DNA from: an uncultured delta proteobacterium
Lineage (GTDB): Bacteria > Myxococcota > Myxococcia > Myxococcales > 40CM-4-68-19
DNA: 64,000 nt
Reading direction: 5' to 3'
NCBI GenBank assembly: GCA_903911145.1
Contig: CAIWCD010000014.1
Span: 124,001 to 188,000 of the forward strand
In this document: positions 1 through 64,000 of the stretch, piece by piece
How the letters are laid out: each line of letters opens with the position of its first letter
Numbering within the stretch: the first letter of the stretch is position 1
The notes under the pieces: generated by a model
Databases searched by the model: none
Told to the model about the DNA's origin: nothing
The model's input: the letters and a program-made list of their open reading frames with translations, nothing else
Made by a program: the position numbers and the translations under genes

Positions 1-1
1 C

Positions 2-136
2 ACCCCGCTGTCGACGGAGAGTTTCGCAGGCGACGCACGAAGAATGGCCGCGGAAGTCCGGGCCCTGTTCGTCGAGCCAGCCGACGCTCCTTCGATGAGC
101 TCCTCTGCCGCAGGCAACCTGACTTCGGAACGTTGA
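2..136 (+). CDS. C-terminal fragment of an unidentified protein, cut by window edge
   Basis: An open frame runs in from the window edge for 44 codons and stops at the TGA at 134-136, which overlaps the ATG of the next gene by one base. The visible tail is alanine- and serine-rich with no recognisable domain. The overlap and shared direction suggest it is the upstream member of the aryl-polyene operon. APE clusters often have an acyltransferase near the carrier proteins, but nothing visible here identifies one, so the function is left open. Confidence 0.5.
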   Translation, partial: TPLSTESFAGDARRMAAEVRALFVEPADAPSMSSSAAGNLTSER

Positions 137-438
137 TGACGACGCCCAATCCCGCAACCCCCGCGTTCGAGCTTGAGATGAAGAAGCTCATCGTCGAAGC
201 GCTGATGCTCACCGATGTGAAGGCCGAGGAGATCGACAGCGCTGCGCCGCTGTTCGGAACAGGGCTCGGCCTCGATTCGATCGACGCGCTCGAGCTGGCG
301 ATCGCCATTGGCAAGCGCTACCGGGTGAAGTTCAGCTCCGACGACAACTCCAACCGCGACACGTTCCGCTCCGTGCAGGCGCTCGCTGAGTATGTCGCGC
401 GTTCCATTCCCGCCGCAGCCCCCGAGGTCTCGCAATGA
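136..438 (+). CDS. Acyl carrier protein 1 of aryl-polyene cluster
   Basis: A 100-residue acyl carrier protein. The phosphopantetheine attachment serine is Ser48 in a GLDSID motif, set in the usual four-helix ACP length with a short extra N-terminal tail. APE clusters (ApeE/ApeF type) have two carriers, one for starter or chain assembly, and this is the first of a pair. The ATG at 136 overlaps the preceding stop; a TTG at 133 is an alternative. The end overlaps ACP 2 by four bases, so the two are probably translationally coupled. Confidence 0.88.
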   Translation: MTTPNPATPAFELEMKKLIVEALMLTDVKAEEIDSAAPLFGTGLGLDSIDALELAIAIGKRYRVKFSSDDNSNRDTFRSVQALAEYVARSIPAAAPEVSQ

Positions 439-686
439 CGCGCGCGGAGATCGAACTCAAGGTGAGGGAGATGATGGCGCAGACGTTCGAGATGGACATC
501 GAGAAGCTGACGCCTGAAGCGAAGCTGTTCGAGGAGCTCAATCTCGACAGCATCGACGCTGTCGATCTCGTCGTGAAGGTGCAGGAGATCACGGGTCGGC
601 GCGTCGACGCGGCGGACCTGAAGCGCGTGCGGACGGTCAAGGACGTGGTCGATATCCTCGAGCAGCATCTGCAGAAGGTCGCGTAG
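435..686 (+). CDS. Acyl carrier protein 2 of aryl-polyene cluster
   Basis: An 83-residue ACP with the attachment serine Ser39 in LNLDSIDA. It is closer to the standard AcpP length than its neighbour and differs well from it in sequence, so the pair is not a recent duplication. In studied aryl-polyene systems the two ACPs have different jobs in starter loading and chain elongation; which is which cannot be told here. It starts four bases inside ACP 1. Confidence 0.9.
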   Translation: MTRAEIELKVREMMAQTFEMDIEKLTPEAKLFEELNLDSIDAVDLVVKVQEITGRRVDAADLKRVRTVKDVVDILEQHLQKVA

Positions 687-721
687 GCGACCGCGGCTCC
701 TCACACGTTTGCTTCACGCCA

Positions 722-2449
722 ATGAACGCGGATCGCTACAGCCTCGCGGAACGGCACTCGTCGGAATCATTCGTGGCGGTCGGCGCGGAGGGCGCGCGCA
801 CCGCTCGTGAGTTCTGCCAGGACGTCGCGCTGCTCGTGCGCGCATTGGCGCAGCTCTCGCCGCAGACACAGCGGCCGATTCTCGCGATCACCGATCGCTA
901 TCGCTTCGCGGTCGCGCTGCTCGCCTGTTGGTCGAGTGGCCGCGTCGTCGCGCTGCCTCCCAATGGCCAGACCGATCTTCTGCGCAAGCTCGCGCTCGAG
1001 CAGGACGGGCTGCTCATTCATGACGGCGACGCGATCGATGGACTCGACGTTCGCGCCGCGCTCGCGCAGCCTGCGCCCGAGACGGCGTTCGCGCCGTTCG
1101 TGTTGCCCGCGGCCCAGCCTCTCGTCGTCATCTTCACCTCGGGAAGCACCGGCGAGCGCCAGCCGGCAGAGAAGACCGGCGCGCAGCTTCTCGGTGAAGC
1201 AGCGCTGCAGGGGCAGCTCTCCCTGGTTGCTCCGGCGGATCGCGTCCTCGCGACGGTGCCGCCGCAGCACATCTACGGACTGCTCTTCGGCATCCTCGTT
1301 CCGCTCATGCGAGGAGCGGCGTTCTCGCGCGGCACGCCGCTGCACGCTGAGGCGGTCGCGGCCGCGGCGCGCGAGATCGGCGCGACGATTCTCGTCAGTG
1401 TGCCGGCCCATCTGCGCGGACTCGAGGCGCTCAGTTCGACTGCGCTGCCTTCGTCAATTCGCCTGGTGCTCTCCTCTGGCGCCCCTCTCGATGCGCGCAC
1501 GCAGGCGGTGCTCGCGAAGCTCTCGCTCCCGGTGCGCGAGATCCTCGGCTCGACGGAGACGGGCGGAATGGCCGTCCGCGATCCGCTCGTCGATGCGGCG
1601 TGGCGACCTCTTCCGGGTCTGCAGATCGCCGCCGGCGAGGACGGCCAGCTTCTCCTCGATTCACCGTTTCTTCCTCGCGAGGTCGCCAGGCCGCTCGCCT
1701 GCGCCGACCGCATCGAGCTCAATCCCGATGGATCGTTTGCGCACAAGGGGCGCCTCGACGACGTCGTGAAGATCGCCGGCAAGCGGCTCGCGCTGTCCGA
1801 GATGGAGGCGCGGCTGCGCGAGCTTCCGGGCGTGCGCGAGGTGGCGCTCTTCGCGCGTGCGACGGACGTGGCGCGCGGTGCAGAGCTGTTCGCCGTGGTC
1901 GCAGGCGTGGGCCCGACACGCGAGTCGATCCGCGCGGCGCTGTTGCGCTCATTTGATCCGGTCGTGCTCCCGCGCCATCTGCGCATCGTCGAGAAGCTGC
2001 CCGTAGACGCGAACGGCAAGCCGGGCCGTGCGCTCCTGCTGGCCCTCTTCGAGAAGCCGACGCAGGCGGCAGCGGATCCCGAGCACAAGCGATTGTCTCT
2101 CGCGCTGCAGTCCCATGAGCAGCACGGCGCGACCGAACTGTTTCGCCTCGAGGGAGTCGTGCCTGCGGAGCTCCACTGGTTTCGCGGACACTTCGAGGGC
2201 TTCCCCATTCTCGCTGGCGTCGTGCAGCTGCGCGTCCTGGTTCTCGCGGAGTGTCGCCTGCGCTGGCCCGATCTGGGTCCGCTGCGTCGGCTTGCGCGCA
2301 TCAAGTTCCGCAGTCCGATCTCCGCGTCGCAGCAGATCGTGTTGACGCTGCGCCGCGAGCGCTCGTCTGCATCCGTGCAGTACGAGATCACGCGCGGCGG
2401 CAACTCCTGCAGCTCAGGGATGCTCGAGTTCGAACCGGTGGCGCCGTGA
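722..2449 (+). CDS. Aryl-CoA/ACP AMP-ligase fused to hotdog dehydratase
   Basis: A 575-residue two-domain protein. Residues about 20-440 are an ANL-family acyl-adenylating domain with a P-loop of the FTSGSTGE type and a C-terminal GK lysine (NGKPG). Residues about 455-575 resemble a FabZ-like hotdog domain, with an HWFRGHFEG motif followed by PILAGV. In APE clusters the ligase (ApeH-like) activates 4-hydroxybenzoate or coumarate-like starters and a dehydratase (ApeI-like) forms the conjugated double bonds; here both are in one chain. The ligase part is shorter than acetyl-CoA synthetases, as expected for this group. The next gene overlaps it by four bases. Confidence 0.85.
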   Translation: MNADRYSLAERHSSESFVAVGAEGARTAREFCQDVALLVRALAQLSPQTQRPILAITDRYRFAVALLACWSSGRVVALPPNGQTDLLRKLALEQDGLLIHDGDAIDGLDVRAALAQPAPETAFAPFVLPAAQPLVVIFTSGSTGERQPAEKTGAQLLGEAALQGQLSLVAPADRVLATVPPQHIYGLLFGILVPLMRGAAFSRGTPLHAEAVAAAAREIGATILVSVPAHLRGLEALSSTALPSSIRLVLSSGAPLDARTQAVLAKLSLPVREILGSTETGGMAVRDPLVDAAWRPLPGLQIAAGEDGQLLLDSPFLPREVARPLACADRIELNPDGSFAHKGRLDDVVKIAGKRLALSEMEARLRELPGVREVALFARATDVARGAELFAVVAGVGPTRESIRAALLRSFDPVVLPRHLRIVEKLPVDANGKPGRALLLALFEKPTQAAADPEHKRLSLALQSHEQHGATELFRLEGVVPAELHWFRGHFEGFPILAGVVQLRVLVLAECRLRWPDLGPLRRLARIKFRSPISASQQIVLTLRRERSSASVQYEITRGGNSCSSGMLEFEPVAP

Positions 2450-3195
2450 CGTCGCAGCCAGTGCGTGCCTGCATTCTCATTCCCACCTTCAACAATCCCG
2501 ACACGATTCGCCGCGTCGTCGAAGCGGCGCGCCTGCTCGTGCCCGACGTGCTGGTGGTCGACGATGGAAGCGCAGAGGCGGGTCGCAGCGCGGTCGCGAG
2601 CCTCGCGCTGGAGAAGCTCGCGCACGTCGTTCATCGAGAGAAGAACGGCGGCAAGGGCGCGGCGGTGAAGACCGGATTTGCGCAAGCGCAACGGCTCGGC
2701 TTCACGCACGCGCTGCAGGTGGACGCAGACGGGCAGCACAACCTCGACGACATCCCCGCGTTCCTCGCGGCCGCGCGCGCGCAGCCTGACGCGCTTGTTC
2801 TCGGCTGCCCGCTCTTCGACGCGAGCGCACCCACAGGCCGCAAGGTCGGTCGCTTGATCACGATCTTCTGGACCACGCTGGAGACGGGCGGTCGCACGAT
2901 CGTCGATCCGATGTGCGGCTTCCGCGTCTATCCCGTTGCGAGCGCGCTCGCTGCCAGCGCGGGCACGGGCGATCGGATGGACTTCGACATCGAGATCGCC
3001 GTGCGCATGGTCTGGGCCGGCGCGCCGACGATCAACCTGCCGACCAAAGTGCGCTACCTGCGCGCCGACGAGGGCGGCGTGTCCCACTTTCATCTCTTCT
3101 GGGACAACGTGCGCATCAGCTGGATGCACACGCGCCTCGTCGTGCGCGCGATCCTGCGCGTGCTCTCCTGGCCTGTGCGTCGGCTGCGCGCATGA
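2446..3195 (+). CDS. Family 2 glycosyltransferase of aryl-polyene cluster
   Basis: A 249-residue GT-A fold glycosyltransferase. It has an N-terminal LIPTFNN start, a VVDDGS nucleotide-binding motif and a DADGQ metal site typical of GT2 dolichyl-phosphate-mannose-synthase-like enzymes. There is no membrane domain beyond a short basic C-terminal helix. The GTG start at 2446 gives a four-base overlap with the ligase gene. GT2 enzymes in APE clusters are thought to attach a sugar that links the polyene to a lipid anchor; the sugar is unknown. Confidence 0.85.
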   Translation: MTSQPVRACILIPTFNNPDTIRRVVEAARLLVPDVLVVDDGSAEAGRSAVASLALEKLAHVVHREKNGGKGAAVKTGFAQAQRLGFTHALQVDADGQHNLDDIPAFLAAARAQPDALVLGCPLFDASAPTGRKVGRLITIFWTTLETGGRTIVDPMCGFRVYPVASALAASAGTGDRMDFDIEIAVRMVWAGAPTINLPTKVRYLRADEGGVSHFHLFWDNVRISWMHTRLVVRAILRVLSWPVRRLRA

Positions 3196-4088
3196 CCGGG
3201 CGCAACTGGCTCTCGACTGCCGAGCGCGGCTCGATCCTCGGCATCCGCTTCATGGTCGCGCTCTGCGGCTTCGTCGGCAGGCCAGCAGCGCGGTTCGTGC
3301 TTAAGTTCGTTGCGCTCTACTACCTGCTCTTCGCCACGCAGGCCCGTCGCGCGTCGCGCAGCTTCCTGCGCAGATTCCACGCCCGCGTCACGCTGTCGAT
3401 GATCTACCGACACATCCTCAACTTCGCCGAGGTCGCGCTCGATCGCGTGTTTCTCCTCCGCGGGCAGTTCGAGCTCTTCGAGGTCTCGTCGAACGGATTC
3501 GAGCACATGCGCAAGCTGCGGGAGGAAAAGCGCGGTGCGATTCTCCTCGGCGCGCACCTCGGCAGTTTCGAAGCGATGCGTCTCTGTGCGGGCAAGCGCG
3601 AAGTGCCGATCAACATCATCACGTATCGAGGCAACGCCCGCATGCTCAACAGCGTCCTCGCTGCGGTGAGCCCGGGTGCACAGAGCCGCTTCATCGAGCT
3701 GACGCCGGGAGACGTGAACTCGATCCTGCGCGTGAAGGAGCTGATCGAGGCGGGCGAGATGGTCGCGATTCTCGGCGATCGCGCGGAGCTCGACGCGAAG
3801 GCCGTCGCGGTCGATTTCTTCGGTGCGAAGGCTCGTTTCCCCTCGGGCCTGTTCGTGCTCGCGGCGACGCTGCGCTGCCCGGTCTATCTGACGTTCTCGA
3901 TCTACCGCAGCCCCAACCGCTACGAGTTCTTCTGCGAGTCGTTCGCCGAGCAGATCGAGCTGCCGCGCGGCGACCGGGAAGCGGCACTGCTCGACACCGT
4001 GCAGCGATATGCGAAAAGGCTCGAGCATTACTGCCGCATGGAGCCGGGGAATTGGTTCAACTTCTACGATTTCTGGAACGAGAGCTAA
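3192..4088 (+). CDS. LpxL-like lysophospholipid acyltransferase
   Basis: A 298-residue member of the LPLAT/LpxL (HtrB) family. One N-terminal hydrophobic helix (about residues 15-50) is followed by the HX4E catalytic motif in AHLGSFEA, and a GDRAE segment lies further on. In APE clusters such enzymes are proposed to acylate the sugar-linked polyene so that it can anchor in the outer membrane. It starts four bases before the glycosyltransferase ends, and the lyase gene follows directly. Confidence 0.85.
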   Translation: MTGRNWLSTAERGSILGIRFMVALCGFVGRPAARFVLKFVALYYLLFATQARRASRSFLRRFHARVTLSMIYRHILNFAEVALDRVFLLRGQFELFEVSSNGFEHMRKLREEKRGAILLGAHLGSFEAMRLCAGKREVPINIITYRGNARMLNSVLAAVSPGAQSRFIELTPGDVNSILRVKELIEAGEMVAILGDRAELDAKAVAVDFFGAKARFPSGLFVLAATLRCPVYLTFSIYRSPNRYEFFCESFAEQIELPRGDREAALLDTVQRYAKRLEHYCRMEPGNWFNFYDFWNES

Positions 4089-5633
4089 GTGGACGAGCGA
4101 GCTGAAGTGACGGTCGGACTTGCGCCGCTGACGATCGAGCAGGTGCTCTCGCTCGCGCGCGGAAATGCGCGCCCAGCGCTGCCGCGCGATACTTCGTGGT
4201 CCACGCAGATCGAGCGTGGCGTCAACGCGATCGCCACGCGGGTTGCAGCTGGCGAGGTGATCTACGGCGTCAGCACGGGCGTCGGCGACTCCTGCGAGAC
4301 GATGGTTCCGGCAGCGTTTGTTCGTGATCTGCAAATCAACCTCGTGCGCTTCCACGGCTGCGGAGTGGGGCGGCTGCTGACGCCGCTTGAGTCCGGCGCG
4401 GTGGTCGCGGTGCGCCTCGCATCGCTCACGCGCGGCTGGTCGGCCGTGCGGCCAGAACTTCTGCAAGGCCTTTGCGATCTGCTCGCGCATCGGCTCCTGC
4501 CCTGCATCCCCGCGCAGGGATCCGTCGGCGCGAGCGGGGATCTCACTCCGCTCTCGTATCTCGCGGCGGTGCTCACCGGCGACCGCGAGGTCTATGTCGA
4601 TGGACACCCCGCCGCGGCTCGAGAGGCGCTCGCGCGCGCGGGCCTTGTGCCTCTGCAACTGCAAGCGAAGGAAGCGCTCGCGATCATGAATGGCACGAGC
4701 GTGATGACCGCGCTCGCGTGCGTGGCGTTCGAGCAGTCGATGCGGCTTGCGCGCCTCTCTGCAGCGCTCACCGCGATGGCCTCGGACGTGACGCAGGGGA
4801 ACCAGGCCCACTTCGATGATCGGCTCTTCGCCGCCAAGCCGCATCCGGGCCAGCGAGCCGCCGCGCGCTGGATCGCAAGCGACATCGCCTACGACGCGAA
4901 GACGAGGCGCAGTGTCGACCGCGTGCAGGATCGCTATTCGATTCGCTGCGCACCGCACGTCATCGGTGTGCTGCTCGATGCAGCGCCGTTTCTGCGCTCG
5001 ACGCTCGAGATTGAAATCAACAGCGCCAACGACAATCCGCTCGTTGATCCCGAGACGGGCGAGGTGCTGCATGGCGGAAATTTCTACGGCGGCCACGTCT
5101 GTCTCGCGATGGATCTGCTGAAGAACACCGTCGCGAATCTGGCCGATCTGCTCGACCGGCAGATGGCGCTCATCTGCAACCCGGCGATGAACCAGGGCGG
5201 GCTTGCCGCGAATCTCGTCGCGCGCACCGAGGCCGACGGCGCCGCGCATCACGGCTTCAAGGCGATGCAGATCACGACCTCTGCGCTGGCCGCCGAGGCG
5301 CTCAAGCTGACGATGCCCGCGAGCGCCTTCTCGCGGAGCACCGAGTGCCACAACCAGGACAAGGTCAGCATGGGCACCATCGCCGCGCGCGACTGCCTGA
5401 CGATTCTTGAACTCACCGAGACGGTGGCCGCGATCCATCTGCTCGCGCTCTGCCAGGCGGTCGATCTTCGCGGCCTCGCTGCGTGCGGTCCGCGTGCGCG
5501 CACGCTGCATGCGGCCGTGCGCGCGCTGGTGCCAGTGAACCTCGCGGATCGCCGGATGGATGGCGACATCGCGCGCGTGCTCGAGGCGATGCGCAGCAAT
5601 GCACTCCCCATCGGAAAGTGTGAGCTGCCATGA
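4089..5633 (+). CDS. Aromatic amino acid (histidine/tyrosine/phenylalanine) ammonia-lyase
   Basis: A 514-residue ammonia-lyase of the HAL/PAL/TAL family, normal length. The Ala148-Ser149-Gly150 triad in GASGDLTPLSY forms the MIO electrophile. YGVSTGVG near the N-terminus and NQGGLAAN later are family signatures. The substrate-selecting pair, usually Ser-His in bacterial histidine lyases, reads Phe-His here (VRFHGCGVG). With the pigment context this favours an aromatic substrate such as tyrosine, giving coumarate as starter, as in flexirubin clusters; the exact substrate is inference. A GTG at 4107 is an alternative start to the GTG at 4089. Confidence 0.88.
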   Translation: MDERAEVTVGLAPLTIEQVLSLARGNARPALPRDTSWSTQIERGVNAIATRVAAGEVIYGVSTGVGDSCETMVPAAFVRDLQINLVRFHGCGVGRLLTPLESGAVVAVRLASLTRGWSAVRPELLQGLCDLLAHRLLPCIPAQGSVGASGDLTPLSYLAAVLTGDREVYVDGHPAAAREALARAGLVPLQLQAKEALAIMNGTSVMTALACVAFEQSMRLARLSAALTAMASDVTQGNQAHFDDRLFAAKPHPGQRAAARWIASDIAYDAKTRRSVDRVQDRYSIRCAPHVIGVLLDAAPFLRSTLEIEINSANDNPLVDPETGEVLHGGNFYGGHVCLAMDLLKNTVANLADLLDRQMALICNPAMNQGGLAANLVARTEADGAAHHGFKAMQITTSALAAEALKLTMPASAFSRSTECHNQDKVSMGTIAARDCLTILELTETVAAIHLLALCQAVDLRGLAACGPRARTLHAAVRALVPVNLADRRMDGDIARVLEAMRSNALPIGKCELP

Positions 5634-6064
5634 GCCGCACTCCGGAGAAACACGCGAAGGTCTCGGTCGAGCTGACCGTGCCGTTCCACGACGTCGATCC
5701 GCTGCACATCGTCTGGCACGGGAACTACCTCAAGTATCTCGAGATCGCGCGCACGGAGCTGATGCGCTCGCGCGGGCTCGACATTCCGCAGATCGTCGAG
5801 CTGGGATTCCGCCAGGTGGTCATCGAGGTGAAGTGCCGCTACGCGCATCCGCTCCGATATGGCGAGCGGTTCCGCGTCGACGCCTGGTTCAACGACATCG
5901 AGCACCGGCTCAACATCGGCTTCGAGATCTTCAATCTCAGCCAGGAGGGCCAGCGCGCGCTGCACGGCCACTGCATCCTCGTCACCACCGACGCGGCCGG
6001 GCGCATGCTCCTCGAGACCCCGCCGGCGCTCTGCGCGCTGCTGGGCGAGAAGCGAGACGTTTGA
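5630..6064 (+). CDS. 4HBT-family acyl thioesterase
   Basis: A 144-residue hotdog thioesterase of the YbgC/4-hydroxybenzoyl-CoA type. The motif FHDVDPLHIVWHGNY carries the conserved catalytic Asp and the downstream His-x-x-Tyr. APE clusters encode such a thioesterase (ApeK-like), thought to release or proofread acyl-ACP intermediates. It overlaps the lyase by four bases, and the LolA-like gene begins on its stop codon. Confidence 0.88.
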   Translation: MSRTPEKHAKVSVELTVPFHDVDPLHIVWHGNYLKYLEIARTELMRSRGLDIPQIVELGFRQVVIEVKCRYAHPLRYGERFRVDAWFNDIEHRLNIGFEIFNLSQEGQRALHGHCILVTTDAAGRMLLETPPALCALLGEKRDV

Positions 6065-6771
6065 TGCCGGGCCTTCGCGCACTCTCGATGACCGCGCCGT
6101 GTGCGCTGCTGTTGCTCTCTGGAGGCGTGCTGGCGCAGAGTGACAAAGTTACACACGGTGTCACAGTGTCACAGGTGGCCGCGGCGCCGACCGGCCCTGC
6201 CTCGTCGCTGACCATCGACTCGTTGATGGCCGAATTTCGCGCGGTCGAGGGGCTCGAGGCGCAGTTTCGCGAAGAGAAGAAGATGGCCATCCTCGCCGTC
6301 CCGCTCGTCAGCGAAGGCACGATCGACTTCGCCGCGCCGGACCGCCTCGTGCGGGAGACCACGAGCCCCGCGGTGTCGAAGCTGCTGGTCGATTCGAAAC
6401 AGCTGCGCTTCTCCGACGTCGGAGGCAGCCAGTCGATTCCTCTCGAGGGAAATCCGGTCGTGCGGCTGTTCGTCGATGCCTTCGTAAAGGTGCTCGCCGG
6501 CGATCGCGCAGCGCTCGAGAAGATCTTTGCCATCGAACTGCACGCGGTTGGCAAGGGCTGGTCGATGACGTTGACGCCGCGGCTCGAGCCGATGAAGTCG
6601 GTGATCGCGCGCATGCAACTCGACGGGAGCGGCGTGGTGATGAGCCAGATGCGGCTCATCGAGGTGGAAGGCGACGAGACGGTCACCGTCTTTCGCGCGG
6701 TGAACACGCACCGCCGCTTCTCGGCGGAGGAGAGTGCGCGGATCTTCGGCGCTCCGAGTCCTTCGCGATGA
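6064..6771 (+). CDS. LolA-like periplasmic carrier protein
   Basis: A 235-residue secreted protein. The first 25 residues form a signal peptide ending near VLAQS. The rest matches the LolA-like outer membrane lipoprotein carrier family found in APE clusters: a beta-rich fold that reads out variable hydrophobic ligands. It probably shuttles the polyene lipid across the periplasm between the MMPL pump and the outer membrane. The ATG overlaps the thioesterase stop by one base. The start of the mature region contains a tandem TGTCACAG repeat (6159-6174). Confidence 0.82.
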   Translation: MPGLRALSMTAPCALLLLSGGVLAQSDKVTHGVTVSQVAAAPTGPASSLTIDSLMAEFRAVEGLEAQFREEKKMAILAVPLVSEGTIDFAAPDRLVRETTSPAVSKLLVDSKQLRFSDVGGSQSIPLEGNPVVRLFVDAFVKVLAGDRAALEKIFAIELHAVGKGWSMTLTPRLEPMKSVIARMQLDGSGVVMSQMRLIEVEGDETVTVFRAVNTHRRFSAEESARIFGAPSPSR

Positions 6772-9128
6772 ACGACCGCGCCCGCATTGCGCTTGGCTTC
6801 GCGCTGCTCGTCGCGCTGGGCATCTTCTGCGCGCTGCGGATGCGCGTCACCACCGACATCACCTATTTTCTTCCCAGCTCGGAGGACAAGCAGCTCGCCG
6901 AAATTTCGCGAGAGCTGCTCGATTCACCGCTGACGCGCAGCATGATCCTCAGCGTCGAAGCGCCCGATCGCGCGCGCGCTGTCGCGGCGGGAAAGTCGCT
7001 CGCGACCGCGCTGCGCGCCGATCCGGAGATCGCCTGGTTGCGCAGCGGTCCGGGGCCCGACATCGCCGAGACGTTCTACCGTCTGTTCTTCCCGCATCGC
7101 TTTCAGCTGCTCTCCAGTGAGCCAGAGCGCGAACTTCCCGCTCGCTACGCGGATGCAGGGCTCGCGAGCGCCGCGCAGGAGCTGCGCGCAAAGCTCTCCT
7201 CTCCTCTCGGCGCACTTCTCAAGCGCCTCGCCGGCGATGACCCGCTGCTCGCGTTCCAGGTGCAACTCGGGCGTCTGCAGTCGGCGCAGGAGGGCTCGCT
7301 TGCCGTCGAGGACGATCAGTTCGTCACCGCCGATGGGCGCCACGCAATCCTCTTTCTCGCCACGCGCGGCTCGCCCTTCGATGGTGCATCGCAGAGGCCG
7401 CTGCTTCTGCGCATCCGCAGCGCGTTCGACGCGATCAACGCGGCTGCCGGCGGTGCGCTCGCGCTGGAGGAGAGCGGCGTAAATCGATTCGCGGTCGACT
7501 CCGAGCGGATCGTTCGCGCCGACATCGATCGCATCAGCATCGTCTCGACGCTTGCGATCGTCGCGCTCTTCCTCTTCCTCTTTCGCTCTCTGCGCATGCT
7601 GCTTCTCGCGCTCGTCCCGCTGGTCGCGGGCTTTGCGACGGCGACGGCGGCCGTGCTCTGCGTGAACGGGACGCTGCACGGGCTGACGCTCGCGTTTGGC
7701 TCGACGCTGCTTGGCGTCTGCATCGACTACCCGATCCTCTTCCTCAACCACCACGTGCTCGAGGGGGATGCGCAAGGCGCATGGGCGACGCTGCGGCGTA
7801 TTCGTGCGGCGCTGCTGCTCGGTGCGTTCACCACGCTCGGTGGATTTGCCGGGCTTGCCTGGACCACCTTTCCCGGCATGCGGCAGATGGCACTGTTCGC
7901 GAGCGCAGGAATTCTCGGAGCGCTCGCGGCAAGTCTCTGGCTGCTTCCGGCTCTCGTCGGGCGCGCTCCCGTGGTCGTGCCGGTGCACCGCGGGATCTCG
8001 CACAGGCTCGGCCAGCTTCTCGAATCGATGCGCAGCCGCCGCAAGCTGCTTGCGCTCATTCCCCTCGGTGCGCTCGCGCTCTGTGCTGTCGGTCTGCCGC
8101 GGCTGCATTGGGATGACGATCTCTCCGCGATGCAGCGGCCGAGCGGGACGCTGCTGGCTGAGGATGAACGCGTGCGCGCGCAGGTGTCGCGCATGGACAC
8201 GGGCCGCTTCGTGATCGCGATGGGCACGACAGAGGAGGCCGCGCTGCAGGCCAACGATCGGGTGTTCAGCGCACTCGTCGAAGCGCGCACGCACGGGCTG
8301 CTCGAGGATTTCCGTTCGCTGCACACGTTGCTCTTCTCGGCCGAGTTGCAGCAGCGCAACCAGGCCCAACTCGCGCAGTCCCCGCAGCTCTTTGCGCGCA
8401 CGTCGACGGCTCTCGAGAAGGAGGGCTTCCGCGCAGAAGGCTTTCACGGATTCGCGAGCGCACTTTCCGCTCCTCCACCCGAACCGCTCTCTGCCTCCGC
8501 GATCGCCGACTCGTCTCTCGGTGATCTGATCGCGCCGTTTCGCGTGAGGCTCGGCGATGAGTTCGCGGTCCTCACGTTCCTGCGCGGCGTGCGCGATCCC
8601 TCAGCGCTCTCGGCCGCGATCGCGCCGCTCGCCGGCGTGCGCTATTTTGATCAAGGCGCGTTTCTCTCCTCGGCCTACGGCAGATATCGCGCGCGCGCCA
8701 CGCAGCTGATCGGCGGCGGGCTCCTCTTCGTCTTCGCGATGCTCTTCGCCTACTACCGGCGAACCGGTCCTTCGCTCGCGGCCGGCGTCCCTGGTGTGCT
8801 CGCGGCGATCACTGCGCTCGCGCTGCTCGGACTCTTCGGCATTCACGCCAATCTGCTCCACGTCGTCTCGCTGCTCCTGGTGGTGAGCGTCGGCGAGGAC
8901 TACGCGATCTTCCTCGTCGCCAGCGCCGACCGTGCCAATGAACTCGAGGCGAGCGCGATGAGCGTGGCTCTCTGCTGCCTATGCGGAATGCTCAGCTTCG
9001 GCCTGCTCGCGCTCTCGGAGATCCCGGCACTGCGCGCGATCGGACTGACCACGACGCTGGGGATCCTGCTCAGTCTCATCCTCGCGCCGACGGCGCTGCT
9101 GCTTCTCCCTCGAACGGAGGCGCGATGA
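6768..9128 (+). CDS. MMPL/RND-family exporter of aryl-polyene cluster
   Basis: A 786-residue inner-membrane transporter with the two-repeat RND/MMPL plan: one N-terminal helix, a soluble periplasmic loop (about residues 30-240), five helices (about 245-400), another helix near 425, a second soluble loop, then five C-terminal helices. A GEDYAIF segment near residue 710 sits in the second transmembrane half where RND proton-relay residues lie. APE clusters encode such a pump (ApeM-like). It overlaps genes on both sides by four bases. Confidence 0.88.
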   Translation: MNDRARIALGFALLVALGIFCALRMRVTTDITYFLPSSEDKQLAEISRELLDSPLTRSMILSVEAPDRARAVAAGKSLATALRADPEIAWLRSGPGPDIAETFYRLFFPHRFQLLSSEPERELPARYADAGLASAAQELRAKLSSPLGALLKRLAGDDPLLAFQVQLGRLQSAQEGSLAVEDDQFVTADGRHAILFLATRGSPFDGASQRPLLLRIRSAFDAINAAAGGALALEESGVNRFAVDSERIVRADIDRISIVSTLAIVALFLFLFRSLRMLLLALVPLVAGFATATAAVLCVNGTLHGLTLAFGSTLLGVCIDYPILFLNHHVLEGDAQGAWATLRRIRAALLLGAFTTLGGFAGLAWTTFPGMRQMALFASAGILGALAASLWLLPALVGRAPVVVPVHRGISHRLGQLLESMRSRRKLLALIPLGALALCAVGLPRLHWDDDLSAMQRPSGTLLAEDERVRAQVSRMDTGRFVIAMGTTEEAALQANDRVFSALVEARTHGLLEDFRSLHTLLFSAELQQRNQAQLAQSPQLFARTSTALEKEGFRAEGFHGFASALSAPPPEPLSASAIADSSLGDLIAPFRVRLGDEFAVLTFLRGVRDPSALSAAIAPLAGVRYFDQGAFLSSAYGRYRARATQLIGGGLLFVFAMLFAYYRRTGPSLAAGVPGVLAAITALALLGLFGIHANLLHVVSLLLVVSVGEDYAIFLVASADRANELEASAMSVALCCLCGMLSFGLLALSEIPALRAIGLTTTLGILLSLILAPTALLLLPRTEAR

Positions 9129-9781
9129 GCGCGCGTCAGCCGGCCGGACTGTTGCGCGGTGCTGTTGCGATCGCCGCTCTCTTGTTCCTCGCGGCGCAAC
9201 TCTCGACGAGTTGCGCGACCGCGCCCCGTGCGGGTCCGCTGCCGCTGCCCGACTATCCCGGCACGCTGACGCGTCCCTCGGAGCACCCGGGAGATTTCCT
9301 CCTGCGTCAACACTTGACCGCTCACTTCGGCGAGCGGGTGGAGTCGTTCGACGCTGTGCTGCAGAAGCGTGGTGACGTGCTCACGCTGGTGGGGCTCACT
9401 CCATTCGGGACACGTGCATTTCTCCTCGAGCAGACTGGCCTGGAGGTGAAGTTCACCTCGTATGTCGGCGAGCTTCCATTCCCGCCGCGGTTCATCCTTT
9501 TCGATGTCGAGCGGGTCTACTTCGACGGTATTGCGGGCGCGCCGCTCGACGACGGCGAGCATGTCGAGCAGAGGAGTGGCGAACGGATTGTCGAGAGCTG
9601 GAACGGTGGTCGGCTGGCTGCCCGCAGGTTCACGCGCATCGCCAATGATCCTCCCGGCGTGATGAGCATCGTCTACGCGGGCGGAATGGCGAGCGGCGCT
9701 TTCCCTGCGCAGATTGAGATCGACAACGGGTGGGTCGGGTACAAGCTCTCCATCGCCACCTTGTCCGAGCAACGACTGTGA
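9125..9781 (+). CDS. DUF3261-type outer-membrane lipoprotein
   Basis: A 218-residue protein with a lipoprotein-type signal: a hydrophobic stretch then a Cys in QLSTSCAT (around residue 31). The body has no enzymatic motif and matches the DUF3261 group that regularly sits between the MMPL exporter and ketosynthase in APE clusters. It may be the outer-membrane end of the polyene transport path. I chose the ATG at 9125, overlapping the exporter by four bases, because it gives the signal sequence directly. Confidence 0.78.
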   Translation: MSARQPAGLLRGAVAIAALLFLAAQLSTSCATAPRAGPLPLPDYPGTLTRPSEHPGDFLLRQHLTAHFGERVESFDAVLQKRGDVLTLVGLTPFGTRAFLLEQTGLEVKFTSYVGELPFPPRFILFDVERVYFDGIAGAPLDDGEHVEQRSGERIVESWNGGRLAARRFTRIANDPPGVMSIVYAGGMASGAFPAQIEIDNGWVGYKLSIATLSEQRL

Positions 9782-10953
9782 ATCCGCGCGCGCAATATCC
9801 GATCACCGCCTACTCGCTGTGCAACGGGCTCGGGTCGAGCACGGCAGAGGTCGTTGCGGGTCTGCGTGCCGGACGAAGCGGGCTGCGGCCCTGTCCGCTC
9901 GATGTTCCCTTCGCGACCGTCTGCGGCTTCGTTCCCGGTCCGCTCGATGCGCTCCCCCCGTCGCTCGCCGGCTACGACACGCGCCAGGCCCGCCTTGCAC
10001 TCCGCGCACTCGAGGAGTTGGTGCCGCACGTCGAGTCGGCCGTGCGCCGCTGGGGCCGAGACCGTGTTGCGCTGGTCGTCGGAACCAGCACCGGCGGCAT
10101 CGAGGAGACCGAGCGCGCAACTTCAGTGCGGGCGCGCACGGGCGCGCTTCCTGCGAGCTACGATTGGAATCGCCAGCACGCCTACGCTGCGCTCCTCGAG
10201 GTCGCGCGCGTGCGCCTCAACATCGGCGGGCCCCGATTCATCGTGTCGACTGCCTGTTCCTCGAGTGGAAAAGTGTTCGGCTCGGCGCAGCGGATGCTCG
10301 ACGCGGGGCTTTGCGACGCGGTCGTCGTCGGCGGCGTCGACACTCTCTGCCAGACGACGCTGCGCGGTTTTCACAGCCTCGAACTTCTCTCGGTGGGCGC
10401 CTGCCGTCCGTTCTCCGCGGAGCGAAAAGGAATCAACGTCGGTGAAGGCGCGGCGTTTCTTCTGCTCGAGCGATCAGGTGACGCGGCGGCGTGTCTTCTC
10501 GGTGTCGGCGAGACCTCTGACGCGCATCACATGACCGCGCCGCACCCGGAAGGATTCGGCGCGCTCTCGTCGATGCAGCAAGCGCTCGCCCACGCCCAGC
10601 TTGGTCCAGAGCAGATCGATCACATCAACGCCCACGGGACCGGGACGCTTCTCAACGACGCCGCCGAGAGCCACGCCATCCGCGCGCTCTGCGGCGATCG
10701 CGTTCCCGTCGCGTCGACGAAGGGCTACACGGGGCACATGCTCGGCGCAGCGGGCGCGACGGAGGCGATCTTCAGCATCGTCGCGATCGAGCAGGGATTC
10801 ATCCCGGCCAGTCTGGGCGCGACCCCGCGCGATCCCGCGATCGGTGTTCGCATCGTCGAGGAGCCTCTCGTTCAGGCCTGTCGCGTCGTCTTGAGCAACT
10901 CGTTCGCATTCGGCGGCAGCAACGTCAGCGTCGCATTTGGAGCGCGCTCATGA
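9778..10953 (+). CDS. Beta-ketoacyl-ACP synthase (KS alpha, ApeO-like)
   Basis: A 391-residue type II ketosynthase. The active-site Cys160 lies in STACSSS; the catalytic histidines are in NAHGTGT and KGYTGH. An intact thiolase-fold KS directly followed by a Cys-less partner is the KS/CLF arrangement of type II polyketide systems, used in APE clusters to build the polyene chain. The GTG at 9778 overlaps the previous stop by four bases (GTGA) and is preferred over an in-frame ATG at 9730 inside the DUF3261 gene. Confidence 0.88.
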   Translation: MNPRAQYPITAYSLCNGLGSSTAEVVAGLRAGRSGLRPCPLDVPFATVCGFVPGPLDALPPSLAGYDTRQARLALRALEELVPHVESAVRRWGRDRVALVVGTSTGGIEETERATSVRARTGALPASYDWNRQHAYAALLEVARVRLNIGGPRFIVSTACSSSGKVFGSAQRMLDAGLCDAVVVGGVDTLCQTTLRGFHSLELLSVGACRPFSAERKGINVGEGAAFLLLERSGDAAACLLGVGETSDAHHMTAPHPEGFGALSSMQQALAHAQLGPEQIDHINAHGTGTLLNDAAESHAIRALCGDRVPVASTKGYTGHMLGAAGATEAIFSIVAIEQGFIPASLGATPRDPAIGVRIVEEPLVQACRVVLSNSFAFGGSNVSVAFGARS

Positions 10954-11708
10954 AGCCGGTCTGGGTCGCTGGGTTCGGTCTCTGGTCGACGGGATTTTCC
11001 GACGCTGCGTCCTGGATCGCGGGTGTTCCCGACGGGGCACTCGTCGAGCCTCGGGCCACGCTGATCGCTCCGCGACTCGCGCGGCGCACGAGCTTCCTCA
11101 CCCGCATGGCCGCCGAGGTTCTCGCGCAGGCGCGCGCGGGAGCAGATCTGGCGAAGGTGATGAGCGTCTACTCCAGTGCGAATGGTGAGCTGCGCACGCT
11201 CGCCGCGCTGCTCGAGATGCTGCATGGCGACGGGATCTATTCGCCGATGCGTTTTCAGAACAGCGTCCACAACACCGCAGCGGGCCACCTCTCGATCCTC
11301 ACGGCGAATCCCTGCTTCACGACGTCGCTCGCGGCTGGAACCGAGAGCGTCGCGATGGGCCTCGTCGAGTCGCTCGCGCTGCTCGAGGAGCGCGGCGGAA
11401 CTGTCATCGCTGTCTTCGCAGATGAGTCGCCCGCGGGAGAGTTCGGCCTCCCCGCGTACAACTCGCTTGCCACCGCGATCCATCTCTCGGCAGAGCAGGG
11501 CGCCTCGCGCGTTCGTCTCGAGAACCTGCGCTGCGTGCAGACGCCGATCGTGCGCCCGCCCTTGCCTGGCCTGGTCGAGAACCCCTGCGCCGCGTCGATT
11601 CCGCTCATCGAACAACTGCAGCGCGGGCAGTCGGGAACGGTGCCGGTCTCGTTCGGAGTTGCGCCGTGGGTGATCGATCTCGCGCTGCAAGCAGAGGTCT
11701 CGCGATGA
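10950..11708 (+). CDS. Ketosynthase chain-length-factor-like subunit
   Basis: A 252-residue, N-terminal-half-only ketosynthase relative. It keeps the NSVHNTAAG region that aligns with the KS core but lacks the active-site Cys at the nucleophile position, where TTSLAAG is found. This matches the short beta-ketoacyl synthase-like family (Ketoacyl-synt_2) that acts as the CLF partner (ApeC-like) in APE clusters. It overlaps both neighbours by four bases, as expected for an obligate heterodimer with the preceding KS. Confidence 0.83.
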   Translation: MKPVWVAGFGLWSTGFSDAASWIAGVPDGALVEPRATLIAPRLARRTSFLTRMAAEVLAQARAGADLAKVMSVYSSANGELRTLAALLEMLHGDGIYSPMRFQNSVHNTAAGHLSILTANPCFTTSLAAGTESVAMGLVESLALLEERGGTVIAVFADESPAGEFGLPAYNSLATAIHLSAEQGASRVRLENLRCVQTPIVRPPLPGLVENPCAASIPLIEQLQRGQSGTVPVSFGVAPWVIDLALQAEVSR

Positions 11709-12136
11709 ACAAGCCCTATCCGCCAGTGTCCGAACTGCTTCCGCACAAGGCGCCGATGATCCTCATAGATGAGATCCTCGAGCTCACCGAGACGGCCGTG
11801 CGCTCGCGCGTTTTGCTGACTGATCAGTCACCATTCGTGGAGGACGGCGCAGTGCCGTCGCTGGTGAGCATCGAGTACATGGCGCAGAGCATCGCGGCCT
11901 TTGCTGGCGCAACGCGCAGGGAGAAAGGCGAGGCGGTGATTCGCGGTTATCTGATCGCCTGCCGCGAGATGACGATGGCGGTCGAGTCGCTCGCGGTCGG
12001 GGACGAACTCGAGGTCGTCGCTACGCAGGTCTGGCACGACGAGAAGCTGGGCAATTTCGATTGCTCGGTGACGCGGCGAGGTGAGACAGTCTCGCGCGCG
12101 TGGCTGAGCGTGTACCAGGGTGATCTCGAACTTTGA
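11705..12136 (+). CDS. 3-hydroxyacyl-ACP dehydratase (ApeP-like)
   Basis: A 143-residue single hotdog-domain protein. LLPHKAPMILIDE near the N-terminus and SIEYMAQSIAAF in the middle match the dehydratase group of aryl-polyene clusters. In the studied APE system two hotdog proteins form a heterodimeric dehydratase; the likely partner here is the C-terminal domain of the fused ligase at 722-2449. The ATG sits on the stop of the preceding gene. Confidence 0.85.
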   Translation: MNKPYPPVSELLPHKAPMILIDEILELTETAVRSRVLLTDQSPFVEDGAVPSLVSIEYMAQSIAAFAGATRREKGEAVIRGYLIACREMTMAVESLAVGDELEVVATQVWHDEKLGNFDCSVTRRGETVSRAWLSVYQGDLEL

Positions 12137-12873
12137 GCGGGGCAGCGAGAGTGAACGTCAGAGCGCTGATCACGGGAGGGAGCCGCGGCATCGGAGCGGC
12201 CATCGCCGATGCGCTCGCCGCGCAGGGCCATCCGATCGTCCTCAACTATCGTGAGAACCACGCGGCTGCGCAGGCCGTGAAGGCGCGCATTGAAGCTGCT
12301 GGCGGAGAGGTTTCACTTCTGCCGTTCGATGTTGCGGACCGCGCGGGGAGCGGTCGCGCGCTCGCATCGGTGCTCGAAGATCCGCGTCCGCTCGGCATCC
12401 TCGTCAACAACGCCGGCCTCGTCCGCGACGCAGCGTTCCCCGCCCTCGAGCCCGAAGATTGGGACCTCGTCACGCGCACAACGCTCGACGGTTTCTACAA
12501 CGTCACCCGTCCGCTGGTGATGCACATGGTCCATCACAAGTGGGGCCGCATCATCAACATCAGCTCCGTCTCCGGCGTGACCGGAATGCGCGGGCAGGTG
12601 AACTATTCGGCCGCGAAGGCAGGGCTCATCGGCGCGACCAAGGCGCTCGCGCAGGAGCTCGCCAAGCGCAACATCACGGTCAACGCAGTCGCGCCCGGCT
12701 TGATCGAGACCGACATGATCGCCGGCGTGCCGCTCGATCACGCGCTGCCGCTGATCCCGATGAAGCGTCTCGGGCAGCCGCAGGAAGTCGCCGCGGTGGT
12801 CGCGTTTCTCGCCAGCCGCGCTGCCTCGTACGTGACCGGGCAGGTGATCGGCGTGAACGGTGGACTCATATGA
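12133..12873 (+). CDS. 3-oxoacyl-ACP reductase (FabG/ApeQ-like)
   Basis: A short-chain dehydrogenase of about 246 residues. It has the cofactor motif TGGSRGIG, the NNAG strand and the catalytic Ser/Tyr-x3-Lys (NYSAAKAG). It ends in the FabG-like GQVIGVNGG. It reduces the ketoacyl-ACP made by the KS/CLF pair. Two starts are possible: TTG at 12133, four bases inside the dehydratase gene, or GTG at 12151, which gives a shorter FabG-like N-terminus. Confidence 0.88.
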   Translation: MSGAARVNVRALITGGSRGIGAAIADALAAQGHPIVLNYRENHAAAQAVKARIEAAGGEVSLLPFDVADRAGSGRALASVLEDPRPLGILVNNAGLVRDAAFPALEPEDWDLVTRTTLDGFYNVTRPLVMHMVHHKWGRIINISSVSGVTGMRGQVNYSAAKAGLIGATKALAQELAKRNITVNAVAPGLIETDMIAGVPLDHALPLIPMKRLGQPQEVAAVVAFLASRAASYVTGQVIGVNGGLI

Positions 12874-14096
12874 ACGGTCGCCGCGTCGTCATCACGGGGA
12901 TCGGGCTCGCGAGCCCGATCGGCAACTCTCTCGACGAGGTCTCGGCCGCGCTGCAGGCGGGTCGGCACGGGATCGTTCCGCAGCCGCAGTGGGACGCGTA
13001 CGGCGATCTCTCGACGCGTCTCGCGGGTCCTGTGCGCGGGGTCGAGTTCGCCAACTATCCGCGCAAGATGACGCGCACGATGGGGCGCGTCGGCCTGCTC
13101 TCGATGTTCGCGTCCGACGCCGCGGTCGCCGACGCCGGACTCAGCGAGAACGAGTTGACGTCGGGCGAGATCGGTCTTGCCTACGGCTCGACGCACGGCT
13201 CGAGCAGCGAGCTTGAGCAGTGGTGCCGCACGCTCTTCAAGAACGAGAGCTTCAAGGGGATCGCCGCCACGTCCTACTTGAAGTTCATGAGCCACACTGG
13301 AGCTGCGAATCTCGGCATGCACTTCGGAATTCGCGGCCGCATCATCACGACCTGCTCCGCGTGCGTGAGCTCGAGCCAGGCGATCGGCTACGGGTACGAA
13401 GCGATCAAGCACGGCCAGCAGGAGGCGATGATCTGCGGCGGCGCGGAGGAGCTGCACGTCACGCACGCCGGCGTCTTCGACATCATGTACGCCACCTCGG
13501 TTGGCTACAACGACCGGCCCGACCTGAGCCCGCGGCCGTTCGACATCAAGCGTGACGGCCTCGTCATCGGCGAAGGCGCAGGCACGGTCGTCCTCGAATC
13601 CTACGAGCGTGCGAAGGCGCGCGGCGCGAAGATCTACGCAGAGGTGATCGGCTTCGGCACCAACTGCGACGGCACGCACATGACCAATCCGTCCGCGGAA
13701 GGAATGGCCGGCGCGATTCGTCTCTGCCTGAAGGACGCGCAGCTGACGGGAGCGATCGACTACATCAACGGCCACGGCACGGCGACCGAGCTCGGCGACA
13801 TTGCAGAGAGCACCGCGACGCACCAGGTGCTCGGCGATGCGATCCCGTTCAGCTCCACCAAGAGCTACACGGGCCACACTCTCGGCGCGTGCGGCTCCCT
13901 CGAGGTGGCGTTCAGCATCGCGATGATGCGCGATGGATTCCTCGCGCCGACGCGCAATCTCGACGCGGTCGATCCGCGCTGCGCGCCGATCAACTACCTG
14001 CGCGATGGAGTGCGCAGCGCCAAGCCGACAACGATCATGAGCAACAATTTCGCCTTTGGCGGAATCAATACGTCGCTGCTGCTGCGCGCGGTGTAG
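12870..14096 (+). CDS. Beta-ketoacyl-ACP synthase II-like (ApeR-like)
   Basis: A 408-residue FabF-like ketosynthase. The nucleophile is most likely Cys165 in CSACVSSSQ, which aligns with the FabF ACTSG site; histidines lie in NGHGTAT and KSYTGH. It is a complete, apparently active enzyme. In APE systems this second KS (ApeR) is thought to act at initiation, joining the aryl starter to malonyl-ACP. The ATG overlaps the reductase stop by four bases. It ends the tightly overlapped part of the operon. Confidence 0.87.
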   Translation: MNGRRVVITGIGLASPIGNSLDEVSAALQAGRHGIVPQPQWDAYGDLSTRLAGPVRGVEFANYPRKMTRTMGRVGLLSMFASDAAVADAGLSENELTSGEIGLAYGSTHGSSSELEQWCRTLFKNESFKGIAATSYLKFMSHTGAANLGMHFGIRGRIITTCSACVSSSQAIGYGYEAIKHGQQEAMICGGAEELHVTHAGVFDIMYATSVGYNDRPDLSPRPFDIKRDGLVIGEGAGTVVLESYERAKARGAKIYAEVIGFGTNCDGTHMTNPSAEGMAGAIRLCLKDAQLTGAIDYINGHGTATELGDIAESTATHQVLGDAIPFSSTKSYTGHTLGACGSLEVAFSIAMMRDGFLAPTRNLDAVDPRCAPINYLRDGVRSAKPTTIMSNNFAFGGINTSLLLRAV

Positions 14097-14136
14097 CGAC
14101 GCCCCCTGGCCGCTGCGCCAGAGAGAGAGAACGAAC

Positions 14137-15354
14137 ATGGCGCTCCCGTCTTCGTGCGACGTGCTGGTCATCGGCGCTGGCCCCGCGGGTTCGACATCGG
14201 CTGCGCTGCTGCAGCAGGCCGGCTACTCCGCAGTCGTCGTCGAGAAGCAGAAGTTCCCGCGCTTCGTCATCGGCGAGAGCCTGCTGCCGCACTGCATGGA
14301 TCTGCTCGACGAGGCGAAGCTGCTCGACGCGGTCCGGGCGCGCAACTTCATCGTCAAGAGGGGCGCGCTCTTCCTGCGCGGCGACGAGCGGGCCGATTTC
14401 AATTTCGCCGAGCAGTTCACCAAGGGTTGGGATCACACCTGGCAGGTTCCGCGCGCCGACTTCGACAAGACGTTGGCCGATGCAGTGGAAGCGCGGGGCG
14501 TGCCGATCGCCTATGAGCACGAGGTCATCGCCGCGGATTTCAGCGGCGCGCCGAAGGTTACGATCGCCGACGCGCGCGGCAAGCAGCAGACCATCACGAG
14601 CCGTTTCGTGATCGATGCGAGCGGCTATGGGCGCGTGCTTCCCCGTCTGCTCGATCTCGAAGTCCCGTCGACGCTGCCTCCGCGCAAAGCGGTCTTCACT
14701 CACCTGCGCGGAGACAAACGCGACGGCGGCCCTGAGCAGAATCGCATCTGGATCGTCACTGTCGCTCCCGGCGGCTGGGTCTGGATCATCCCCTTCAGCG
14801 ACGGCACGACGTCGTTCGGCATCGTTGGCGGCCCCGAGGTCTTTGCCAATCTGCCGACCGATCACGTCGAGTGTCTGCGCACGTTGATCGCGAGCGACAA
14901 GAACTTCAATCGCCTGCGCGAGACGGAGTTCATCTTCGAGCCGCGTGTCATCGGTGGATACTCCTGCTCGGTGAAACAGTTGCACGGCCCCGGCTACTGC
15001 CTGGTCGGCAACGCGACCGAATTTCTCGACCCGGTCTTCTCCTCGGGCGTCACCCTCGCGCTCGAATCGGCGAACCGCGCGAGCAACACGCTCATCCGCC
15101 AGCTGCGCGGCGAGGCGGTGGATTGGGCCGTCGACTACGCGAGCTACATGGCGCGCGGCATCGACGTCTTCCGCACCTTCGTGATGGCCTGGTACGAGGG
15201 GACGCTACCGAAGATCATCTTCCAGCCGCGTTCGTCGGATTCGATCCGCCGGATGATCTGCTCGGTGCTCGCGGGCTACGTCTGGGATGAGAGCAATCCC
15301 TTCGTCGCGCAGCACCAGCGCAAGGTCGCGCAGGTCGCGCGTCTCGAAGCGTAG
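14137..15354 (+). CDS. Flavin-dependent halogenase-like FAD protein
   Basis: A 405-residue FAD protein. It opens with the dinucleotide-binding motif VIGAGPAGS and the RFVIGESLLP segment. The flavin halogenase signature WxWxIP is exact (Trp214, Trp216, Pro219). Lys74, in NFIVKRG, lies where tryptophan halogenases have their catalytic lysine. LDPVFSSGV near the C-terminus matches the family's flavin/substrate motif. The start is chosen by an AGAGAGAG stretch just upstream. Halogenated aryl polyenes exist (xanthomonadins are brominated), so pigment halogenation is a reasonable inference; a hydroxylase or other monooxygenase role is not excluded. Confidence 0.75.
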   Translation: MALPSSCDVLVIGAGPAGSTSAALLQQAGYSAVVVEKQKFPRFVIGESLLPHCMDLLDEAKLLDAVRARNFIVKRGALFLRGDERADFNFAEQFTKGWDHTWQVPRADFDKTLADAVEARGVPIAYEHEVIAADFSGAPKVTIADARGKQQTITSRFVIDASGYGRVLPRLLDLEVPSTLPPRKAVFTHLRGDKRDGGPEQNRIWIVTVAPGGWVWIIPFSDGTTSFGIVGGPEVFANLPTDHVECLRTLIASDKNFNRLRETEFIFEPRVIGGYSCSVKQLHGPGYCLVGNATEFLDPVFSSGVTLALESANRASNTLIRQLRGEAVDWAVDYASYMARGIDVFRTFVMAWYEGTLPKIIFQPRSSDSIRRMICSVLAGYVWDESNPFVAQHQRKVAQVARLEA

Positions 15355-15366
15355 GAACGCTCCCAC

Positions 15367-17589
15367 GTGCGGCTGCGCAGACGATCGATCGCGCCGCTGC
15401 TCCTCTGCGCTGCTCTTTCGGCAGCGCTTCGCGCAGAGCAAAGTGGGCCTGCGCCAACTGCGATCGCGGATGCAACGGCGAGCGTGGATGCGGGAAGCGC
15501 CATCGCGGCGTCGCTTCCTGGCGATGCTGGACCGTCCGATGATCCGGATGACGACGCGGTGGATGCGGGCCTCCCGACCGCGCCAGGCTTGAGCGCGAGC
15601 GTCGTCGGAGATCGTCTGCTGCCGAAGCTGCCGAGCGTCGACAAGAGCCCCGACGTGGGCCGCTACGAAGTGACGCGCGCAGATCTCAACCGCACGCCTG
15701 GCGCGATGGAGGACATCACGCGCGTCGTTGCGAACCTTCCCGGCGTCGTCGCCGATCCCGACCTGCTCGCGACACTCTTCGTTCGCGGCGGCGGCCCCGA
15801 TGAGCTCGGCGAATATCTCGACGGCGTCCCGCTCGATAATCCATTTCACCTCGGCGGCTTCGCCAGCGTCTTCAATCCGATGCTCATCGAGTCGGCCGAT
15901 CTCTCCGTCGGCGTGACGCCCGCGCGCTACGATCCGTCGCTCTCCGGCGCACTCGACGTGCACTACGCGACAGGTGAAACGGAGAAGTTCCACGCGCAGG
16001 CCGACCTCTCGATTCAAAGCGCGAAGGCGCTCATCGATACGCCGACCGGAATCGACGGTCTCTCTGTCGAGCTCTCCGCGCGCCGCACCTTCTTCGAACT
16101 CTACTTCGCCGCGATGCAGGCGCTCGGTGTCGTCGGGTCCAACTTCGTCGCGCCCGAGCTCACCGAGTACTTCGCGCGCGTCCATTACAAGCGCGGTCGC
16201 CATCGCATCTCGTTGAGCTACATGCGTACGTCTGACGGTTTCGCCGTGCTCGCCGCGAAGGGGAGCGACTCGTCTCTCTTCGGCTTCAGTGGCGGCGTCG
16301 CGCTCTCGGACATCCTCCAGCTCGGGTCGCTGCAGGACGTGATCGATCTCGGCCGATCGCGCGAACTCAAGCTCACCGCGGCTTTCACGCACGACGCCGA
16401 TTCGACGTCGGTCTCCGGCGACACCATCTTCCAGAGCCGCGTTGCCCGCTTCGAAGCGCTCGCGAGCGCGGATCTCACGCTGCCGTTCAGCGATGAGCAT
16501 CGCCTCCGCATCGGCGCCCAGTTGCGTCGACAGAGCTACACGTTCACCGGAGAGATCCCCGATGCGCGCGGCGTTCCGCCCTGGGCCGCACTTCCGCTCG
16601 TGAGCACAGGCGAGCCGTCGCTGCTGGTCAATCCGCGCATCTTCCGCACCGTCGCGGCTGTCTACGCCGAGGAGATGATCCGTCCGTGGTCGCCGCTCGC
16701 GCTTGAACTCGGCGGCCGCTTCGAGTCGATCACGCACGCGCACTCGATCTATTCGTTGCGCCTCGCCGCGTCGGTCGCGCTTCCCTCGACGACAGTGGTG
16801 AAGCTCGAGGCGGGCCTGGCGACGCAGCAAGTGAGCAACCCGCTGCTGCTCGATCCCGTCTACGGCAATGCGAATCTTCTCCCCGAGAGATCGCGCCAGC
16901 TCGTGCTCGGAGTCGAGCAGCCGCTGCCCTTTCGCGCGCTCCTGCGGGTCGAGGGATATGGCAAATGGCTCGACGATCTCGTAGTCAACCCCGACACCGA
17001 CGCAGGCGTCTCTTCGCTTCTTGCGGCCGGCCAGCCCGCGTATCAGAACCGCGGCACGGGAACCGCACGAGGCGTCGATCTCCTCTTCGTCGGCCGCACC
17101 GATCTCTTCTCCTACGGCCTGTCCGCGGGTCTGCTCTTCGCCGATCGGACCAACCCACTCGCGAGCGGTGTGCAGAGCTACGCGGCGCCGTGGGATCAGC
17201 GCTTCACCGCGTCGGCCAACGTCTCGACGACGATCTTCGATGCGTGGCTCTTGAGCGCGCGCGCGACGTTCCACACGGGCCGCCCGACGACTGCGGTGGA
17301 GTCATTCACGCGCGACGACACCAACCAGCGATATCTCCCTGTCTTCGGCGCGACCAACGGTGAGCGATATCCAAACTACTTCGACGCCTCGATCCGCGCG
17401 GAGCGGCGCTTCACCGCGTGGGGCATCAAATGCGCGTGGTATGCGGAACTGCTCAACGTCACCAACACGCAGAACGTCTTTCTCTACGTCTACGGCAGCG
17501 GCAACTACGCGAACTCAACGGCGCCGACGCTCGGGACGTTCAATCACCTTCCCATCCGGCCATTCTTTGGAATCCGCGGCGAATACTGA
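15367..17589 (+). CDS. TonB-dependent receptor-like outer-membrane barrel
   Basis: A 740-residue secreted protein starting at GTG, with a signal peptide (residues 1-22), an acidic/alanine-rich linker (about 23-75), a plug-like domain (about 90-200, with VANLPGVVAD, LFVRGGG and YLDGVPLDNP) and a long beta-barrel ending in aromatic FGIRGEY. The plug motifs match TonB-dependent receptors, but I see no clear TonB box. It follows the halogenase after 12 bases, so it may be co-transcribed with the pigment genes. The ligand is unknown. Confidence 0.75.
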   Translation: MRLRRRSIAPLLLCAALSAALRAEQSGPAPTAIADATASVDAGSAIAASLPGDAGPSDDPDDDAVDAGLPTAPGLSASVVGDRLLPKLPSVDKSPDVGRYEVTRADLNRTPGAMEDITRVVANLPGVVADPDLLATLFVRGGGPDELGEYLDGVPLDNPFHLGGFASVFNPMLIESADLSVGVTPARYDPSLSGALDVHYATGETEKFHAQADLSIQSAKALIDTPTGIDGLSVELSARRTFFELYFAAMQALGVVGSNFVAPELTEYFARVHYKRGRHRISLSYMRTSDGFAVLAAKGSDSSLFGFSGGVALSDILQLGSLQDVIDLGRSRELKLTAAFTHDADSTSVSGDTIFQSRVARFEALASADLTLPFSDEHRLRIGAQLRRQSYTFTGEIPDARGVPPWAALPLVSTGEPSLLVNPRIFRTVAAVYAEEMIRPWSPLALELGGRFESITHAHSIYSLRLAASVALPSTTVVKLEAGLATQQVSNPLLLDPVYGNANLLPERSRQLVLGVEQPLPFRALLRVEGYGKWLDDLVVNPDTDAGVSSLLAAGQPAYQNRGTGTARGVDLLFVGRTDLFSYGLSAGLLFADRTNPLASGVQSYAAPWDQRFTASANVSTTIFDAWLLSARATFHTGRPTTAVESFTRDDTNQRYLPVFGATNGERYPNYFDASIRAERRFTAWGIKCAWYAELLNVTNTQNVFLYVYGSGNYANSTAPTLGTFNHLPIRPFFGIRGEY

Positions 17590-18100
17590 AGCGCGCACGA
17601 ACCTCTCGCAGAGGCTCATCGCCCATGCGCGCGCGCGCGTGGAGCAGCTCAAGAGCGAGCATGCGTCGCCTGCGCGGCTCGGCTGGGCGATCTTCGTCGG
17701 CGTGATGTGCGGCTGCAGCCCGCTGCTCGGAGTTCAGTTTCTCGCCGCGCTCGCGCTCGCCTGGATCTTCCGGCTCAACAAGCTCGCGGTGATGATCGGC
17801 TTGCAGATCTCCGCGCCGCCGCTGACGCCGTTCTTCATCGCGGCAGAGCTCGAACTTGGCGAACTGCTCCGGCACGGCCATCTCTTGACGCTCTCGTTCG
17901 CGCAGCTGCGCGCGATGCCGACGCGCGATCTCCTGCGGCTCTTCTTCGTCGACCTCACGGTTGGCGGCGTGACAGCGGGCCTCGTGCTCGGAGCCTTGCT
18001 GGGCGCGGCCGCGAGCCGATTCATCCGCAATCGCCGCGCGCGCGAAATCGACTCCGCGCGTGCACCCGCATCGACTACGCCAGCAGCTCCTCGAGAGTGA
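17567..18100 (+). CDS. DUF2062 membrane protein
   Basis: About 177 residues with the DUF2062 pattern: an amphipathic N-terminal helix, then GVMCGCSPLLGVQ, a hydrophobic helix, a LQISAPPLTPF turn and a second pair of helices. Related domains are found alone or fused to glycosyltransferases and deacetylases. A TTG at 17567 overlaps the barrel gene by 23 bases; a GTG at 17639 is a shorter alternative. Its end overlaps the convergent deacetylase by 26 bases. Confidence 0.7.
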   Translation: MESAANTEARTNLSQRLIAHARARVEQLKSEHASPARLGWAIFVGVMCGCSPLLGVQFLAALALAWIFRLNKLAVMIGLQISAPPLTPFFIAAELELGELLRHGHLLTLSFAQLRAMPTRDLLRLFFVDLTVGGVTAGLVLGALLGAAASRFIRNRRAREIDSARAPASTTPAAPRE

Positions 18101-18914
18101 CCGAGCGCAGGTCGCGCTCCGCAAGCAGGTCGAGCAGGCGTGGCAACAGCTGCGCAGCGATCGACACGCGACCGCCTTGCACGGCCCCATCGTGAAGCAC
18201 CAGAACCGCGCCAGGCTTGAGCGCGCGCGTCAGGCGGAGAAGTGCATCGTCGATCGTTCTCGACGCAACTCCATCGCGCGCCGTGCCGCTCCAGCCGGCG
18301 AGGTCGAGCCCCGCGAGTTCCGCTGCTGCAGCGATGTTCGGAGAGAGGATCCCGACCGGCGGGCGAAACCAGCGCGGTCTCTTTCCGCAGCGCGACTCAA
18401 TCAGCGCGCTCGTCCGCTCGAGCTCCGCGGCGAGGTGCGTCGGGTTCATGAACGGCGTCAGGTAGGAGTGGAACCACGAGTGGTTTTCAACGGCGTGCCC
18501 GCGCTGGGCGATCTCGGCGAGCAGCGCAGGGTCGCGCTCGGCAGTGGCGCCGACGACAAAGAAGGTCGCGCGATGTCCTCGCGCCTCGAGGACGTCGAGG
18601 ATGCTGCGCGTCTGCGCTCCGCTCGGCCCATCGTCGAACGTGAGAGCGATCTCCTGACGCGTCGTGTTCGCCGAGAGCAGCGGGCGGGCGAAAACGCCGC
18701 TCGGCAGCCAGAAGACTCCCAGCGAAATAAGGCTGATCAGGCTGAGCAGCACGAGGCTCGCAAGCGCGGGCGAGACAGCGACGCCGAGCAGCGCGAGCAG
18801 GCCCAGCGCGGCACCGGCGCTGCTCAAGAGAACCAGCGCGATCTGTCCGCGCGATGAAGCGCGCTGCGCGAACTCTCCGTTTGGAACGACGCTAGAAGCG
18901 GAAGAGCGCGCCAC
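18075..18914 (-). CDS. Membrane-anchored polysaccharide deacetylase
   Basis: About 279 residues. Two N-terminal hydrophobic helices lead to a NodB-type domain: LTFDDGPS carries the catalytic Asp and metal Asp, HSWFHSY the metal histidines, RPPVG motif 3, and VLVLHDG motif 5. It removes acyl groups from a periplasmic glycan or peptidoglycan; the substrate is unknown. I chose the GTG at 18914 because an AGGTGGAG site lies 6 bases upstream. That overlaps the upstream gene by 23 bases; the TTG at 18827 is the alternative. Confidence 0.78.
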   Translation of the reverse strand: MARSSASSVVPNGEFAQRASSRGQIALVLLSSAGAALGLLALLGVAVSPALASLVLLSLISLISLGVFWLPSGVFARPLLSANTTRQEIALTFDDGPSGAQTRSILDVLEARGHRATFFVVGATAERDPALLAEIAQRGHAVENHSWFHSYLTPFMNPTHLAAELERTSALIESRCGKRPRWFRPPVGILSPNIAAAAELAGLDLAGWSGTARDGVASRTIDDALLRLTRALKPGAVLVLHDGAVQGGRVSIAAQLLPRLLDLLAERDLRSVTLEELLA

Positions 18915-20172
18915 CCGCGACTCCACCTGGCACGGGCGCAAGCGCGATGCTGGCGAGCTGAAGTCCGTGCGTCTCCCCCTGCGCGACCTTGCTGGTCTCC
19001 TCACTGAAGCCGACCGATGATCGGACAGCCTGGAAGATGAGGAAGCCCACTCCGGTGGCGAGGAAGATGCCGCCGTAGGCGTACTCCATTGCCTGCACTC
19101 CGCTCCCGACGGCGTTCGAGGATGTATTTGAATCCGTGATGGCGCCCACCACAATGAACACTGTGCCGACGAGGAGCGATGGGATGGCGACGCCGAGCGG
19201 CCACTTCCCGCGCGGCTCGATGGAGATTTGAAGGTTCTCCGCGGCGAACTTCACTTCGGTCGACGACTGCGCGTCTCCGGTGACCGCGATGGAAACCTTG
19301 CCTTCGGGAACTCCCGCGAGCGTGCAGGGCGTGGCCAACGTGACCGGCTGCTCGCACTTGAACGAGCGCCCCTCCACTGCCGCGACCACCGTGAAGGTCT
19401 TGCTCCCAGAGCTGGTGGCGATGGTCAGCAAGGGCCGTGCACCGTCGACGTGCCGAGGCGTCGGCATCTCGCCGGATGCGCGTGCTCGCTCCGCATCCTG
19501 GTCGCGAGGTGGGGCAGCCTCGGCGATGAACCGCTGCGTTGGCGGCTCCTCCGCTGGCCGCGTGTGTCCTCGAGTCCGCTCGGACTGCGCTGGAGCGGCC
19601 GGCGTCACGAGCGGCGCGGCGTGCGTCTCTGGCTGAGCCTGCCGTACCAGTGGCGCCGGCGCGCTGCCAGCAGGCCCGCCCAACTGCGCAACGAGTGGGC
19701 GCAGCAGTTTGTGCACGGCCTCGTTCGTCGCCGTGTCGAGATCGTCGATGCTCTTGCCGCTCGCCGTCGTACCCGCGAGCAGCCGCCCCTCATGCGTGTC
19801 GTGCAGCTTGAGGTTGAGCTTGAAGCTCGAGCCGAACTTGAGCAGCGCGCCGCTGATCACCAGATCCGCGCCCAGCTTGCGTCCCGTCTCCACTTCGCAT
19901 TCGCCCTGGCAATCCTCGAGCGTCTTGCCGTTCGCGCCGAGCAGCACGAGGACGTTCTCTTTTGTCATCACTCGCAGAGTCGGAATCTCATCGAGCGCGG
20001 CGCCGCGCACAGTGTCGCTCAGGTAGCCGACGTCGACCGCCTTGCGCTCGCCTCCTTCGAGCTTGGAGTCGAACTCGAGGACAGCGAGGACCTTGCCGGC
20101 GCCGGGCGAAGGAGTCTGGGCAGAGGCGGAGAACGCGACTGCGAAGAGAAGCGCGAATGCTCGAAGGGACAT
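18892..20172 (-). CDS. Secreted TolB/CsgG-like N-domain protein with C-terminal membrane helices
   Basis: 426 residues. A signal peptide (1-19) leads to a domain of about 130 residues that resembles TolB_N/FlgO-type 'functional amyloid assembly' folds (VLAVLEFDS, LGADLVISGALL). A proline/alanine-rich linker, a PEGA-like beta domain (about 265-330, EGRSFKCEQPVTL) and two hydrophobic helices (about 335-395) follow. Proteins of this layout are common in Myxococcota and have no assigned function. It is upstream of and overlaps the deacetylase gene, so the two may be one transcript. Confidence 0.6.
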   Translation of the reverse strand: MSLRAFALLFAVAFSASAQTPSPGAGKVLAVLEFDSKLEGGERKAVDVGYLSDTVRGAALDEIPTLRVMTKENVLVLLGANGKTLEDCQGECEVETGRKLGADLVISGALLKFGSSFKLNLKLHDTHEGRLLAGTTASGKSIDDLDTATNEAVHKLLRPLVAQLGGPAGSAPAPLVRQAQPETHAAPLVTPAAPAQSERTRGHTRPAEEPPTQRFIAEAAPPRDQDAERARASGEMPTPRHVDGARPLLTIATSSGSKTFTVVAAVEGRSFKCEQPVTLATPCTLAGVPEGKVSIAVTGDAQSSTEVKFAAENLQISIEPRGKWPLGVAIPSLLVGTVFIVVGAITDSNTSSNAVGSGVQAMEYAYGGIFLATGVGFLIFQAVRSSVGFSEETSKVAQGETHGLQLASIALAPVPGGVAGGALFRF

Positions 20173-20346
20173 GACGGGAGCGCTTTCTTGAAGAGTGGAG
20201 TGAGGCATTCGGTGCAGAGAAACAGCCCCGCGCCTATCACGCCTCGATGCCTGCCGCCACGTTCTCGGAGTACCCCATGCGTCGATGCGATCGATCAGGC
20301 GGGTGCGCGATGGCAGACAGGGAGCGCGCGAGCTACGTTCGCACTC

Positions 20347-21741
20347 ATGAGCGACTCTCTTCGTCCCGAGGCTGCGCGCGCTGTTGCTGAACGCGCGCGC
20401 ACGTTCTTCGCTGCTGGCAGCACGCTCTCTGAATCCGCGCGCCGCAAGCGCTTGCTGGCTCTGCGCGCCGGCATCGAGAAATTCGAGGAGAAGATCTACG
20501 CCGCGCTCAAGCAGGATCTCGGCAAGCCGAAGATGGAGGCCTATCCGGCCGAGATCGGAATCACCATCGGCGAGATCAACCATCTGCTCAGCGGGCTTGC
20601 GGGATGGATGAAGCCGCGCTCGGTGCACACGCCGCTGGTCGCGATGCCAGGCCGAAGCATGCTCGTGCCGGAGCCACTCGGCACCGCGCTGATCATCGCG
20701 CCGTGGAACTATCCCTTCCAGCTCGCTGTGCATCCCCTCGCGGGCGCGATCGCTGCGGGCTGCAACATCGTCCTCAAGCCGAGCGAGCTCTCGCCCGCCA
20801 CCAGCGCGGTTCTCGAAGCGATGCTCGTCGACACGTTCGGCAACGACGGATTCGTGCAGGTGGTGCAGGGCGGTCCCGCAGCCTCGACGGCGCTGCTCGA
20901 AGAGAAGTGGGATCTCGTCTTCTTCACCGGCTCGACGCACGTGGGCCGCATCGTCGCGCAGGCCGCCGCGAAGCATCTGACTCCCACGGTCCTGGAGCTC
21001 GGCGGCAAGAGCCCGACCTTCATCGCCGCCGACGTCGATCTCGCGGTGACCGCGCGGCGGATCACCTGGGGCAAGTTCTACAACGCAGGCCAGACCTGCA
21101 TTGCGCCGGACTACGTGCTCGTCGACGAGTCGATTCACGACGCGTTCATCGCCGCGATGAAGAGCGCGATCGCGCAGCTCTTCGGCACCGATCCGCAGAG
21201 CAGCCCCGACTTCGGCCGCATCATCAGCGACCGCCACTGGTCGCGCCTCGAGACGCTCAAGAGCGGCGGCACTGTCGCGCTCGGCGGCGAGAGCGACGCG
21301 AAGACGCGCTACGTCGCGCCCACGCTGCTCACGAACGTCGACGAGAAGAGCCCGTTGATGCAGGAGGAGATCTTCGGGCCGCTGCTTCCCATCATCAAAG
21401 TGAAGAGCGTCGATGCCGCGATCGCCTTCATCAAGGCGCGCCCCAAGCCTCTCGCGCTCTATGCGTTCACCCGCAGCGACGCGCTCGCCGAGAAGATTCT
21501 CTCCTCGTGCAGCTCGGGCGGCGCGGTCATCAACGACGTGCTCTTGCACATCAGCGTGCCCGATCTTCCCTTCGGTGGCGTCGGCGACAGCGGCATGGGC
21601 GGCTATCACGGCCGCCACAGCTTCGAGGTCTTCTCGCACTTGAAGGGCGTGGTGAAGAAGCCGTTCTGGATGGATCTGAAGCTGCGGTATCCGCCGTATC
21701 GGGAGAGCCTGCTTGGGCTCTTCAAGCGCCTCATGGAGTGA
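20347..21741 (+). CDS. Aldehyde dehydrogenase (class 3-like)
   Basis: A 464-residue NAD(P)-dependent aldehyde dehydrogenase. PWNYPFQL (cofactor site), FTGST, the general-base Glu in LELGGKSP and the nucleophile Cys in GQTCIAPD are all present. The length and C-terminus (a hydrophobic/basic tail after VFSHLKGVVKKPF) match ALDH3, which oxidises fatty or aromatic aldehydes. It stands alone between a divergent operon and a + strand gene, so its substrate cannot be set from context. Confidence 0.88.
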   Translation: MSDSLRPEAARAVAERARTFFAAGSTLSESARRKRLLALRAGIEKFEEKIYAALKQDLGKPKMEAYPAEIGITIGEINHLLSGLAGWMKPRSVHTPLVAMPGRSMLVPEPLGTALIIAPWNYPFQLAVHPLAGAIAAGCNIVLKPSELSPATSAVLEAMLVDTFGNDGFVQVVQGGPAASTALLEEKWDLVFFTGSTHVGRIVAQAAAKHLTPTVLELGGKSPTFIAADVDLAVTARRITWGKFYNAGQTCIAPDYVLVDESIHDAFIAAMKSAIAQLFGTDPQSSPDFGRIISDRHWSRLETLKSGGTVALGGESDAKTRYVAPTLLTNVDEKSPLMQEEIFGPLLPIIKVKSVDAAIAFIKARPKPLALYAFTRSDALAEKILSSCSSGGAVINDVLLHISVPDLPFGGVGDSGMGGYHGRHSFEVFSHLKGVVKKPFWMDLKLRYPPYRESLLGLFKRLME

Positions 21742-21869
21742 CGAGCTGCGGGCCTGCTCCATGCGGAGTTGGGTGGGGCCGCTCCTGAACTGCGCGCGAG
21801 CGATTGCGAGTCCCATTCGCGCCGCGCATTCGATATAGCGACGGCGTGCATCTCGCTTCTCCTCTCTGC
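21742..21869. other. Intergenic region sharing a 19-base motif with 36406-36424
   Basis: 128 bases with no convincing gene. Positions 21777-21795 match 36406-36424 at 18 of 19 bases (GGCCGCTCCTGAACTGCGC versus a G at the eighth base). The latter lies in the predicted structured RNA upstream of purH. Small hairpins are possible here too (CTCC/GGAG at about 21757-21768). A promoter for the following genes probably lies at the 3' end but is not clear. Confidence 0.35.
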
Positions 21870-22886
21870 ATGCAGCCTCGTCGCGCGTCTGCGCTCGTTG
21901 CGGTCGCGCTGCTGCTCTCGCTCGCGCGGGTGGCGGGCGCGCAGACGCCGACTGCGCGGAGGATGGTGCAGCTCGACTATCGGCTCGAGTTCATCGAGGC
22001 GGGATGCCCGTCGGAGCGCGATCTGCGCGCGATGGTGTCGGTGCAGCTTGGATACGATCCGTTCGAGGCGTCGGCTCGCGAGCGTGCGCGCGCGTCGATT
22101 GCGCGCAGAGGAGAGCGGCTCGTCGGTGAGGTCGCGCTGTTCGATGAGGCGGGTCGCACGCTGGGCTTGCGCAATCTCGATGCGGCGAGTGGCTCGTGCA
22201 ACGCGCTGGCGCAGACGCTTGCGCTCGATCTGGCGATCGCGATCGAGCCCGCGGTGCTGCTGCGCGCGGTCGCGGTTCCGTCTGGCGATGCTGCTCCCGA
22301 GCCGACTCCGGTGCAGTCGACGAGTGCAGAGCCCGCAGCTGTCTCGGCTGCACCGGTGCTTCGCGAAACTCCACCGGAGCCGACGCACGCGATTCGTCCG
22401 AGCCAGTGGAGCCTGCAACTTGGCGCGCTGGGCGAGACGGGGTTGATGCCGTCGATCGCAGCAGGGGTCTCTCTCGTCGGCGAAGCGCGCTGGCACAACA
22501 CCAGCGCGGCGCTTGAGGCGGAGCTGTTTCCGTACAGCAGCGTCCCGGCCGCGGGAGGGAGGATCCGCTCGATCCTCACGCGCGGAGGGCTGCGCGGCTG
22601 CCAGTACCTGGGGCCATTCGGGTTCTGCGCGCGGCTTGACGGCGGCGTGTTGCACGCAGGAGCGCAGGGCATCGTCAACGCGCAGCATGGCTCGCTGCCC
22701 GCTGCGTCCGCGGGCCCGGTTCTTGTCGCGGGCTTTCGTCCCGCCGGAAACTTCACGCTCGGCCTGGGCGCCGCGCTCGATGTCGCACTGCTGCGCAACA
22801 CGCTGTTCATCAACGGCGTCCAGCAATGGCGCGCGCCTCCCTTCGCATTCGCCGCGAGCGCGTCGGTGGGCTGGATCTTTCCGTGA
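21870..22886 (+). CDS. Secreted protein of unknown function upstream of ECF sigma factor
   Basis: 338 residues with a signal peptide (1-26, ending VAGAQ). A first domain of about 90 residues with two Cys (GCPSERDL, GSCNALAQ) is followed by an alanine/proline-rich linker and a C-terminal domain rich in short glycine/hydrophobic strands ending in WIFP. That C-terminus resembles a small outer-membrane beta-barrel. I do not recognise the family. The following sigma gene starts at its end, so it belongs to the same operon and may be an envelope sensor or target. A GTG at 21846 is an alternative start. Confidence 0.6.
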   Translation: MQPRRASALVAVALLLSLARVAGAQTPTARRMVQLDYRLEFIEAGCPSERDLRAMVSVQLGYDPFEASARERARASIARRGERLVGEVALFDEAGRTLGLRNLDAASGSCNALAQTLALDLAIAIEPAVLLRAVAVPSGDAAPEPTPVQSTSAEPAAVSAAPVLRETPPEPTHAIRPSQWSLQLGALGETGLMPSIAAGVSLVGEARWHNTSAALEAELFPYSSVPAAGGRIRSILTRGGLRGCQYLGPFGFCARLDGGVLHAGAQGIVNAQHGSLPAASAGPVLVAGFRPAGNFTLGLGAALDVALLRNTLFINGVQQWRAPPFAFAASASVGWIFP

Positions 22887-22921
22887 CGGATTCGGCGTCT
22901 CGCCCCAAACCAGGTGCAGCA

Positions 22922-23458
22922 ATGCCGCGTTCGCACTCTGACGTGCAGACACAGTTCACCGCCGCCTATCGGCAGGAGTTCTCGTACGTGTGGAAGACGC
23001 TTTCACGTCTGGGCGCGCGGCCGACTGCGCAGGAGGACCTCGCGCACGACGTCTTCGCGACGGCGTTTCGCCATTGGGAGAGCTACGACAGCGCGCGGCC
23101 ACTGCGGCCGTGGCTGTTCGGGATCGCGTACCGCGTGGTGCTCGACTGGAAGCGCAAAGCGCAGAACACGCGGGAGAGCGCGTCCGATTCGATCGAGCTG
23201 ACGGACAGCGCGCCGAGTTCGGAAGAGAAGGTCTCTCGTGAGCAGGGGCTCGCGCTCGCCCGTGGCGCGATCGAGGCGCTCGAGATCGATCGTCGCGCTG
23301 TCTTCATCATGCATGAACTCGACGAGCAGCCGATGCCCGAGGTGGCCGAGGCGTTGGCGATTCCGCTGAACACGGCCTACTCGCGCCTGCGGCTCGCGCG
23401 TCGCGATTTCAATGCGCGCGTGGCTGCGCTGCAAGAGAGCAGAGGAGGTGCGCGATGA
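22922..23458 (+). CDS. ECF-subfamily RNA polymerase sigma factor
   Basis: 178 residues from the ATG at 22922, with sigma region 2 (LAHDVFATAFRHWESYD ... RPWLFGIAYRVV) and region 4 (EVAEALAIPLNTAYSRLRLAR, a helix-turn-helix). An AGGTG site five bases upstream supports this start. A GTG at 22883 overlapping the previous stop is the alternative. ECF factors usually respond to envelope signals and are held by a membrane anti-sigma; the next gene, overlapping by four bases, is the candidate. Confidence 0.85.
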   Translation: MPRSHSDVQTQFTAAYRQEFSYVWKTLSRLGARPTAQEDLAHDVFATAFRHWESYDSARPLRPWLFGIAYRVVLDWKRKAQNTRESASDSIELTDSAPSSEEKVSREQGLALARGAIEALEIDRRAVFIMHELDEQPMPEVAEALAIPLNTAYSRLRLARRDFNARVAALQESRGGAR

Positions 23459-24516
23459 GCGTGCACGATCTCGATGAGCTGAGCCAGGATGCGAAAGAGC
23501 TGCTCGCGATGGAGAAGTCGCAGCCGGAGCCGAGCGGTCTGCCTGATGAGCGCGTCTTCGCGCGGCTCTCGCTCACGCTGGGGCTTGCGCCCGCGGCTCT
23601 CTCTGGCGGCGCCGCTGCCACGGCCCATGCGGCGTCCTCTGCAACGGCAAACGCGGCTGCACACGCGACAGCAGCGGCAACGCGTGTGGGGATCCTCAAG
23701 GCATTGATTGCCTCGAAGGTCGGCGTCGCGATCGCGGCCGTCTCGATCGGTGCGGTCGCGGGTGGCGTGGTCGCCGTGCGCGCGGTGAAGCGTTCGGCGA
23801 TGCGCGAAGAGATTGCGCAGACGATCGATGCCGCACGCGTGCGTCCGTCCGTTCCCATGCGCACCACCAAATCTCCGAGCGCCGTGACGATTCCTGCCCC
23901 GCCCGCGACAGCGCCAGATCTCGCCCAGACTGTCCTTGCGCATGCTTCAGCATTGCCGCCGCGCACCGCCTCCTCCTCGGATGGAACGGCGCCCACGAAG
24001 TCTGCTGCGCCCGTTGCGCCGCGTGCAGCTGCACCGAGCGCGTCGACGACTGCCCGAGCGAGTGCGACGGAGCGGACGGTTGCGATGCTCGATGCGCTTC
24101 CTGCTCCTCTCGAAAACCGGCCTGCCGCAGCCGCTCCTCTTGCGACGGCCCTGCCTGCCCCGCGTGGTGTCGCGAGCGATTCGCCCATGATCGGTACACC
24201 GTCGGTTGGCTCCGCAAACCCACGCCCCGCGCAGGCGAGCGCCGATTCGCTCTCCGCCGAGACTGCGCTGCTGCAGTTCGCGCACGCGTCTCTGTTGCGC
24301 GGTGATCCGCAAGCTGCGCTCTCGTCTCTCGATGCGCACGCGCACGATCATCCCGCGGGACGTCTGAGCGAAGAGCGCGATGCGATGCGCGTGCAGGTCC
24401 TCATGCAGCTCGGCCGCACGGCAGAGGCGCGCGCGGCTGCGGCGGCGTTCCGCGTGCGCTATCCCGACAGCCTGCTGCGCGCGAGCGTCGACGCGGCAAT
24501 CGCGCACGCGCCGTGA
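23455..24516 (+). CDS. Membrane protein, probable anti-sigma-like regulator
   Basis: 353 residues. A cytoplasmic N-terminal segment (about 1-70) is followed by a hydrophobic helix (about 80-108, VGVAIAAVSIGAVAGGVVAV), a long alanine/proline-rich periplasmic linker and a C-terminal helical region (about 260-353) with TPR-like spacing (ALLQFAHASLLRGDPQAAL). Its position after an ECF sigma gene and its topology suggest anti-sigma control. No zinc-binding anti-sigma motif is visible, so this is context-based. A MIGTP peptide at 24187-24201 recurs in the helicase gene. Confidence 0.6.
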   Translation: MSVHDLDELSQDAKELLAMEKSQPEPSGLPDERVFARLSLTLGLAPAALSGGAAATAHAASSATANAAAHATAAATRVGILKALIASKVGVAIAAVSIGAVAGGVVAVRAVKRSAMREEIAQTIDAARVRPSVPMRTTKSPSAVTIPAPPATAPDLAQTVLAHASALPPRTASSSDGTAPTKSAAPVAPRAAAPSASTTARASATERTVAMLDALPAPLENRPAAAAPLATALPAPRGVASDSPMIGTPSVGSANPRPAQASADSLSAETALLQFAHASLLRGDPQAALSSLDAHAHDHPAGRLSEERDAMRVQVLMQLGRTAEARAAAAAFRVRYPDSLLRASVDAAIAHAP

Positions 24517-24575
24517 CGGATCGCACGCGTCGCCACAAAGAGGAGGCGGACCTCATCGTGTCGAAGGTGAATCGC

Positions 24576-26993
24576 ATGCGCCTGTTCCGCTCGCTCGCTC
24601 TCTCTGCCGTCGTTGCAATCACGCTCGCCGCTTGCGGAGGCGGCACGCTCGACCTTGGCGGGGCCTGCGCATCGACGTCGCTCGCGACCATCTCCCCGAC
24701 GAGTCCAATCGTCGCCGACGGCCGCGCGCAAGCCACGGTCACCGTTCGCGCGAACAACTGCCAGGGCTTTCCCGTCGCGGGCCTCAACGTCGTGATCAGT
24801 GCGCCGGGCGCGGGAGTCACGACCCGCCAACCTCCCGCCACCGACGCAAGTGGACTTGCGATCGGCTCGATCGCGTCCACGGTCGCAGGTGTGAAGGACG
24901 TCTCGATCTTCATCGATGGCGTCGCTCTTCCGCAGGCGTTGCACGTCACGTTCATTCCCGCGCCCGAGACGCAACTCGCCTTCACGGTGCAGCCCACAGG
25001 CACGCAGGCCGGCGCGGCGATCACTCCTTCAATTCAAGTGAGCGTCGAGGATGCGGCGGGGAACATCGTCACGACGGCGACAGACGCGATCACGCTGACG
25101 CTCGCTTCGGGATCAGCGGCCCTGACCAACACGACAGCAAACGCAGTTGCGGGCGTCGCGACGTTCACGGGGTTCTCTGTTCTGCAAGCAGGCACAGGCT
25201 ACCAACTCACTGCCAGCGCGAGCGGCCTCTCGAGCGCGGTGAGCGCGCCGTTTGCGATCACCAGCGGCATTGCCTCGCAGCTCGTCTTCATCGTCCAGCC
25301 TTCGAACACGCAGACCCACACCGTGATCTCGCCGGCCATCGAGGTCGGAGTCGAGGACAACCTCGGCGATCTCGTGAGGGGCGCTACAGGGGCCGTGACG
25401 CTCGCGATCGGCACACGCGGCAGCGCTGGCATTCTCATGGGGACCGTGACGCAACCGATCGTCAACGGCATCGCGACGTTCGACGACCTGGCAATCACCG
25501 GGGCAGGAAATGGCTACACGCTCGTCGCGACCGCATCTGGCGCGGGCGCGACGCTCGCAGGTGCGGAGAGCCACGCGTTCAACGTCGCGGCCGGTCCTCC
25601 CAGCCGGACAGCGTCCACCATCGTTACATGCATCGATCCTGTCGTCGCGGACGGAGTCTCGATGTGCACGATCACCGTGACGGTGGTGGACGGCGACGGT
25701 GCTCTGCTCGTCGGGGCCCCGGTGGACTTCAGTGCGGACGGGCTGGGAAATCTCTTCAGCGCGACGCAGGGGGTGACCGGCGCGGGCGGCACCTTCACCG
25801 TCACGCTCGCCTCGACGCACGCAGGGACCAAGACGATCACGGCCACCGTCGGCGCAGGCGCGGGCGCATTCAATCTTGTCGCCAGCGCCGCATTCATCGC
25901 CGGTTCAGCGTGCGCAGCAGGCAGCGCGATTGGCGCGACGCCGTCTCAGGGCATCGCGGCGGACGGAGTCCAGGGGGCCAACGTGACCGTCACGGTGGTC
26001 GACTGCCAGGGCAATCCAGTTGCGAACGAGGCCGTCGCGCTCAGTGCAGATGGCTCCTCAAATGCCTTCACGAAAGTAGGCGGGGTCCCGTCCTCCAGCG
26101 CGACTGGCCAGACCGGCATCGACGGAACCTTCACCGCGTCTCTCTCGTCGCTCACGGCAGAGAAGAAGACCGTGACCGCGACGGTGGGCGCGTCGAACAA
26201 CGTGTCGCTCACGACGTTCGTGACCTTCGTGGCGCCGCAGCCGACGCAGCTGGCGTTCCTGGTGCAGCCCAGCTCTTCTCAAGCGGGAGCGAGGATCGCA
26301 CCGGCGGTGAAGGTTGAGGCAACCGACAATTTCGGAGTGCTCGTGCCCACCGCCTCAGGTTCGATCATGCTCTCCATCGTCACGAGCGGCGGCTCTGGGA
26401 CTCTGTCGGGAACGATGACCAAAGACCTGATCGGGGGGATCGCGACGTTCGACGATCTCGCGATCAGCGGCGCAGGCAAAGGGTACGTGCTCTTCGCATC
26501 GTATCCTCTGCGGGAAAGTCCCTTCGCGGAGAGCTTCCCCTTCGACGTAGATTCCGCGTCGACCGATGGAGGCGCAGTCGCCGCGACCGACGGTGGCTCT
26601 CTGCCTGGCATTGCATGCGCCTCAGATACGGTGCTGACCGTATCCCCTCCGCAAGCGCCAGCGGACGGCACCACTGCGATTGCGCTGCTCCTCTTCGCGA
26701 AAGATTGCAACGGTCACGCGGCAGCGGGTGTGTTGGTTTCGCTGTCGGCGACGGGCGCGGGTGACTTGCTCAGCCTGCCGACCGCCGCGAGCGGATCGTC
26801 TCTCACCGTAGCGGGCGTGACTGGCGCGGACGGATCGTTCAGTGGGTGGCTCTCGACGTCGATCGCCGAGACCAAAGTGATCAGCGCGACGGTTGGCTCT
26901 ACCCCGTCTGCATTCTCGCTCTCGGCCGACGTGACATTCTTCGCTCCCGTCGACGGAGGCTCCGCGGGCGGAGGAGATGCCGGTCCTCCTTGA
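24576..26993 (+). CDS. Large lipoprotein with Ig-like (Big_1/invasin-type) repeats
   Basis: 805 residues. The signal peptide ends in a lipobox (ITLAAC), so the protein is probably lipidated at Cys. The rest is repeated beta-sandwich units of two alternating kinds: units of about 100 residues starting TQLAFxVQP, and units with ATVTVxxxNCQGxPVA signatures typical of bacterial Ig-like domains in adhesins. No enzyme motif is present. It closes the ECF sigma operon and could be a surface adhesin or a sigma-controlled target. The ATG at 24576 has AAGGTG six bases upstream; a GTG at 24558 follows a perfect AGGAGG at longer spacing. Confidence 0.75.
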   Translation: MRLFRSLALSAVVAITLAACGGGTLDLGGACASTSLATISPTSPIVADGRAQATVTVRANNCQGFPVAGLNVVISAPGAGVTTRQPPATDASGLAIGSIASTVAGVKDVSIFIDGVALPQALHVTFIPAPETQLAFTVQPTGTQAGAAITPSIQVSVEDAAGNIVTTATDAITLTLASGSAALTNTTANAVAGVATFTGFSVLQAGTGYQLTASASGLSSAVSAPFAITSGIASQLVFIVQPSNTQTHTVISPAIEVGVEDNLGDLVRGATGAVTLAIGTRGSAGILMGTVTQPIVNGIATFDDLAITGAGNGYTLVATASGAGATLAGAESHAFNVAAGPPSRTASTIVTCIDPVVADGVSMCTITVTVVDGDGALLVGAPVDFSADGLGNLFSATQGVTGAGGTFTVTLASTHAGTKTITATVGAGAGAFNLVASAAFIAGSACAAGSAIGATPSQGIAADGVQGANVTVTVVDCQGNPVANEAVALSADGSSNAFTKVGGVPSSSATGQTGIDGTFTASLSSLTAEKKTVTATVGASNNVSLTTFVTFVAPQPTQLAFLVQPSSSQAGARIAPAVKVEATDNFGVLVPTASGSIMLSIVTSGGSGTLSGTMTKDLIGGIATFDDLAISGAGKGYVLFASYPLRESPFAESFPFDVDSASTDGGAVAATDGGSLPGIACASDTVLTVSPPQAPADGTTAIALLLFAKDCNGHAAAGVLVSLSATGAGDLLSLPTAASGSSLTVAGVTGADGSFSGWLSTSIAETKVISATVGSTPSAFSLSADVTFFAPVDGGSAGGGDAGPP

Positions 26994-27101
26994 GTCGCAA
27001 CGCAGACCGAGCCTCCCAATCCCTCGGTAACGTCGGCACGGGGCGCGCACCGAATCGCGGTCGTCCGCACCCAGCCTGCTCGCGCGCAATTCGCGACGAC
27101 T

Positions 27102-27374
27102 CTACGCGACGACCTGTGTCCCCGCCGGCAGCAGCTTCGCGAGCGCGTCGCGCAGATCGCCCACGGTGCGGATGCGCGAGAGCTCCTCGTCGGGAATGCG
27201 CACCGAGAGCTTCTCCTCGAAGTAGCTGACGAGCTCCATCACCGCGACCGAGTCCATGCCCAGCGTCGAGATGACCGTGTCCTTGGTGAGGTTCGCGAGC
27301 TTGCGGTTGTCGACTTCGAGAGCGGCCTGGGTGAAGAGCTCGAGCACGTTGACGGTGTTGCCAGTGGCGGTCAT
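27102..27374 (-). CDS. Acyl carrier protein of fatty-acid-modifying cassette
   Basis: 90 residues with the phosphopantetheine site Ser42 in GMDSVAV. The ATG at 27374 follows a GAGG site and is preferred; an in-frame ATG at 27401 would add nine residues. It ends the - strand run ligase-methyltransferase-ACP and is the likely acceptor of the acyl-adenylate made by the ligase. AT-rich ATCGAAT repeats lie just upstream (27404-27432). Confidence 0.85.
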   Translation of the reverse strand: MTATGNTVNVLELFTQAALEVDNRKLANLTKDTVISTLGMDSVAVMELVSYFEEKLSVRIPDEELSRIRTVGDLRDALAKLLPAGTQVVA

Positions 27375-27401
27375 GGATTCCTCAGCAGAAGATTCGATCA
27401 T

Positions 27402-27462
27402 GCGATTGTCGAAATTCGATAAGATTCGATAACGGCGCTTGGATCAGACTGGGCGCGGGTTT
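27402..27462 (-). promoter_or_regulatory. AT-rich region with ATCGAAT repeats upstream of ACP gene
   Basis: Within 61 bases the - strand reads ATCGAAT twice in close series, with a third copy inside the extended ACP reading frame and a related TTCGACAAT between. It is much more AT-rich than its surroundings. It lies between the methyltransferase stop and the ACP start, so it may be an operator or a promoter giving the ACP separate expression. No known regulator site is recognised. Confidence 0.3.
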
Positions 27463-28356
27463 TTAGTCGATCCGCTTGAGCGCGTACTGCGCGAGCGACT
27501 GGTAGTGCTTCTGGAATCCAGTCACGCAGGTCGAGAGGTAGCGGACGTAATCGTCGAAGACCTTGTCGCCGTACTCAGCGCGAATCTTCGTTTCGTGCTG
27601 CTGCAGGCGCTCAAGCCAGATCGCGGTCGTGCGCTCGTAGTGCATCCGGCGCGTCTTCACTTCGACCACTTCCCAGTAGGGATTGACGGCCGTGATGATC
27701 TCCTCGAGGCGCGGCGTGATGCCGCCCGGGAAGATCTCGTAGGTGACCCAGCCGATGTCCTGCACGTCCTTGCGCACGCGCGGCACGAAGTTGCGCAGGA
27801 TCGTCTGCAGACCGAACCAGGCACCCGGCTTCGTCCACTCGTGCGCGAGGCGGAAGTAGTTGCGATAGGCGGCGATGCTCTTGCCGTCGCGCGCCTCGGC
27901 GGGGCTGACGATGTGCTCCATCATGCAGATGGAGACGATCGCGTCGAACTTCTCCGTCGGCTTGTAATCGAGATAGCTGCAGACCTCGGCGGTGACGCCC
28001 GGGATCGCGCGGCGGCGGATCTCCGCGCACTGCGCCTCCGAGAGCGTGATGCCGTGTGCGCGCGCCTTGTTGGTGAGCGCCTGGTACTCGACGTTCGCGC
28101 CCCAGCCGCAGCCGATGTCGAGCACGCGCGCGCCGGGCGTGACGTGCGCGTAGCGGGAGAGCACCGCGAGTTTGTTGAGTTGCGCTTTCTCGAGGGAGAT
28201 CGAAGCGTCGACCGCATCCGCATCGTCGGCGTCGAAGAGGTGCGCGGCGGGCGTGAAGACACCGCACGTGTAGTTCATCCGCTCGTCGAGCCAGAGGCGG
28301 AAGAACTCGTTGGCGACGTCGTAGCTGACTGCGATGTCTGACTTGCTGGAGCCCAT
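27463..28356 (-). CDS. Cyclopropane-fatty-acid synthase-family SAM methyltransferase
   Basis: 297 residues. The start YDVANEFFRLWLD, then MNYTCGVF, the SAM site VLDIGCGWGAN and the ICMMEHI segment (acidic/metal or bicarbonate region) match CFA/mycolic-acid methyltransferases. It lacks the N-terminal domain of E. coli Cfa (382 residues) and is the size of the mycobacterial ACP/lipid-acting enzymes. It adds a methylene or methyl group across an alkene. Its ATG follows the ligase stop with no gap, so the substrate is probably the unsaturated acyl group handled by this cassette. Confidence 0.85.
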   Translation of the reverse strand: MGSSKSDIAVSYDVANEFFRLWLDERMNYTCGVFTPAAHLFDADDADAVDASISLEKAQLNKLAVLSRYAHVTPGARVLDIGCGWGANVEYQALTNKARAHGITLSEAQCAEIRRRAIPGVTAEVCSYLDYKPTEKFDAIVSICMMEHIVSPAEARDGKSIAAYRNYFRLAHEWTKPGAWFGLQTILRNFVPRVRKDVQDIGWVTYEIFPGGITPRLEEIITAVNPYWEVVEVKTRRMHYERTTAIWLERLQQHETKIRAEYGDKVFDDYVRYLSTCVTGFQKHYQSLAQYALKRID

Positions 28357-30231
28357 TTACTTTCCTCTCGAAGTTGAGTCGTGCGGGCGAACCTTGCGCG
28401 CCCAGCCGCGTGCGGTGTGCTGCATGCGGCCCACCAGAGATTTCGCGAGATGCTTTGCGACGAGCAGGCGCGAGCCCATCCCGCCGAGGGTGCGAACGCC
28501 CTCTTTGCCGAGCTTGCCGGAGAGATACTGCTCGCGCGTTTTGCGCCGCTGCAGCTTGCCAGACGAGGTCTTCGGCAGCGCGCCCGGCTGGACGAGCTTC
28601 ACGTCGGCGACAGCGAGCTGCAGCTCTTCATTCACGCGCGCCTTGATCGCGGCGATGAGTGCGTCGGCGCGCTCTGCGATCTCGCGCGATTCGAGCGCGA
28701 CGACCACTTCTTCGCTCGACGGACCGGGGCGCGAGAAGACGACCGCAGAGCCCTTGCGCACGCCCGGAACTTCCTCGACGCACCACTCGATCCGCTGAGG
28801 ATAGTAGTTGCGTCCATTGATGATGAGGATGTCCTTGAGTCGGCCAGAGACGTAGCACTGGCCATCGGCGATGTAGCCGAGATCTCCGGTGCGCAGCCAG
28901 CCGTCACCGTCGGGGCCCATGCCTGCGCGCTTCGACGCTTCGGGATCGTTGTAGTAGCCGGCCGCGACGCTCTCTCCGCGGAAGCAGATCTCGCCGACGC
29001 TGCGTTCGCCGAGAACTGCGCCTTGCTCATCAATGATGCGCAGCTCGTGTCCCGGAAACGTGCGGCCACACGAAACGACTTCGAGCAGCTCGGTCTTCTT
29101 CTCGGTGCGTTTCGCGAGGCGATCGCCGTGATACGCGCCCGCATCGATCGCGTCGGTGGAGAGCGTCTCGTCGAGACCAATGAAGGCCATCGCGAGCGTC
29201 GCCTCGGCCATTCCGTAGGCGGGGAGCATCGCGGTGGGCTTGAGTCCCGTGGGCGCAAACGTCTCGACGAACGCGCGCACCGTGTGCGGATTGATCGGCT
29301 CCGCGCCGCAGCCGAAGACGCGCATCTGCGAGAGATCCCACGACGCAATCTGCTCGGGCTTCGCTCGCTTGTTGACGAGCGCGTAGGCGAAGTTCGGCGC
29401 GAACGAGATGGTGCCCTTGTGCTTGCTGATCGTCGCGGGCCAGAGCGTCGCGTTCTTCACGAAGGAAAGCGTCGGGATGAACACGACAGAGACTGTCGCC
29501 GTGATCGGCGCGAGCACGAATCCGATCAGTCCCATGTCGTGATACAGCGGCAGCCAGCTGACGCCCTTGTCGATGCTCGGATCCGCGCGCAGCCCGTCCC
29601 GGATAATCGCCTTGCAGTTGGCCGCGAGGCTCTTGCGCGTGACCATCACGCCCTTGGGCAGCGACGTCGAACCCGAGGTGAACTGCAGGAACGCGAGCTC
29701 CTCGGGAGCGACGGCGGCCTTCGTCTGCGCGAGCGGCGCGACGCCGTCGGGGATCGGCTTGCCCAATTGCTTATCAAGGACAAGTTTCTCCAGCGACGGC
29801 ACCTTGCCCATCGCGCCCCAGAGCAGCTGCTCGACCTTCTCGCCCGCGACCAGCACGCGCGGCTTGGCGACGTTCAAGATGGTGACAAGACCTTCCATGA
29901 ACGCGTCGAGCTTGCCGAGCGACAGAGGAGGGTAGAGCGGCACCGGAACCATCCCGGCCCACATCGCGGCGAGGAACGTCGGCACGAACTGCTCGCCGTC
30001 CGGCACCACCAGCGCGACGCGATCGCCCTTCGAAAGCCCGAGCGCCTTCAAGTGATGCGCGCGCTTCTGGATCTCTGCGCGCAGCGCGTGGAACGAGAGG
30101 AAGAGATCGCTGTTCGCGTCGCCCGCCCCGACAAACGTGAAGCCGCGCTCGTGCAGTCCTTCGCAAGCGTCGAGCGCGTCGATGACGTCCACCGACGCGT
30201 GCGTGCGCTGTCCGTCAGGCGCGTCGCTCAT
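28357..30231 (-). CDS. Fatty-acyl-AMP ligase (FAAL)
   Basis: 624 residues. The P-loop LQFTSGSTSLPKGV is the form typical of FAALs (about residues 170-185). GWLRTGDLGYI and a C-terminal KTSSGKLQR lysine complete the adenylate-forming fold. FAALs activate free fatty acids and load them on ACP rather than CoA. It heads the - strand trio with a methyltransferase and an ACP and faces a divergent desaturase, an arrangement close to the JamA/JamB/JamC cassette. Confidence 0.87.
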   Translation of the reverse strand: MSDAPDGQRTHASVDVIDALDACEGLHERGFTFVGAGDANSDLFLSFHALRAEIQKRAHHLKALGLSKGDRVALVVPDGEQFVPTFLAAMWAGMVPVPLYPPLSLGKLDAFMEGLVTILNVAKPRVLVAGEKVEQLLWGAMGKVPSLEKLVLDKQLGKPIPDGVAPLAQTKAAVAPEELAFLQFTSGSTSLPKGVMVTRKSLAANCKAIIRDGLRADPSIDKGVSWLPLYHDMGLIGFVLAPITATVSVVFIPTLSFVKNATLWPATISKHKGTISFAPNFAYALVNKRAKPEQIASWDLSQMRVFGCGAEPINPHTVRAFVETFAPTGLKPTAMLPAYGMAEATLAMAFIGLDETLSTDAIDAGAYHGDRLAKRTEKKTELLEVVSCGRTFPGHELRIIDEQGAVLGERSVGEICFRGESVAAGYYNDPEASKRAGMGPDGDGWLRTGDLGYIADGQCYVSGRLKDILIINGRNYYPQRIEWCVEEVPGVRKGSAVVFSRPGPSSEEVVVALESREIAERADALIAAIKARVNEELQLAVADVKLVQPGALPKTSSGKLQRRKTREQYLSGKLGKEGVRTLGGMGSRLLVAKHLAKSLVGRMQHTARGWARKVRPHDSTSRGK

Positions 30232-30362
30232 GCGAAACCTCCACCAAGGCCGAAAAGGGGCACGTCGATAGCTGCCCGATGAAGACTCGTCAAGCGTGCG
30301 ATTGTCGGGAAAGAGGCACTCTGCTAGGCGTCGCCGCGCAACGAGACGAGAGGAGCGCCCCG
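30232..30362. promoter_or_regulatory. Divergent promoter region between FAAL and desaturase
   Basis: 131 bases between two divergent starts. Both promoters must lie here if the genes are expressed from their own sites, which would allow shared control of the cassette. I see no clear -35/-10 pair. The AGAGGAG ribosome-binding site of the desaturase is at about 30349-30355. Confidence 0.45.
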
Positions 30363-31349
30363 ATGGCCGCAGGCACTGTCCGCACCGGCAAAGAGCTGAT
30401 CGACGCCACCCGACCGTTCGCGCAGGAGAACCTCTTGCGCTCGTGGTGGGCGCTGGGCAGCACCTTCGCGCTCATCTTCGCTGGCGTGTTCGCGCTCGCG
30501 CAGCCGCTCCCCTGGCCGATTCGGCTCGCTCTCGCCGTCGTTCAGTCGCTCCTCGTGGTGCGCGGATTCGTCCTCTATCACGACCATGTGCACACAGCTC
30601 TTCTGCGCGGCTCTCCTCTGGCGCGCGCGATCTTCTGGTCGTTCGGTGTCTGGGTGATGGCGCCGCCCAACGTCTGGCGCGAGACGCACAACTACCATCA
30701 CGCTCACAACGCGAAGATCGTCGGTTCGCACATCGGCTCGTATCCGGTGCAGACGGTCCAATGGTGGAAGAGCGCGACTGCGAATGAGCGCCGCCTCTAC
30801 GCCTTTATTCGCCATCCGCTGACGATCCTCTTCGCCTATTTCACGGCATTCCTCCTCGATATGTGCGTGCTCGCGTTTCTGCGCGGCAAGAAGAAGCGCT
30901 GGGATTCGCTCTTCGCGATCGTTCTCTTTGCCGCGCTCGCCACCGTTGTGATCGGTCGCTTTGGATTCGCCGTCTGGGCCTGGGCGATCTTCCTGCCGCA
31001 CTTCATCGCCGCCATGCTCGGCGCTTATCTTTTCTATGCGCAGCACAACTATCCCGGCGTCCTGCTGCAGCCGCGCGAACTCTGGGCCTACGACCGTGCC
31101 GCGCTCGAGTCGTCGAGCTTCATGGAGATGGGGCCGGTGATGAACTACTTCACCGGGAACATCGGATATCACCATATCCACCATTTGAATCCCGGTATCC
31201 CGTACTATCGGTTGCCTGAAGCGATGGCCGCGATCCGCGAGCTGCAGTCGCCGGGCCGCACCAGCCTTTCGCCGAGTGGAATTCGCGCCTGTCTCGCGCT
31301 CAAACTCTGGGATCCGGACGCCGGCGAGATGGTCGGATATCCCGCGTAG
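30363..31349 (+). CDS. Membrane-bound fatty acid desaturase
   Basis: 328 residues with several hydrophobic helices and the three histidine clusters of di-iron membrane desaturases: HDHVH (73-77), HNYHH (109-113) and HHIHH (270-274). The start is set by an AGAGGAG site eight bases upstream. It probably introduces the double bond later modified by the cyclopropane synthase-like enzyme. Close relatives include JamB-like desaturase/acetylenases that act on ACP-bound chains; which substrate carrier is used here is not shown by sequence alone. Confidence 0.87.
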   Translation: MAAGTVRTGKELIDATRPFAQENLLRSWWALGSTFALIFAGVFALAQPLPWPIRLALAVVQSLLVVRGFVLYHDHVHTALLRGSPLARAIFWSFGVWVMAPPNVWRETHNYHHAHNAKIVGSHIGSYPVQTVQWWKSATANERRLYAFIRHPLTILFAYFTAFLLDMCVLAFLRGKKKRWDSLFAIVLFAALATVVIGRFGFAVWAWAIFLPHFIAAMLGAYLFYAQHNYPGVLLQPRELWAYDRAALESSSFMEMGPVMNYFTGNIGYHHIHHLNPGIPYYRLPEAMAAIRELQSPGRTSLSPSGIRACLALKLWDPDAGEMVGYPA

Positions 31350-31375
31350 CGAGATATCAACAAACCATCAAGCAA

Positions 31376-32068
31376 CTATCGCGGCGATCTCAGGCTTCGC
31401 GCCCTCGGAAGGATCACCGCGAGGATCATTCCCGCGAGAAATCCGCCGACGTGGGCCCACCAGGCGACGCCGCCATTCAAGTCACGGCCCATCGAAAGCA
31501 GGCCGCTGCCGAACTGGGCGAGAAACCAGACCGCGAGGAAGACGACCGCGGGGATCTCGACGATCCACGGGAGGAAGAAGATGGGGATGAACGTCATGAT
31601 GCGGGCGCGCGGGAACGAGACGAGATAGGCACCGAGCACTCCCGCGATCGCGCCGCTCGCGCCGATCGTCGGCACCGGCGAGGCGGGATCGAAGAGGCAT
31701 TGCAGGAGGCCCGCGGCGATTCCGCAGAGCAGATAGAAGGCGAAGAAGCGCACGTGCCCGAGGCGATCCTCGACGTTGTCGCCGAAGACCCAGAGGTAGA
31801 GCAGGTTGCCCAAGAGGTGCAGCCAGCCGCCGTGCAGGAACATGCAGGTGACGAGCGGCAACAGGCGCCAGAGGCTCAATGGCGAGCCGCCGATCGCGAC
31901 CCACTGCATGAAGCGCTCTGGCACGAGGCCGTACGCGAAGAGGATCTTCTCGAGGAACGCGGGGCTTGCGCTCAGCTCCCGCGTGAAGACGAGCAGGTTG
32001 GCCGCGATCAGCGTGACCGTCGCGATCGGAAAGCTGCGGGAGCGGACAGTGTCGCGCAGTGGGATCAA
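31376..32068 (-). CDS. Rhomboid family intramembrane serine protease
   Basis: 230 residues, about six to seven transmembrane helices. The catalytic pair is Ser138 in GASG and His206 in AHVGG; Asn88 in HLLGN stabilises the transition state. It cleaves membrane-protein segments within the bilayer. Its 3' end faces the desaturase and it starts 18 bases after the helicase ends. No obvious substrate lies nearby. Confidence 0.88.
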   Translation of the reverse strand: MIPLRDTVRSRSFPIATVTLIAANLLVFTRELSASPAFLEKILFAYGLVPERFMQWVAIGGSPLSLWRLLPLVTCMFLHGGWLHLLGNLLYLWVFGDNVEDRLGHVRFFAFYLLCGIAAGLLQCLFDPASPVPTIGASGAIAGVLGAYLVSFPRARIMTFIPIFFLPWIVEIPAVVFLAVWFLAQFGSGLLSMGRDLNGGVAWWAHVGGFLAGMILAVILPRARSLRSPR

Positions 32069-32086
32069 GGTGCGTCCCTTTCCTGC

Positions 32087-34798
32087 CTACGTCCCGATGC
32101 GCAGCAGTTGAACGAGGCGCGCTCCATCGGGAATGGGCTGCGAGAGATCGATCTCGCACTCGATCACCCACTCGTCGGCCTCGGTTGTATCTGCGGCCTC
32201 CGCGCCCTCGAGCGCAGCCTTCTCCTCGAGTGTCTGCGCGCGCTGCGGCGCGAGCAGCTTCTGCGAGACGCGGAAGCGCTTCTCGCCATCGGGATGAATC
32301 ACCGTGCGATCAGGTCTGCGCGCGCGCGGTGTGACGTCGAGCGCACCGAGCGCCGCGAGGGCCGGGGCAAGCTCTGCCTCAAGCTTCTCGGCGGTCCAGC
32401 TCTCCTGCGCGGCGATCGTTGGTGTTCCAATTATTGGTGTACCAATATTCGGTGTACCAATCATCTCGGCGTCGCTCGCTCCCGCTGCATCTGCACCGCG
32501 CAGCGACTCCGACGCGCCCGCATAGTCCTTCCTCGCAAGCGCGAGCAGCAGTCGGTGCATCTCCGCGCGCGCACGGGCCGCGAGCTTGCGCGGATCGCGC
32601 AGCAGTTCCTCGCGCGCATCGACGTTGCGCGGACGCGCCGCCATCTCCTGCATCTCGCGCAGCCGCTTCGCCTTCTCGAGCGCACTCGCGGCCGGATCGC
32701 GCAGCGCCTCCCACTCGTCGAGCAGGCTCGAATCCACCGCGCGCACCGTCTCGCGCAGATATGTGAGCGCATCCTCGACGCGCTCGTCGCGATATTTCTC
32801 CGGGACGCTCTGCGCGAGCGCGCGATAGGCGTCACCGAGATAGCGCAGCACCGTGCCCTCGCTGCGCTGCAGGCTGTAGTCGCGCACGTACTCCGCGAAC
32901 GTCGCGCAGTTCTCGTAGAGCTCGCGCGCGACACTCTTGGGCCGCACGTTCTCCTGGCCGACCCACGGGTGCTTGTCGGCGAAGATGTTGAACGAGCCGT
33001 AGATGAACTCGCGCAGCGGCTTGGGATGCTCGACCTTCTCGAGCTCCTCCATCCGCTCCGCGTACTCCATTCCCTGCGCCTTGAGCTCCGCGACCTTCAC
33101 GCCCTTCGCGCGGTCGCGCTGGGCGCGCAGCACCGGGATCGGCTCCTCGAGGATCGCCTCGACCAGCGTGATCAGATCGAGCGCGTAGCTTTCGCTCTCG
33201 GCGGCTACTTCGGGCAGTGCATCGAGCAGCCAGAGGCCGAGCGTGTGGTGCATCGAGAAGTCGCGCTGCAGCTCGCCCGCGATCTTCAAGTGCGGCGCGC
33301 GCCACTCGTTCCCGCGCACAAGTTCAATCAGCCCCGCCGCGCGCAGCCGCCGACAGGCCGCTGCCGCCGCGCGCAGATGAATGCGCCGCCGCGCTTCGCT
33401 CTCCTGCGCACGCAGCACCAACTGCACCAGCCGCGCATACCCTTGAGGCCCCGCCTGCTCGCGCGCGTTCGTCTGCGCCTCGGCCTGGAGGATCTGCAGA
33501 ATCATTCCGTGCGTCACCTGGAAGCGCGACTCGAGCTGCTCAGGCGACTTGCTCTGCAGCCGCTCGAACGTCGCGCGATCCCAATGCGCGTAGCCCTTGT
33601 CGGGAGGAAGCCGCTTCACGACCTTCTTTCCCTGCTGCTTCTTCTGCTCGAGCTTGAGGTTCTCGATCACATGCTCGGGCGCCTGCGCGACGACGGTGCC
33701 GCGATCGTCGAATCCCTTGCGGCCCGCGCGTCCGGCCACTTGCAGAAAGTCGCGCACCGAGAGGACGCCCGTCTTCTGTCCGTCGAATTTGCAGAGCTGC
33801 GTGAAGAGCACGGTGCGGATCGGGACGTTCACGCCGACGCCGAGCGTGTCGGTCCCACTGATGACTTTCAGCGCGCCCTGCTGCGCGAGTCGCTCCACGA
33901 GCAGTCGATAGCGCGGCAGAAGCCCTGCGTGGTGCAGCCCGATGCCGTGGGAGACGAGCTTCTGCAGCTCCTTTCCGAACGGCGTGTCGAACTTCGCTCC
34001 AAGCTCGAGCAGCTTCGCCTTGAGCGCCTTCTTCTCCTCCTTCGTCGAGAAGTCGGTCGACATCAGATTCTGCGCCTGCTCGGCGGCGGCGCGCTGCGAG
34101 AAGTTCACCAGATAGATCGGCGCGCGATTGCTCTCGATCAAGGTCTGGATCGTCTCGTGGAGCGGCGTCTCCGCGTACGAGAAATCGAGCGGCACCGGCC
34201 GCTGCACGCTCGCGATCCGAGCGACCTCACGGCTCGTCAACTCGGTGAGCGAACTCTCGATCACCGACGTGTCGCCGAGCGTCGCGCTCATGAGGAGAAA
34301 CTGCGTCTTCTCGAGGAGCAGCAGCGGCACCTGCCACGCCACGCCGCGCTCTCTGTCGGCGTAGTAGTGGAACTCGTCCATCACCACCGCATCGGGCGCT
34401 GCGCTCGAGTTGGTGAGCGCGCGGTTCATCAGAATCTCTGCGGTGCAGCAGAGGATCGGCGCGTCTGCGTTGATGCTCGCGTCGCCCGTGACCATCCCCA
34501 CGCGCTCGGCGCCGAACGTGTCGCAGAGCGCGAAGAACTTCTCGTTCACCAGCGCCTTGATCGGGCAGGTGTAGACACTGGTCTGGCCCCGCGCGAGCGC
34601 GAGGAAATGGAGAAACGTCGCCACCAGCGACTTCCCCGAACCCGTCGGTGTCGAGAGCACCACGTGCTTGTTCGAGAGCAACTCAAGCAGCGCCTCCTCC
34701 TGCGCCGGATAGAGCGAGAGCCCCTGCGCCGCGACAAAATCGGTAAAGCGCTGCAGCGCATCGTCGTCGGAGAGCCGTTCGCCAGGTGCCAGGAGCAT
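32087..34798 (-). CDS. Ski2-like DEAD/DEAH-box helicase (DUF3516 type)
   Basis: About 903 residues from the ATG at 34798. Helicase motifs: I (TPTGSGKS), II (DEFHYY, a DEFH variant of DEAH), III (MSATL), V (GTDTLGVGVNVP) and VI (QVAGRAGRKG). The C-terminal 450 residues are helical and match the DUF3516 group, a Ski2/Mtr4-like class in bacteria with unknown RNA or DNA substrate. A peptide MIGTPNIGTPIIGTP is encoded by three 15-base repeats at 32421-32465. An upstream in-frame ATG at 34828 is possible. Confidence 0.83.
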   Translation of the reverse strand: MLLAPGERLSDDDALQRFTDFVAAQGLSLYPAQEEALLELLSNKHVVLSTPTGSGKSLVATFLHFLALARGQTSVYTCPIKALVNEKFFALCDTFGAERVGMVTGDASINADAPILCCTAEILMNRALTNSSAAPDAVVMDEFHYYADRERGVAWQVPLLLLEKTQFLLMSATLGDTSVIESSLTELTSREVARIASVQRPVPLDFSYAETPLHETIQTLIESNRAPIYLVNFSQRAAAEQAQNLMSTDFSTKEEKKALKAKLLELGAKFDTPFGKELQKLVSHGIGLHHAGLLPRYRLLVERLAQQGALKVISGTDTLGVGVNVPIRTVLFTQLCKFDGQKTGVLSVRDFLQVAGRAGRKGFDDRGTVVAQAPEHVIENLKLEQKKQQGKKVVKRLPPDKGYAHWDRATFERLQSKSPEQLESRFQVTHGMILQILQAEAQTNAREQAGPQGYARLVQLVLRAQESEARRRIHLRAAAAACRRLRAAGLIELVRGNEWRAPHLKIAGELQRDFSMHHTLGLWLLDALPEVAAESESYALDLITLVEAILEEPIPVLRAQRDRAKGVKVAELKAQGMEYAERMEELEKVEHPKPLREFIYGSFNIFADKHPWVGQENVRPKSVARELYENCATFAEYVRDYSLQRSEGTVLRYLGDAYRALAQSVPEKYRDERVEDALTYLRETVRAVDSSLLDEWEALRDPAASALEKAKRLREMQEMAARPRNVDAREELLRDPRKLAARARAEMHRLLLALARKDYAGASESLRGADAAGASDAEMIGTPNIGTPIIGTPTIAAQESWTAEKLEAELAPALAALGALDVTPRARRPDRTVIHPDGEKRFRVSQKLLAPQRAQTLEEKAALEGAEAADTTEADEWVIECEIDLSQPIPDGARLVQLLRIGT
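32421..32465 (-). repeat. Three tandem 15-base repeats encoding IGTP peptide units
   Basis: Three consecutive 15-base units (32421-32435, 32436-32450, 32451-32465) sit in frame in the helicase gene and encode Ile-Gly-Thr-Pro repeats. They are far more AT-rich than the gene around them. A related single unit, ATGATCGGTACACCG, is at 24187-24201 in frame in another gene, and GAACACCAATCATTG at 61659-61673 resembles the same unit in an intergenic region. Confidence 0.7.
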
Positions 34799-34900
34799 CG
34801 CCACATGATGCACGCAACAGAGACGCATCGCGCGCGCTTTTGATCGGCCCTCACTCTTCGGATCTTCGAGAGGAGTCCGCGAATCTCGAATCCACGTGAT

Positions 34901-35149
34901 GGCCGTTGGGGGGTGGCGGGGAGCGGCGGCGGACATTTCGCTCAGACCATCACGCTCCGGTTTCGCCTAGCACGCGCATCGGGTTTCGCCAGCGCCAAGG
35001 TCCGGGACCAAAAGGCGCGCCCCGCATGCGGAGAACCTTCGCTCGCTGGATGGACGCGCCTCCGCATGCTCCACGCCTCGACAGCCTCGCCGCGCCCCGA
35101 GACGGAGCAGAGCGTGTTCGCCACCGCTCCCCGCCACCCCTCAACGGCC
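34901..35149 (+). other. Long inverted repeat, possible structured RNA
   Basis: Positions 34901-34930 pair with 35120-35149: 28 Watson-Crick pairs, one G.U and one mismatch. They enclose about 190 bases with a second perfect 10-base inverted repeat (35024-35033 with 35060-35069) and a GGTCC/GGACC hairpin near 35001-35011. No convincing gene lies inside. It is between the helicase and the MerR gene. It may be a non-coding RNA, a long 5' leader or a mobile-element remnant; no target-site duplication is visible. The strand is a guess. Confidence 0.45.
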
Positions 35150-35176
35150 CTCCCGCACACTCAAGAGATTCGCGTA

Positions 35177-35205
35177 TTGACACTCCACTCAAGATACGAT
35201 ATTCC
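35177..35205 (+). promoter_or_regulatory. Sigma-70-like promoter upstream of MerR gene
   Basis: A perfect -35 TTGACA (35177-35182) is followed by 17 bases and a -10-like TATTCC (35200-35205; TACGAT at 35195-35200 is an alternative at shorter spacing). A CACTCAAGA repeat flanks the -35 element on both sides (about 35157 and 35186) and could be an operator. It is about 70 bases from the MerR-family ATG. Confidence 0.55.
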
Positions 35206-35275
35206 AATCCACACACTGACGCGACGGCACTCAGTTGCGTCGCTGCAGTATCGAAAGCGGAGTGGCGAGGTGGGA

Positions 35276-35797
35276 ATGGCAGCGCGAACGCTCGATGAAT
35301 TCGACGAGCTCGAAGAGCGATATCCGCAGGGGCTCTCGGCGGGGCAGATCGTCGAGTTCTTCCTCCCGCGCGGCGTCAAGCTCGCACAGGCGACCTTCCG
35401 CAAATACGTCCAGCTCGGGCTCCTGCCGCGCTCGCGGCGCATCGGCGAGAAGGGCAAGCACAAGGGTTCGCGCGGGCTCTATCCCTCGAGCGCGGTGCGG
35501 CGCATCCACATCATCAAGTCGCTGATGGACGAGGGGATGACCCTCGAGGACATCCGCGGCTCGTTCATCTATTTTCGCGGACAGCTCGATGGCGTGGAGC
35601 GCTCGCTCGATGAGCTGCTCGCGGCCCTCGAGAAGAGCTTGGCCGAGCGCGCGGAGATGAAGCCGTCGCGCCGCAAGGAGCTCGAGAAGCTGTTGCTTGA
35701 ATGCCGTCACAAGGCGGCGCAGTTTGTGAAGGACATGGAGCGCACTGTCTCCGCGGTCACTGCGCGCGAAGAGTCTTCGACGCAGCGAGGTTCATGA
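35276..35797 (+). CDS. MerR-family-like transcription regulator
   Basis: 173 residues. The N-terminal part (about 18-95) fits a winged helix MerR domain: [22 protein letters not shown], then a wing with [26 protein letters not shown] coiled-coil helix follows (about 110-165) that would form the dimer. No Cys or effector domain is seen, so it is not a metal sensor. GAGG five bases upstream supports the ATG. It overlaps the next gene by four bases, so the two proteins probably work together. Confidence 0.78.
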
Positions 35798-36312
35798 CGA
35801 TGAACGAGCCCAAGCAGATCGAACCGGTCAGCGCCGACGGCACTGAGATGGACGCAGACGGACCGCGGCAGCGCGCGCGGACGATGAGCCGCAAGGAGAT
35901 GGCGCGGCAGTTCCGCCAGCAGAGCGCGCAGGGCGGTGTCGAGCCCGAGCTCAAGGCGCTGATGGTGGAGCTCGACGCGAGCCGTCCGAAGACGCGCGCC
36001 GATTGCGAGGGCGGGCAGCGACCGTGTCCGTACGTCTCGTGCAAGTACAACCTCTTCGTCGACGTCAACCCGCGCACGGGATCGGTGAAGCTGAACTTCC
36101 CCGACAAGGAGCTGTGGGAAGTGGGCGACACCTGCGCGCTCGACGTGGCCGATCGCGGAGGCATCACGCTCGAGGAGGTCGGGACGATCATGAACCTGAC
36201 GCGGGAGCGCGTGCGCCAGCTCGAGACGCGCGGCCTGCACGGGCTGCGCGTGATCGCGGATGACGGCCCGGGGCCGCTGCCGTCGAACGATCGGGATCTC
36301 GACGACGAGTAG
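35794..36312 (+). CDS. Sigma-70 region 4-like DNA-binding protein without other sigma regions
   Basis: About 172 residues. The C-terminal part (about 120-155) reads [21 protein letters not shown], a close match to the sigma-70 region 4 helix-turn-helix that contacts -35 promoter elements. No region 2 is present, so it cannot be a full sigma factor. Three cysteines ([13 protein letters not shown], near residue 71-83) could bind metal or iron-sulfur. It is translationally coupled to the MerR gene. A role in promoter or polymerase regulation is inference. Confidence 0.72.
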
Positions 36313-36323
36313 GTGAAGTCGTC

Positions 36324-36450
36324 GCGGGGCACGGAGCGTCGCTGGCCGTGCTCGAACATGCATCCGCGGCCGACGTAGAAGCGCGCTCCGATTGGACAGT
36401 GGAGAGGCCGCTGCTGAACTGCGCTCGGCCAGCGACGCTCCGCGCCCCGC
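36324..36450 (+). ncRNA. 6S-RNA-like structured region upstream of purH
   Basis: Positions 36324-36347 pair with 36427-36450 with 23 of 24 bases matched, making a long closing stem. Next come unpaired strands of 18 (36348-36365) and 15 bases (36412-36426), then a second stem (36366-36371 with 36406-36411) and a CTCC/GGAG apical hairpin. Long closing stem, central bubble and apical stem-loop is the layout of 6S RNA, which inhibits housekeeping RNA polymerase. Total length is near 130 bases, shorter than the usual 180, so this is a candidate only. Confidence 0.45.
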
Positions 36451-36555
36451 TCCTGGTGCCCGAGCAAAAAGCACGCGGGCATCGGGATGCGCTCACGCGA
36501 ATGGCTCGCTCGAGGGCGACGCGGCCTTCGTTGCACTCGTGGTAGATCGCCGCGC

Positions 36556-38178
36556 ATGACCGTCTCGCGCGCGCTCCTTTCTGTCTCGGACAAGAACGGC
36601 CTCGTCGAGTTTGCCCGCGGCCTCTCGTCTCTCGGCATCGAACTGCTCTCCACCGGCGGCACACACGCGGCGCTTGCGCAAGCGGGCGTGCCTGTGCGTC
36701 AGGTCGCCGACTTCACCGGTGCACCCGAGATCCTCGGGGGCCGCGTCAAGACGCTCCATCCGAAGATTCACGGCGGCATCCTTGCGCGCCGCGACTTGCC
36801 GTCGGATCAGGCCGACATGGCGTCGCAGAATCTCGCGCCGATCGACCTCGTCATCGTGAACCTCTATCCCTTCCGCGAGGCGGTCGCGAAGGGGCTGCCG
36901 TTCGACGAGGTGATCGAGAACATCGATATCGGTGGACCATCGATGCTGCGCTCGGCGGCGAAGAACGCTGCCCACGTCGCGGTGGTCGTCGATCCGGCCG
37001 ACTATCGAATCGTTCTCGAGGAGCTGCGTGAAAACAGACAAGTGTCTGGTTCCACGCGCGCCCGTCTCCAGGCACGCGCGTTCGCGCACACGGCGGCCTA
37101 CGACGCGTCGATCGCGACCTACCTTTCCGAGCAGCAGGTGAAGGCAGCACAAGCGTCCGCGACGGCCACCAGTGCGGGCGAGAGCGCGACAGGCGGTTGG
37201 GCCGAGACGCCTGCGGTCGGCGAATTCAAGCTGCTTCAGCCGCTGCGGTACGGGGAGAATCCGCACCAGCAGGCAGCGTTCTACGCCGCGGTGCCGCAGC
37301 CGAAGGAGCCGACGCTCGCCGGCGCGCGCCAACTGCAAGGCAAGGAACTGTCGTTCAACAATCTCCTCGACGGGTCGGCTGCGCTCGAGGCGCTCAAAGA
37401 GCATGCGCGCGGACCCGACGCGAAGGCCGCGGTCGTGATCGTCAAGCACACCAATCCGTGCGGCGTGGCGTTATCGAATTCGTTGATCGACGCTTATCGA
37501 AACGCCCGCGACGCCGATCCCGTGAGCGCGTTCGGCGGCATCGTTGCGCTTAGCCACGCCGTCGATGCGGCGACGGCCGCGCTGATCGCCGAGACGTTCT
37601 TCGAGGTCGTGATCGCGCCGGGCTTCTCTGCTGAGGCGCGCGAGAAGCTGGCCGCGAAAAAGCAACTGCGCCTGCTTGAGCTTCCTCTTCTCGGTGAAGG
37701 GCGCGACGCCTGGGTGAGCGAGCCTCGCGAGCTGCGGACGATCCCAGGAGGGCTTCTGGTGCAGTCGCGCGATCTCGCGCAGGCCACCCCCGCGAACTGG
37801 CGCGTCGTCACGAAACGCGCGCCCAGTGCGGACGAGCTGCACGCGCTCTGCTTTGCGTGGAACGTCGTCAAGCACGTCAAGAGCAACGCCATCGTGCTTG
37901 CGTGCGCGGATGTGACGGCGGGCATCGGGATGGGGCAGACCAACCGTGTCGACTCGGTGCGGATCGCGGCACAGCGGGCGGGGGAGCGCGCGAAAGGCGC
38001 GGTGCTCGCGGGCGATGCGTTCTTCCCGTTCGCGGACGGCCTGATCGCAGCGGCCGAGGCGGGTGTCGTCGCTGTCGCGCAGCCGGGCGGCTCGGTGCGC
38101 GATGCCGAGGTGATCGCAGCGGCCGACGAGCGTGGTCTTGCGATGGTCTTCACTGGCGTGCGCCACTTCCGGCATTAG
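36556..38178 (+). CDS. purH: Bifunctional AICAR transformylase/IMP cyclohydrolase
   Basis: 540 residues, the normal length. The N-terminal IMP cyclohydrolase domain shows LLSTGGT, the GRVKTLHPKIHGG motif and DIGGPSMLRSAAKN. The C-terminal AICAR transformylase domain carries the KHTNPCG motif with its catalytic Lys-His and ends in FTGVRHFRH. It performs the last two steps of IMP synthesis. purD follows after 28 bases. One TTA leucine codon is present near 37468. Confidence 0.96.
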   Translation: MTVSRALLSVSDKNGLVEFARGLSSLGIELLSTGGTHAALAQAGVPVRQVADFTGAPEILGGRVKTLHPKIHGGILARRDLPSDQADMASQNLAPIDLVIVNLYPFREAVAKGLPFDEVIENIDIGGPSMLRSAAKNAAHVAVVVDPADYRIVLEELRENRQVSGSTRARLQARAFAHTAAYDASIATYLSEQQVKAAQASATATSAGESATGGWAETPAVGEFKLLQPLRYGENPHQQAAFYAAVPQPKEPTLAGARQLQGKELSFNNLLDGSAALEALKEHARGPDAKAAVVIVKHTNPCGVALSNSLIDAYRNARDADPVSAFGGIVALSHAVDAATAALIAETFFEVVIAPGFSAEAREKLAAKKQLRLLELPLLGEGRDAWVSEPRELRTIPGGLLVQSRDLAQATPANWRVVTKRAPSADELHALCFAWNVVKHVKSNAIVLACADVTAGIGMGQTNRVDSVRIAAQRAGERAKGAVLAGDAFFPFADGLIAAAEAGVVAVAQPGGSVRDAEVIAAADERGLAMVFTGVRHFRH

Positions 38179-38206
38179 CCCTCTCTCGAACTCACCGGGT
38201 GCGCGC

Positions 38207-39541
38207 GTGAAGAGGATCGTCGTCATCGGCTCAGGGGCGCGAGAGCACGCGCTGGTGCGGGCGCTCGTGCGCGGAGCCGCGATGGGCGCGGCCCGGGAAG
38301 TGATCGCGATTCCGGGCAACCCGGGCATCGCTCGCGAAGCGCGCTGCGTGCCTTCCGCAAGCGACGTCGAATCGTTGTCAAAGGCAACCATTTCCCAGCG
38401 GCCCGATCTGGTGGTGGTCGGGCCGGAAGCACCCCTCGCGGCCGGCCTCGCTGATCGACTGCACGCGGCCGGCATTGTGGCCTTCGGCCCGACTGCTGCC
38501 GCTGCGCAGATCGAGGCGTCGAAGTCGTTCGCGAAGGACGTGATGCGCGCGGCCGGGGTGCCGACGCCGACGTGCGAGGCCTTCAGTGATCCGCAAGCGG
38601 CCCGCGACTGTGCGCGCAGGCTCGGTGCGTGCGTGGTGAAGCTCGATGGCCTCGCCGCAGGGAAGGGCGTGGTGGTCTGCGATGACGCCGAAGCGGCCGT
38701 GCATGCGGTCGATGAACTGCTGGCTCTCTGGCGCGCGACGAGCTCGTTGGCACGGGGCACGTCTGCCGTTGGCGACGGGCTGAAGATTCTCGTCGAGGAG
38801 AAGATCGCCGGGCCGGAGCTCTCGGTGATCGCGCTCTGCGACGGCGAGCGGATCCTCGTGCTCCCGCCTGCGCGTGATCACAAGCGGCTTCTCGAGGCGG
38901 ATCGCGGACCGAACACCGGAGGGATGGGAGCGGTGAGTCCTCCTCCAGACGCGACGCCGGCGCTGCTCGACGAGGTCGCGCGCACGATTTTCCTCCCGAC
39001 CATCCGCGAGCTGCACCGCCGCGGCACGCCCTTTCGCGGCGCGCTCTTTGCGGGGCTGATGCTCACGAAGAGCGGCTTGCGCGTGCTCGAGTTCAACTGC
39101 CGCCTTGGCGATCCCGAGGCGCAGGCGATCCTTCTGCGGCTTCGCGGCGACATTCTTCCGCTTCTCGAGGCCTGCGCGACGGGAACGCTCAGCGAGGTAC
39201 ACCAACTCGACGTCGATCCGCGAGTCGCTGTCGCGGTCGTGCTCGCAGCGCATGGCTATCCCGAGGCCCCACGCGCGGGCGATCCAATCTTTGGCCTGGA
39301 CCTCGCGCAGGGCGACGCTCTCGCGCTCTTTCACGCCGGCACGCGTGCGCAAACCCTTGCTGGTGGCGGCGGAGCGCACGATGCGATCGTCACGTCCGGC
39401 GGTCGGGTGCTCACTCTCTGCGCGCTCGGGCAGGATCTCGGCGACGCGCGCGCACGAGCCTACGCTGCTGCTGAGACGGTCACGTTCGCGGGCAGACAGC
39501 TCAGGCGCGACATCGGCGCGACCGGGATCCACGCTTCGTGA
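38207..39541 (+). CDS. purD: Phosphoribosylamine-glycine ligase
   Basis: 444 residues starting at GTG. VVIGSGAREHAL opens the N-domain; the ATP-grasp domain has KLDGLAAGKGVVV, GPNTGGMGA and VLEFNCRLGDPEAQ, all standard PurD motifs. It makes glycinamide ribonucleotide, the second step of purine synthesis. It follows purH and overlaps the LptG-like gene by four bases, so the three may be one transcript. Confidence 0.95.
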   Translation: MKRIVVIGSGAREHALVRALVRGAAMGAAREVIAIPGNPGIAREARCVPSASDVESLSKATISQRPDLVVVGPEAPLAAGLADRLHAAGIVAFGPTAAAAQIEASKSFAKDVMRAAGVPTPTCEAFSDPQAARDCARRLGACVVKLDGLAAGKGVVVCDDAEAAVHAVDELLALWRATSSLARGTSAVGDGLKILVEEKIAGPELSVIALCDGERILVLPPARDHKRLLEADRGPNTGGMGAVSPPPDATPALLDEVARTIFLPTIRELHRRGTPFRGALFAGLMLTKSGLRVLEFNCRLGDPEAQAILLRLRGDILPLLEACATGTLSEVHQLDVDPRVAVAVVLAAHGYPEAPRAGDPIFGLDLAQGDALALFHAGTRAQTLAGGGGAHDAIVTSGGRVLTLCALGQDLGDARARAYAAAETVTFAGRQLRRDIGATGIHAS

Positions 39542-40635
39542 AGCGCACGCTGCCGCAGCTTCCCGCGCTCGATCGGATGCTCCTCGCGGAGCTGACGCGA
39601 TTGTTCCTGGCCACGCTGGGCGCGGTCGTCCTGCTCTATCTGGTGATCGACTTCGCTGATCGCGGCACGATGTTCCACGGCGACGGCTGGCTGGTAGCGG
39701 TCGCTGAGTTGTATGCCGACAAGGCCGCGGTGGTCGCACTGCAGCTCGCTCCGGGCGCGCTGGTGATCGCCTCCGCGCTGCTGATTGCGCAGCTTGATCG
39801 ACGCGGCGAGCTGACGGCGCTGCTCTCGCTCGGCGTGCATCCTCTCCGCCTCTGCGCGCCGCTGGCGGTGTTCGCGCTGCTGCTCGGCGCGGGGATGATT
39901 GTCCTCGAGGAGAAGGTCGTCGTGTTCGCCGACGCGCGTGCTGAGGAGATCACGGCCGTGCAGTTCCACCGCTGGGGCGATTGGGGCCAGTGGCACGGCA
40001 AGCAGCGGTGGGTGCGGGGCAAGGAGGGGCGCTTTTTTCTGCTCGGAGAGCTGCGTGAGCGTGGCTTCGAGCCGGCGACGATCTTCGAGGTGGCCGAGCC
40101 ATTCCATCTCGCCAGGCGCATCGATGCTCGGCGACTGGAGCAGACCACGATGGGCCGCTGGCGCTTGCTGGGCGCGGTCGAGCGGCGATATGGCGCAGAG
40201 TCGATCGACGAGACGCGCACCGACGAGCTGCTCCTCGAACTTCCCGATCAGGTCGACGAACTTGCGCTGCGCTCTGGCCGACCACGGCAACTGCCGTGGG
40301 GCGATCTGCTCCAGCAGGCGAACCATCGCGCCGCTCTGGGCCAGCCCGACATCGAGTATCGGACGGCGGTGATCGAGCGCGCCGCACAGCCGCTGGTTCC
40401 TCTGCCGGCCGCGCTGGCTGCAGTCGGCCTGACCCTTCGCCGCCGTCGAGGGAAGGCCCGCCCACCACCGCTTGCCTCTGCGCTCGCGTCGTCGCTCGTC
40501 CTGGTGCTCGCGCTCTGGGCGCTCGCAGTCATCGCGCACGCAGCGGCGATCGGCGGCACCCTCGCGCCGACTCCCGCAGGCCTGATGCCACTGGCTGCAA
40601 GTGCGCTCCTGGCTGCGCTGCTGCTGCGCGAGTGA
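39538..40635 (+). CDS. lptG: LptF/LptG-family permease (YjgP/YjgQ)
   Basis: 365 residues with three N-terminal hydrophobic helices, a periplasmic beta-domain (about 130-270) and three C-terminal helices (about 285-365), the LptF/LptG plan. These proteins form the inner-membrane part of the lipopolysaccharide transporter that hands LPS to LptC/A. Only one subunit is encoded here, so whether it is LptF or LptG is uncertain. The GTG start sits on the purD stop. Confidence 0.75.
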   Translation: MKRTLPQLPALDRMLLAELTRLFLATLGAVVLLYLVIDFADRGTMFHGDGWLVAVAELYADKAAVVALQLAPGALVIASALLIAQLDRRGELTALLSLGVHPLRLCAPLAVFALLLGAGMIVLEEKVVVFADARAEEITAVQFHRWGDWGQWHGKQRWVRGKEGRFFLLGELRERGFEPATIFEVAEPFHLARRIDARRLEQTTMGRWRLLGAVERRYGAESIDETRTDELLLELPDQVDELALRSGRPRQLPWGDLLQQANHRAALGQPDIEYRTAVIERAAQPLVPLPAALAAVGLTLRRRRGKARPPPLASALASSLVLVLALWALAVIAHAAAIGGTLAPTPAGLMPLAASALLAALLLRE

Positions 40636-40729
40636 GCCACTCCCCCGCAAGCCTGCTTCCCATCACCGGCTCTTTCTGGCACAAGCTCGCGCGGCCGTGA
40701 GGGGTATGGCCAGACTGGAGCAATCGAAC

Positions 40730-41470
40730 ATGAAAGGCGTGATTCTCGCTGGAGGAACAGGCTCGCGCCTTTTCCCGCTGACCAAGGTGACCAACAAGCA
40801 CCTGCTGCCCGTTGGCCAGGAGCCGATGATCTTTCACCCGGTGAAGAAGCTGGTCGAGGCGGGGATCACCGAGATCCTCATCGTCACCGGCGTCGACCAC
40901 ATGGGCGACGTGGTCAACCTGCTTGGCTCGGGCAAGGAGTTCGCCTGCCGCTTCACCTACAAGGTGCAGGACGAAGCGGGCGGCATCGCGCAGGCGCTGG
41001 GCCTCGCCGAGAACTTCACGGGCAACGATCCGATCGCGGTCATTCTCGGCGACAACATCTTCGAGGATTCGCTCAAGCCGTTCGTCGAGAAGTTCGCCGC
41101 GCAGGGCAAGGGCGCGCGCCTCCTCCTCAAGCAGGTCCACGATCCGCAGCGCTACGGCGTCGCCGAAGTCGATGGTGGCCGCGTCACCAACATCGTCGAG
41201 AAGCCGAAGGAGCCGAAGAGCAACCTCGCGGTGGTCGGCGTCTACTTCTACGACGCGACAGTGTTCAACTCGATCCGCACGCTCAAGCCGAGCAAGCGCG
41301 GCGAGCTCGAGATCACCGACGTGAACAATTACTACCTGACGAGCGGTTCGCTGCAGTGGGACGAGCTGCGCGGCTGGTGGACCGATGCGGGCACCTTCGA
41401 GTCGCTGCGTGCGGCGAACGAGCTGGTGAGCGGACGCGCGAAGACGGCGATCGAAGCGGAGCGCATGTGA
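40730..41470 (+). CDS. rmlA: Glucose-1-phosphate thymidylyltransferase
   Basis: 246 residues. GVILAGGTGSRLFPLT opens the nucleotidyltransferase fold, with KHLLPVG, the DNIFEDS metal site and the GGWWTDAG-like end. It makes dTDP-glucose from glucose-1-phosphate and dTTP. It is the short form, without the extra C-terminal helices of the E. coli enzyme. The ATG at 40730 is chosen because the protein begins at the conserved motif; an ATG at 40706 after GAGGGG is an alternative. Confidence 0.88.
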   Translation: MKGVILAGGTGSRLFPLTKVTNKHLLPVGQEPMIFHPVKKLVEAGITEILIVTGVDHMGDVVNLLGSGKEFACRFTYKVQDEAGGIAQALGLAENFTGNDPIAVILGDNIFEDSLKPFVEKFAAQGKGARLLLKQVHDPQRYGVAEVDGGRVTNIVEKPKEPKSNLAVVGVYFYDATVFNSIRTLKPSKRGELEITDVNNYYLTSGSLQWDELRGWWTDAGTFESLRAANELVSGRAKTAIEAERM

Positions 41471-42492
41471 GCCGGCCCATCCGCTGCGTTCTCGTTACGG
41501 GCGGCGCAGGCTTCATCGGCGGCAACCTCGTGCGGCTGCTGCTGCGCGAGCGGCCCGACTGGACGATCATCAATCTCGACAAGCTCACCTATGCGGGCAA
41601 CCTCGAGTCGCTCGTCGATCTCAAGGACAACCCACGGCACCAGTTCGTTCGCGGCGACATCGCCAACGCCGAGCTCGTCGAGCACCTCATCTCGACCCAC
41701 AAGGTCGACGCGATCCTCAACCTCGCCGCCGAGAGCCACGTCGATCGCTCCATTCTTGGGCCGGGCATATTCGTGGAGACGAATGTCGCCGGCACGCAGG
41801 TTCTCCTCGACGAGGCGCGGCGGGCGAACGTGCGCTTCGTCCAGGTGAGCACCGACGAGGTCTACGGCTCACTCGGCCCGACGGGGAAGTTCACCGAGCT
41901 CTCTCCTCTCGAGCCGAGCTCGCCCTATTCGGCGTCGAAGACTGCGGCCGATCTCATCGCGCTCAGCTACCGGCGCACGTTCGGCCTCGATGTCGTGGTC
42001 ACGCGCTGCTCGAACAACTACGGGCCGTACCAGTTTCCCGAGAAGCTCATTCCGCTGATGATCGCGAATGCGCTCGAGAGCAAGAAGCTTCCCGTCTATG
42101 GCGACGGACAGCAGATCCGCGACTGGATTCACGTCGACGATCACGCGCGCGGAATCCTCGCGGCGCTCGAGAAGGGCAAGAGCGGCGAGGTCTACAACTT
42201 CGGGTCGGAGAATGAGCATCCGAATCTCTTCATCGTGCGCGAACTCCTCAAGCTGCTCTCGCGTGGCGACGATCTCATCGAGTACGTGAAGGACCGGCCC
42301 GGGCACGATCGTCGCTACGCGATCGATGCGAGCAAGGCGCGCCGCGAGTTGGAGTGGGCCCCGCAAGTTCCCTTCGCTCAAGGGCTGTCGCGCACGGTCG
42401 ACTGGTATCGCGAGAATCGCGGCTGGTGGGAGCGCGTTCGCTCGGGCGTCTACCGCAACTACTACGCGCAGAACTACGGGGCACGCGGATGA
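41467..42492 (+). CDS. rmlB: dTDP-glucose 4,6-dehydratase
   Basis: 341 residues of the extended SDR family. TGGAGFIGG binds NAD, AAESHVDRS and YSASK carry the active-site residues, and RCSNNYGPYQ is typical of RmlB. It converts dTDP-glucose to the 4-keto-6-deoxy sugar. The GTG start overlaps rmlA by four bases. Confidence 0.93.
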   Translation: MSRPIRCVLVTGGAGFIGGNLVRLLLRERPDWTIINLDKLTYAGNLESLVDLKDNPRHQFVRGDIANAELVEHLISTHKVDAILNLAAESHVDRSILGPGIFVETNVAGTQVLLDEARRANVRFVQVSTDEVYGSLGPTGKFTELSPLEPSSPYSASKTAADLIALSYRRTFGLDVVVTRCSNNYGPYQFPEKLIPLMIANALESKKLPVYGDGQQIRDWIHVDDHARGILAALEKGKSGEVYNFGSENEHPNLFIVRELLKLLSRGDDLIEYVKDRPGHDRRYAIDASKARRELEWAPQVPFAQGLSRTVDWYRENRGWWERVRSGVYRNYYAQNYGARG

Positions 42493-43427
42493 GTGCAGCA
42501 CCCGTCGTCGTGGTCGGCGCGAATGGCCTGGTCGGAAGCCGGCTCGTGGCGCGGCTCGCTGCTCGGCAGAGTGTGATCGCGGTCGCTCGCGGAGCTGCGC
42601 GCGCCGAGATGCAGATGCTGCTCGCGGCACAGGCTCAGAGCGGTCGCGCGACGCTTGAGTATGAAGATCTCGATCTGACGCTCGACGGCGCGCTCAAGGA
42701 TCTGATCTCGACGCGGCGCCCTTCGGCGGTCGTCTTCGCGGCGGCGATGACTGACGTCGACGCCTGCGAGCGGGACGTGCCGCTCGCCTGGCAACTGAAC
42801 GTGCGCGCTGTCGAAGAGGCCGCGCTCGGCTGCCGCGAAGTGGGCGCGCGCTTCGTCTCGCTCTCGACCGACTACGTCTTCGACGGCCTCGCCGGTCCCT
42901 ACTCGGAAGACGACGTACCGCAACCGCGCGGCGTCTACGCGCGCACGAAGCGAGCGGGCGAAGAGGCTGCGCTGCTGCTCGCTCCCGACTGCGCTGTCTG
43001 CCGCGTCGCCGTGATCTTCAGTGGGCGCGCGGGAGCGAAGAAGACGTTCGCGGTCGGTGTGGCGGAGGCGCTGCGGGCGGGGCGCGAAGTCAAAGCGTTC
43101 CACGATCAGTTCGTCTCGCCGACGCTCGCGGACAACGCCGCCGAACTCTGCATCACCGTGCTCGACAGTCGCGCGCAGGGGATCTTCCACTGCAGCGGCG
43201 CGGAGGTCGTCTCGCGCGTCGAGTTCTGCCATCGCCTCGCGCGCAGGCTGGGCGCGGACGAGAAGCTCGTCATCCCCGTTGCACTCGCAGACCTGAAGCT
43301 CCCGGCGCCGCGTCCGCTGCGCTGCGGCCTGTTGGTCGAGAAGGTCCGCGCGCTCGGCGGCCAGGCGCTGAACCTCGACGCCGCGCTCGAGCGCTTTCTG
43401 TCCGAGCAGGCCGGGACCGCAGCGTGA
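42489..43427 (+). CDS. rmlD: dTDP-4-dehydrorhamnose reductase
   Basis: 312 residues of the RmlD-type SDR family. GANGLVGS binds NADPH, LSTDYVFDG and the YARTK Tyr-x3-Lys pair give the active site. It makes the final sugar nucleotide, dTDP-L-rhamnose or a related deoxysugar. The epimerase RmlC that acts before it is not in this window, so either it lies elsewhere or the pathway makes a different dTDP-sugar. The ATG overlaps rmlB. Confidence 0.85.
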   Translation: MSAAPVVVVGANGLVGSRLVARLAARQSVIAVARGAARAEMQMLLAAQAQSGRATLEYEDLDLTLDGALKDLISTRRPSAVVFAAAMTDVDACERDVPLAWQLNVRAVEEAALGCREVGARFVSLSTDYVFDGLAGPYSEDDVPQPRGVYARTKRAGEEAALLLAPDCAVCRVAVIFSGRAGAKKTFAVGVAEALRAGREVKAFHDQFVSPTLADNAAELCITVLDSRAQGIFHCSGAEVVSRVEFCHRLARRLGADEKLVIPVALADLKLPAPRPLRCGLLVEKVRALGGQALNLDAALERFLSEQAGTAA

Positions 43428-44341
43428 GTGCGGGAGCACCATTGGCTCCTCTGGCAGCGCCGGAATCGTCAAGTGGCGCTGCGCCGATCGGCCCCGACGA
43501 ACTGGCGAGCCTTGGCCCCACGTCGCGCCGACGCCGCCGCGGTTCGCTCGCGGATCTCTTCGCCTTCCGCAATCTCATCGGCGTGCTGGTCGTGCGCGAA
43601 CTGAAAGTCCGTTACAAGCGCTCGGTCCTCGGTCTCCTCTGGACGATGCTCAATCCGCTCCTGCTGATGGTCGTCTACACGATCGTCTTCACCACCATCA
43701 TGCCGTCGCAGGTTCCCCACTTCTCCATCTGGCTGCTCGCGGGACTGCTGCCCTGGATCTTCGTCTCGACCGCGCTGATGCAGGGCTTGACCTCGGTGCT
43801 GACGAACCAGGATCTCATTCGCAAAGTGCGTCTGCCACAGGCCGTGTTTCCGCTTTCCGTGGTTGGCTCGAACCTGGTGAACTTCACGCTCTCGCTGGTG
43901 CCGCTTCTGCTCGTGATGCTGGTGCTCGGCCACCCGCTCACGCCCGCGCTCTGCTTTCTTCCGGTGTCGATGCTCATCCTCACCGTCTTCGCGAGCGGCA
44001 TCACGCTGGCGTTTGCGTCGGCGACCGTCTTCTTTCGCGACGTGCGTCACCTGACCGAAGTGCTCCTGCAAGTGCTCTTCTATCTGTCGCCCGTGCTCTA
44101 CGACGTCGCGCAGATCAATGCGGGCAGCGCGCGCACAGCGTGGTGGCGGCCGATCTTCCTGCGCGAGTTGGCGTTCAATCCTTTCAGCTATCTGATGCCT
44201 CTGGTGCGCGATCCGGTCTATGCGGGCGTTGTTCCTCCGCTGCAGACAATCGCGATCGCAGCGCTCTGCGCGATCGCGGCGCTCGGCATCGGCTTCGCGC
44301 TCTTCACGCGCCTCGAACCGCGCCACATCCATCATTTCTGA
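43424..44341 (+). CDS. wzm: ABC-2 polysaccharide export permease
   Basis: 305 residues with six transmembrane helices of the ABC2 membrane type after an N-terminal cytoplasmic tail. RELKVRYKRSVLGLLWTMLNPL is a standard entry signature of the O-antigen/teichoic acid permeases. It forms the membrane part of a glycan exporter with the next gene. The GTG start overlaps rmlD by four bases, so sugar supply and export are one operon. Confidence 0.88.
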   Translation: MSAGAPLAPLAAPESSSGAAPIGPDELASLGPTSRRRRRGSLADLFAFRNLIGVLVVRELKVRYKRSVLGLLWTMLNPLLLMVVYTIVFTTIMPSQVPHFSIWLLAGLLPWIFVSTALMQGLTSVLTNQDLIRKVRLPQAVFPLSVVGSNLVNFTLSLVPLLLVMLVLGHPLTPALCFLPVSMLILTVFASGITLAFASATVFFRDVRHLTEVLLQVLFYLSPVLYDVAQINAGSARTAWWRPIFLRELAFNPFSYLMPLVRDPVYAGVVPPLQTIAIAALCAIAALGIGFALFTRLEPRHIHHF

Positions 44342-44350
44342 GAGCGACAC

Positions 44351-45121
44351 ATGCGTCCCGGCCAGATCGACATTCGCGAACTTGGCGTCGCCTTCCGCCT
44401 CTATCGCGAGAAGGTCTCGACGTTGAAGGAGGCGTTCGCGAATCGCTTCCGGCATCTGCGCACGGCCGAGACGTTCTGGGCGCTGCGCCACATCACGCTC
44501 TCGATCGCGCCGGGCGAAGCGATCGCGCTGGTCGGCCACAACGGCTCGGGCAAGAGCACGCTGCTCAAGAGCATCGTCGGCGTGCTGCAGCCGACGGAGG
44601 GGGAGATCGACGTCTGCGGCCGCATCTCGCCGATGATCGAACTCGGCGCCGGCTTCGACAGCGAGCTCACGGGGCGCGACAACGTCTATCTCAACGGCGC
44701 GCTGCTCGGCTTCTCGCGCAAGCAGATGGAGACGAAGTTCGATCGCATCGTCAGCTTCAGCGAACTCGGCGACTTCATCGACATGCCGGTGAAGAACTAT
44801 TCGTCCGGCATGTACGCGCGCCTCGGCTTCGCCATCGCGCAGGATGTCGAGCCGGAGATCCTCATCGTCGACGAAATTCTCGCCGTCGGTGACGAGCGGT
44901 TTCAGGAGAAATGCAGAAAGCGCATCCTCGACTTTCGTGCTGCGGGCGTGACGTTCGTGTTCGTTTCACACTCGTTCGAATCGGCGGCCGCGCTCTGTCC
45001 TCGCGCTGCCGTGCTGCACCACGGTCGACTCGCGTGCGATGGGCCGATCGAGGCTGCGTGGGAGCGGTATCGCGAACTCGAGCGCGGGCCACAACCCGGG
45101 CCCGTCGTCGTGTCTGCTTGA
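44351..45121 (+). CDS. wzt: ABC polysaccharide export ATPase
   Basis: 256 residues. Walker [10 protein letters not shown] (about residues 60-68), Walker B EILIVDE and the signature [12 protein letters not shown] place it with Wzt/TagH-type export ATPases. It lacks the C-terminal carbohydrate-binding domain of some Wzt proteins, so glycan end recognition may not be needed. It is ten bases after the permease gene. Confidence 0.88.
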
Positions 45122-45142
45122 ACTGCGGCGCAGGAGAGAGCG

Positions 45143-46477
45143 ATGCGAATCCTCTGGCACTGTGAAGATCGCGCGGGGCCTGCGATGGCCGGGCCCGCCA
45201 TCCGTGCGGTCGAGCTCGCGGCTCGTCTGGCGGCGAAGCACGAGGTGACGCTGGCCTGTCCGGGGGCGAGCGACCTTCCAGCCGCGCTGCGTGAGGCCCG
45301 CGGTGCGGGCTCTGCAGGGCGATCGTTTGCAGTGCGTGAACTCGAGGAAGGCGCGAGCGTGCGTGCGCTGCTCGAGGAGTTGCAGGCCGATGTGCTCGTC
45401 GCGCAGGGCTTCGGATTTCCCGCGCGCGATCTGCTGTCGCTCCCGTCGGACGTGCGCCTCGTTCTCGACCTCTACGATCCGGTGCTGCTCGAGTTGCTCG
45501 CCCGCGCGGGATCGGCTCCCGATGCGCAGACGCGCCTGCATCTGCTCGCGGTTCGCGCGCGCCTGCTCTTCCTCCTCGCGCGCGCCGATCACATTCTCTG
45601 CGCGTCGCAGCGGCAGCGCGCGTTCTGGCTCGGCTGGCTCGGCGCGGTGGCTCGACTCACTCCGGAATCGCTCGCGCAGGATCCCGCGGCGCACGCATTG
45701 CTCGCGGTTGTCCCGTTCGGAATCGAGGAGCGCGCGTGCATTCCCGACCTCGGTGCACTTCCAGCGAAGCAGCTGCGGGCCGCTGCTGGCGCGGCCGAGC
45801 ACGTCGTTCTCTGGTGGGGCGGTCTCTGGGATTGGATGGATCCGTGCACGGCGGTGCAGGCGATCGCGCGCCTGCGCGGCGAGGGAATGAGCGTTGCGCT
45901 CGTCCTCCCCGCGGGCAATCGTCCTGGCGCCGCGCCGATGCAGGCTGCGCAGCTTGCGGAGGACGAGGCGCGCCGTCTTTCGCTCTGGCAACGCGGCGTC
46001 GATCGCCTCCCCGAATGGATCCCGTATGCGCAGCGCGGTCCGCTGCTCGCGTCGGCGTCGATCGCCGTGAGTTGCCACTCGCCTTCGCTCGAGGCGGAGT
46101 TGGCGTTTCGCACGCGGCTGCTCGACTGCGTCTGGGCGCGGCTTCCGGTCATCGCGACCGCTGGCGATGAACTCTCCGCGCGCGCAGAGCGTGAAGGGTG
46201 GGGCGCTGCCGTGGCTCCTCATGATCCAGCCGCGCTCGCCGATGCGCTCCAGCGGTTGCTCGAGGGAAACTCCAATCGTTCTGCTCGCGCGGCCGCAGCG
46301 AATGCCTCTGCGCACTACGCGTGGGATCTCTCTGCGGCTCCTCTCCTTGCGCTGCTCGACGCACCTGCTCCCGCGCGCCCCGCCGCATCGGGCGCGCTCA
46401 TGCCGGAGCTTCACGGTGCGCAACTCGGAGAGCTTGCAGGCGTGGCGCTCGGCAAGCTCTGGCGCGCTTTGCGATAG
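45143..46477 (+). CDS. GT4-like glycosyltransferase
   Basis: 444 residues with a Rossmann-type N-terminal half (MRILWHCEDRAGPAMAGPAIRAVELAARLA) and a C-terminal half with a WGGLWDW donor-domain start and an LRGEGMSVALVLPAG segment. The usual EX7E donor motif is not clear: the equivalent stretch reads CHSPSLEAELAFRTRLLD. It probably assembles the glycan exported by the ABC pair just upstream; sugar specificity is unknown. Confidence 0.72.
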   Translation: MRILWHCEDRAGPAMAGPAIRAVELAARLAAKHEVTLACPGASDLPAALREARGAGSAGRSFAVRELEEGASVRALLEELQADVLVAQGFGFPARDLLSLPSDVRLVLDLYDPVLLELLARAGSAPDAQTRLHLLAVRARLLFLLARADHILCASQRQRAFWLGWLGAVARLTPESLAQDPAAHALLAVVPFGIEERACIPDLGALPAKQLRAAAGAAEHVVLWWGGLWDWMDPCTAVQAIARLRGEGMSVALVLPAGNRPGAAPMQAAQLAEDEARRLSLWQRGVDRLPEWIPYAQRGPLLASASIAVSCHSPSLEAELAFRTRLLDCVWARLPVIATAGDELSARAEREGWGAAVAPHDPAALADALQRLLEGNSNRSARAAAANASAHYAWDLSAAPLLALLDAPAPARPAASGALMPELHGAQLGELAGVALGKLWRALR

Positions 46478-46542
46478 CGCGCGCGGGTCGCACAACTCTC
46501 CGCGTATTTCTGTTTGCGCATTTGCGGCTAGAGTGCGCGCCC

Positions 46543-47484
46543 GTGCCAGAGCCTCTGATTTCTCCCGACGCAGCAGAGACGCAAAAGCCCTCGCGCGGTG
46601 GCGTGATCGGTGCGCTCGTGCGGGCGATGCGTCCGCGCCAGTGGGCGAAGAACGTCTTCGTCTTCGCGGGCCTCGTCTTCGCGGGAAAGCTCTTCGATAG
46701 CTCCGCGCTCCTCGACTCGCTCGCGGCCTTCGCATCGTTCTCGGCCGCTGCCAGCGCGGTCTATCTCGTCAACGACGTCGCCGATCGCAAGGCCGACGCG
46801 CACCATCCCGAGAAGCGCCATCGCCCGATCGCAGCGGGTCAACTTCCGGTCTGGCTCGCGCTCTCTGCAGCGGCGGTTCTCTGCCTCGGCGGCCTGCTTA
46901 CCGCGCGCGCACTCTCGCTCTCCACGCTCGCCACGCTCGGCATCTATCTCGCGCTGCAAGTCGCCTACAGCCTCGCGCTCAAGCGCGTCTTCCTCGTCGA
47001 TTCATTCGTCGTCGCCATCGGCTTCGTGCTGCGGGCCGCGATGGGCGCGGAGGCGGTGCGCGCAGAGATCTCGCCGTGGCTGCTCGTCTGCTCGTTCCTG
47101 CTCGCGCTCTTTCTCGTGCTCGGCAAGCGGCGGCGCGAGGTGGAGCTGCTCGGCGCGGGCGCAGGAGATCACCGCCCGGTGCTCGCGGGCTACAACGCGC
47201 CGCTCGTCGATGGATGGCTCACCGCGCTCTCGGGCGCGACCATCGTGGCCTTCGCGCTCTACACGCAGTCGCCGCGCACGGTGGAACATTTCGGCACGAC
47301 CGCGCTCGTCTACACGGTCCCGTTCGTCGTCTACGCGCTCTTCCGCTACCAGGCGATGATCGTCAGCGGCGGCGGCGGCGATCCGACCGCGGCCGTGCTG
47401 CGCGACAAGGGCATCCTCGTCGCCGTGGCCGCGTGGGCGCTGACGGCCTGCGCGATCATCTACGGGCCGGCCTGGATGAAGTAG
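46543..47484 (+). CDS. UbiA-family decaprenyl-phosphate phosphoribosyltransferase-like
   Basis: 313 residues with eight to nine helices. LVNDVADRKAD and the HPEKRHRPIAAG segment match the DPPR synthase branch of UbiA, which attaches phosphoribose to a polyprenyl phosphate. In mycobacteria that step leads to the arabinose donor for cell-wall glycans. No DprE1/E2-like epimerase is present in the window. Its place after a GT and an ABC exporter suggests a ribose- or arabinose-containing glycan. It starts at GTG. Confidence 0.8.
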   Translation: MPEPLISPDAAETQKPSRGGVIGALVRAMRPRQWAKNVFVFAGLVFAGKLFDSSALLDSLAAFASFSAAASAVYLVNDVADRKADAHHPEKRHRPIAAGQLPVWLALSAAAVLCLGGLLTARALSLSTLATLGIYLALQVAYSLALKRVFLVDSFVVAIGFVLRAAMGAEAVRAEISPWLLVCSFLLALFLVLGKRRREVELLGAGAGDHRPVLAGYNAPLVDGWLTALSGATIVAFALYTQSPRTVEHFGTTALVYTVPFVVYALFRYQAMIVSGGGGDPTAAVLRDKGILVAVAAWALTACAIIYGPAWMK

Positions 47485-47495
47485 TCGGTACTCAA

Positions 47496-47539
47496 AGCAT
47501 CTCGCGCGGACCGCGCTGGGAGCGGGTCTGCGAGATGCT
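47496..47539. terminator. Strong hairpin between convergent genes
   Basis: AGCATCTCGC (47496-47505) pairs perfectly with GCGAGATGCT (47530-47539), with a further partly paired GACC/GGGTC core. It lies between the convergent DPPR-like and HEAT-repeat genes and has no long T run, so it is a plausible two-way transcription barrier. Confidence 0.5.
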
Positions 47540-47561
47540 GATGCATGCGCCCCCGCTTGGG

Positions 47562-48467
47562 CTATGCCTGAACCTTGCGCGCAATCCGCGCCTTGTTGTC
47601 GAGCTTGTACCCCTCAGGCAGCGCTGCCTCGACCTTGGGCGCAAAGCCCTTCACGTCCCAGCCCGCGTCGGCGAGATGCCCAGCGAGCGCCTCGGTGGTG
47701 CGCGCGTTCTTCTGCTCGTGCGCGCGAACCAGCGCGAGAATCAGCGGCTCCCGCCCCGCAACTGCCGCGGCTTCGATCGCTGCCTGCTCGACGGAATCAG
47801 GCTTCGCTGAATTCGCGAGCGCGCTCCCGTCTGCGCCTGGCGCGGCTTTCCCGCTCGCTGCCGGATCTGCATCGGCGTTCGCTGCCGCCGCTGCCTCTCC
47901 CTTGCGCGCAGCCGGATGGGCCTGCGCCGCGATCGCCTGCGCCGCCGCGATGACGACGTCGTCATCCATGTCCTCGAGGAACGGAAGTGCCGCCGAGACC
48001 GCCTCGCCGCTGCGGTGATGCGCGAGCGCGTGGAGCAGCAGCACTTTCTTCTCGGGCACGCGCGCGTACTCGACGGCCGCTTTTTTCAGCGTCTCGATGA
48101 GCACATTCACGACTTCAAACTCGGGAACCAGATCGGCGAGCGCCTGCAGCGGCCAGCTGATCTCGTCGCGCGTGGCGATGAACTTCTTGAGCGCCGGCAG
48201 CGCGGCCTCGTCGGCGTCGACGATGAGATCGAGTGCGCGATGCTTCTCTTCGTCATCCGTGATTCCCGGATCGACGCGGATGGTGAAGCGCATCAGCAGC
48301 GCCTCGACCGCAGCGGTGCTCTTCATCTCGCCGAGTTCTTCGATCGCGCCCTGGCGATTCTCCGGCGGCCCGAACTTCTCGAGCACCTTCTTCTGCATCT
48401 TGGCGATGGCGCGCACGTCGCGCTCTTCCTTGGTACCGCCGATGCCGAGCATGTCGAAGAGGCCCAT
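47562..48467 (-). CDS. HEAT-repeat-like scaffold protein
   Basis: 301 residues. The middle part (about 45-190) is a series of helical pairs with HEAT spacing (AVEALLMRF, ALPALKKFI, EAVSAALPFLEDMDDDVVIAAAQAI). An alanine/glycine-rich low-complexity stretch (about 195-225) separates a final helical domain. No enzyme motif is present. It lies 71 bases downstream of dnaJ in the same direction; a link is possible but unproven. Confidence 0.65.
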   Translation of the reverse strand: MGLFDMLGIGGTKEERDVRAIAKMQKKVLEKFGPPENRQGAIEELGEMKSTAAVEALLMRFTIRVDPGITDDEEKHRALDLIVDADEAALPALKKFIATRDEISWPLQALADLVPEFEVVNVLIETLKKAAVEYARVPEKKVLLLHALAHHRSGEAVSAALPFLEDMDDDVVIAAAQAIAAQAHPAARKGEAAAAANADADPAASGKAAPGADGSALANSAKPDSVEQAAIEAAAVAGREPLILALVRAHEQKNARTTEALAGHLADAGWDVKGFAPKVEAALPEGYKLDNKARIARKVQA

Positions 48468-48538
48468 GTGCCGATGCTCCTCTGAAAATCGTGGCCGCGC
48501 CTATGCGCGCAGTTCTTGAACGAAGGGGCGGCGATCTA

Positions 48539-49693
48539 TCACAGCGCGAGGTCGCGCCGCACGTCGTTCGGGTAGAGCTTCGCGAGCTCCTCCGCTGCTG
48601 CGCGGGCCGCATCGCTCTCGGGGGGAACCTGGATCTGCACGACGACGTAGAGATCGCCGCGCGGCGTTTCAGCGCCGCCCTTGAGCGACGGCAGTCCGCG
48701 ACCGCGCAGGCGCAGCTTGCGCGAGCTCTGCGAGCCGGGAGGGATCTTCAGCTTGACCGGGCCCTCGAACGTTGGCGCGGTGACCTCGCCCCCGAGCAGC
48801 GCCTCGCCGACGGTGATCGGCAGATCGAGAAAGAGGTCGCGTCCCTCGACGCGGACGCGCTCGTGGGGCCGGACGGTGATCCGCAGGTAGAGATCTCCCG
48901 CGGGGCCGCCGTTGCGCGCAGGCGCGCCTTGTCCGGGCAAGCGCACGCGCGAGCCAGTCTCGACGCCAGCGGGGATGCGCACCTTGAGCCGCACCAGCTC
49001 TTCCTTCTGGCCCTCGCCGTTGCAGACGAGGCACTGCTCGCGGACCTTGCCCTCGCCGCGGCAGCGTGGGCACATGCGACGGCCGCGCAGCTCGCCGACG
49101 CCGTTGCAGTCGGGGCAGTTCGTCACCTTCGAGCCGGTGCGCACGCCTGTGCCGTTGCAGTCCGCGCAGCGCACGGGCTTGCGCACCGAGAGTTCGCGCT
49201 CGGAGCCAAGCACTGCGTCGCGCAAGTCGACCGACAGCTCGCTTTCGGAGTCCGCCCCCGGTCCGTTCTCCTCGTCGAACGACTCCTGCCGGGCTCGCCG
49301 TCCGCGCGACGAATCGCGCTGCGAGAAGAAGTCGCCGAACATGCTGCCGAGATCGCCGGGATCAAATCCGCCGCCACCAGCGCGGCCGCCCGCGAATGAT
49401 CCGCTCTGATACTCCTCGGCCTGCTTCTGATAATCGCGGACCGCGCGCGCCTTCTTCTCGTCGAAGCCACTCTTGGTGGCCATCTCGCCGAACTCGTCGT
49501 AGAGGCCGCGCTTCTTCGCGTCGCCGAGCGTGTCGTAGGCGACGGAGACGTCCTTGAACCGCTCCTCGGCCTTCTTGTCGCCCGGATGCGAATCGGGATG
49601 CAGCTTCTTCGCGAGCTTGCGGTAGGCCTTCTTGATCTCATCGGCGGAGGCGGAGCGAGGCACGCCGAGAATTGAGTAGAGGTCCTGTGGCAC
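48539..49693 (-). CDS. dnaJ: DnaJ-family Hsp40 chaperone
   Basis: 384 residues with the full class I plan: J domain with His32-Pro33-Asp34, a Gly-rich linker (about 115-135), a four-repeat zinc domain (CADCNGTG, CPDCNGVG, CPRCRGEG, CLVCNGEG) and the C-terminal substrate domain. It delivers unfolded proteins to DnaK. An acidic patch lies before the zinc domain. dnaK and grpE are not in the window, so this may be a second copy. Confidence 0.92.
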   Translation of the reverse strand: MPQDLYSILGVPRSASADEIKKAYRKLAKKLHPDSHPGDKKAEERFKDVSVAYDTLGDAKKRGLYDEFGEMATKSGFDEKKARAVRDYQKQAEEYQSGSFAGGRAGGGGFDPGDLGSMFGDFFSQRDSSRGRRARQESFDEENGPGADSESELSVDLRDAVLGSERELSVRKPVRCADCNGTGVRTGSKVTNCPDCNGVGELRGRRMCPRCRGEGKVREQCLVCNGEGQKEELVRLKVRIPAGVETGSRVRLPGQGAPARNGGPAGDLYLRITVRPHERVRVEGRDLFLDLPITVGEALLGGEVTAPTFEGPVKLKIPPGSQSSRKLRLRGRGLPSLKGGAETPRGDLYVVVQIQVPPESDAARAAAEELAKLYPNDVRRDLAL

Positions 49694-49798
49694 GGCTGGA
49701 CCATAAGCATCGAAGCATGGGGGGTCAACGAAGGGCGGCGAATTTTTCCCGCGCGCAAATTGGCCCGGCGAGCGAGCGGTGGATTAGAAGTGCGGCTG
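49694..49798. promoter_or_regulatory. Divergent promoter region between dnaJ and SurA-like gene
   Basis: 105 bases separate divergent starts. An AT-rich AATTTTT lies at about 49740-49746. No clear heat-shock CIRCE repeat (TTAGCACTC-type) or sigma-32 site is visible, so control of dnaJ cannot be read from it. Confidence 0.35.
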
Positions 49799-50488
49799 AT
49801 GCGCTCTCTTCGTCTGCCTCTCGCGCTGCTCGTCGCTCTCACGCTGTCGATGCGTGCACGCGCCGACGCGACGCCGCGTCGCCTGCTCGACGAGGTCGTC
49901 GCGGTGGTCGAGGCGCAGTCGATCACGCTCTCCGATCTTGCGAGCGAGACGCGCATCGAGTTGGTGCTCGATCGCGGTGCGCAGATGGCGACGGTGCCAC
50001 TCTCGCGCGGCCTGCTCGCCGCTTCGCTGCGCAAGCTGCTCCAGGAACGCCTGGTGCTCGTCGAGGTGGAGCGGTTGCGTCTGGGCGAGCCGGACCGTGT
50101 GGAGCTCGACAAGAGGCGCCGGAATCTCCGCGAGCGCTTTCCATCGCAGGCGCGCTACGAGCAGTTTCTGCGCTCACTCGAAATGACCGACGAAGAGGTC
50201 GAGGCCGTGCTCGGGCGGGCGCTGAGGGTCGAGCGATATCTCGACAATCGGCTCCGGCTGACCTCGCAGCTGCGCGGGACCGAACTGGCCGATGCGGCCG
50301 CCGCGCAGGGAGGGCTCGCGAAGATGACGCGCGCGCAGCAGGAGGCGCTGCGGCGCGCGGTCTCGCAGGCGAAATACGATCGGCAGCTGCAGGAGCTTCT
50401 CGCCGATCTGCGCAAGCGCACATTGGTTCGCATCCTCGATCCGATCGAGCAGGGCAGCTCCGACGCCGACGCGCCGGCGGGGAAGTAG
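49799..50488 (+). CDS. SurA N-domain-like periplasmic chaperone protein
   Basis: 229 residues with a signal peptide (1-21, ending SMRARADAT). The next segment LLDEVVAVVEAQSITLSDLASE matches the start of SurA/PpiC chaperone domains, and the rest is helical, as in SurA_N. No parvulin PPIase domain follows, so if related it is a chaperone-only form. Downstream are rimI and pyrD in the same direction. Confidence 0.62.
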   Translation: MRSLRLPLALLVALTLSMRARADATPRRLLDEVVAVVEAQSITLSDLASETRIELVLDRGAQMATVPLSRGLLAASLRKLLQERLVLVEVERLRLGEPDRVELDKRRRNLRERFPSQARYEQFLRSLEMTDEEVEAVLGRALRVERYLDNRLRLTSQLRGTELADAAAAQGGLAKMTRAQQEALRRAVSQAKYDRQLQELLADLRKRTLVRILDPIEQGSSDADAPAGK

Positions 50489-50494
50489 CGGATC

Positions 50495-51001
50495 TTGACG
50501 ACGCGGGATGCGACAGGCGCGCTAGCGGTCCTCCGTGCGGCGCAGCGCGACGATCTCGACGCGATCCTCGCCATCGAGGCGGTCTCCTATCGGCATCCCT
50601 GGACGCGCGCGATGTTCGAGCGCGAGTTCGAGCAGGCGTGGAGCAGCATTCTCGTCGCATCCGAAACGCACGCGGATGGCTCCCAGCGCGGACATGCGCG
50701 CGTGGTCGGCTTCATCATCTTCTGGCGCGTGCAGGACGAATTCCATCTGCTCAACGTCGCTGTTGCAGAGGACGCGCGGCGACGCGGCATCGGGACGCTG
50801 CTGCTCAACGAGCTCGATACGCGCGCGCGTTCGGCCGACGCAGCCGTCATCACACTCGAGGTTCGTGCCGCTTCGAAGGGAGCGCAGGAACTCTATCGCC
50901 AGCTGGGATATCGGCAGGTCGGCCTGCGGAAGAACTACTATGCCGACGAGGGCGAGGACGCGGTCGTGATGTTGTGCGAGTTGCGCAATCGCGGATTCTA
51001 A
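50495..51001 (+). CDS. rimI: Ribosomal-protein-alanine N-acetyltransferase-like GNAT
   Basis: 168 residues, GNAT fold. LLNVAVAEDARRRGIGTLL is the acetyl-CoA-binding motif A; the C-terminal YYADEGEDAVVM matches RimI. The only plausible start is TTG at 50495. RimI acetylates the N-terminus of ribosomal protein S18. It sits six bases after the SurA-like gene. Confidence 0.82.
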   Translation: MTTRDATGALAVLRAAQRDDLDAILAIEAVSYRHPWTRAMFEREFEQAWSSILVASETHADGSQRGHARVVGFIIFWRVQDEFHLLNVAVAEDARRRGIGTLLLNELDTRARSADAAVITLEVRAASKGAQELYRQLGYRQVGLRKNYYADEGEDAVVMLCELRNRGF

Positions 51002-51019
51002 AGCGCGGAGAACCACACG

Positions 51020-52129
51020 ATGATGAACTGGCTCTATCGGCGCTTGCGTCCGCTGCTCTTTCTCCTCGAACCGGAGCTTGCGCACGGACTCGTCGGGGCC
51101 TTTCTCCGTGCCTGGTCGCGGCTGGCACCGGCCCCGCGCGCAATCGGAATCTCACTCGCGCCTCCTCTCGCGGCTCGCTTGCGACAGACACTGCTCGGGA
51201 TTCGCTTTGACAGTCCAATCGGGCTCGCAGCGGGTCTCGACAAAGGCAGCGTGCTCGCACCGGCCTGCTTCCGCCTCGGGTTCGGCTTCGTTGAAATCGG
51301 CAGCATGACGCCCCGACCGCAGAGTGGAAATCCCCGGCCGCGCATGTTTCGCATTCCACGCGCGCGGGCCTTAATCAACCGCATGGGGTTCAACAACGAC
51401 GGCCTCGCGCTGGTCTCGGCGCGGCTCGCCCGCCTCCCGCGCCAGCCCGGACCTGTTGGCATCAATCTCGGTAAGAACAAAGATACGCCCAACGAGCAGG
51501 CGAGCGACGATTACATCGCTGGGATCCGCGCGCTGTCGCCCTACGCCGATTACTTCGCGATCAACGTGTCGAGCCCGAATACCCCGGGTCTGCGCGATCT
51601 GCAGAGTGCGGCCGAGCTCTCCCGCCTCATCCAATCGATTGTCCGCGTTCGCAATGAACTCGCGGCGCAGCCGGGGGCACGGCATATCCCGATATTCGTC
51701 AAGCTATCGCCGGATGAATCGGACGAGAGCCTCGGGTCGATTGCACGGGGCGCGAAGGAGTGGGGCGCGGATGGTTTGATTGCCACCAATACAACTCTCG
51801 CGCGCACAGGCGTCGAATCGGAGGCGGCCTCTGCGCAGGCGGGAGGACTTTCGGGTGAGCCACTGCGCGCGCGTGCGCTCGCTGCTTGCAAGCTGCTCTA
51901 TCGCGAGACGCGCGGGACCATGCCGATCATCGGCGTCGGCGGCATTGCCACCGCGCAGGACGCCTATGCGCGCATTCGCGCGGGCGCGAGTCTGGTGCAG
52001 CTCTATTCGTCGCTCGTTTTTGAAGGCCCGTCGGTGGCGGGCGATATCGCCAAGGGGCTTTCGCAACTGCTCGAGCGGGATGGGCTGACGCTCCCGGAAG
52101 CGATTGGTCGCGACGCGGCCTTGGAATGA
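51020..52129 (+). CDS. pyrD: Quinone-dependent dihydroorotate dehydrogenase (class 2)
   Basis: 369 residues. An N-terminal amphipathic helix marks the membrane-linked class 2 enzyme; GLAAGLDKG, FVEIGSMTPRPQ and the active-site serine region FAINVSSPNTPGL follow, and VGGIATAQDAY ends the FMN site. It oxidises dihydroorotate to orotate in pyrimidine synthesis. A TTA leucine codon at about 51372 marks the start of a stretch with TTA codons that extends into the downstream - strand operon. Confidence 0.94.
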   Translation: MMNWLYRRLRPLLFLLEPELAHGLVGAFLRAWSRLAPAPRAIGISLAPPLAARLRQTLLGIRFDSPIGLAAGLDKGSVLAPACFRLGFGFVEIGSMTPRPQSGNPRPRMFRIPRARALINRMGFNNDGLALVSARLARLPRQPGPVGINLGKNKDTPNEQASDDYIAGIRALSPYADYFAINVSSPNTPGLRDLQSAAELSRLIQSIVRVRNELAAQPGARHIPIFVKLSPDESDESLGSIARGAKEWGADGLIATNTTLARTGVESEAASAQAGGLSGEPLRARALAACKLLYRETRGTMPIIGVGGIATAQDAYARIRAGASLVQLYSSLVFEGPSVAGDIAKGLSQLLERDGLTLPEAIGRDAALE

Positions 52130-52141
52130 AACCCCATTCGA

Positions 52142-53098
52142 CTATGCGGCCAGTGCGTTCGACGAACTCTGCTGCGATTGCTCATCCTGTTCGATCGGGC
52201 CGAGCAGTGTGCGGAAGGCAGCCATCGTGACTGACGCGAGCGAGAGTCCGATGATGATATCGAGCATGTAATGGTGGTTGAGATAGACCGCCGAGAAGCA
52301 GACGAGAAGCCAATAGGCGACCGCGGGCGCGCGGAACTTCGGCAATACCCAACCATAGAACATCGCCAGAAACGGATAGACGACGTGGAGGCTGGGGATC
52401 GCGCCGAAGACGTCGGCGCTCTTGCCATAGAAGCCCTGCATGATCGGCATACCGACCAGCTGATCGAATCGAATCGCGCCGGCGGGCGAGGCGTGGACGG
52501 AGAAATCGGCGATGAATCCGTGGGCCGCGACATACCAGGGCGGTGCGGCGGGATAGGTGTAATAGAAGCTGAAGCCAATGAAATTGGCGGCGACGAAGAC
52601 CCAGGCAAAGCGAATCGCACGACGCTCCCTGCCCGAGAAGTAGAGATAGAGCGTTAATAAGACTGACTCGCCGACGAAGAAGAACGGCGTGTAGGCGAGG
52701 CCGCAGACAAAATCGAGGAACGGGATGGTCCGCTTCTGCCACCACTCGTTGGGCGTGACGATTCCCGCTGCGTCATTAATCCCGAAGAAGTGCTTATCGA
52801 ACTCATAGGGCTCGCGCAGATGGACGGTCGGCGAGCGGATGGCGTCCGCGTACCAGCGCATGGAATCGTAGACGACGACATAGAGGAGAAACGGAAACAC
52901 GATTCTCGCCAGCCGGCGCGACTCATCGGACCAGAGCGCGAAGCCGAAAATGACCACCGTCGCGAGCGCGTGCACCAGGTCGAGCCCTCCGACGGACTGG
53001 AGCGCGATCGGGTAGAGAACGCAGAATACGGGAACGACCGCCTTGAAGATCCAATGGGCGCGACGGAGTTGCTCCGCGCGCTGGGTAATCGTCAGCAC
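52142..53098 (-). CDS. PAP2-family membrane phosphatase/transferase (IPC-synthase-like)
   Basis: 318 residues, about six to seven helices. The PAP2 motifs are IPSLHVVYP and NHHYMLD, separated as in PAP2_3 enzymes related to inositol phosphorylceramide synthase. Such proteins remove or transfer a lipid head group. The GTG start follows the MMPL stop with one base between. It is the last gene of a four-gene - strand operon and contains two TTA codons. Confidence 0.75.
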   Translation of the reverse strand: MLTITQRAEQLRRAHWIFKAVVPVFCVLYPIALQSVGGLDLVHALATVVIFGFALWSDESRRLARIVFPFLLYVVVYDSMRWYADAIRSPTVHLREPYEFDKHFFGINDAAGIVTPNEWWQKRTIPFLDFVCGLAYTPFFFVGESVLLTLYLYFSGRERRAIRFAWVFVAANFIGFSFYYTYPAAPPWYVAAHGFIADFSVHASPAGAIRFDQLVGMPIMQGFYGKSADVFGAIPSLHVVYPFLAMFYGWVLPKFRAPAVAYWLLVCFSAVYLNHHYMLDIIIGLSLASVTMAAFRTLLGPIEQDEQSQQSSSNALAA

Positions 53099-53099
53099 G

Positions 53100-55628
53100 T
53101 TAATCAGCTCCAGTCGATGGTGCAGCAGTGGGAGGTGTGTTGGCCGCGACGCGGCGCTCGTTGAGGGCGAGCAGCGCGGGCAGCGCGAAGAGTGCGGCGG
53201 ACAAGCAGGTCAATTCGCCGATGACGGCGGTCAAGCCGAATGATTGTATCGCCTGGTTATCGGCGACAAGGAGCGCGGCATATCCAATCACCGTGGTCGC
53301 GGAGCAGAGCGCGACGGCGCCGCCGGAGGCCGCGAGCGCCGATTCGACCGAGGCTTCATGGCGCGTGCGCTCGTAGAGATTCACCGCGTAATCGACGCCG
53401 ATGCCAAACGTAATCGGCAGCACGGAGAAGTTGACGAAGTTGAATTGAATTCCGAAGAGCCCGAGCGCGCCGAACATCCAGAGCACGCCGAGGCAGAGCG
53501 GCCCGACCACCCAGAATGCGTGGCGCAGTGAGCGCAGCGCAATGAGGGTCAAGAGCGAGACGCCGAGAAAGCTGAATGCGCCGGCGAGGAGTCCGTCCCT
53601 GGAGATGATGCTGACGATATCGGCCGTCAGAACGATCTGTCCCGCGATGCGCGCCTGGGGCGCGACCGAATGTGCGGCGCCGCGGACCTCGGCCGCGTGC
53701 GCGACCTCCTCTCGGCCGTGGTGCGCGTCGGCGCCCAGCGTCGGATAGACCATCACCAGTTTTCCCGCGCTGCCGTCCTTCTCGTGGAAGAAGCGCTGCA
53801 TACGCTCGGGAACTTCCGAGAGCGAGACTGTGCGCAGTTGCGTCTTGTCGTGCAGACGCTGCACCAGGGGACGTAGGTCCTCGGGCAGATGCGCAATCAC
53901 CGCTGGGGTTAATTCATCGAAGAGCTGGCTTAATAAGATTAACTTGGTCGGCTGGTCCGCCGGCAGGAGCCCGGAGAGCGTGCGCACCGAATCGATCGTG
54001 CTCGCCTTCCCGCGCTCCGCCTGGCTTTGCCTGGCCGCGGCGGCGACGGCGTTCGCCTCTTCGACGGAGTCGGTCAGCACCACTGTCGGCGTCTGATAAG
54101 ACTGCATGACCGCGTCGACGTGCGCGTCCCACGAGGCTGCGCCCTGCCGCAATCCGAGGCGACTGCCGAGTTTGGTGAAGTCGTAGAGAATCGGATCGCG
54201 CGCAAATCGGGCGACGCCGACGAACGAGGCCGCGAGCATGATTCCGACCGCCATCAACGTCGCAGCGGGCGCTCGCGTAATCGTCCGCGCATACCACGTC
54301 GCGAAACTGCCCACCGCTGCGCGCGCGCGCTTCCCCTCGACCGGCAGCGGCCGGAATCGCTCGACGAGCGCCACCAGCGGCGGCATTCCGAGATAGGTCG
54401 CAATCCAGCAGAGGAGCATTCCATAGAAGCCCATCAAGCCGAATTGATTAAAACCGCGGAAGCGGACGAACATTAACGTGCCGTAACTGACCGCCGCCGC
54501 CGCGCTTGCACAGAGCGTCGCGGGCCAGGTGCTGGTTAATGCAATGCGCATTGCCTCGGCGAGCGGCTTCTTTCTCCGCTGCTCCTCGAAACAGCGCGCG
54601 AGCAGAATCACGCCGGGATTAATCCCGTTGCCGACGATGATGCTGCCGAGGAAGGCGGTGTTGGGATTGAGGTAATGAATCAACACGCGCGCGATCGCGA
54701 AGTTGATGGTGACGCCCGCGAAGAGGGGCAATACCAGCAATGGAATTGCGCGCAGCGTCCGGTAATAGAGCAGCAGCGCGAGGCCGACGAAGAGCAGCAC
54801 CAGCACCGACGAGAGCATCAGGTCGCGCACCAGCGCCTCCTGCGCTTCAATCACCGAGCGGATTTCGCCGCCATAGCCGACATAGATTGACGGGTGATAT
54901 CTCGCGGGATTGACCTCCGCGACGACCGCCTCCACCGCGTGCGTCATCTCCAGGTTATGGGCGAGCGTAACGCCGACATCGGGCGGCGTGAGGAAGATCA
55001 CGAACGTCTGGTTGTTCTCTCCAGCGAGATATCCGTTGGGATATCGATCGAGTTGCTTGAAGGCCGCGCGCAGCTTGTCGAGTCCGCGGCGGATCTCCGG
55101 ATCGTCGACGGCGCTGTCGATGGTTTCAGGCGGCGCCGCATCGTCGTCGCTGAGATCGACCGCGAGGGGATTGGCCTTTCGCACGGCCTCGTGGCGGGCG
55201 TGGCGCAGATGGTCGAGCGTCGATTGCAGATCCTTCACGTCGGTGTAGAGCGCGCCGTGGGTCTCGAACCAGGCCTTCTCTTCATCGATGCGATCATCGA
55301 CACGCGCCACCAGCGTGGGCGGGAGCTTGCGCAGCCGTTCTGCGAGCGCATCGACGAACTTCGCGCCAGCCGCGAAATCATCGCTGTGGATCACCAGTGT
55401 CAGATGCGAGAGCCCGCCGAGGCGCTGCTCCAGCTCATCAAGGCCCAGTGCGGCCGGCGCGCCTTTCGGCAGCAACTCGCGCAGGTCGGTATGCAGGTCG
55501 CCATACAGGCGAATCGTCCCTGGCAGTCCCGCGAGCAGCGCGGCGATCACGCAGGCAGACAGCATCCCAGCGCGCCGAAGCGAGAGGTCGCTCCAGTAGG
55601 TCAGGAAACGATCGATTGCGGCTCGCAT
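53100..55628 (-). CDS. MMPL/RND-family lipid transporter
   Basis: 842 residues with two RND halves: helix 1 at about 18-38, a periplasmic loop (about 40-270), five helices (about 275-435), a second loop (about 475-680) and five final helices (about 690-825). FGIGVDYAVN in the second half resembles the HpnN/MMPL lipid exporters. It is far less like the cluster exporter at 6768-9128, so the two have separate cargo. It contains at least six TTA codons, unusual for this genome. Confidence 0.82.
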   Translation of the reverse strand: MRAAIDRFLTYWSDLSLRRAGMLSACVIAALLAGLPGTIRLYGDLHTDLRELLPKGAPAALGLDELEQRLGGLSHLTLVIHSDDFAAGAKFVDALAERLRKLPPTLVARVDDRIDEEKAWFETHGALYTDVKDLQSTLDHLRHARHEAVRKANPLAVDLSDDDAAPPETIDSAVDDPEIRRGLDKLRAAFKQLDRYPNGYLAGENNQTFVIFLTPPDVGVTLAHNLEMTHAVEAVVAEVNPARYHPSIYVGYGGEIRSVIEAQEALVRDLMLSSVLVLLFVGLALLLYYRTLRAIPLLVLPLFAGVTINFAIARVLIHYLNPNTAFLGSIIVGNGINPGVILLARCFEEQRRKKPLAEAMRIALTSTWPATLCASAAAAVSYGTLMFVRFRGFNQFGLMGFYGMLLCWIATYLGMPPLVALVERFRPLPVEGKRARAAVGSFATWYARTITRAPAATLMAVGIMLAASFVGVARFARDPILYDFTKLGSRLGLRQGAASWDAHVDAVMQSYQTPTVVLTDSVEEANAVAAAARQSQAERGKASTIDSVRTLSGLLPADQPTKLILLSQLFDELTPAVIAHLPEDLRPLVQRLHDKTQLRTVSLSEVPERMQRFFHEKDGSAGKLVMVYPTLGADAHHGREEVAHAAEVRGAAHSVAPQARIAGQIVLTADIVSIISRDGLLAGAFSFLGVSLLTLIALRSLRHAFWVVGPLCLGVLWMFGALGLFGIQFNFVNFSVLPITFGIGVDYAVNLYERTRHEASVESALAASGGAVALCSATTVIGYAALLVADNQAIQSFGLTAVIGELTCLSAALFALPALLALNERRVAANTPPTAAPSTGAD

Positions 55629-55661
55629 AGCGACGTTGATTCTCTCGAGATCGCGGTGCGG

Positions 55662-57005
55662 CTATGCCGCGTTGTGCCTGCGAGCGACCTGCGCGATTGC
55701 TTCTCGCAGAAGGCCGAGGCCCGTCAGCGCCGTCGCTGCGTCAATCGTCAGCGCAGGCTGCAAACGGATGCAGTGCGTGTAGCTCATCGCCAGAAGGCCG
55801 CGCTTGAGGCCCTCTTGAAAAATCTCCTCGCACAGCTTCTTCGCGAGCGGCTCCTTCGTCTTGCGATCGGCCACCAGCTCGACGGCGAGGAAGAGGCCTT
55901 CGCCGCGAACATCGCCGACCCAGCGAAGCGACTCCTTCCACGTCTTGAGCTCATTGAGCATCGTTGCGCCAACCGTGCGCACGTTCTCGAGGACATTCTC
56001 TGCTTTGAGCGTGCGAATCGACGCCAGCGCCGCTGCGGCCGCGAGGGGATTGCCGCCATAGCTCGACGACGATCCGCTTGGATTGCTCCACGGCTTCGCC
56101 TGCGCGATCTCGCTCTTGGCCAGCACGCCGCTCACGGGGAAGCCGCTCGCGAAGGCCTTGCCCAGGGTAATGAGGTCGGGCGTGACGCCGCTGCGCTCGC
56201 AGGCAAACCAGCGCCCCGTGCGGCCGAAGCCGGTAATCATCTCGTCGGAGATGAAGAGCGCGTCGTTCTCCTTCGCGAGCTCATAGGCGCGCTGCACGAA
56301 CTCCGGCGGCGGAATCACATTGCCCGCAGTGCCCTGCAGCGGCTCGACAATCACCGCCGCGATGCTGCCCGCCGTTGAGTTCTTGAGCTGCTCGCGCGCG
56401 AGATCGGCGCAGGCAATTCCGCAGCTGGGATATTCGAGCTTTAATGGACAGCGATAGCAATTCGCATAGGGCAGCTTATGCCCCGGAGGTATCGGCCCAT
56501 AGGTCTTCGCATTGCCCGCGCCATTGACCGCCAGCGTGCCGAGCGTCTTGCCGTGGAAGCCGCCCCAGAAGCCGACCATCTCGTGGTGGCCCGTCGCATT
56601 CTTCGCCAGGCGGAAGGCGCTCTCCACCGCCTCGGCACCGCTGGAATAGAGCTGGAGCCGATCGACTCCCTTCGGCGCGACGCTCGCGACCTCCTGCACG
56701 AGCTGCGCGCGCACGGCGGTCGTGAACGAGCCGACCGTCGACTTCTCGATCTGCGCGTGGAGCGCCTCTTTATAAGCAGGGTGGCCGTGGCCGAGGGCAT
56801 TAACTCCGATACCGCCGATTAGATCGACGAAGCGATTCCCGTCGACGTCTTCGATCACCGAGCCCTGCGCCCGCTCCACCGCGATGCCGCTCGAGAGCGC
56901 AAAGCCTTGCAGGCCGGGCGCGAGTTTCTCCTGCTCCTGCTCGAAGAGCGCCTTTGATTTTGGCCCGGGGATCTCGGTCTGGATATGCGGTGCGGTCAGG
57001 GTCAC
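55662..57005 (-). CDS. Class III PLP-dependent aminotransferase
   Basis: 447 residues. The PLP site is intact: the lysine in ITLGKAFASG and the DEMITGFGRTGR motif upstream. A CYRCPLKLEYPSCGIAC insert with four cysteines appears near residue 180-200 and is also seen in some archaeal-type class III enzymes. Substrates of the family include GABA, ornithine and beta-alanine. Within this lipid-like operon it may make an amino head group or long-chain amine. It starts at GTG, with AGAGGAG upstream. Confidence 0.83.
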   Translation of the reverse strand: MTLTAPHIQTEIPGPKSKALFEQEQEKLAPGLQGFALSSGIAVERAQGSVIEDVDGNRFVDLIGGIGVNALGHGHPAYKEALHAQIEKSTVGSFTTAVRAQLVQEVASVAPKGVDRLQLYSSGAEAVESAFRLAKNATGHHEMVGFWGGFHGKTLGTLAVNGAGNAKTYGPIPPGHKLPYANCYRCPLKLEYPSCGIACADLAREQLKNSTAGSIAAVIVEPLQGTAGNVIPPPEFVQRAYELAKENDALFISDEMITGFGRTGRWFACERSGVTPDLITLGKAFASGFPVSGVLAKSEIAQAKPWSNPSGSSSSYGGNPLAAAAALASIRTLKAENVLENVRTVGATMLNELKTWKESLRWVGDVRGEGLFLAVELVADRKTKEPLAKKLCEEIFQEGLKRGLLAMSYTHCIRLQPALTIDAATALTGLGLLREAIAQVARRHNAA

Positions 57006-57020
57006 GGCGGCAGAGCTCCT

Positions 57021-59420
57021 CTAGAACACCTGCAACGGCGGCTTATTCGCGTAGGCGAATTCGGTGATCGCGACACCCGTGTGCTCGACCGCGGGCTGCC
57101 CCGGCCTCTCGACGCGCACGGTGACCTTGTTCTCGTAGGTGTAGGCCATCGGCGCGGCCACGGCAGAGAGCAGGAAGCGGGAGAGCGGTCCCATCTCGGC
57201 GAGCACGTCCTCCTTGTAGAGCAACCGCTTCGCCTCGAGAGTGACGGTGACGGTCTCGCCCTTGGCTCCCTTGGCGAGCGCCGTCAGCTTCTGCGGCACG
57301 TCGTATTCGAAATGGCCACCCGACTCATGGTGCGGCTTTTCGAAGACCAGCGTCACGTCGCTCGAGCGCACTTCCATCTGCGCGCCGCGTGTCGAGTAGA
57401 GCCAGCCCTGGGGCGCGAGCGGCGAGCCTGCAGGGGGATAGAGAATCGCCAGCGCCGTGGACATCTCCTCGCCCGGCTTGGCCGCGCTGCCGTGCAGCTT
57501 GGCAGCTCCGATGAGTCCATCCTGCGCAGGAGCGTCGTGCTGCTGCTCATCGAACGCCGCCATGCGGATCGTCAGCGAGGCCGACTTGTATCCAGGCACG
57601 GTGCTGAAGCTGGTGTCCGCGTAGCAGTAGCCGCGGGTCTTGCGCGAGCCGCGATCGGCGCTCCAGACGGTGCCCTCGAACTTGCTGCGCAGCGCGAAGA
57701 TGGTCTGGTCGTAGAGCGCGCGTCCGCTCTCGTCAAAGCTGATCTGCCCGCCGCCGGGCCGCAGCGCCTGCGTCTCGGGGAACACCGTCGCGTCGATCAC
57801 CAGCTTGCGTCCGCCAAAGTGCACGTGCTGGCTTGCGTCGGCGCCGATGGTCAGCTGGTGCCCGCCCATCTCGATCGCGCCCGTGGGCCGCACCCGCCAA
57901 TCGTCCGGCTCGAATGTGTCCGCGTCTTCCGTCGTCGTGCCGTCCGGACTCACCACGACCGCGCGCACGGCGGCTTTGCCGCTCCCCGCGAGGCCTGCGT
58001 TCGAGACGAGAAACTGCACGCGCGAGAACGATCCATCTTCCGACGCGAAGAGGAAGCTGTAGCTCTCCGAGTAGAACGCCTCGGAGCGCAGCTTGGGGAG
58101 GAACCGCTCCTTGGTCATCTTGACGGTGTCATCGAGCGCGCTCGAGAAGCCGTGCACGCCCCGCTCATCCGCGAAGGGCGAGCCATAGGCCATCGAGAGA
58201 ACCGCCCACGCTGCAAGCCCCGACGCGACCGCGCCGAGCAAGGACAGCGCGGGGCGGCGCCGCTTGCTCTCGCCGCGAAAGACGAACCAGCGATGCAGCG
58301 GAAGATTCCACGCCAGCGAAACCACGATGCCGACCAGCACGCGCGCGAGATTGGGATTCCACTTGTATCCGTCGACCAGCATCATCACGCCGGACGTGTT
58401 GAAGAGCAGGCTCGTCAGCGAGATGGCCGCGTAGCGAGGAGCCTCGTTCCAGATCGGCGTCTTGTGGGTGCGGAAGGTCCAGTAGCGATTGATGGTGAAG
58501 TTGGTGACCGCGCCGCAGAGACAGCCGATCGCGACGGCGGTGCCAGCGCGGAGCCCGATCATCGGCGTCATCAGAATCGGGAAGGAGCCGTAATCGACCA
58601 ACGAGGCGGCGCCAGAAGCAACCCACGCACGCCCGAACCATCCCGCCATCTCGGGGCGCGTCACATCCGGAGACGGCGCGGGAGGAGGCGGCAGCTGCGC
58701 GAGATCGCGTTCGCGCAGCTCGCGGTAGATGAAGCGGAAGCGGCGGATGGCCGTGATGTTCGCCATCAGCGCGACGAGGCCGAGCACCACCAGCAGTGCG
58801 GGGAACACAGGACGCGTCGCTTCCGGCTCGAGCCAGCGCGAGATGTCCGGCGCCGCAAGACCGGCGAGGCCCACGTAGAGCGCGCGCTCGCCGCGGTTCA
58901 TCGAGCCCATGCGCGCGTCGATGCCGCTGATCTCTCCCTTGGCGCGCGCGTAGGAGACGAGCAGGGCGCCGCCGAGAGACGAGAGCGCGAGCCAGAAGCC
59001 GAGCGGAAACGATCGGTAGTAGGCCGCGATGCCTGCAAACGTCGCGATCTCGGCGTAGCGATCAACCGCCGCGTCGATCAGCTCGCCCGCGTCTGATGCG
59101 GTCCCGCGCGCACGGGCGACCATTCCGTCGAGCGCGTCGAGGATCGCGCACGCGAGCACGAGACCTCCGCCCAGCGCCGGCTTGCCCAGCGCGAAGGCCA
59201 TCGCGCCGCCGAGCGCCGCCGCCATCGAGGCGCCAGTCAGCTGGTTGGGCGTCATGTGCAGCGCGTGCGCGGCCCGCTCGAGCCGCGTGAACATCCAATA
59301 GCCAAACTCGATGAGGAACCGGCCGAGGAAGACGCTGCCCGGCTCCTTCTTGGCGCGGTCGTGCTGAAATCGCCCATAGAGGGCGACGCGCACGGCATAG
59401 GAGCCGAGCAGCAGGACCAC
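57021..59420 (-). CDS. CDP-alcohol phosphotransferase + GtrA + lipocalin-like fusion
   Basis: 799 residues from GTG (a CTG at 59447 would add nine hydrophobic residues behind a GAGGG site). Residues about 50-240 are a CDP-alcohol phosphotransferase with the exact motif DG-x2-AR-x8-G-x3-D-x3-D (98-120). About 265-385 is a GtrA-like four-helix domain, usually linked to polyprenyl-sugar flipping. After a final helix, about 420-799 is a beta-rich region with FYSESYSFLFASEDGSF, resembling lipocalin-type carotenoid-hydratase/Svf1 folds (low certainty). The membrane parts predict a head-group transfer enzyme with a periplasmic lipid-binding domain. Confidence 0.75.
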   Translation of the reverse strand: MVLLLGSYAVRVALYGRFQHDRAKKEPGSVFLGRFLIEFGYWMFTRLERAAHALHMTPNQLTGASMAAALGGAMAFALGKPALGGGLVLACAILDALDGMVARARGTASDAGELIDAAVDRYAEIATFAGIAAYYRSFPLGFWLALSSLGGALLVSYARAKGEISGIDARMGSMNRGERALYVGLAGLAAPDISRWLEPEATRPVFPALLVVLGLVALMANITAIRRFRFIYRELRERDLAQLPPPPAPSPDVTRPEMAGWFGRAWVASGAASLVDYGSFPILMTPMIGLRAGTAVAIGCLCGAVTNFTINRYWTFRTHKTPIWNEAPRYAAISLTSLLFNTSGVMMLVDGYKWNPNLARVLVGIVVSLAWNLPLHRWFVFRGESKRRRPALSLLGAVASGLAAWAVLSMAYGSPFADERGVHGFSSALDDTVKMTKERFLPKLRSEAFYSESYSFLFASEDGSFSRVQFLVSNAGLAGSGKAAVRAVVVSPDGTTTEDADTFEPDDWRVRPTGAIEMGGHQLTIGADASQHVHFGGRKLVIDATVFPETQALRPGGGQISFDESGRALYDQTIFALRSKFEGTVWSADRGSRKTRGYCYADTSFSTVPGYKSASLTIRMAAFDEQQHDAPAQDGLIGAAKLHGSAAKPGEEMSTALAILYPPAGSPLAPQGWLYSTRGAQMEVRSSDVTLVFEKPHHESGGHFEYDVPQKLTALAKGAKGETVTVTLEAKRLLYKEDVLAEMGPLSRFLLSAVAAPMAYTYENKVTVRVERPGQPAVEHTGVAITEFAYANKPPLQVF

Positions 59421-59712
59421 CAGCGCAAGCAGGCCGAGAAGAATCAGGGAAACCCTCGAAGATGCGGACAGCGCGCGACATCAACAACGGAGCGCTGTCC
59501 CTCGGTGAATTGGCGGTCCAGTAACCGAACTGTGACGATTTCGCAAGGCGTCGGGCCTCGGTCAAATCGCGCGCGGATCGGCAACGGGATCGCCATGTTG
59601 ACTCGGGATGCGCCCCGATGTGACCGGTGTCGGAAATCCGAGCGAGATTCTTTCTCTCCCGCGGCCGACGAATGTGGCGCTCGGGCCGCTGCGCAAACTC
59701 GCTTCCATCGCG
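59421..59712. promoter_or_regulatory. Upstream region of the four-gene lipid operon
   Basis: 292 bases without a gene. It contains an inverted repeat GACAGCGC/GCGCTGTC near 59470-59505 and the motif GTAACCGAACTGTGACGAT at about 59520-59538. A very similar sequence lies before the HDOD gene (about 60654-60672). The latter part overlaps nothing visible. This is the likely place of the operon's promoter; no -35/-10 pair is certain. Confidence 0.4.
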
Positions 59713-60594
59713 CTACGGCGCGCGGCGAGGTGCTCCCGTTGCAGGTGGGCTCGTGCCAGTCGGTCGGCTCGGCGGCGGCGCAGCTGGCGGTGCCGGTGGG
59801 GCATGGGCCGGTGGCCTCGGCAGCACCGCGAGCATCAGAGGCAGCGGCGTGCCCGGCGTCGCGACACTCTCCTCGATCTGCTCCCCGCGCAGAACCATCG
59901 TCGCCTCCGGTCCTCCGTCGAGATTGAGCGCCTCGACCGCGCCCATCTGCTCAGCGAGGAAGCGGGCCACGTCGCGTCGTACCGCCGGCCACTGCGTCGC
60001 GAAGAAGAGCAGCCGCCCATCGCGCAGGACGGCCACGGCCGCGGTCCGGCTCGATTCGGCGCAGTAGCCCGCGCTCAGGCAGCCCGGGACGCCGCCGCGG
60101 ACGAGCGAGGGAAAGCTCTTGAGCGCCTCGCTCCAATCGCTGGCGAGAAATTCGTCCGGCGTGAGGATGCGGGCCGCAGGTCCGGCCGCACTGCTCGCCT
60201 GCGCACCGAGGTAGAGCGCGTCGCGCACGTGGCAACCCGCGCCATGCACCAGCTTGCCGCTCGAGATCAAGTCGCAGGTCGGCCGCACCGTGTGCTCGAG
60301 CGAATAGTACGAGCCGTTGACGAGCAGGAGCGCGGCTGGATTGCGCGCGCGCCACTCGGCGATGCGCGGCGTCTGCGGATCGAACTGCACCGAGAGTTGG
60401 ACCTGCGCGGGGTCGACGAGCGACAGCCGCGCCCCCCATCGCGCGTCGGCTCCGAGCTCATCTCCGCGCGCCGCCTGCACTCCCGGCGCTATCTCACGCC
60501 ACGGCGAAGCGCGGACGTCCTCGCCTGCATCGGCGCGCAGAGCGGCCGCGATCAGCAGCAGTCCAAGGGCAACGGGGGTGACAAAAGCGCGCAT
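59713..60594 (-). CDS. Secreted phosphodiester glycosidase (NAGPA-like)
   Basis: 293 residues with a signal peptide (1-24, ending LRADAG). VNGSYYS, RGGVPGCLS and NLDGGPEATMVL match the conserved motifs of the phosphodiester glycosidase family (NAGPA, PF09992-type). The family hydrolyses sugar phosphodiesters and in bacteria acts on exopolysaccharide or wall polymers. The C-terminus is a proline/alanine-rich tail of about 35 residues. The substrate is unknown. Confidence 0.8.
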   Translation of the reverse strand: MRAFVTPVALGLLLIAAALRADAGEDVRASPWREIAPGVQAARGDELGADARWGARLSLVDPAQVQLSVQFDPQTPRIAEWRARNPAALLLVNGSYYSLEHTVRPTCDLISSGKLVHGAGCHVRDALYLGAQASSAAGPAARILTPDEFLASDWSEALKSFPSLVRGGVPGCLSAGYCAESSRTAAVAVLRDGRLLFFATQWPAVRRDVARFLAEQMGAVEALNLDGGPEATMVLRGEQIEESVATPGTPLPLMLAVLPRPPAHAPPAPPAAPPPSRPTGTSPPATGAPRRAP

Positions 60595-60671
60595 CGATGC
60601 GATAAAATCCTTGGCAGTTGTCAAGGCCAAAAAGGTGACAGGCTTTCCCGCCATGTTACCAAACTGAGACG

Positions 60672-61627
60672 ATGACGATATTCGCAAAAGCCGATTTCGC
60701 GAACTCCGACGCGCTTCGGGCTGCAGCCGAGCGCGCGATCGCGGAAAACAGGCTGCCCTCTCCCGCGTTGCCGCACGCGGTGCAGAAGCTGATCGAACTG
60801 ACCGCCGCCCGATGGCCTCGTTCGACGAGGCGGTGACGGTGCTCGCCGGAGCGCCTCTGCTCGCCGGACGAATTGCGCGCCGCGTGCGCATGGGCATCGT
60901 CGGCCAGGGAACGTCTCCTGGCGCGGTGGCGGGGGATCCGCCGAAGCCACAGACAGGGCCGTCGAAGAAACCGGATGCGCGGGAGCTCAAGCAGATCGCG
61001 CTTCGGCTCGGACTCATCGGGCTGCGCGACCTCGCCTATGAGCTCTCTGCTGGTGCGCTCATCTTTCACGCACCGGGCGCTCGGGACTCGATGCGCGTGC
61101 TGCGCCGTCACAGCCTGGTGGTCGCGCATCTCTCTCGCATCATCTGCAAACACATCTCGATCGACGTCGACGAACCGTTCATGGCTGGCCTGCTCCACGA
61201 CGCCGGCTGGGGACTGACGCTGCGCGAGGTCTGCCGCTCGGAAGAGCCGCCGGCGAATCTCATCCCGCTCATTTCCGCGATGGACGCCGTCCACGTCGCC
61301 GCCACGCGGAGGCTCGCCAAGGATTGGCTCCTCTCGGCGGACGCGCAGAGCGCACTCGAAAATCATCACGAGCCCGATCTGGCGAAGGCGCCTCCCGTCG
61401 CGGCGGTCGTCGCGCTCGCGCAGGACCTGTCGATCCCCTGGATTCGCGGCCTCGACAAGAGCCAGTTGAGCGCCAACGCGCAGATGCTCGCCACCTGGAC
61501 GTGCGACGCGATTCCCGTCGGCCAGCGCGAATCGGCCCGCCAACGGCTGCGCATTGACACCGAGGCGTGGCGACGTATTTCGCTCGCCGCGACCACGCTC
61601 GACCCGCGCCGCCTCATGGGCTCGTAG
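60672..61627 (+). pseudogene. HDOD-domain protein gene with a one-base frameshift
   Basis: An ATG at 60672 opens a frame with a clear HDOD start (ALPHAVQKLIELTA) that ends at a TGA at 60834-60836. The family continues in another frame from about 60812 (SFDEAVTVLAGAPLLAGRIA) through GLLHDAGWG to the stop at 61627. Insertion of one base near 60807 would restore a single reading frame of about 318 residues. Either the gene is broken, the base is a sequence error, or the ribosome shifts frame. HDOD proteins often regulate motility and signalling, and flagellar genes follow. Confidence 0.8.
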
Positions 61628-61687
61628 CGCGCAGATGATCTGTCGGCGCAGATCGTTTGAACACCAATCATTGCTATGCAACAGATC
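61628..61687. other. Intergenic stretch between HDOD gene and flagellar genes
   Basis: Sixty bases with a small hairpin (GATCTG/CAGATC, about 61638-61655) that could end transcription from both sides, and a GAACACCAATCATTG segment (61659-61673) related to the IGTP repeat unit in the helicase gene. Confidence 0.35.
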
Positions 61688-61978
61688 TCAACGCCGCGGC
61701 CCTTGTCCGTAGGCGCCGATTGCACGGCGTGAACTTCCGCCCTGCGTGATCGCCACGCGCTGCACCGACTGCATCTCGAGCGCAACTGCCAGGGCGTCGG
61801 CCACCACAGTCCTCACGATCGTGCCCATTGGATCGGGCGGCAGCGGTCCTGCCGAGACGCGCTCGAACATCCGGCAGGCGACGAGCAGTTCGTTGGCGTG
61901 GTTGATCTCGCCACGGCGGAGCGCCGCAGTCACATCGCGAACCTCCGCGACAAAACTCTCGGCCTCCGCCTCGGTCAT
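61688..61978 (-). CDS. Small protein downstream of fliS, possible flagellar chaperone
   Basis: 96 residues from the ATG at 61978, seven bases after the fliS stop. It is mostly helical (ESFVAEVRDVTAALRRGEINHANELLVACRMFERV). In many genomes the gene after fliS is FliT-like or another flagellar chaperone, but the sequence is not diagnostic and I do not recognise it. An upstream in-frame ATG at 62020 would overlap fliS. Confidence 0.5.
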   Translation of the reverse strand: MTEAEAESFVAEVRDVTAALRRGEINHANELLVACRMFERVSAGPLPPDPMGTIVRTVVADALAVALEMQSVQRVAITQGGSSRRAIGAYGQGPRR

Positions 61979-61985
61979 CGGCAGC

Positions 61986-62354
61986 TCAGGCCGCGACGCG
62001 CACGGCCTGGGAGAAGGCATCGACGAGAGGCACGAACGCGCGCTCTGCTTCGCGTGCCGGCTTCGAGGTCCGCGTTGTCGACGCCTTGATCAGCCGCGCG
62101 CAGACGAACGTGTAGACAGAGGAGAGATTCGCGCAGAGCTCCGGCGCGACGTTGTGATCGAGCGTGCGCCGCAGGTACGCGACGATGTCCGTCGCCTTGA
62201 CGAGGAGCGCCGCGCCCTCGCGCTTGCGGCCCGCGTCGATCTCGGCCGCGCCGTTGCGGATGTGGCGCAGCGCCGTCTCGAAGAGCATCACCATCAGCCG
62301 CTCTCGAGAGGCCGTCTCGTTCTGAATGGTTCCGTATCGAGCTGCAGGATTCAT
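61986..62354 (-). CDS. fliS: Flagellin export chaperone FliS
   Basis: 122 residues. YGTIQNETASRERLMVMLFETALRHI is the FliS N-terminus, followed by helices typical of the five-helix chaperone. It binds flagellin in the cytoplasm and keeps it from premature assembly. It sits 14 bases after fliD in the usual flagellin-fliD-fliS order. Confidence 0.88.
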   Translation of the reverse strand: MNPAARYGTIQNETASRERLMVMLFETALRHIRNGAAEIDAGRKREGAALLVKATDIVAYLRRTLDHNVAPELCANLSSVYTFVCARLIKASTTRTSKPAREAERAFVPLVDAFSQAVRVAA

Positions 62355-62368
62355 GGTCTCTCCTTCAC

Positions 62369-63787
62369 TTAGCCGTTGGCAGAGTTGCTGGCCGCCGTCG
62401 ATTGAGCGGTCAGGTAATTGTTGTTGGACTTCAGGGTGCTGACGATCGACTCCATGTTGGCGAACTGCTGCACCAGGTTGGCCTGGTAGATCTTGATCTG
62501 CGCCTGCAGGTCATTTTCCTGGCTGGCGATCTGCGTGATCTGATCGTTCATCCCGGTGGTGCGCGCGGAGAGCGCTCCTGTGGAGAGGGACGTGTAGTCG
62601 GTCGTGATCTGCATCGCCAGCTGCGCGATGCTGTCGGAGGAGAGTCCGAACATCGCGTTGACCGCGTTCGGATCCTTGGCCAGCGCGCCCGACAGCACGG
62701 TTGTATCCAGCGAGAGTGTGCCGTCGGTGTAGCTGGTCGTCAGGCCCATCGCCGGCAGCGAGGTGATGTCGGTCGCTTCCGAGATCGTCGACGTGAAGAG
62801 CTTCTGCAGCCGTTGCTGGAGATTCGTCATCGTCGAATCGCCGGCGAGAGACGTCGTCGCATCGGATCCTGCGGTGACGGCGAGCTGCGCCTGCACCAGC
62901 TTCATCACACCGTTGTACGCATTGATGAACGACTGCAGGTTGTTCGCCGTTGTCGTCGTGTCGGCCTGGATGTTCAGCGTCTCGTCTGCCGTGTCCTGCG
63001 CGGTCAGGTTGAGCGTGATGCCGGGAATGACGGTCGTGATCGCATTGGTCTGACTGGTGATCGGCAGCCCATCGACCGTCAGTGAAGCGTTCTTTGCCGT
63101 CGCGATACTTCCGAAAGTCGGAGCGACTCCGGTCGCGCCGACAGCCGGAGTGAACGAGAGCGCGAGCGCGTCACTCGGAATTCCTGTCGGCGGGAATCCC
63201 GTGCTGGTGGCTGTGATCGAGAGGTAGCTGCTGGTGCCGTCGGAGATGACCGCTGCGCTCGCGGGAACACCGGCTGACTTGATCGCGGTCGCAACAGTCA
63301 GAAGCGAGCTGCCGTCGGCAATCGTCACCGAATACGGCTTGCCCTGCACGGTCATGTTGAGCGTGCCACCGGAGAAGGTCTGCGTCGACGTGTAGCCTTG
63401 CGAACGGGACTTGGCCGCGACTGCGAGGTTCCCGACGTTGATGGTGTACGTGCCGGCCTGCGCTCCAACACTTGCTGACGCAGTGAACGCTGTGTTGGCG
63501 CCAGCCGTCAGACCGACTACGCCATTCTGCTGGAGGGCATCGGCCGCAGAGGAGAGGCTTTGCAGCGCCGAGGAGATCGCGCCGATCGCGGAGATCTGCG
63601 TCTGCAGCGCGGTGGTCTGTTTCTGGAGATTGGTGAGCGGCTGCGACTCAATCGAGACCAGCTCGCTGATGATGCTGTTGTCGTTCAGGCCCGACGAGGT
63701 GTTGGAGCTGGCGATGAGTTGAGAGATAGCAGTTGCAGTCGTCGATGCCGTGCTGGTCGTGCTGGTCGTGCTGGATACGGTGGACAC
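62369..63787 (-). CDS. fliD: Flagellar filament capping protein FliD
   Basis: 472 residues. The N-terminal helix region (SGLNDNSIISELVSIESQPLTNLQ) and a C-terminal coiled-coil (SARTTGMNDQITQIASQENDLQAQI) match FliD, the cap that folds flagellin at the filament tip. The middle domain is Ala/Thr/Ser-rich and beta-structured. It starts at GTG, with a perfect AAGGAGG six bases upstream. That site pairs with the bases before it (63795-63809), see the hairpin entry. Confidence 0.9.
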   Translation of the reverse strand: MSTVSSTTSTTSTASTTATAISQLIASSNTSSGLNDNSIISELVSIESQPLTNLQKQTTALQTQISAIGAISSALQSLSSAADALQQNGVVGLTAGANTAFTASASVGAQAGTYTINVGNLAVAAKSRSQGYTSTQTFSGGTLNMTVQGKPYSVTIADGSSLLTVATAIKSAGVPASAAVISDGTSSYLSITATSTGFPPTGIPSDALALSFTPAVGATGVAPTFGSIATAKNASLTVDGLPITSQTNAITTVIPGITLNLTAQDTADETLNIQADTTTTANNLQSFINAYNGVMKLVQAQLAVTAGSDATTSLAGDSTMTNLQQRLQKLFTSTISEATDITSLPAMGLTTSYTDGTLSLDTTVLSGALAKDPNAVNAMFGLSSDSIAQLAMQITTDYTSLSTGALSARTTGMNDQITQIASQENDLQAQIKIYQANLVQQFANMESIVSTLKSNNNYLTAQSTAASNSANG

Positions 63788-63794
63788 GGCACGC

Positions 63795-63809
63795 CTCCTT
63801 GAAAAGGAG
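63795..63809 (-). promoter_or_regulatory. Hairpin that hides the fliD ribosome-binding site
   Basis: On the - strand CTCCTT and AAGGAG are separated by three bases, so the AAGGAGG site of fliD can fold into a six-base-pair hairpin directly upstream of the GTG start. It is also just after the terminator stem. This could reduce fliD translation relative to flagellin. Confidence 0.55.
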
Positions 63810-63841
63810 CGTCCCGCTCGCGTCAGGCGACGAGCGGGACG
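63810..63841 (-). terminator. Rho-independent terminator after flagellin gene
   Basis: An 11-base perfect stem (63810-63820 with 63831-63841, sequence CGTCCCGCTCG) with a ten-base loop, followed on the - strand by a T-rich CTCCTTTTC. It lies between the flagellin stop and fliD, so flagellin transcription is probably partly uncoupled from fliD. Confidence 0.72.
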
Positions 63842-63868
63842 GCTCTCTCTATTCATTCAATCGGCGGA

Positions 63869-64000
63869 CTACTGGAGAAGCTTGAGCGCGATTTGCGGTT
63901 GCTGGTTCGCCTGGGCCAAGACGGACACACCGGCCTGCGACAGCACGTTGAGTCGACTCATGTTGCTCGTCTCCGTCGCGACATCGACGTCTCGGATGCG
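63869..64000 (-). CDS. fliC: Flagellin, C-terminal end, cut by window edge
   Basis: The last 43 codons of a flagellin, read on the - strand to the TAG at 63869-63871. The tail [22 protein letters not shown] and the final [14 protein letters not shown]-type end are characteristic of the conserved flagellin D0 helix. The start of the gene lies outside the window. Confidence 0.9.

Follow-up and report, generated by a model that had tools for sequence, protein, structure and literature searches.

The genes for an acyl carrier protein (ACP), a methyltransferase (MT), a fatty acyl-AMP ligase (FAAL) and a membrane fatty acid desaturase (DES), which form a cassette in the 64-kb stretch of DNA from a myxobacterium-type genome analyzed here (the window), are probably the half that loads the starter and tailors the tail in a pathway for sphingoid-like amino lipids that would end in a polyketide synthase (PKS) fused to an alpha-oxoamine synthase (AOS). 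The PKS-AOS gene is collinear with the cassette and shares its contig, and the two lie side by side in relatives, making a sphingoid-like assembly line far likelier than a free-standing cassette. These positions overturn the initial annotation on one point, as it saw no PKS that would use the cassette and left its purpose open.

The four-gene cassette and its surroundings

The ACP, MT, FAAL and DES ORFs are all intact at the positions given in Table 1, and their prediction as real genes was borne out by Pfam matches and by the unbroken GMDS motif of ACP and three His boxes of DES. FAAL and MT abut with a gap of 0, and ACP follows 61 to 88 bp further on.

Table 1. Positions of the cassette genes, the flanking gene and the PKS-AOS gene, in window numbering unless a contig is given
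Feature	Coordinates	Strand	Matches
ACP	27102..27401	-	PF00550, E 7e-10
MT, CMAS/CFA-synthase-like SAM methyltransferase, 297 aa	27463..28356	-	PF02353, E 2e-57
FAAL, 624 aa	28357..30231	-	PF00501, E 3e-64; NCBIfam; PDB
DES, 328 aa, divergent from FAAL	30363..31349	+	PF00487, E 5e-27
Rhomboid-family membrane protein	31376..32068	-	PF01694, E 2e-41
PKS-AOS fusion, single gene, 2,492 aa	C14:112046-119524 (same contig, about 4.5 kb before window base 1)		

Besides PF00501, Pfam detected a DIP2-like AMP domain in the ligase. Its top NCBIfam model was PRK09192, "fatty acyl-AMP ligase" (E 3e-152, under the model's curated cut-off), and its best solved relative was the FAAL 3pbk, with which the segment past the YGMAE motif aligned with short gaps only. 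With a FAAL model ranked first and the post-YGMAE segment kept, the enzyme is by its sequence a predicted FAAL. The ACP, of 99 aa from start 27401 or 90 aa from start 27374, carries its phosphopantetheine Ser within an intact GMDS carrier motif, and its gene is conserved beside MT or FAAL in almost every locus that has a FAAL. Matches in Pfam, NCBIfam and the PDB thus upheld the proposal that a desaturase and a CMAS-type methyltransferase accompany a FAAL/ACP module.

The MT had also been described as a short enzyme, correctly so. Its alignment to the CMAS domain starts at residue 5, that to CFA synthase models only at about model position 105-119, and no N-terminal lipid-binding domain, by which phospholipid CFA synthases are recognized, was found with Pfam or NCBIfam. 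Of the bicarbonate-site residues (E. coli numbering), C139, E239, Y317 and I268 are kept in the window MT, and H266 is replaced by Q. The latter replacement occurs in 42/42 MT orthologues, and E239 is replaced by D in 28 of these 42. A Q at the H266-equivalent position is also found in two of three cotton CPS (PMC3132707), so the site residues agree with either a cyclopropane or a methyl product.

The His boxes of DES (HDHVH, HNYHH and HHIHH) are all intact. Its start at 30363 appears more likely than a longer form from 30279, because it has the better coding score and the alignments of the nearest homologues begin at residue 3-10 of the form that starts there. The protein belongs to a broad group of membrane desaturases, with the Delta5 desaturase DesA as its nearest NCBIfam model; no relatives were found among PDB structures.

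The rhomboid gene next to DES is a conserved flank of the locus in the window's own family, where 10 genomes, the window's included, have it beside FAAL or DES. The only KS genes within the window are of type II and belong to an aryl-polyene-like cluster at 1-15.4 kb. The initial statement that the window holds no PKS or NRPS module was therefore literally true, but it was misleading, as the PKS-AOS gene is situated on this contig just outside the window. A distance of 30.4 kb, occupied by the aryl-polyene-like cluster and other genes, separates the PKS/reductase half from the cassette in the window species. The aryl-polyene-like cluster is physically closer to the cassette than the PKS in the window.

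A PKS-AOS fusion on the contig and in relatives

The domain order of the fusion is KS-AT-ACP-KR-DH followed by a C-terminal AOS, with no ER. The KS Cys/His residues, the AT motifs GHSLG and HAFH, the ACP motif GFDSL, the DH motif HQLAGQPVLP and the AOS lysine in SKSL are all present. The best solved-structure match of the AOS was the serine palmitoyltransferase (SPT) 3a2b (E 1e-70), the next class being eukaryotic LCB2; further PDB matches were KBL, ALAS, AONS, CAI-1 synthase and cysteate acyltransferase. The combination of a PKS and an SPT-type AOS with intact catalytic motifs follows, as predicted from these matches, the logic of the SgaAB system. A reductase gene of the NAD-epimerase/3-beta-HSD type is divergent from PKS-AOS; a PDB search for relatives of its product returned only generic SDR/epimerases.

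The genomes of relatives were searched with the AOS domain alone as query. MT orthologues occur in 25 of the 145 genomes of the order. In a second family of this order, PKS-AOS is directly upstream of MT in 18/18 MT-bearing genomes, with about 45-170 bp between MT and the AOS-encoding end in 18/18, and FAAL is found on the same contig 7-9 kb from MT in 16 of the 18. In the window's own family, the PKS is on the contig of MT in six of seven cases, the seventh being a contig break. The cassette and PKS-AOS (DES, FAAL, MT, ACP and PKS-AOS) are contiguous in the myxobacterial MAGs L055 and L056. Compact loci of relatives have no aryl-polyene-like genes between cassette and PKS-AOS. Gene content, gene order, the integrity of domains and active sites, and co-conservation are thus directly established, and the gene set is conserved together in other genomes, the opposite of which would, by the initial annotation, have refuted its proposal. 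The aryl-polyene-like cluster was dropped as main consumer, because in compact relatives the cassette adjoins PKS-AOS instead.

An invariant four-gene unit with a membrane DES proved too narrow a description, because DES is absent from about half of the own family, gives way to a soluble acyl-ACP desaturase within the cluster in many Polyangia loci, and has its homologues outside the cluster in the second family. In the own family, DES and MT are both present in five genomes and both missing from five (Fisher p about 0.004, with phylogeny ignored); the two sit at different junctions of the FAAL-ACP locus, DES separating the rhomboid gene from FAAL and MT separating FAAL from ACP.

More distant loci combine the same parts differently. 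In the distant MAG L083, a stand-alone SPT-like gene, whose best match is SPT 3a2b (E 1e-81), lies divergent to MT-ACP-FAAL-DES; in one Micromonospora, a KS-AOS fusion comes after MT, ACP and a soluble acyl-ACP desaturase. In Sorangium, Polyangium and Minicystis, the genes after FAAL-MT-ACP are for a soluble desaturase and/or a FabF-like KAS; PKS-AOS was not found in these three genera, where the search returned only AOS-fold matches at 32-33%. Other MT orthologues occur without a FAAL orthologue (loci L057, L063, L074-L076, L079 and L080). MT is therefore not exclusive to the PKS-AOS pathway, since orthologues exist without PKS-AOS or without FAAL.

A putative route to sphingoid bases

From the order and domains of these genes we infer each enzymatic step and when tailoring takes place, as well as the product, the amino acid used and the carrier of the substrate. 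FAAL would adenylate a fatty acid and load it onto the dedicated ACP. DES would then introduce a double bond, on which the CMAS-like MT would put a SAM-derived methyl or methylene group. The single-module PKS would extend the chain by one malonyl (C2) unit, reduce it and dehydrate it to a 2-enoyl thioester, and the fused AOS would release the chain through a decarboxylative condensation, for which serine is the most likely amino acid, as a 4-en-3-keto sphingoid base. The divergent NAD-epimerase/3-beta-HSD-type reductase would finally reduce the 3-ketone.

The same assembly line might perform other chemistry, with the AOS taking glycine, alanine or another amino acid, or with an alpha-amino-ketone secondary metabolite as product rather than a membrane sphingolipid. 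Amino acids other than serine are usable by AOS-fold enzymes, the fold spans SPT and all the other classes matched in the PDB, and the reductase is just generically like NAD-epimerase/3-beta-HSD enzymes. We nevertheless regard such chemistry as unlikely: the top PDB match of the AOS is a bona fide bacterial SPT, followed by eukaryotic LCB2, the same four-gene set occurs by a stand-alone SPT-like gene in L083, and the characterized PKS-linked AOS SgaB takes serine almost exclusively (PMC12134224).

It is rather improbable that DES and MT modify membrane phospholipids and that only FAAL and ACP serve PKS-AOS. The nearest NCBIfam model of DES, DesA, and the location of DES homologues outside the cluster in related genomes would fit such a role. 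However, DES and MT are jointly present or absent inside the FAAL-ACP locus, a soluble desaturase of the acyl-ACP family fills the place of DES in other lineages, and MT is devoid of a phospholipid-binding domain (PMC11387697).

A self-contained JamABC-like cassette, as pictured in the initial annotation, whose unusual fatty acid on ACP would go to another user (a lipid acyltransferase or the aryl-polyene-like cluster), would agree with the FAAL-MT-ACP sets lacking PKS-AOS in Sorangium, Polyangium and Minicystis and with the nearness of that cluster in the window, but it is quite improbable given that the cassette is contiguous with or near PKS-AOS across the window's family and order and that compact loci have no aryl-polyene-like genes between the halves.

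Within the sphingoid-like pathway, we propose only tentatively that the products are Delta4-unsaturated (sphingosine-type) bases. The PKS dehydratase, instead of a sphingolipid desaturase, would introduce their 4,5 double bond. Their tail would be desaturated and then given a methyl branch or a cyclopropane ring on a carrier protein ahead of assembly, in convergence with the fungal methyl-sphingadienines. One FAAL-fed PKS-SPT line would operate in two families of the myxobacterial order, with its loading/tailoring module reused elsewhere.

Relation to known lipid pathways

PKS-derived bacterial sphingolipids are already known. In Pseudomonas fluorescens MYb115, SgaAB passes a type I PKS chain to an SPT-type AOS to make sphingoid bases; the SgaA PKS is described as iterative and the products are saturated C24-C28 sphinganines (PMC12134224). 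The locus studied here likewise has a type I PKS that would feed an SPT-type AOS, with a ketoreductase gene close by. It is not SgaAB proper, as SgaA and SgaB are separate proteins whereas here a single gene encodes the fusion, and it has in addition FAAL, a stand-alone ACP, and DES and CMAS-like MT genes whose products could modify the chain. The main text of the SgaAB paper contains neither "AMP ligase" nor "methyltransferase" as a term (PMC12134224).

The aasR-cerR-acpR-spt set of Caulobacter also leads from a dedicated acyl-ACP synthetase through a dedicated ACP to SPT and includes a reductase, but it has a stand-alone SPT and is devoid of PKS extension, desaturase and methyltransferase (PMC9386255, PMC11324152). 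JamABC, the starter cassette of jamaicamide, loads ACP by a FAAL and has a membrane desaturase that acts before PKS extension (PMC11837247). Genes for a FAAL, an ACP and a membrane desaturase are present here too. The likeness to JamABC drawn at the outset is a fair analogy for loading alone; JamABC includes no methyltransferase and leads to a PKS/NRPS product, whereas the predicted consumer here is PKS-AOS, ending in the AOS.

Two further systems resemble the tailoring part. Mycolic acid synthesis pairs short CMAS-type enzymes without a lipid-binding domain (CmaA/MmaA), which act on ACP-linked chains, with the FAAL FadD32; it differs in pathway and consumer, and in the His of the bicarbonate site that is Gln in all orthologues here. 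In fungi, the sphingolipid C9-methyltransferase, a CMAS-family enzyme, and the Delta8 desaturase decorate the sphingoid tail, but they act on ceramide or its base and without FAAL or PKS. The FAAL feed, the PKS-AOS fusion and the tailoring of the tail appear to be undescribed in the literature searched.

Bacterial sphingolipid genes are usually sought by way of a stand-alone SPT, so a FAAL-fed, PKS-fused SPT would pass as an orphan PKS and be overlooked. From the locus a defined class of lipids can be predicted, and the own-family genomes with the core alone versus those with the core, DES and MT offer a natural comparison for the contribution of both tailoring enzymes. The FAAL-CMAS-ACP clusters of Sorangium and Polyangium hint at a sister use of the loading/tailoring module.

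A candidate consumer of the fatty acid cassette

The four genes singled out in the initial annotation, coding for a fatty acyl-AMP ligase (FAAL), a CMAS-like methyltransferase (MT), an acyl carrier protein (ACP) and a membrane desaturase (DES), are real and intact, and each product has a clear Pfam and NCBIfam assignment. FAAL, MT and ACP form a single minus-strand run, in which the MT start abuts the FAAL stop. No PKS or NRPS user of the cassette had been seen in the window; a candidate was found on the same contig. MT orthologues were gathered from 60 related genomes, and a scan of approximately 85,000 species, with one genome per species, yielded 38 loci. Reading of the neighborhoods revealed that at several of these loci a protein of 2,100 to 2,300 residues adjoins the FAAL/MT/ACP genes. 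Pfam analysis identified KS, AT, ACP, KR and DH domains in this protein and, at its C-terminus, an alpha-oxoamine synthase (AOS) matched as Aminotran_1_2. An AOS-domain search of the window's own genome returned an 83% identical copy of this domain on the window's contig; the gene that carries it is hereafter called PKS-AOS.

The KS (DAACSSA and THGTAT/NVGH), AT (GHSLG with HAFH), DH (HQLAGQPVLP) and AOS (SKSL and DEAH) motifs are present in PKS-AOS of the window species, as is the ACP motif GFDSL, in an ACP to which Pfam gave no score. No ER domain was detected in the 2,492 residues. We take the AT to be of the malonyl type. The AOS domain best matches serine palmitoyltransferases (SPTs; E 1e-70). 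Divergent from PKS-AOS is a NAD-epimerase/3-beta-HSD-type reductase gene, whose position is kept in related genomes.

Features of the locus, in window coordinates or, where prefixed C14, in coordinates of the whole contig CAIWCD010000014.1
Feature	Coordinates	Strand	Description
PKS-AOS	C14:112046-119524		2,492 aa, KS-AT-(ACP)-KR-DH-AOS; outside the window (C14:124001-188000)
Aryl-polyene/flexirubin-like type II cluster	1-15400, reaching upstream to C14:123324		acyltransferase, two ACPs, acyl ligase with ApeI-like domain, GT2, LpxL-like acyltransferase, aromatic amino acid lyase, thioesterase, LolA-like, MMPL, DUF3261, KS genes, ApeP dehydratase, FabG-like reductase, FAD oxidoreductase
Run beside the cassette	22826-26993		ECF sigma factor, unknown-family protein, 826-aa protein with Big_1/invasin Ig-like domains
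ACP	27102-27401	-	motif GMDS
MT, CMAS family	27463-28356	-	closest to CFA synthases and mycolate cyclopropane/methyl synthases
FAAL	28357-30231	-	Pfam and NCBIfam; best solved relative is a FAAL
DES	30363-31349 (or start 30279)	+	points away from FAAL; His boxes HDHVH, HNYHH, HHIHH
Possible separate lipid locus	53100-59420		MMPL transporter, class III aminotransferase, 799-aa CDP-alcohol phosphatidyltransferase/GtrA/lipocalin-like fusion, consecutive

Conservation and collinearity

An MT orthologue occurs in 25 of the 145 genomes of the order. In another family of this order, PKS-AOS lies immediately upstream of MT in all 18 MT-bearing genomes, with FAAL 7 to 9 kb off on the same contig in 16 and on a different contig in two fragmented assemblies. 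In the window species' own family, PKS-AOS shares a contig with MT in six of seven genomes, counting any in which a contig edge leaves just its start, and the seventh has a contig break; genomes within one family are not independent observations, and contig breaks hide some junctions in the MAG assemblies. DES-FAAL-MT-ACP-PKS/AOS is contiguous in two further myxobacterial MAGs (L055, L056). In another MAG (L083), MT-ACP-FAAL-DES is divergent from a stand-alone SPT-like gene, whose best PDB match is an SPT (E 1e-81), and in a Micromonospora (L062) MT-ACP-soluble desaturase is directly followed by a KS-AOS fusion of 999 residues without AT, KR or DH (L062:1916-4915).

The gene order in the own family is rhomboid, (DES), FAAL, (MT), ACP, one or a few genes that usually include the reductase, and PKS-AOS. 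Order and orientation in the window species match those of its relatives, with 30.4 kb between ACP and the reductase, occupied by the aryl-polyene-like cluster and other genes. As the ACP-PKS gap is 2.1 kb in a same-genus genome (L038) and approximately 9 kb in another family member (L039), this interval is a variable insertion zone, within which the window edge falls.

Desaturase and methyltransferase

DES and MT occupy two separate junctions of the own-family locus. Five genomes have both (G000, G002, G007, G010, G011), four have the FAAL-ACP-reductase-PKS/AOS core with neither (G003, G004, G005, G009), and a fifth with neither shows its FAAL-ACP part only (G008). The genomes that show both junctions thus divide 5:5, none of them having one gene alone (Fisher p ~0.004, ignoring shared ancestry); G001 and G006, which have MT but whose DES junction is hidden by contig breaks, are outside this count. 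Both states occur within one genus. At the Sorangium loci and many further loci of Polyangia, a soluble acyl-ACP-type desaturase (PF03405) takes the place of DES in the cluster, as it does in genomes G048 and G136 of the second family. Membrane-DES loci with other gene orders have DES before FAAL, or MT-ACP-FAAL-DES (L071 and L083). The 5:5 split and the replacement by an acyl-ACP-type enzyme support, but do not prove, that MT needs the double bond made by DES and that the two enzymes work on a chain bound to ACP.

The MT (METHYLTRANSFERASE) resembles the mycolate enzymes (PMC11387697) in having no N-terminal phospholipid-binding domain such as CFA synthases possess. In a tree of the orthologues, the window MT groups, with support, with those from its own family; the basal relations are uncertain. 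Among 42 orthologues, the residues corresponding to Y317 and I268 of E. coli CFA synthase are invariant, E239 is E in 14 and D in 28, C139 is C in 34 and S in 8, and the bicarbonate ligand H266 is Q in all. The latter does not discriminate between cyclopropanation and methylation, because two of three cotton cyclopropane synthases share Q (PMC3132707).

Proposed pathway and other uses of the module

From the observed gene content, gene order and intact active sites, we infer every step of the following chemistry. FAAL would load a fatty acid onto ACP, and DES and MT would modify the tail of the chain. The PKS module would add one malonyl unit, which KR and DH would convert to a 2-enoyl thioester. 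The AOS domain would join this chain to an amino acid, probably serine by analogy with SgaB (PMC12134224), yielding a 4-en-3-keto sphingoid base that the reductase would turn into the 3-hydroxy base. On this scheme, a PKS dehydratase would supply the Delta4 double bond that is typical of sphingosine.

The closest characterized pathway is SgaAB, in which PKS and AOS are separate proteins and the products are very-long-chain sphinganines; neither an AMP ligase nor a methyltransferase is mentioned in that report (PMC12134224). The loading logic is the same in Caulobacter-type bacteria, in which an SPT works with an acyl-ACP synthetase and an ACP of its own (PMC9386255, PMC11324152), but PKS and tailoring are absent. 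The terms sphingolipid, oxoamine and cyclopropane are absent from a 2025 FAAL review (PMC11837247). We found no description in the openly accessible literature of a PKS-AOS fusion that is fed by a FAAL and accompanied by a methyltransferase, which does not prove absence.

The loading/tailoring module serves at least one further purpose. In Sorangium, Minicystis and Polyangium (L067-L070, L087, L088, L077, L078, L081, L082), FAAL-MT-ACP is followed by a FabF-like KAS without PKS-AOS, the Sorangium loci having the soluble desaturase between ACP and KAS; a search for PKS-AOS in five such genomes returned only AOS-fold matches of 32 to 33%. An MT orthologue (~55%) also occurs, without FAAL and ACP, in another conserved set, whose other members are unknown proteins and one with weak similarity to GT87 (L074, L075, L076, L079, L080).
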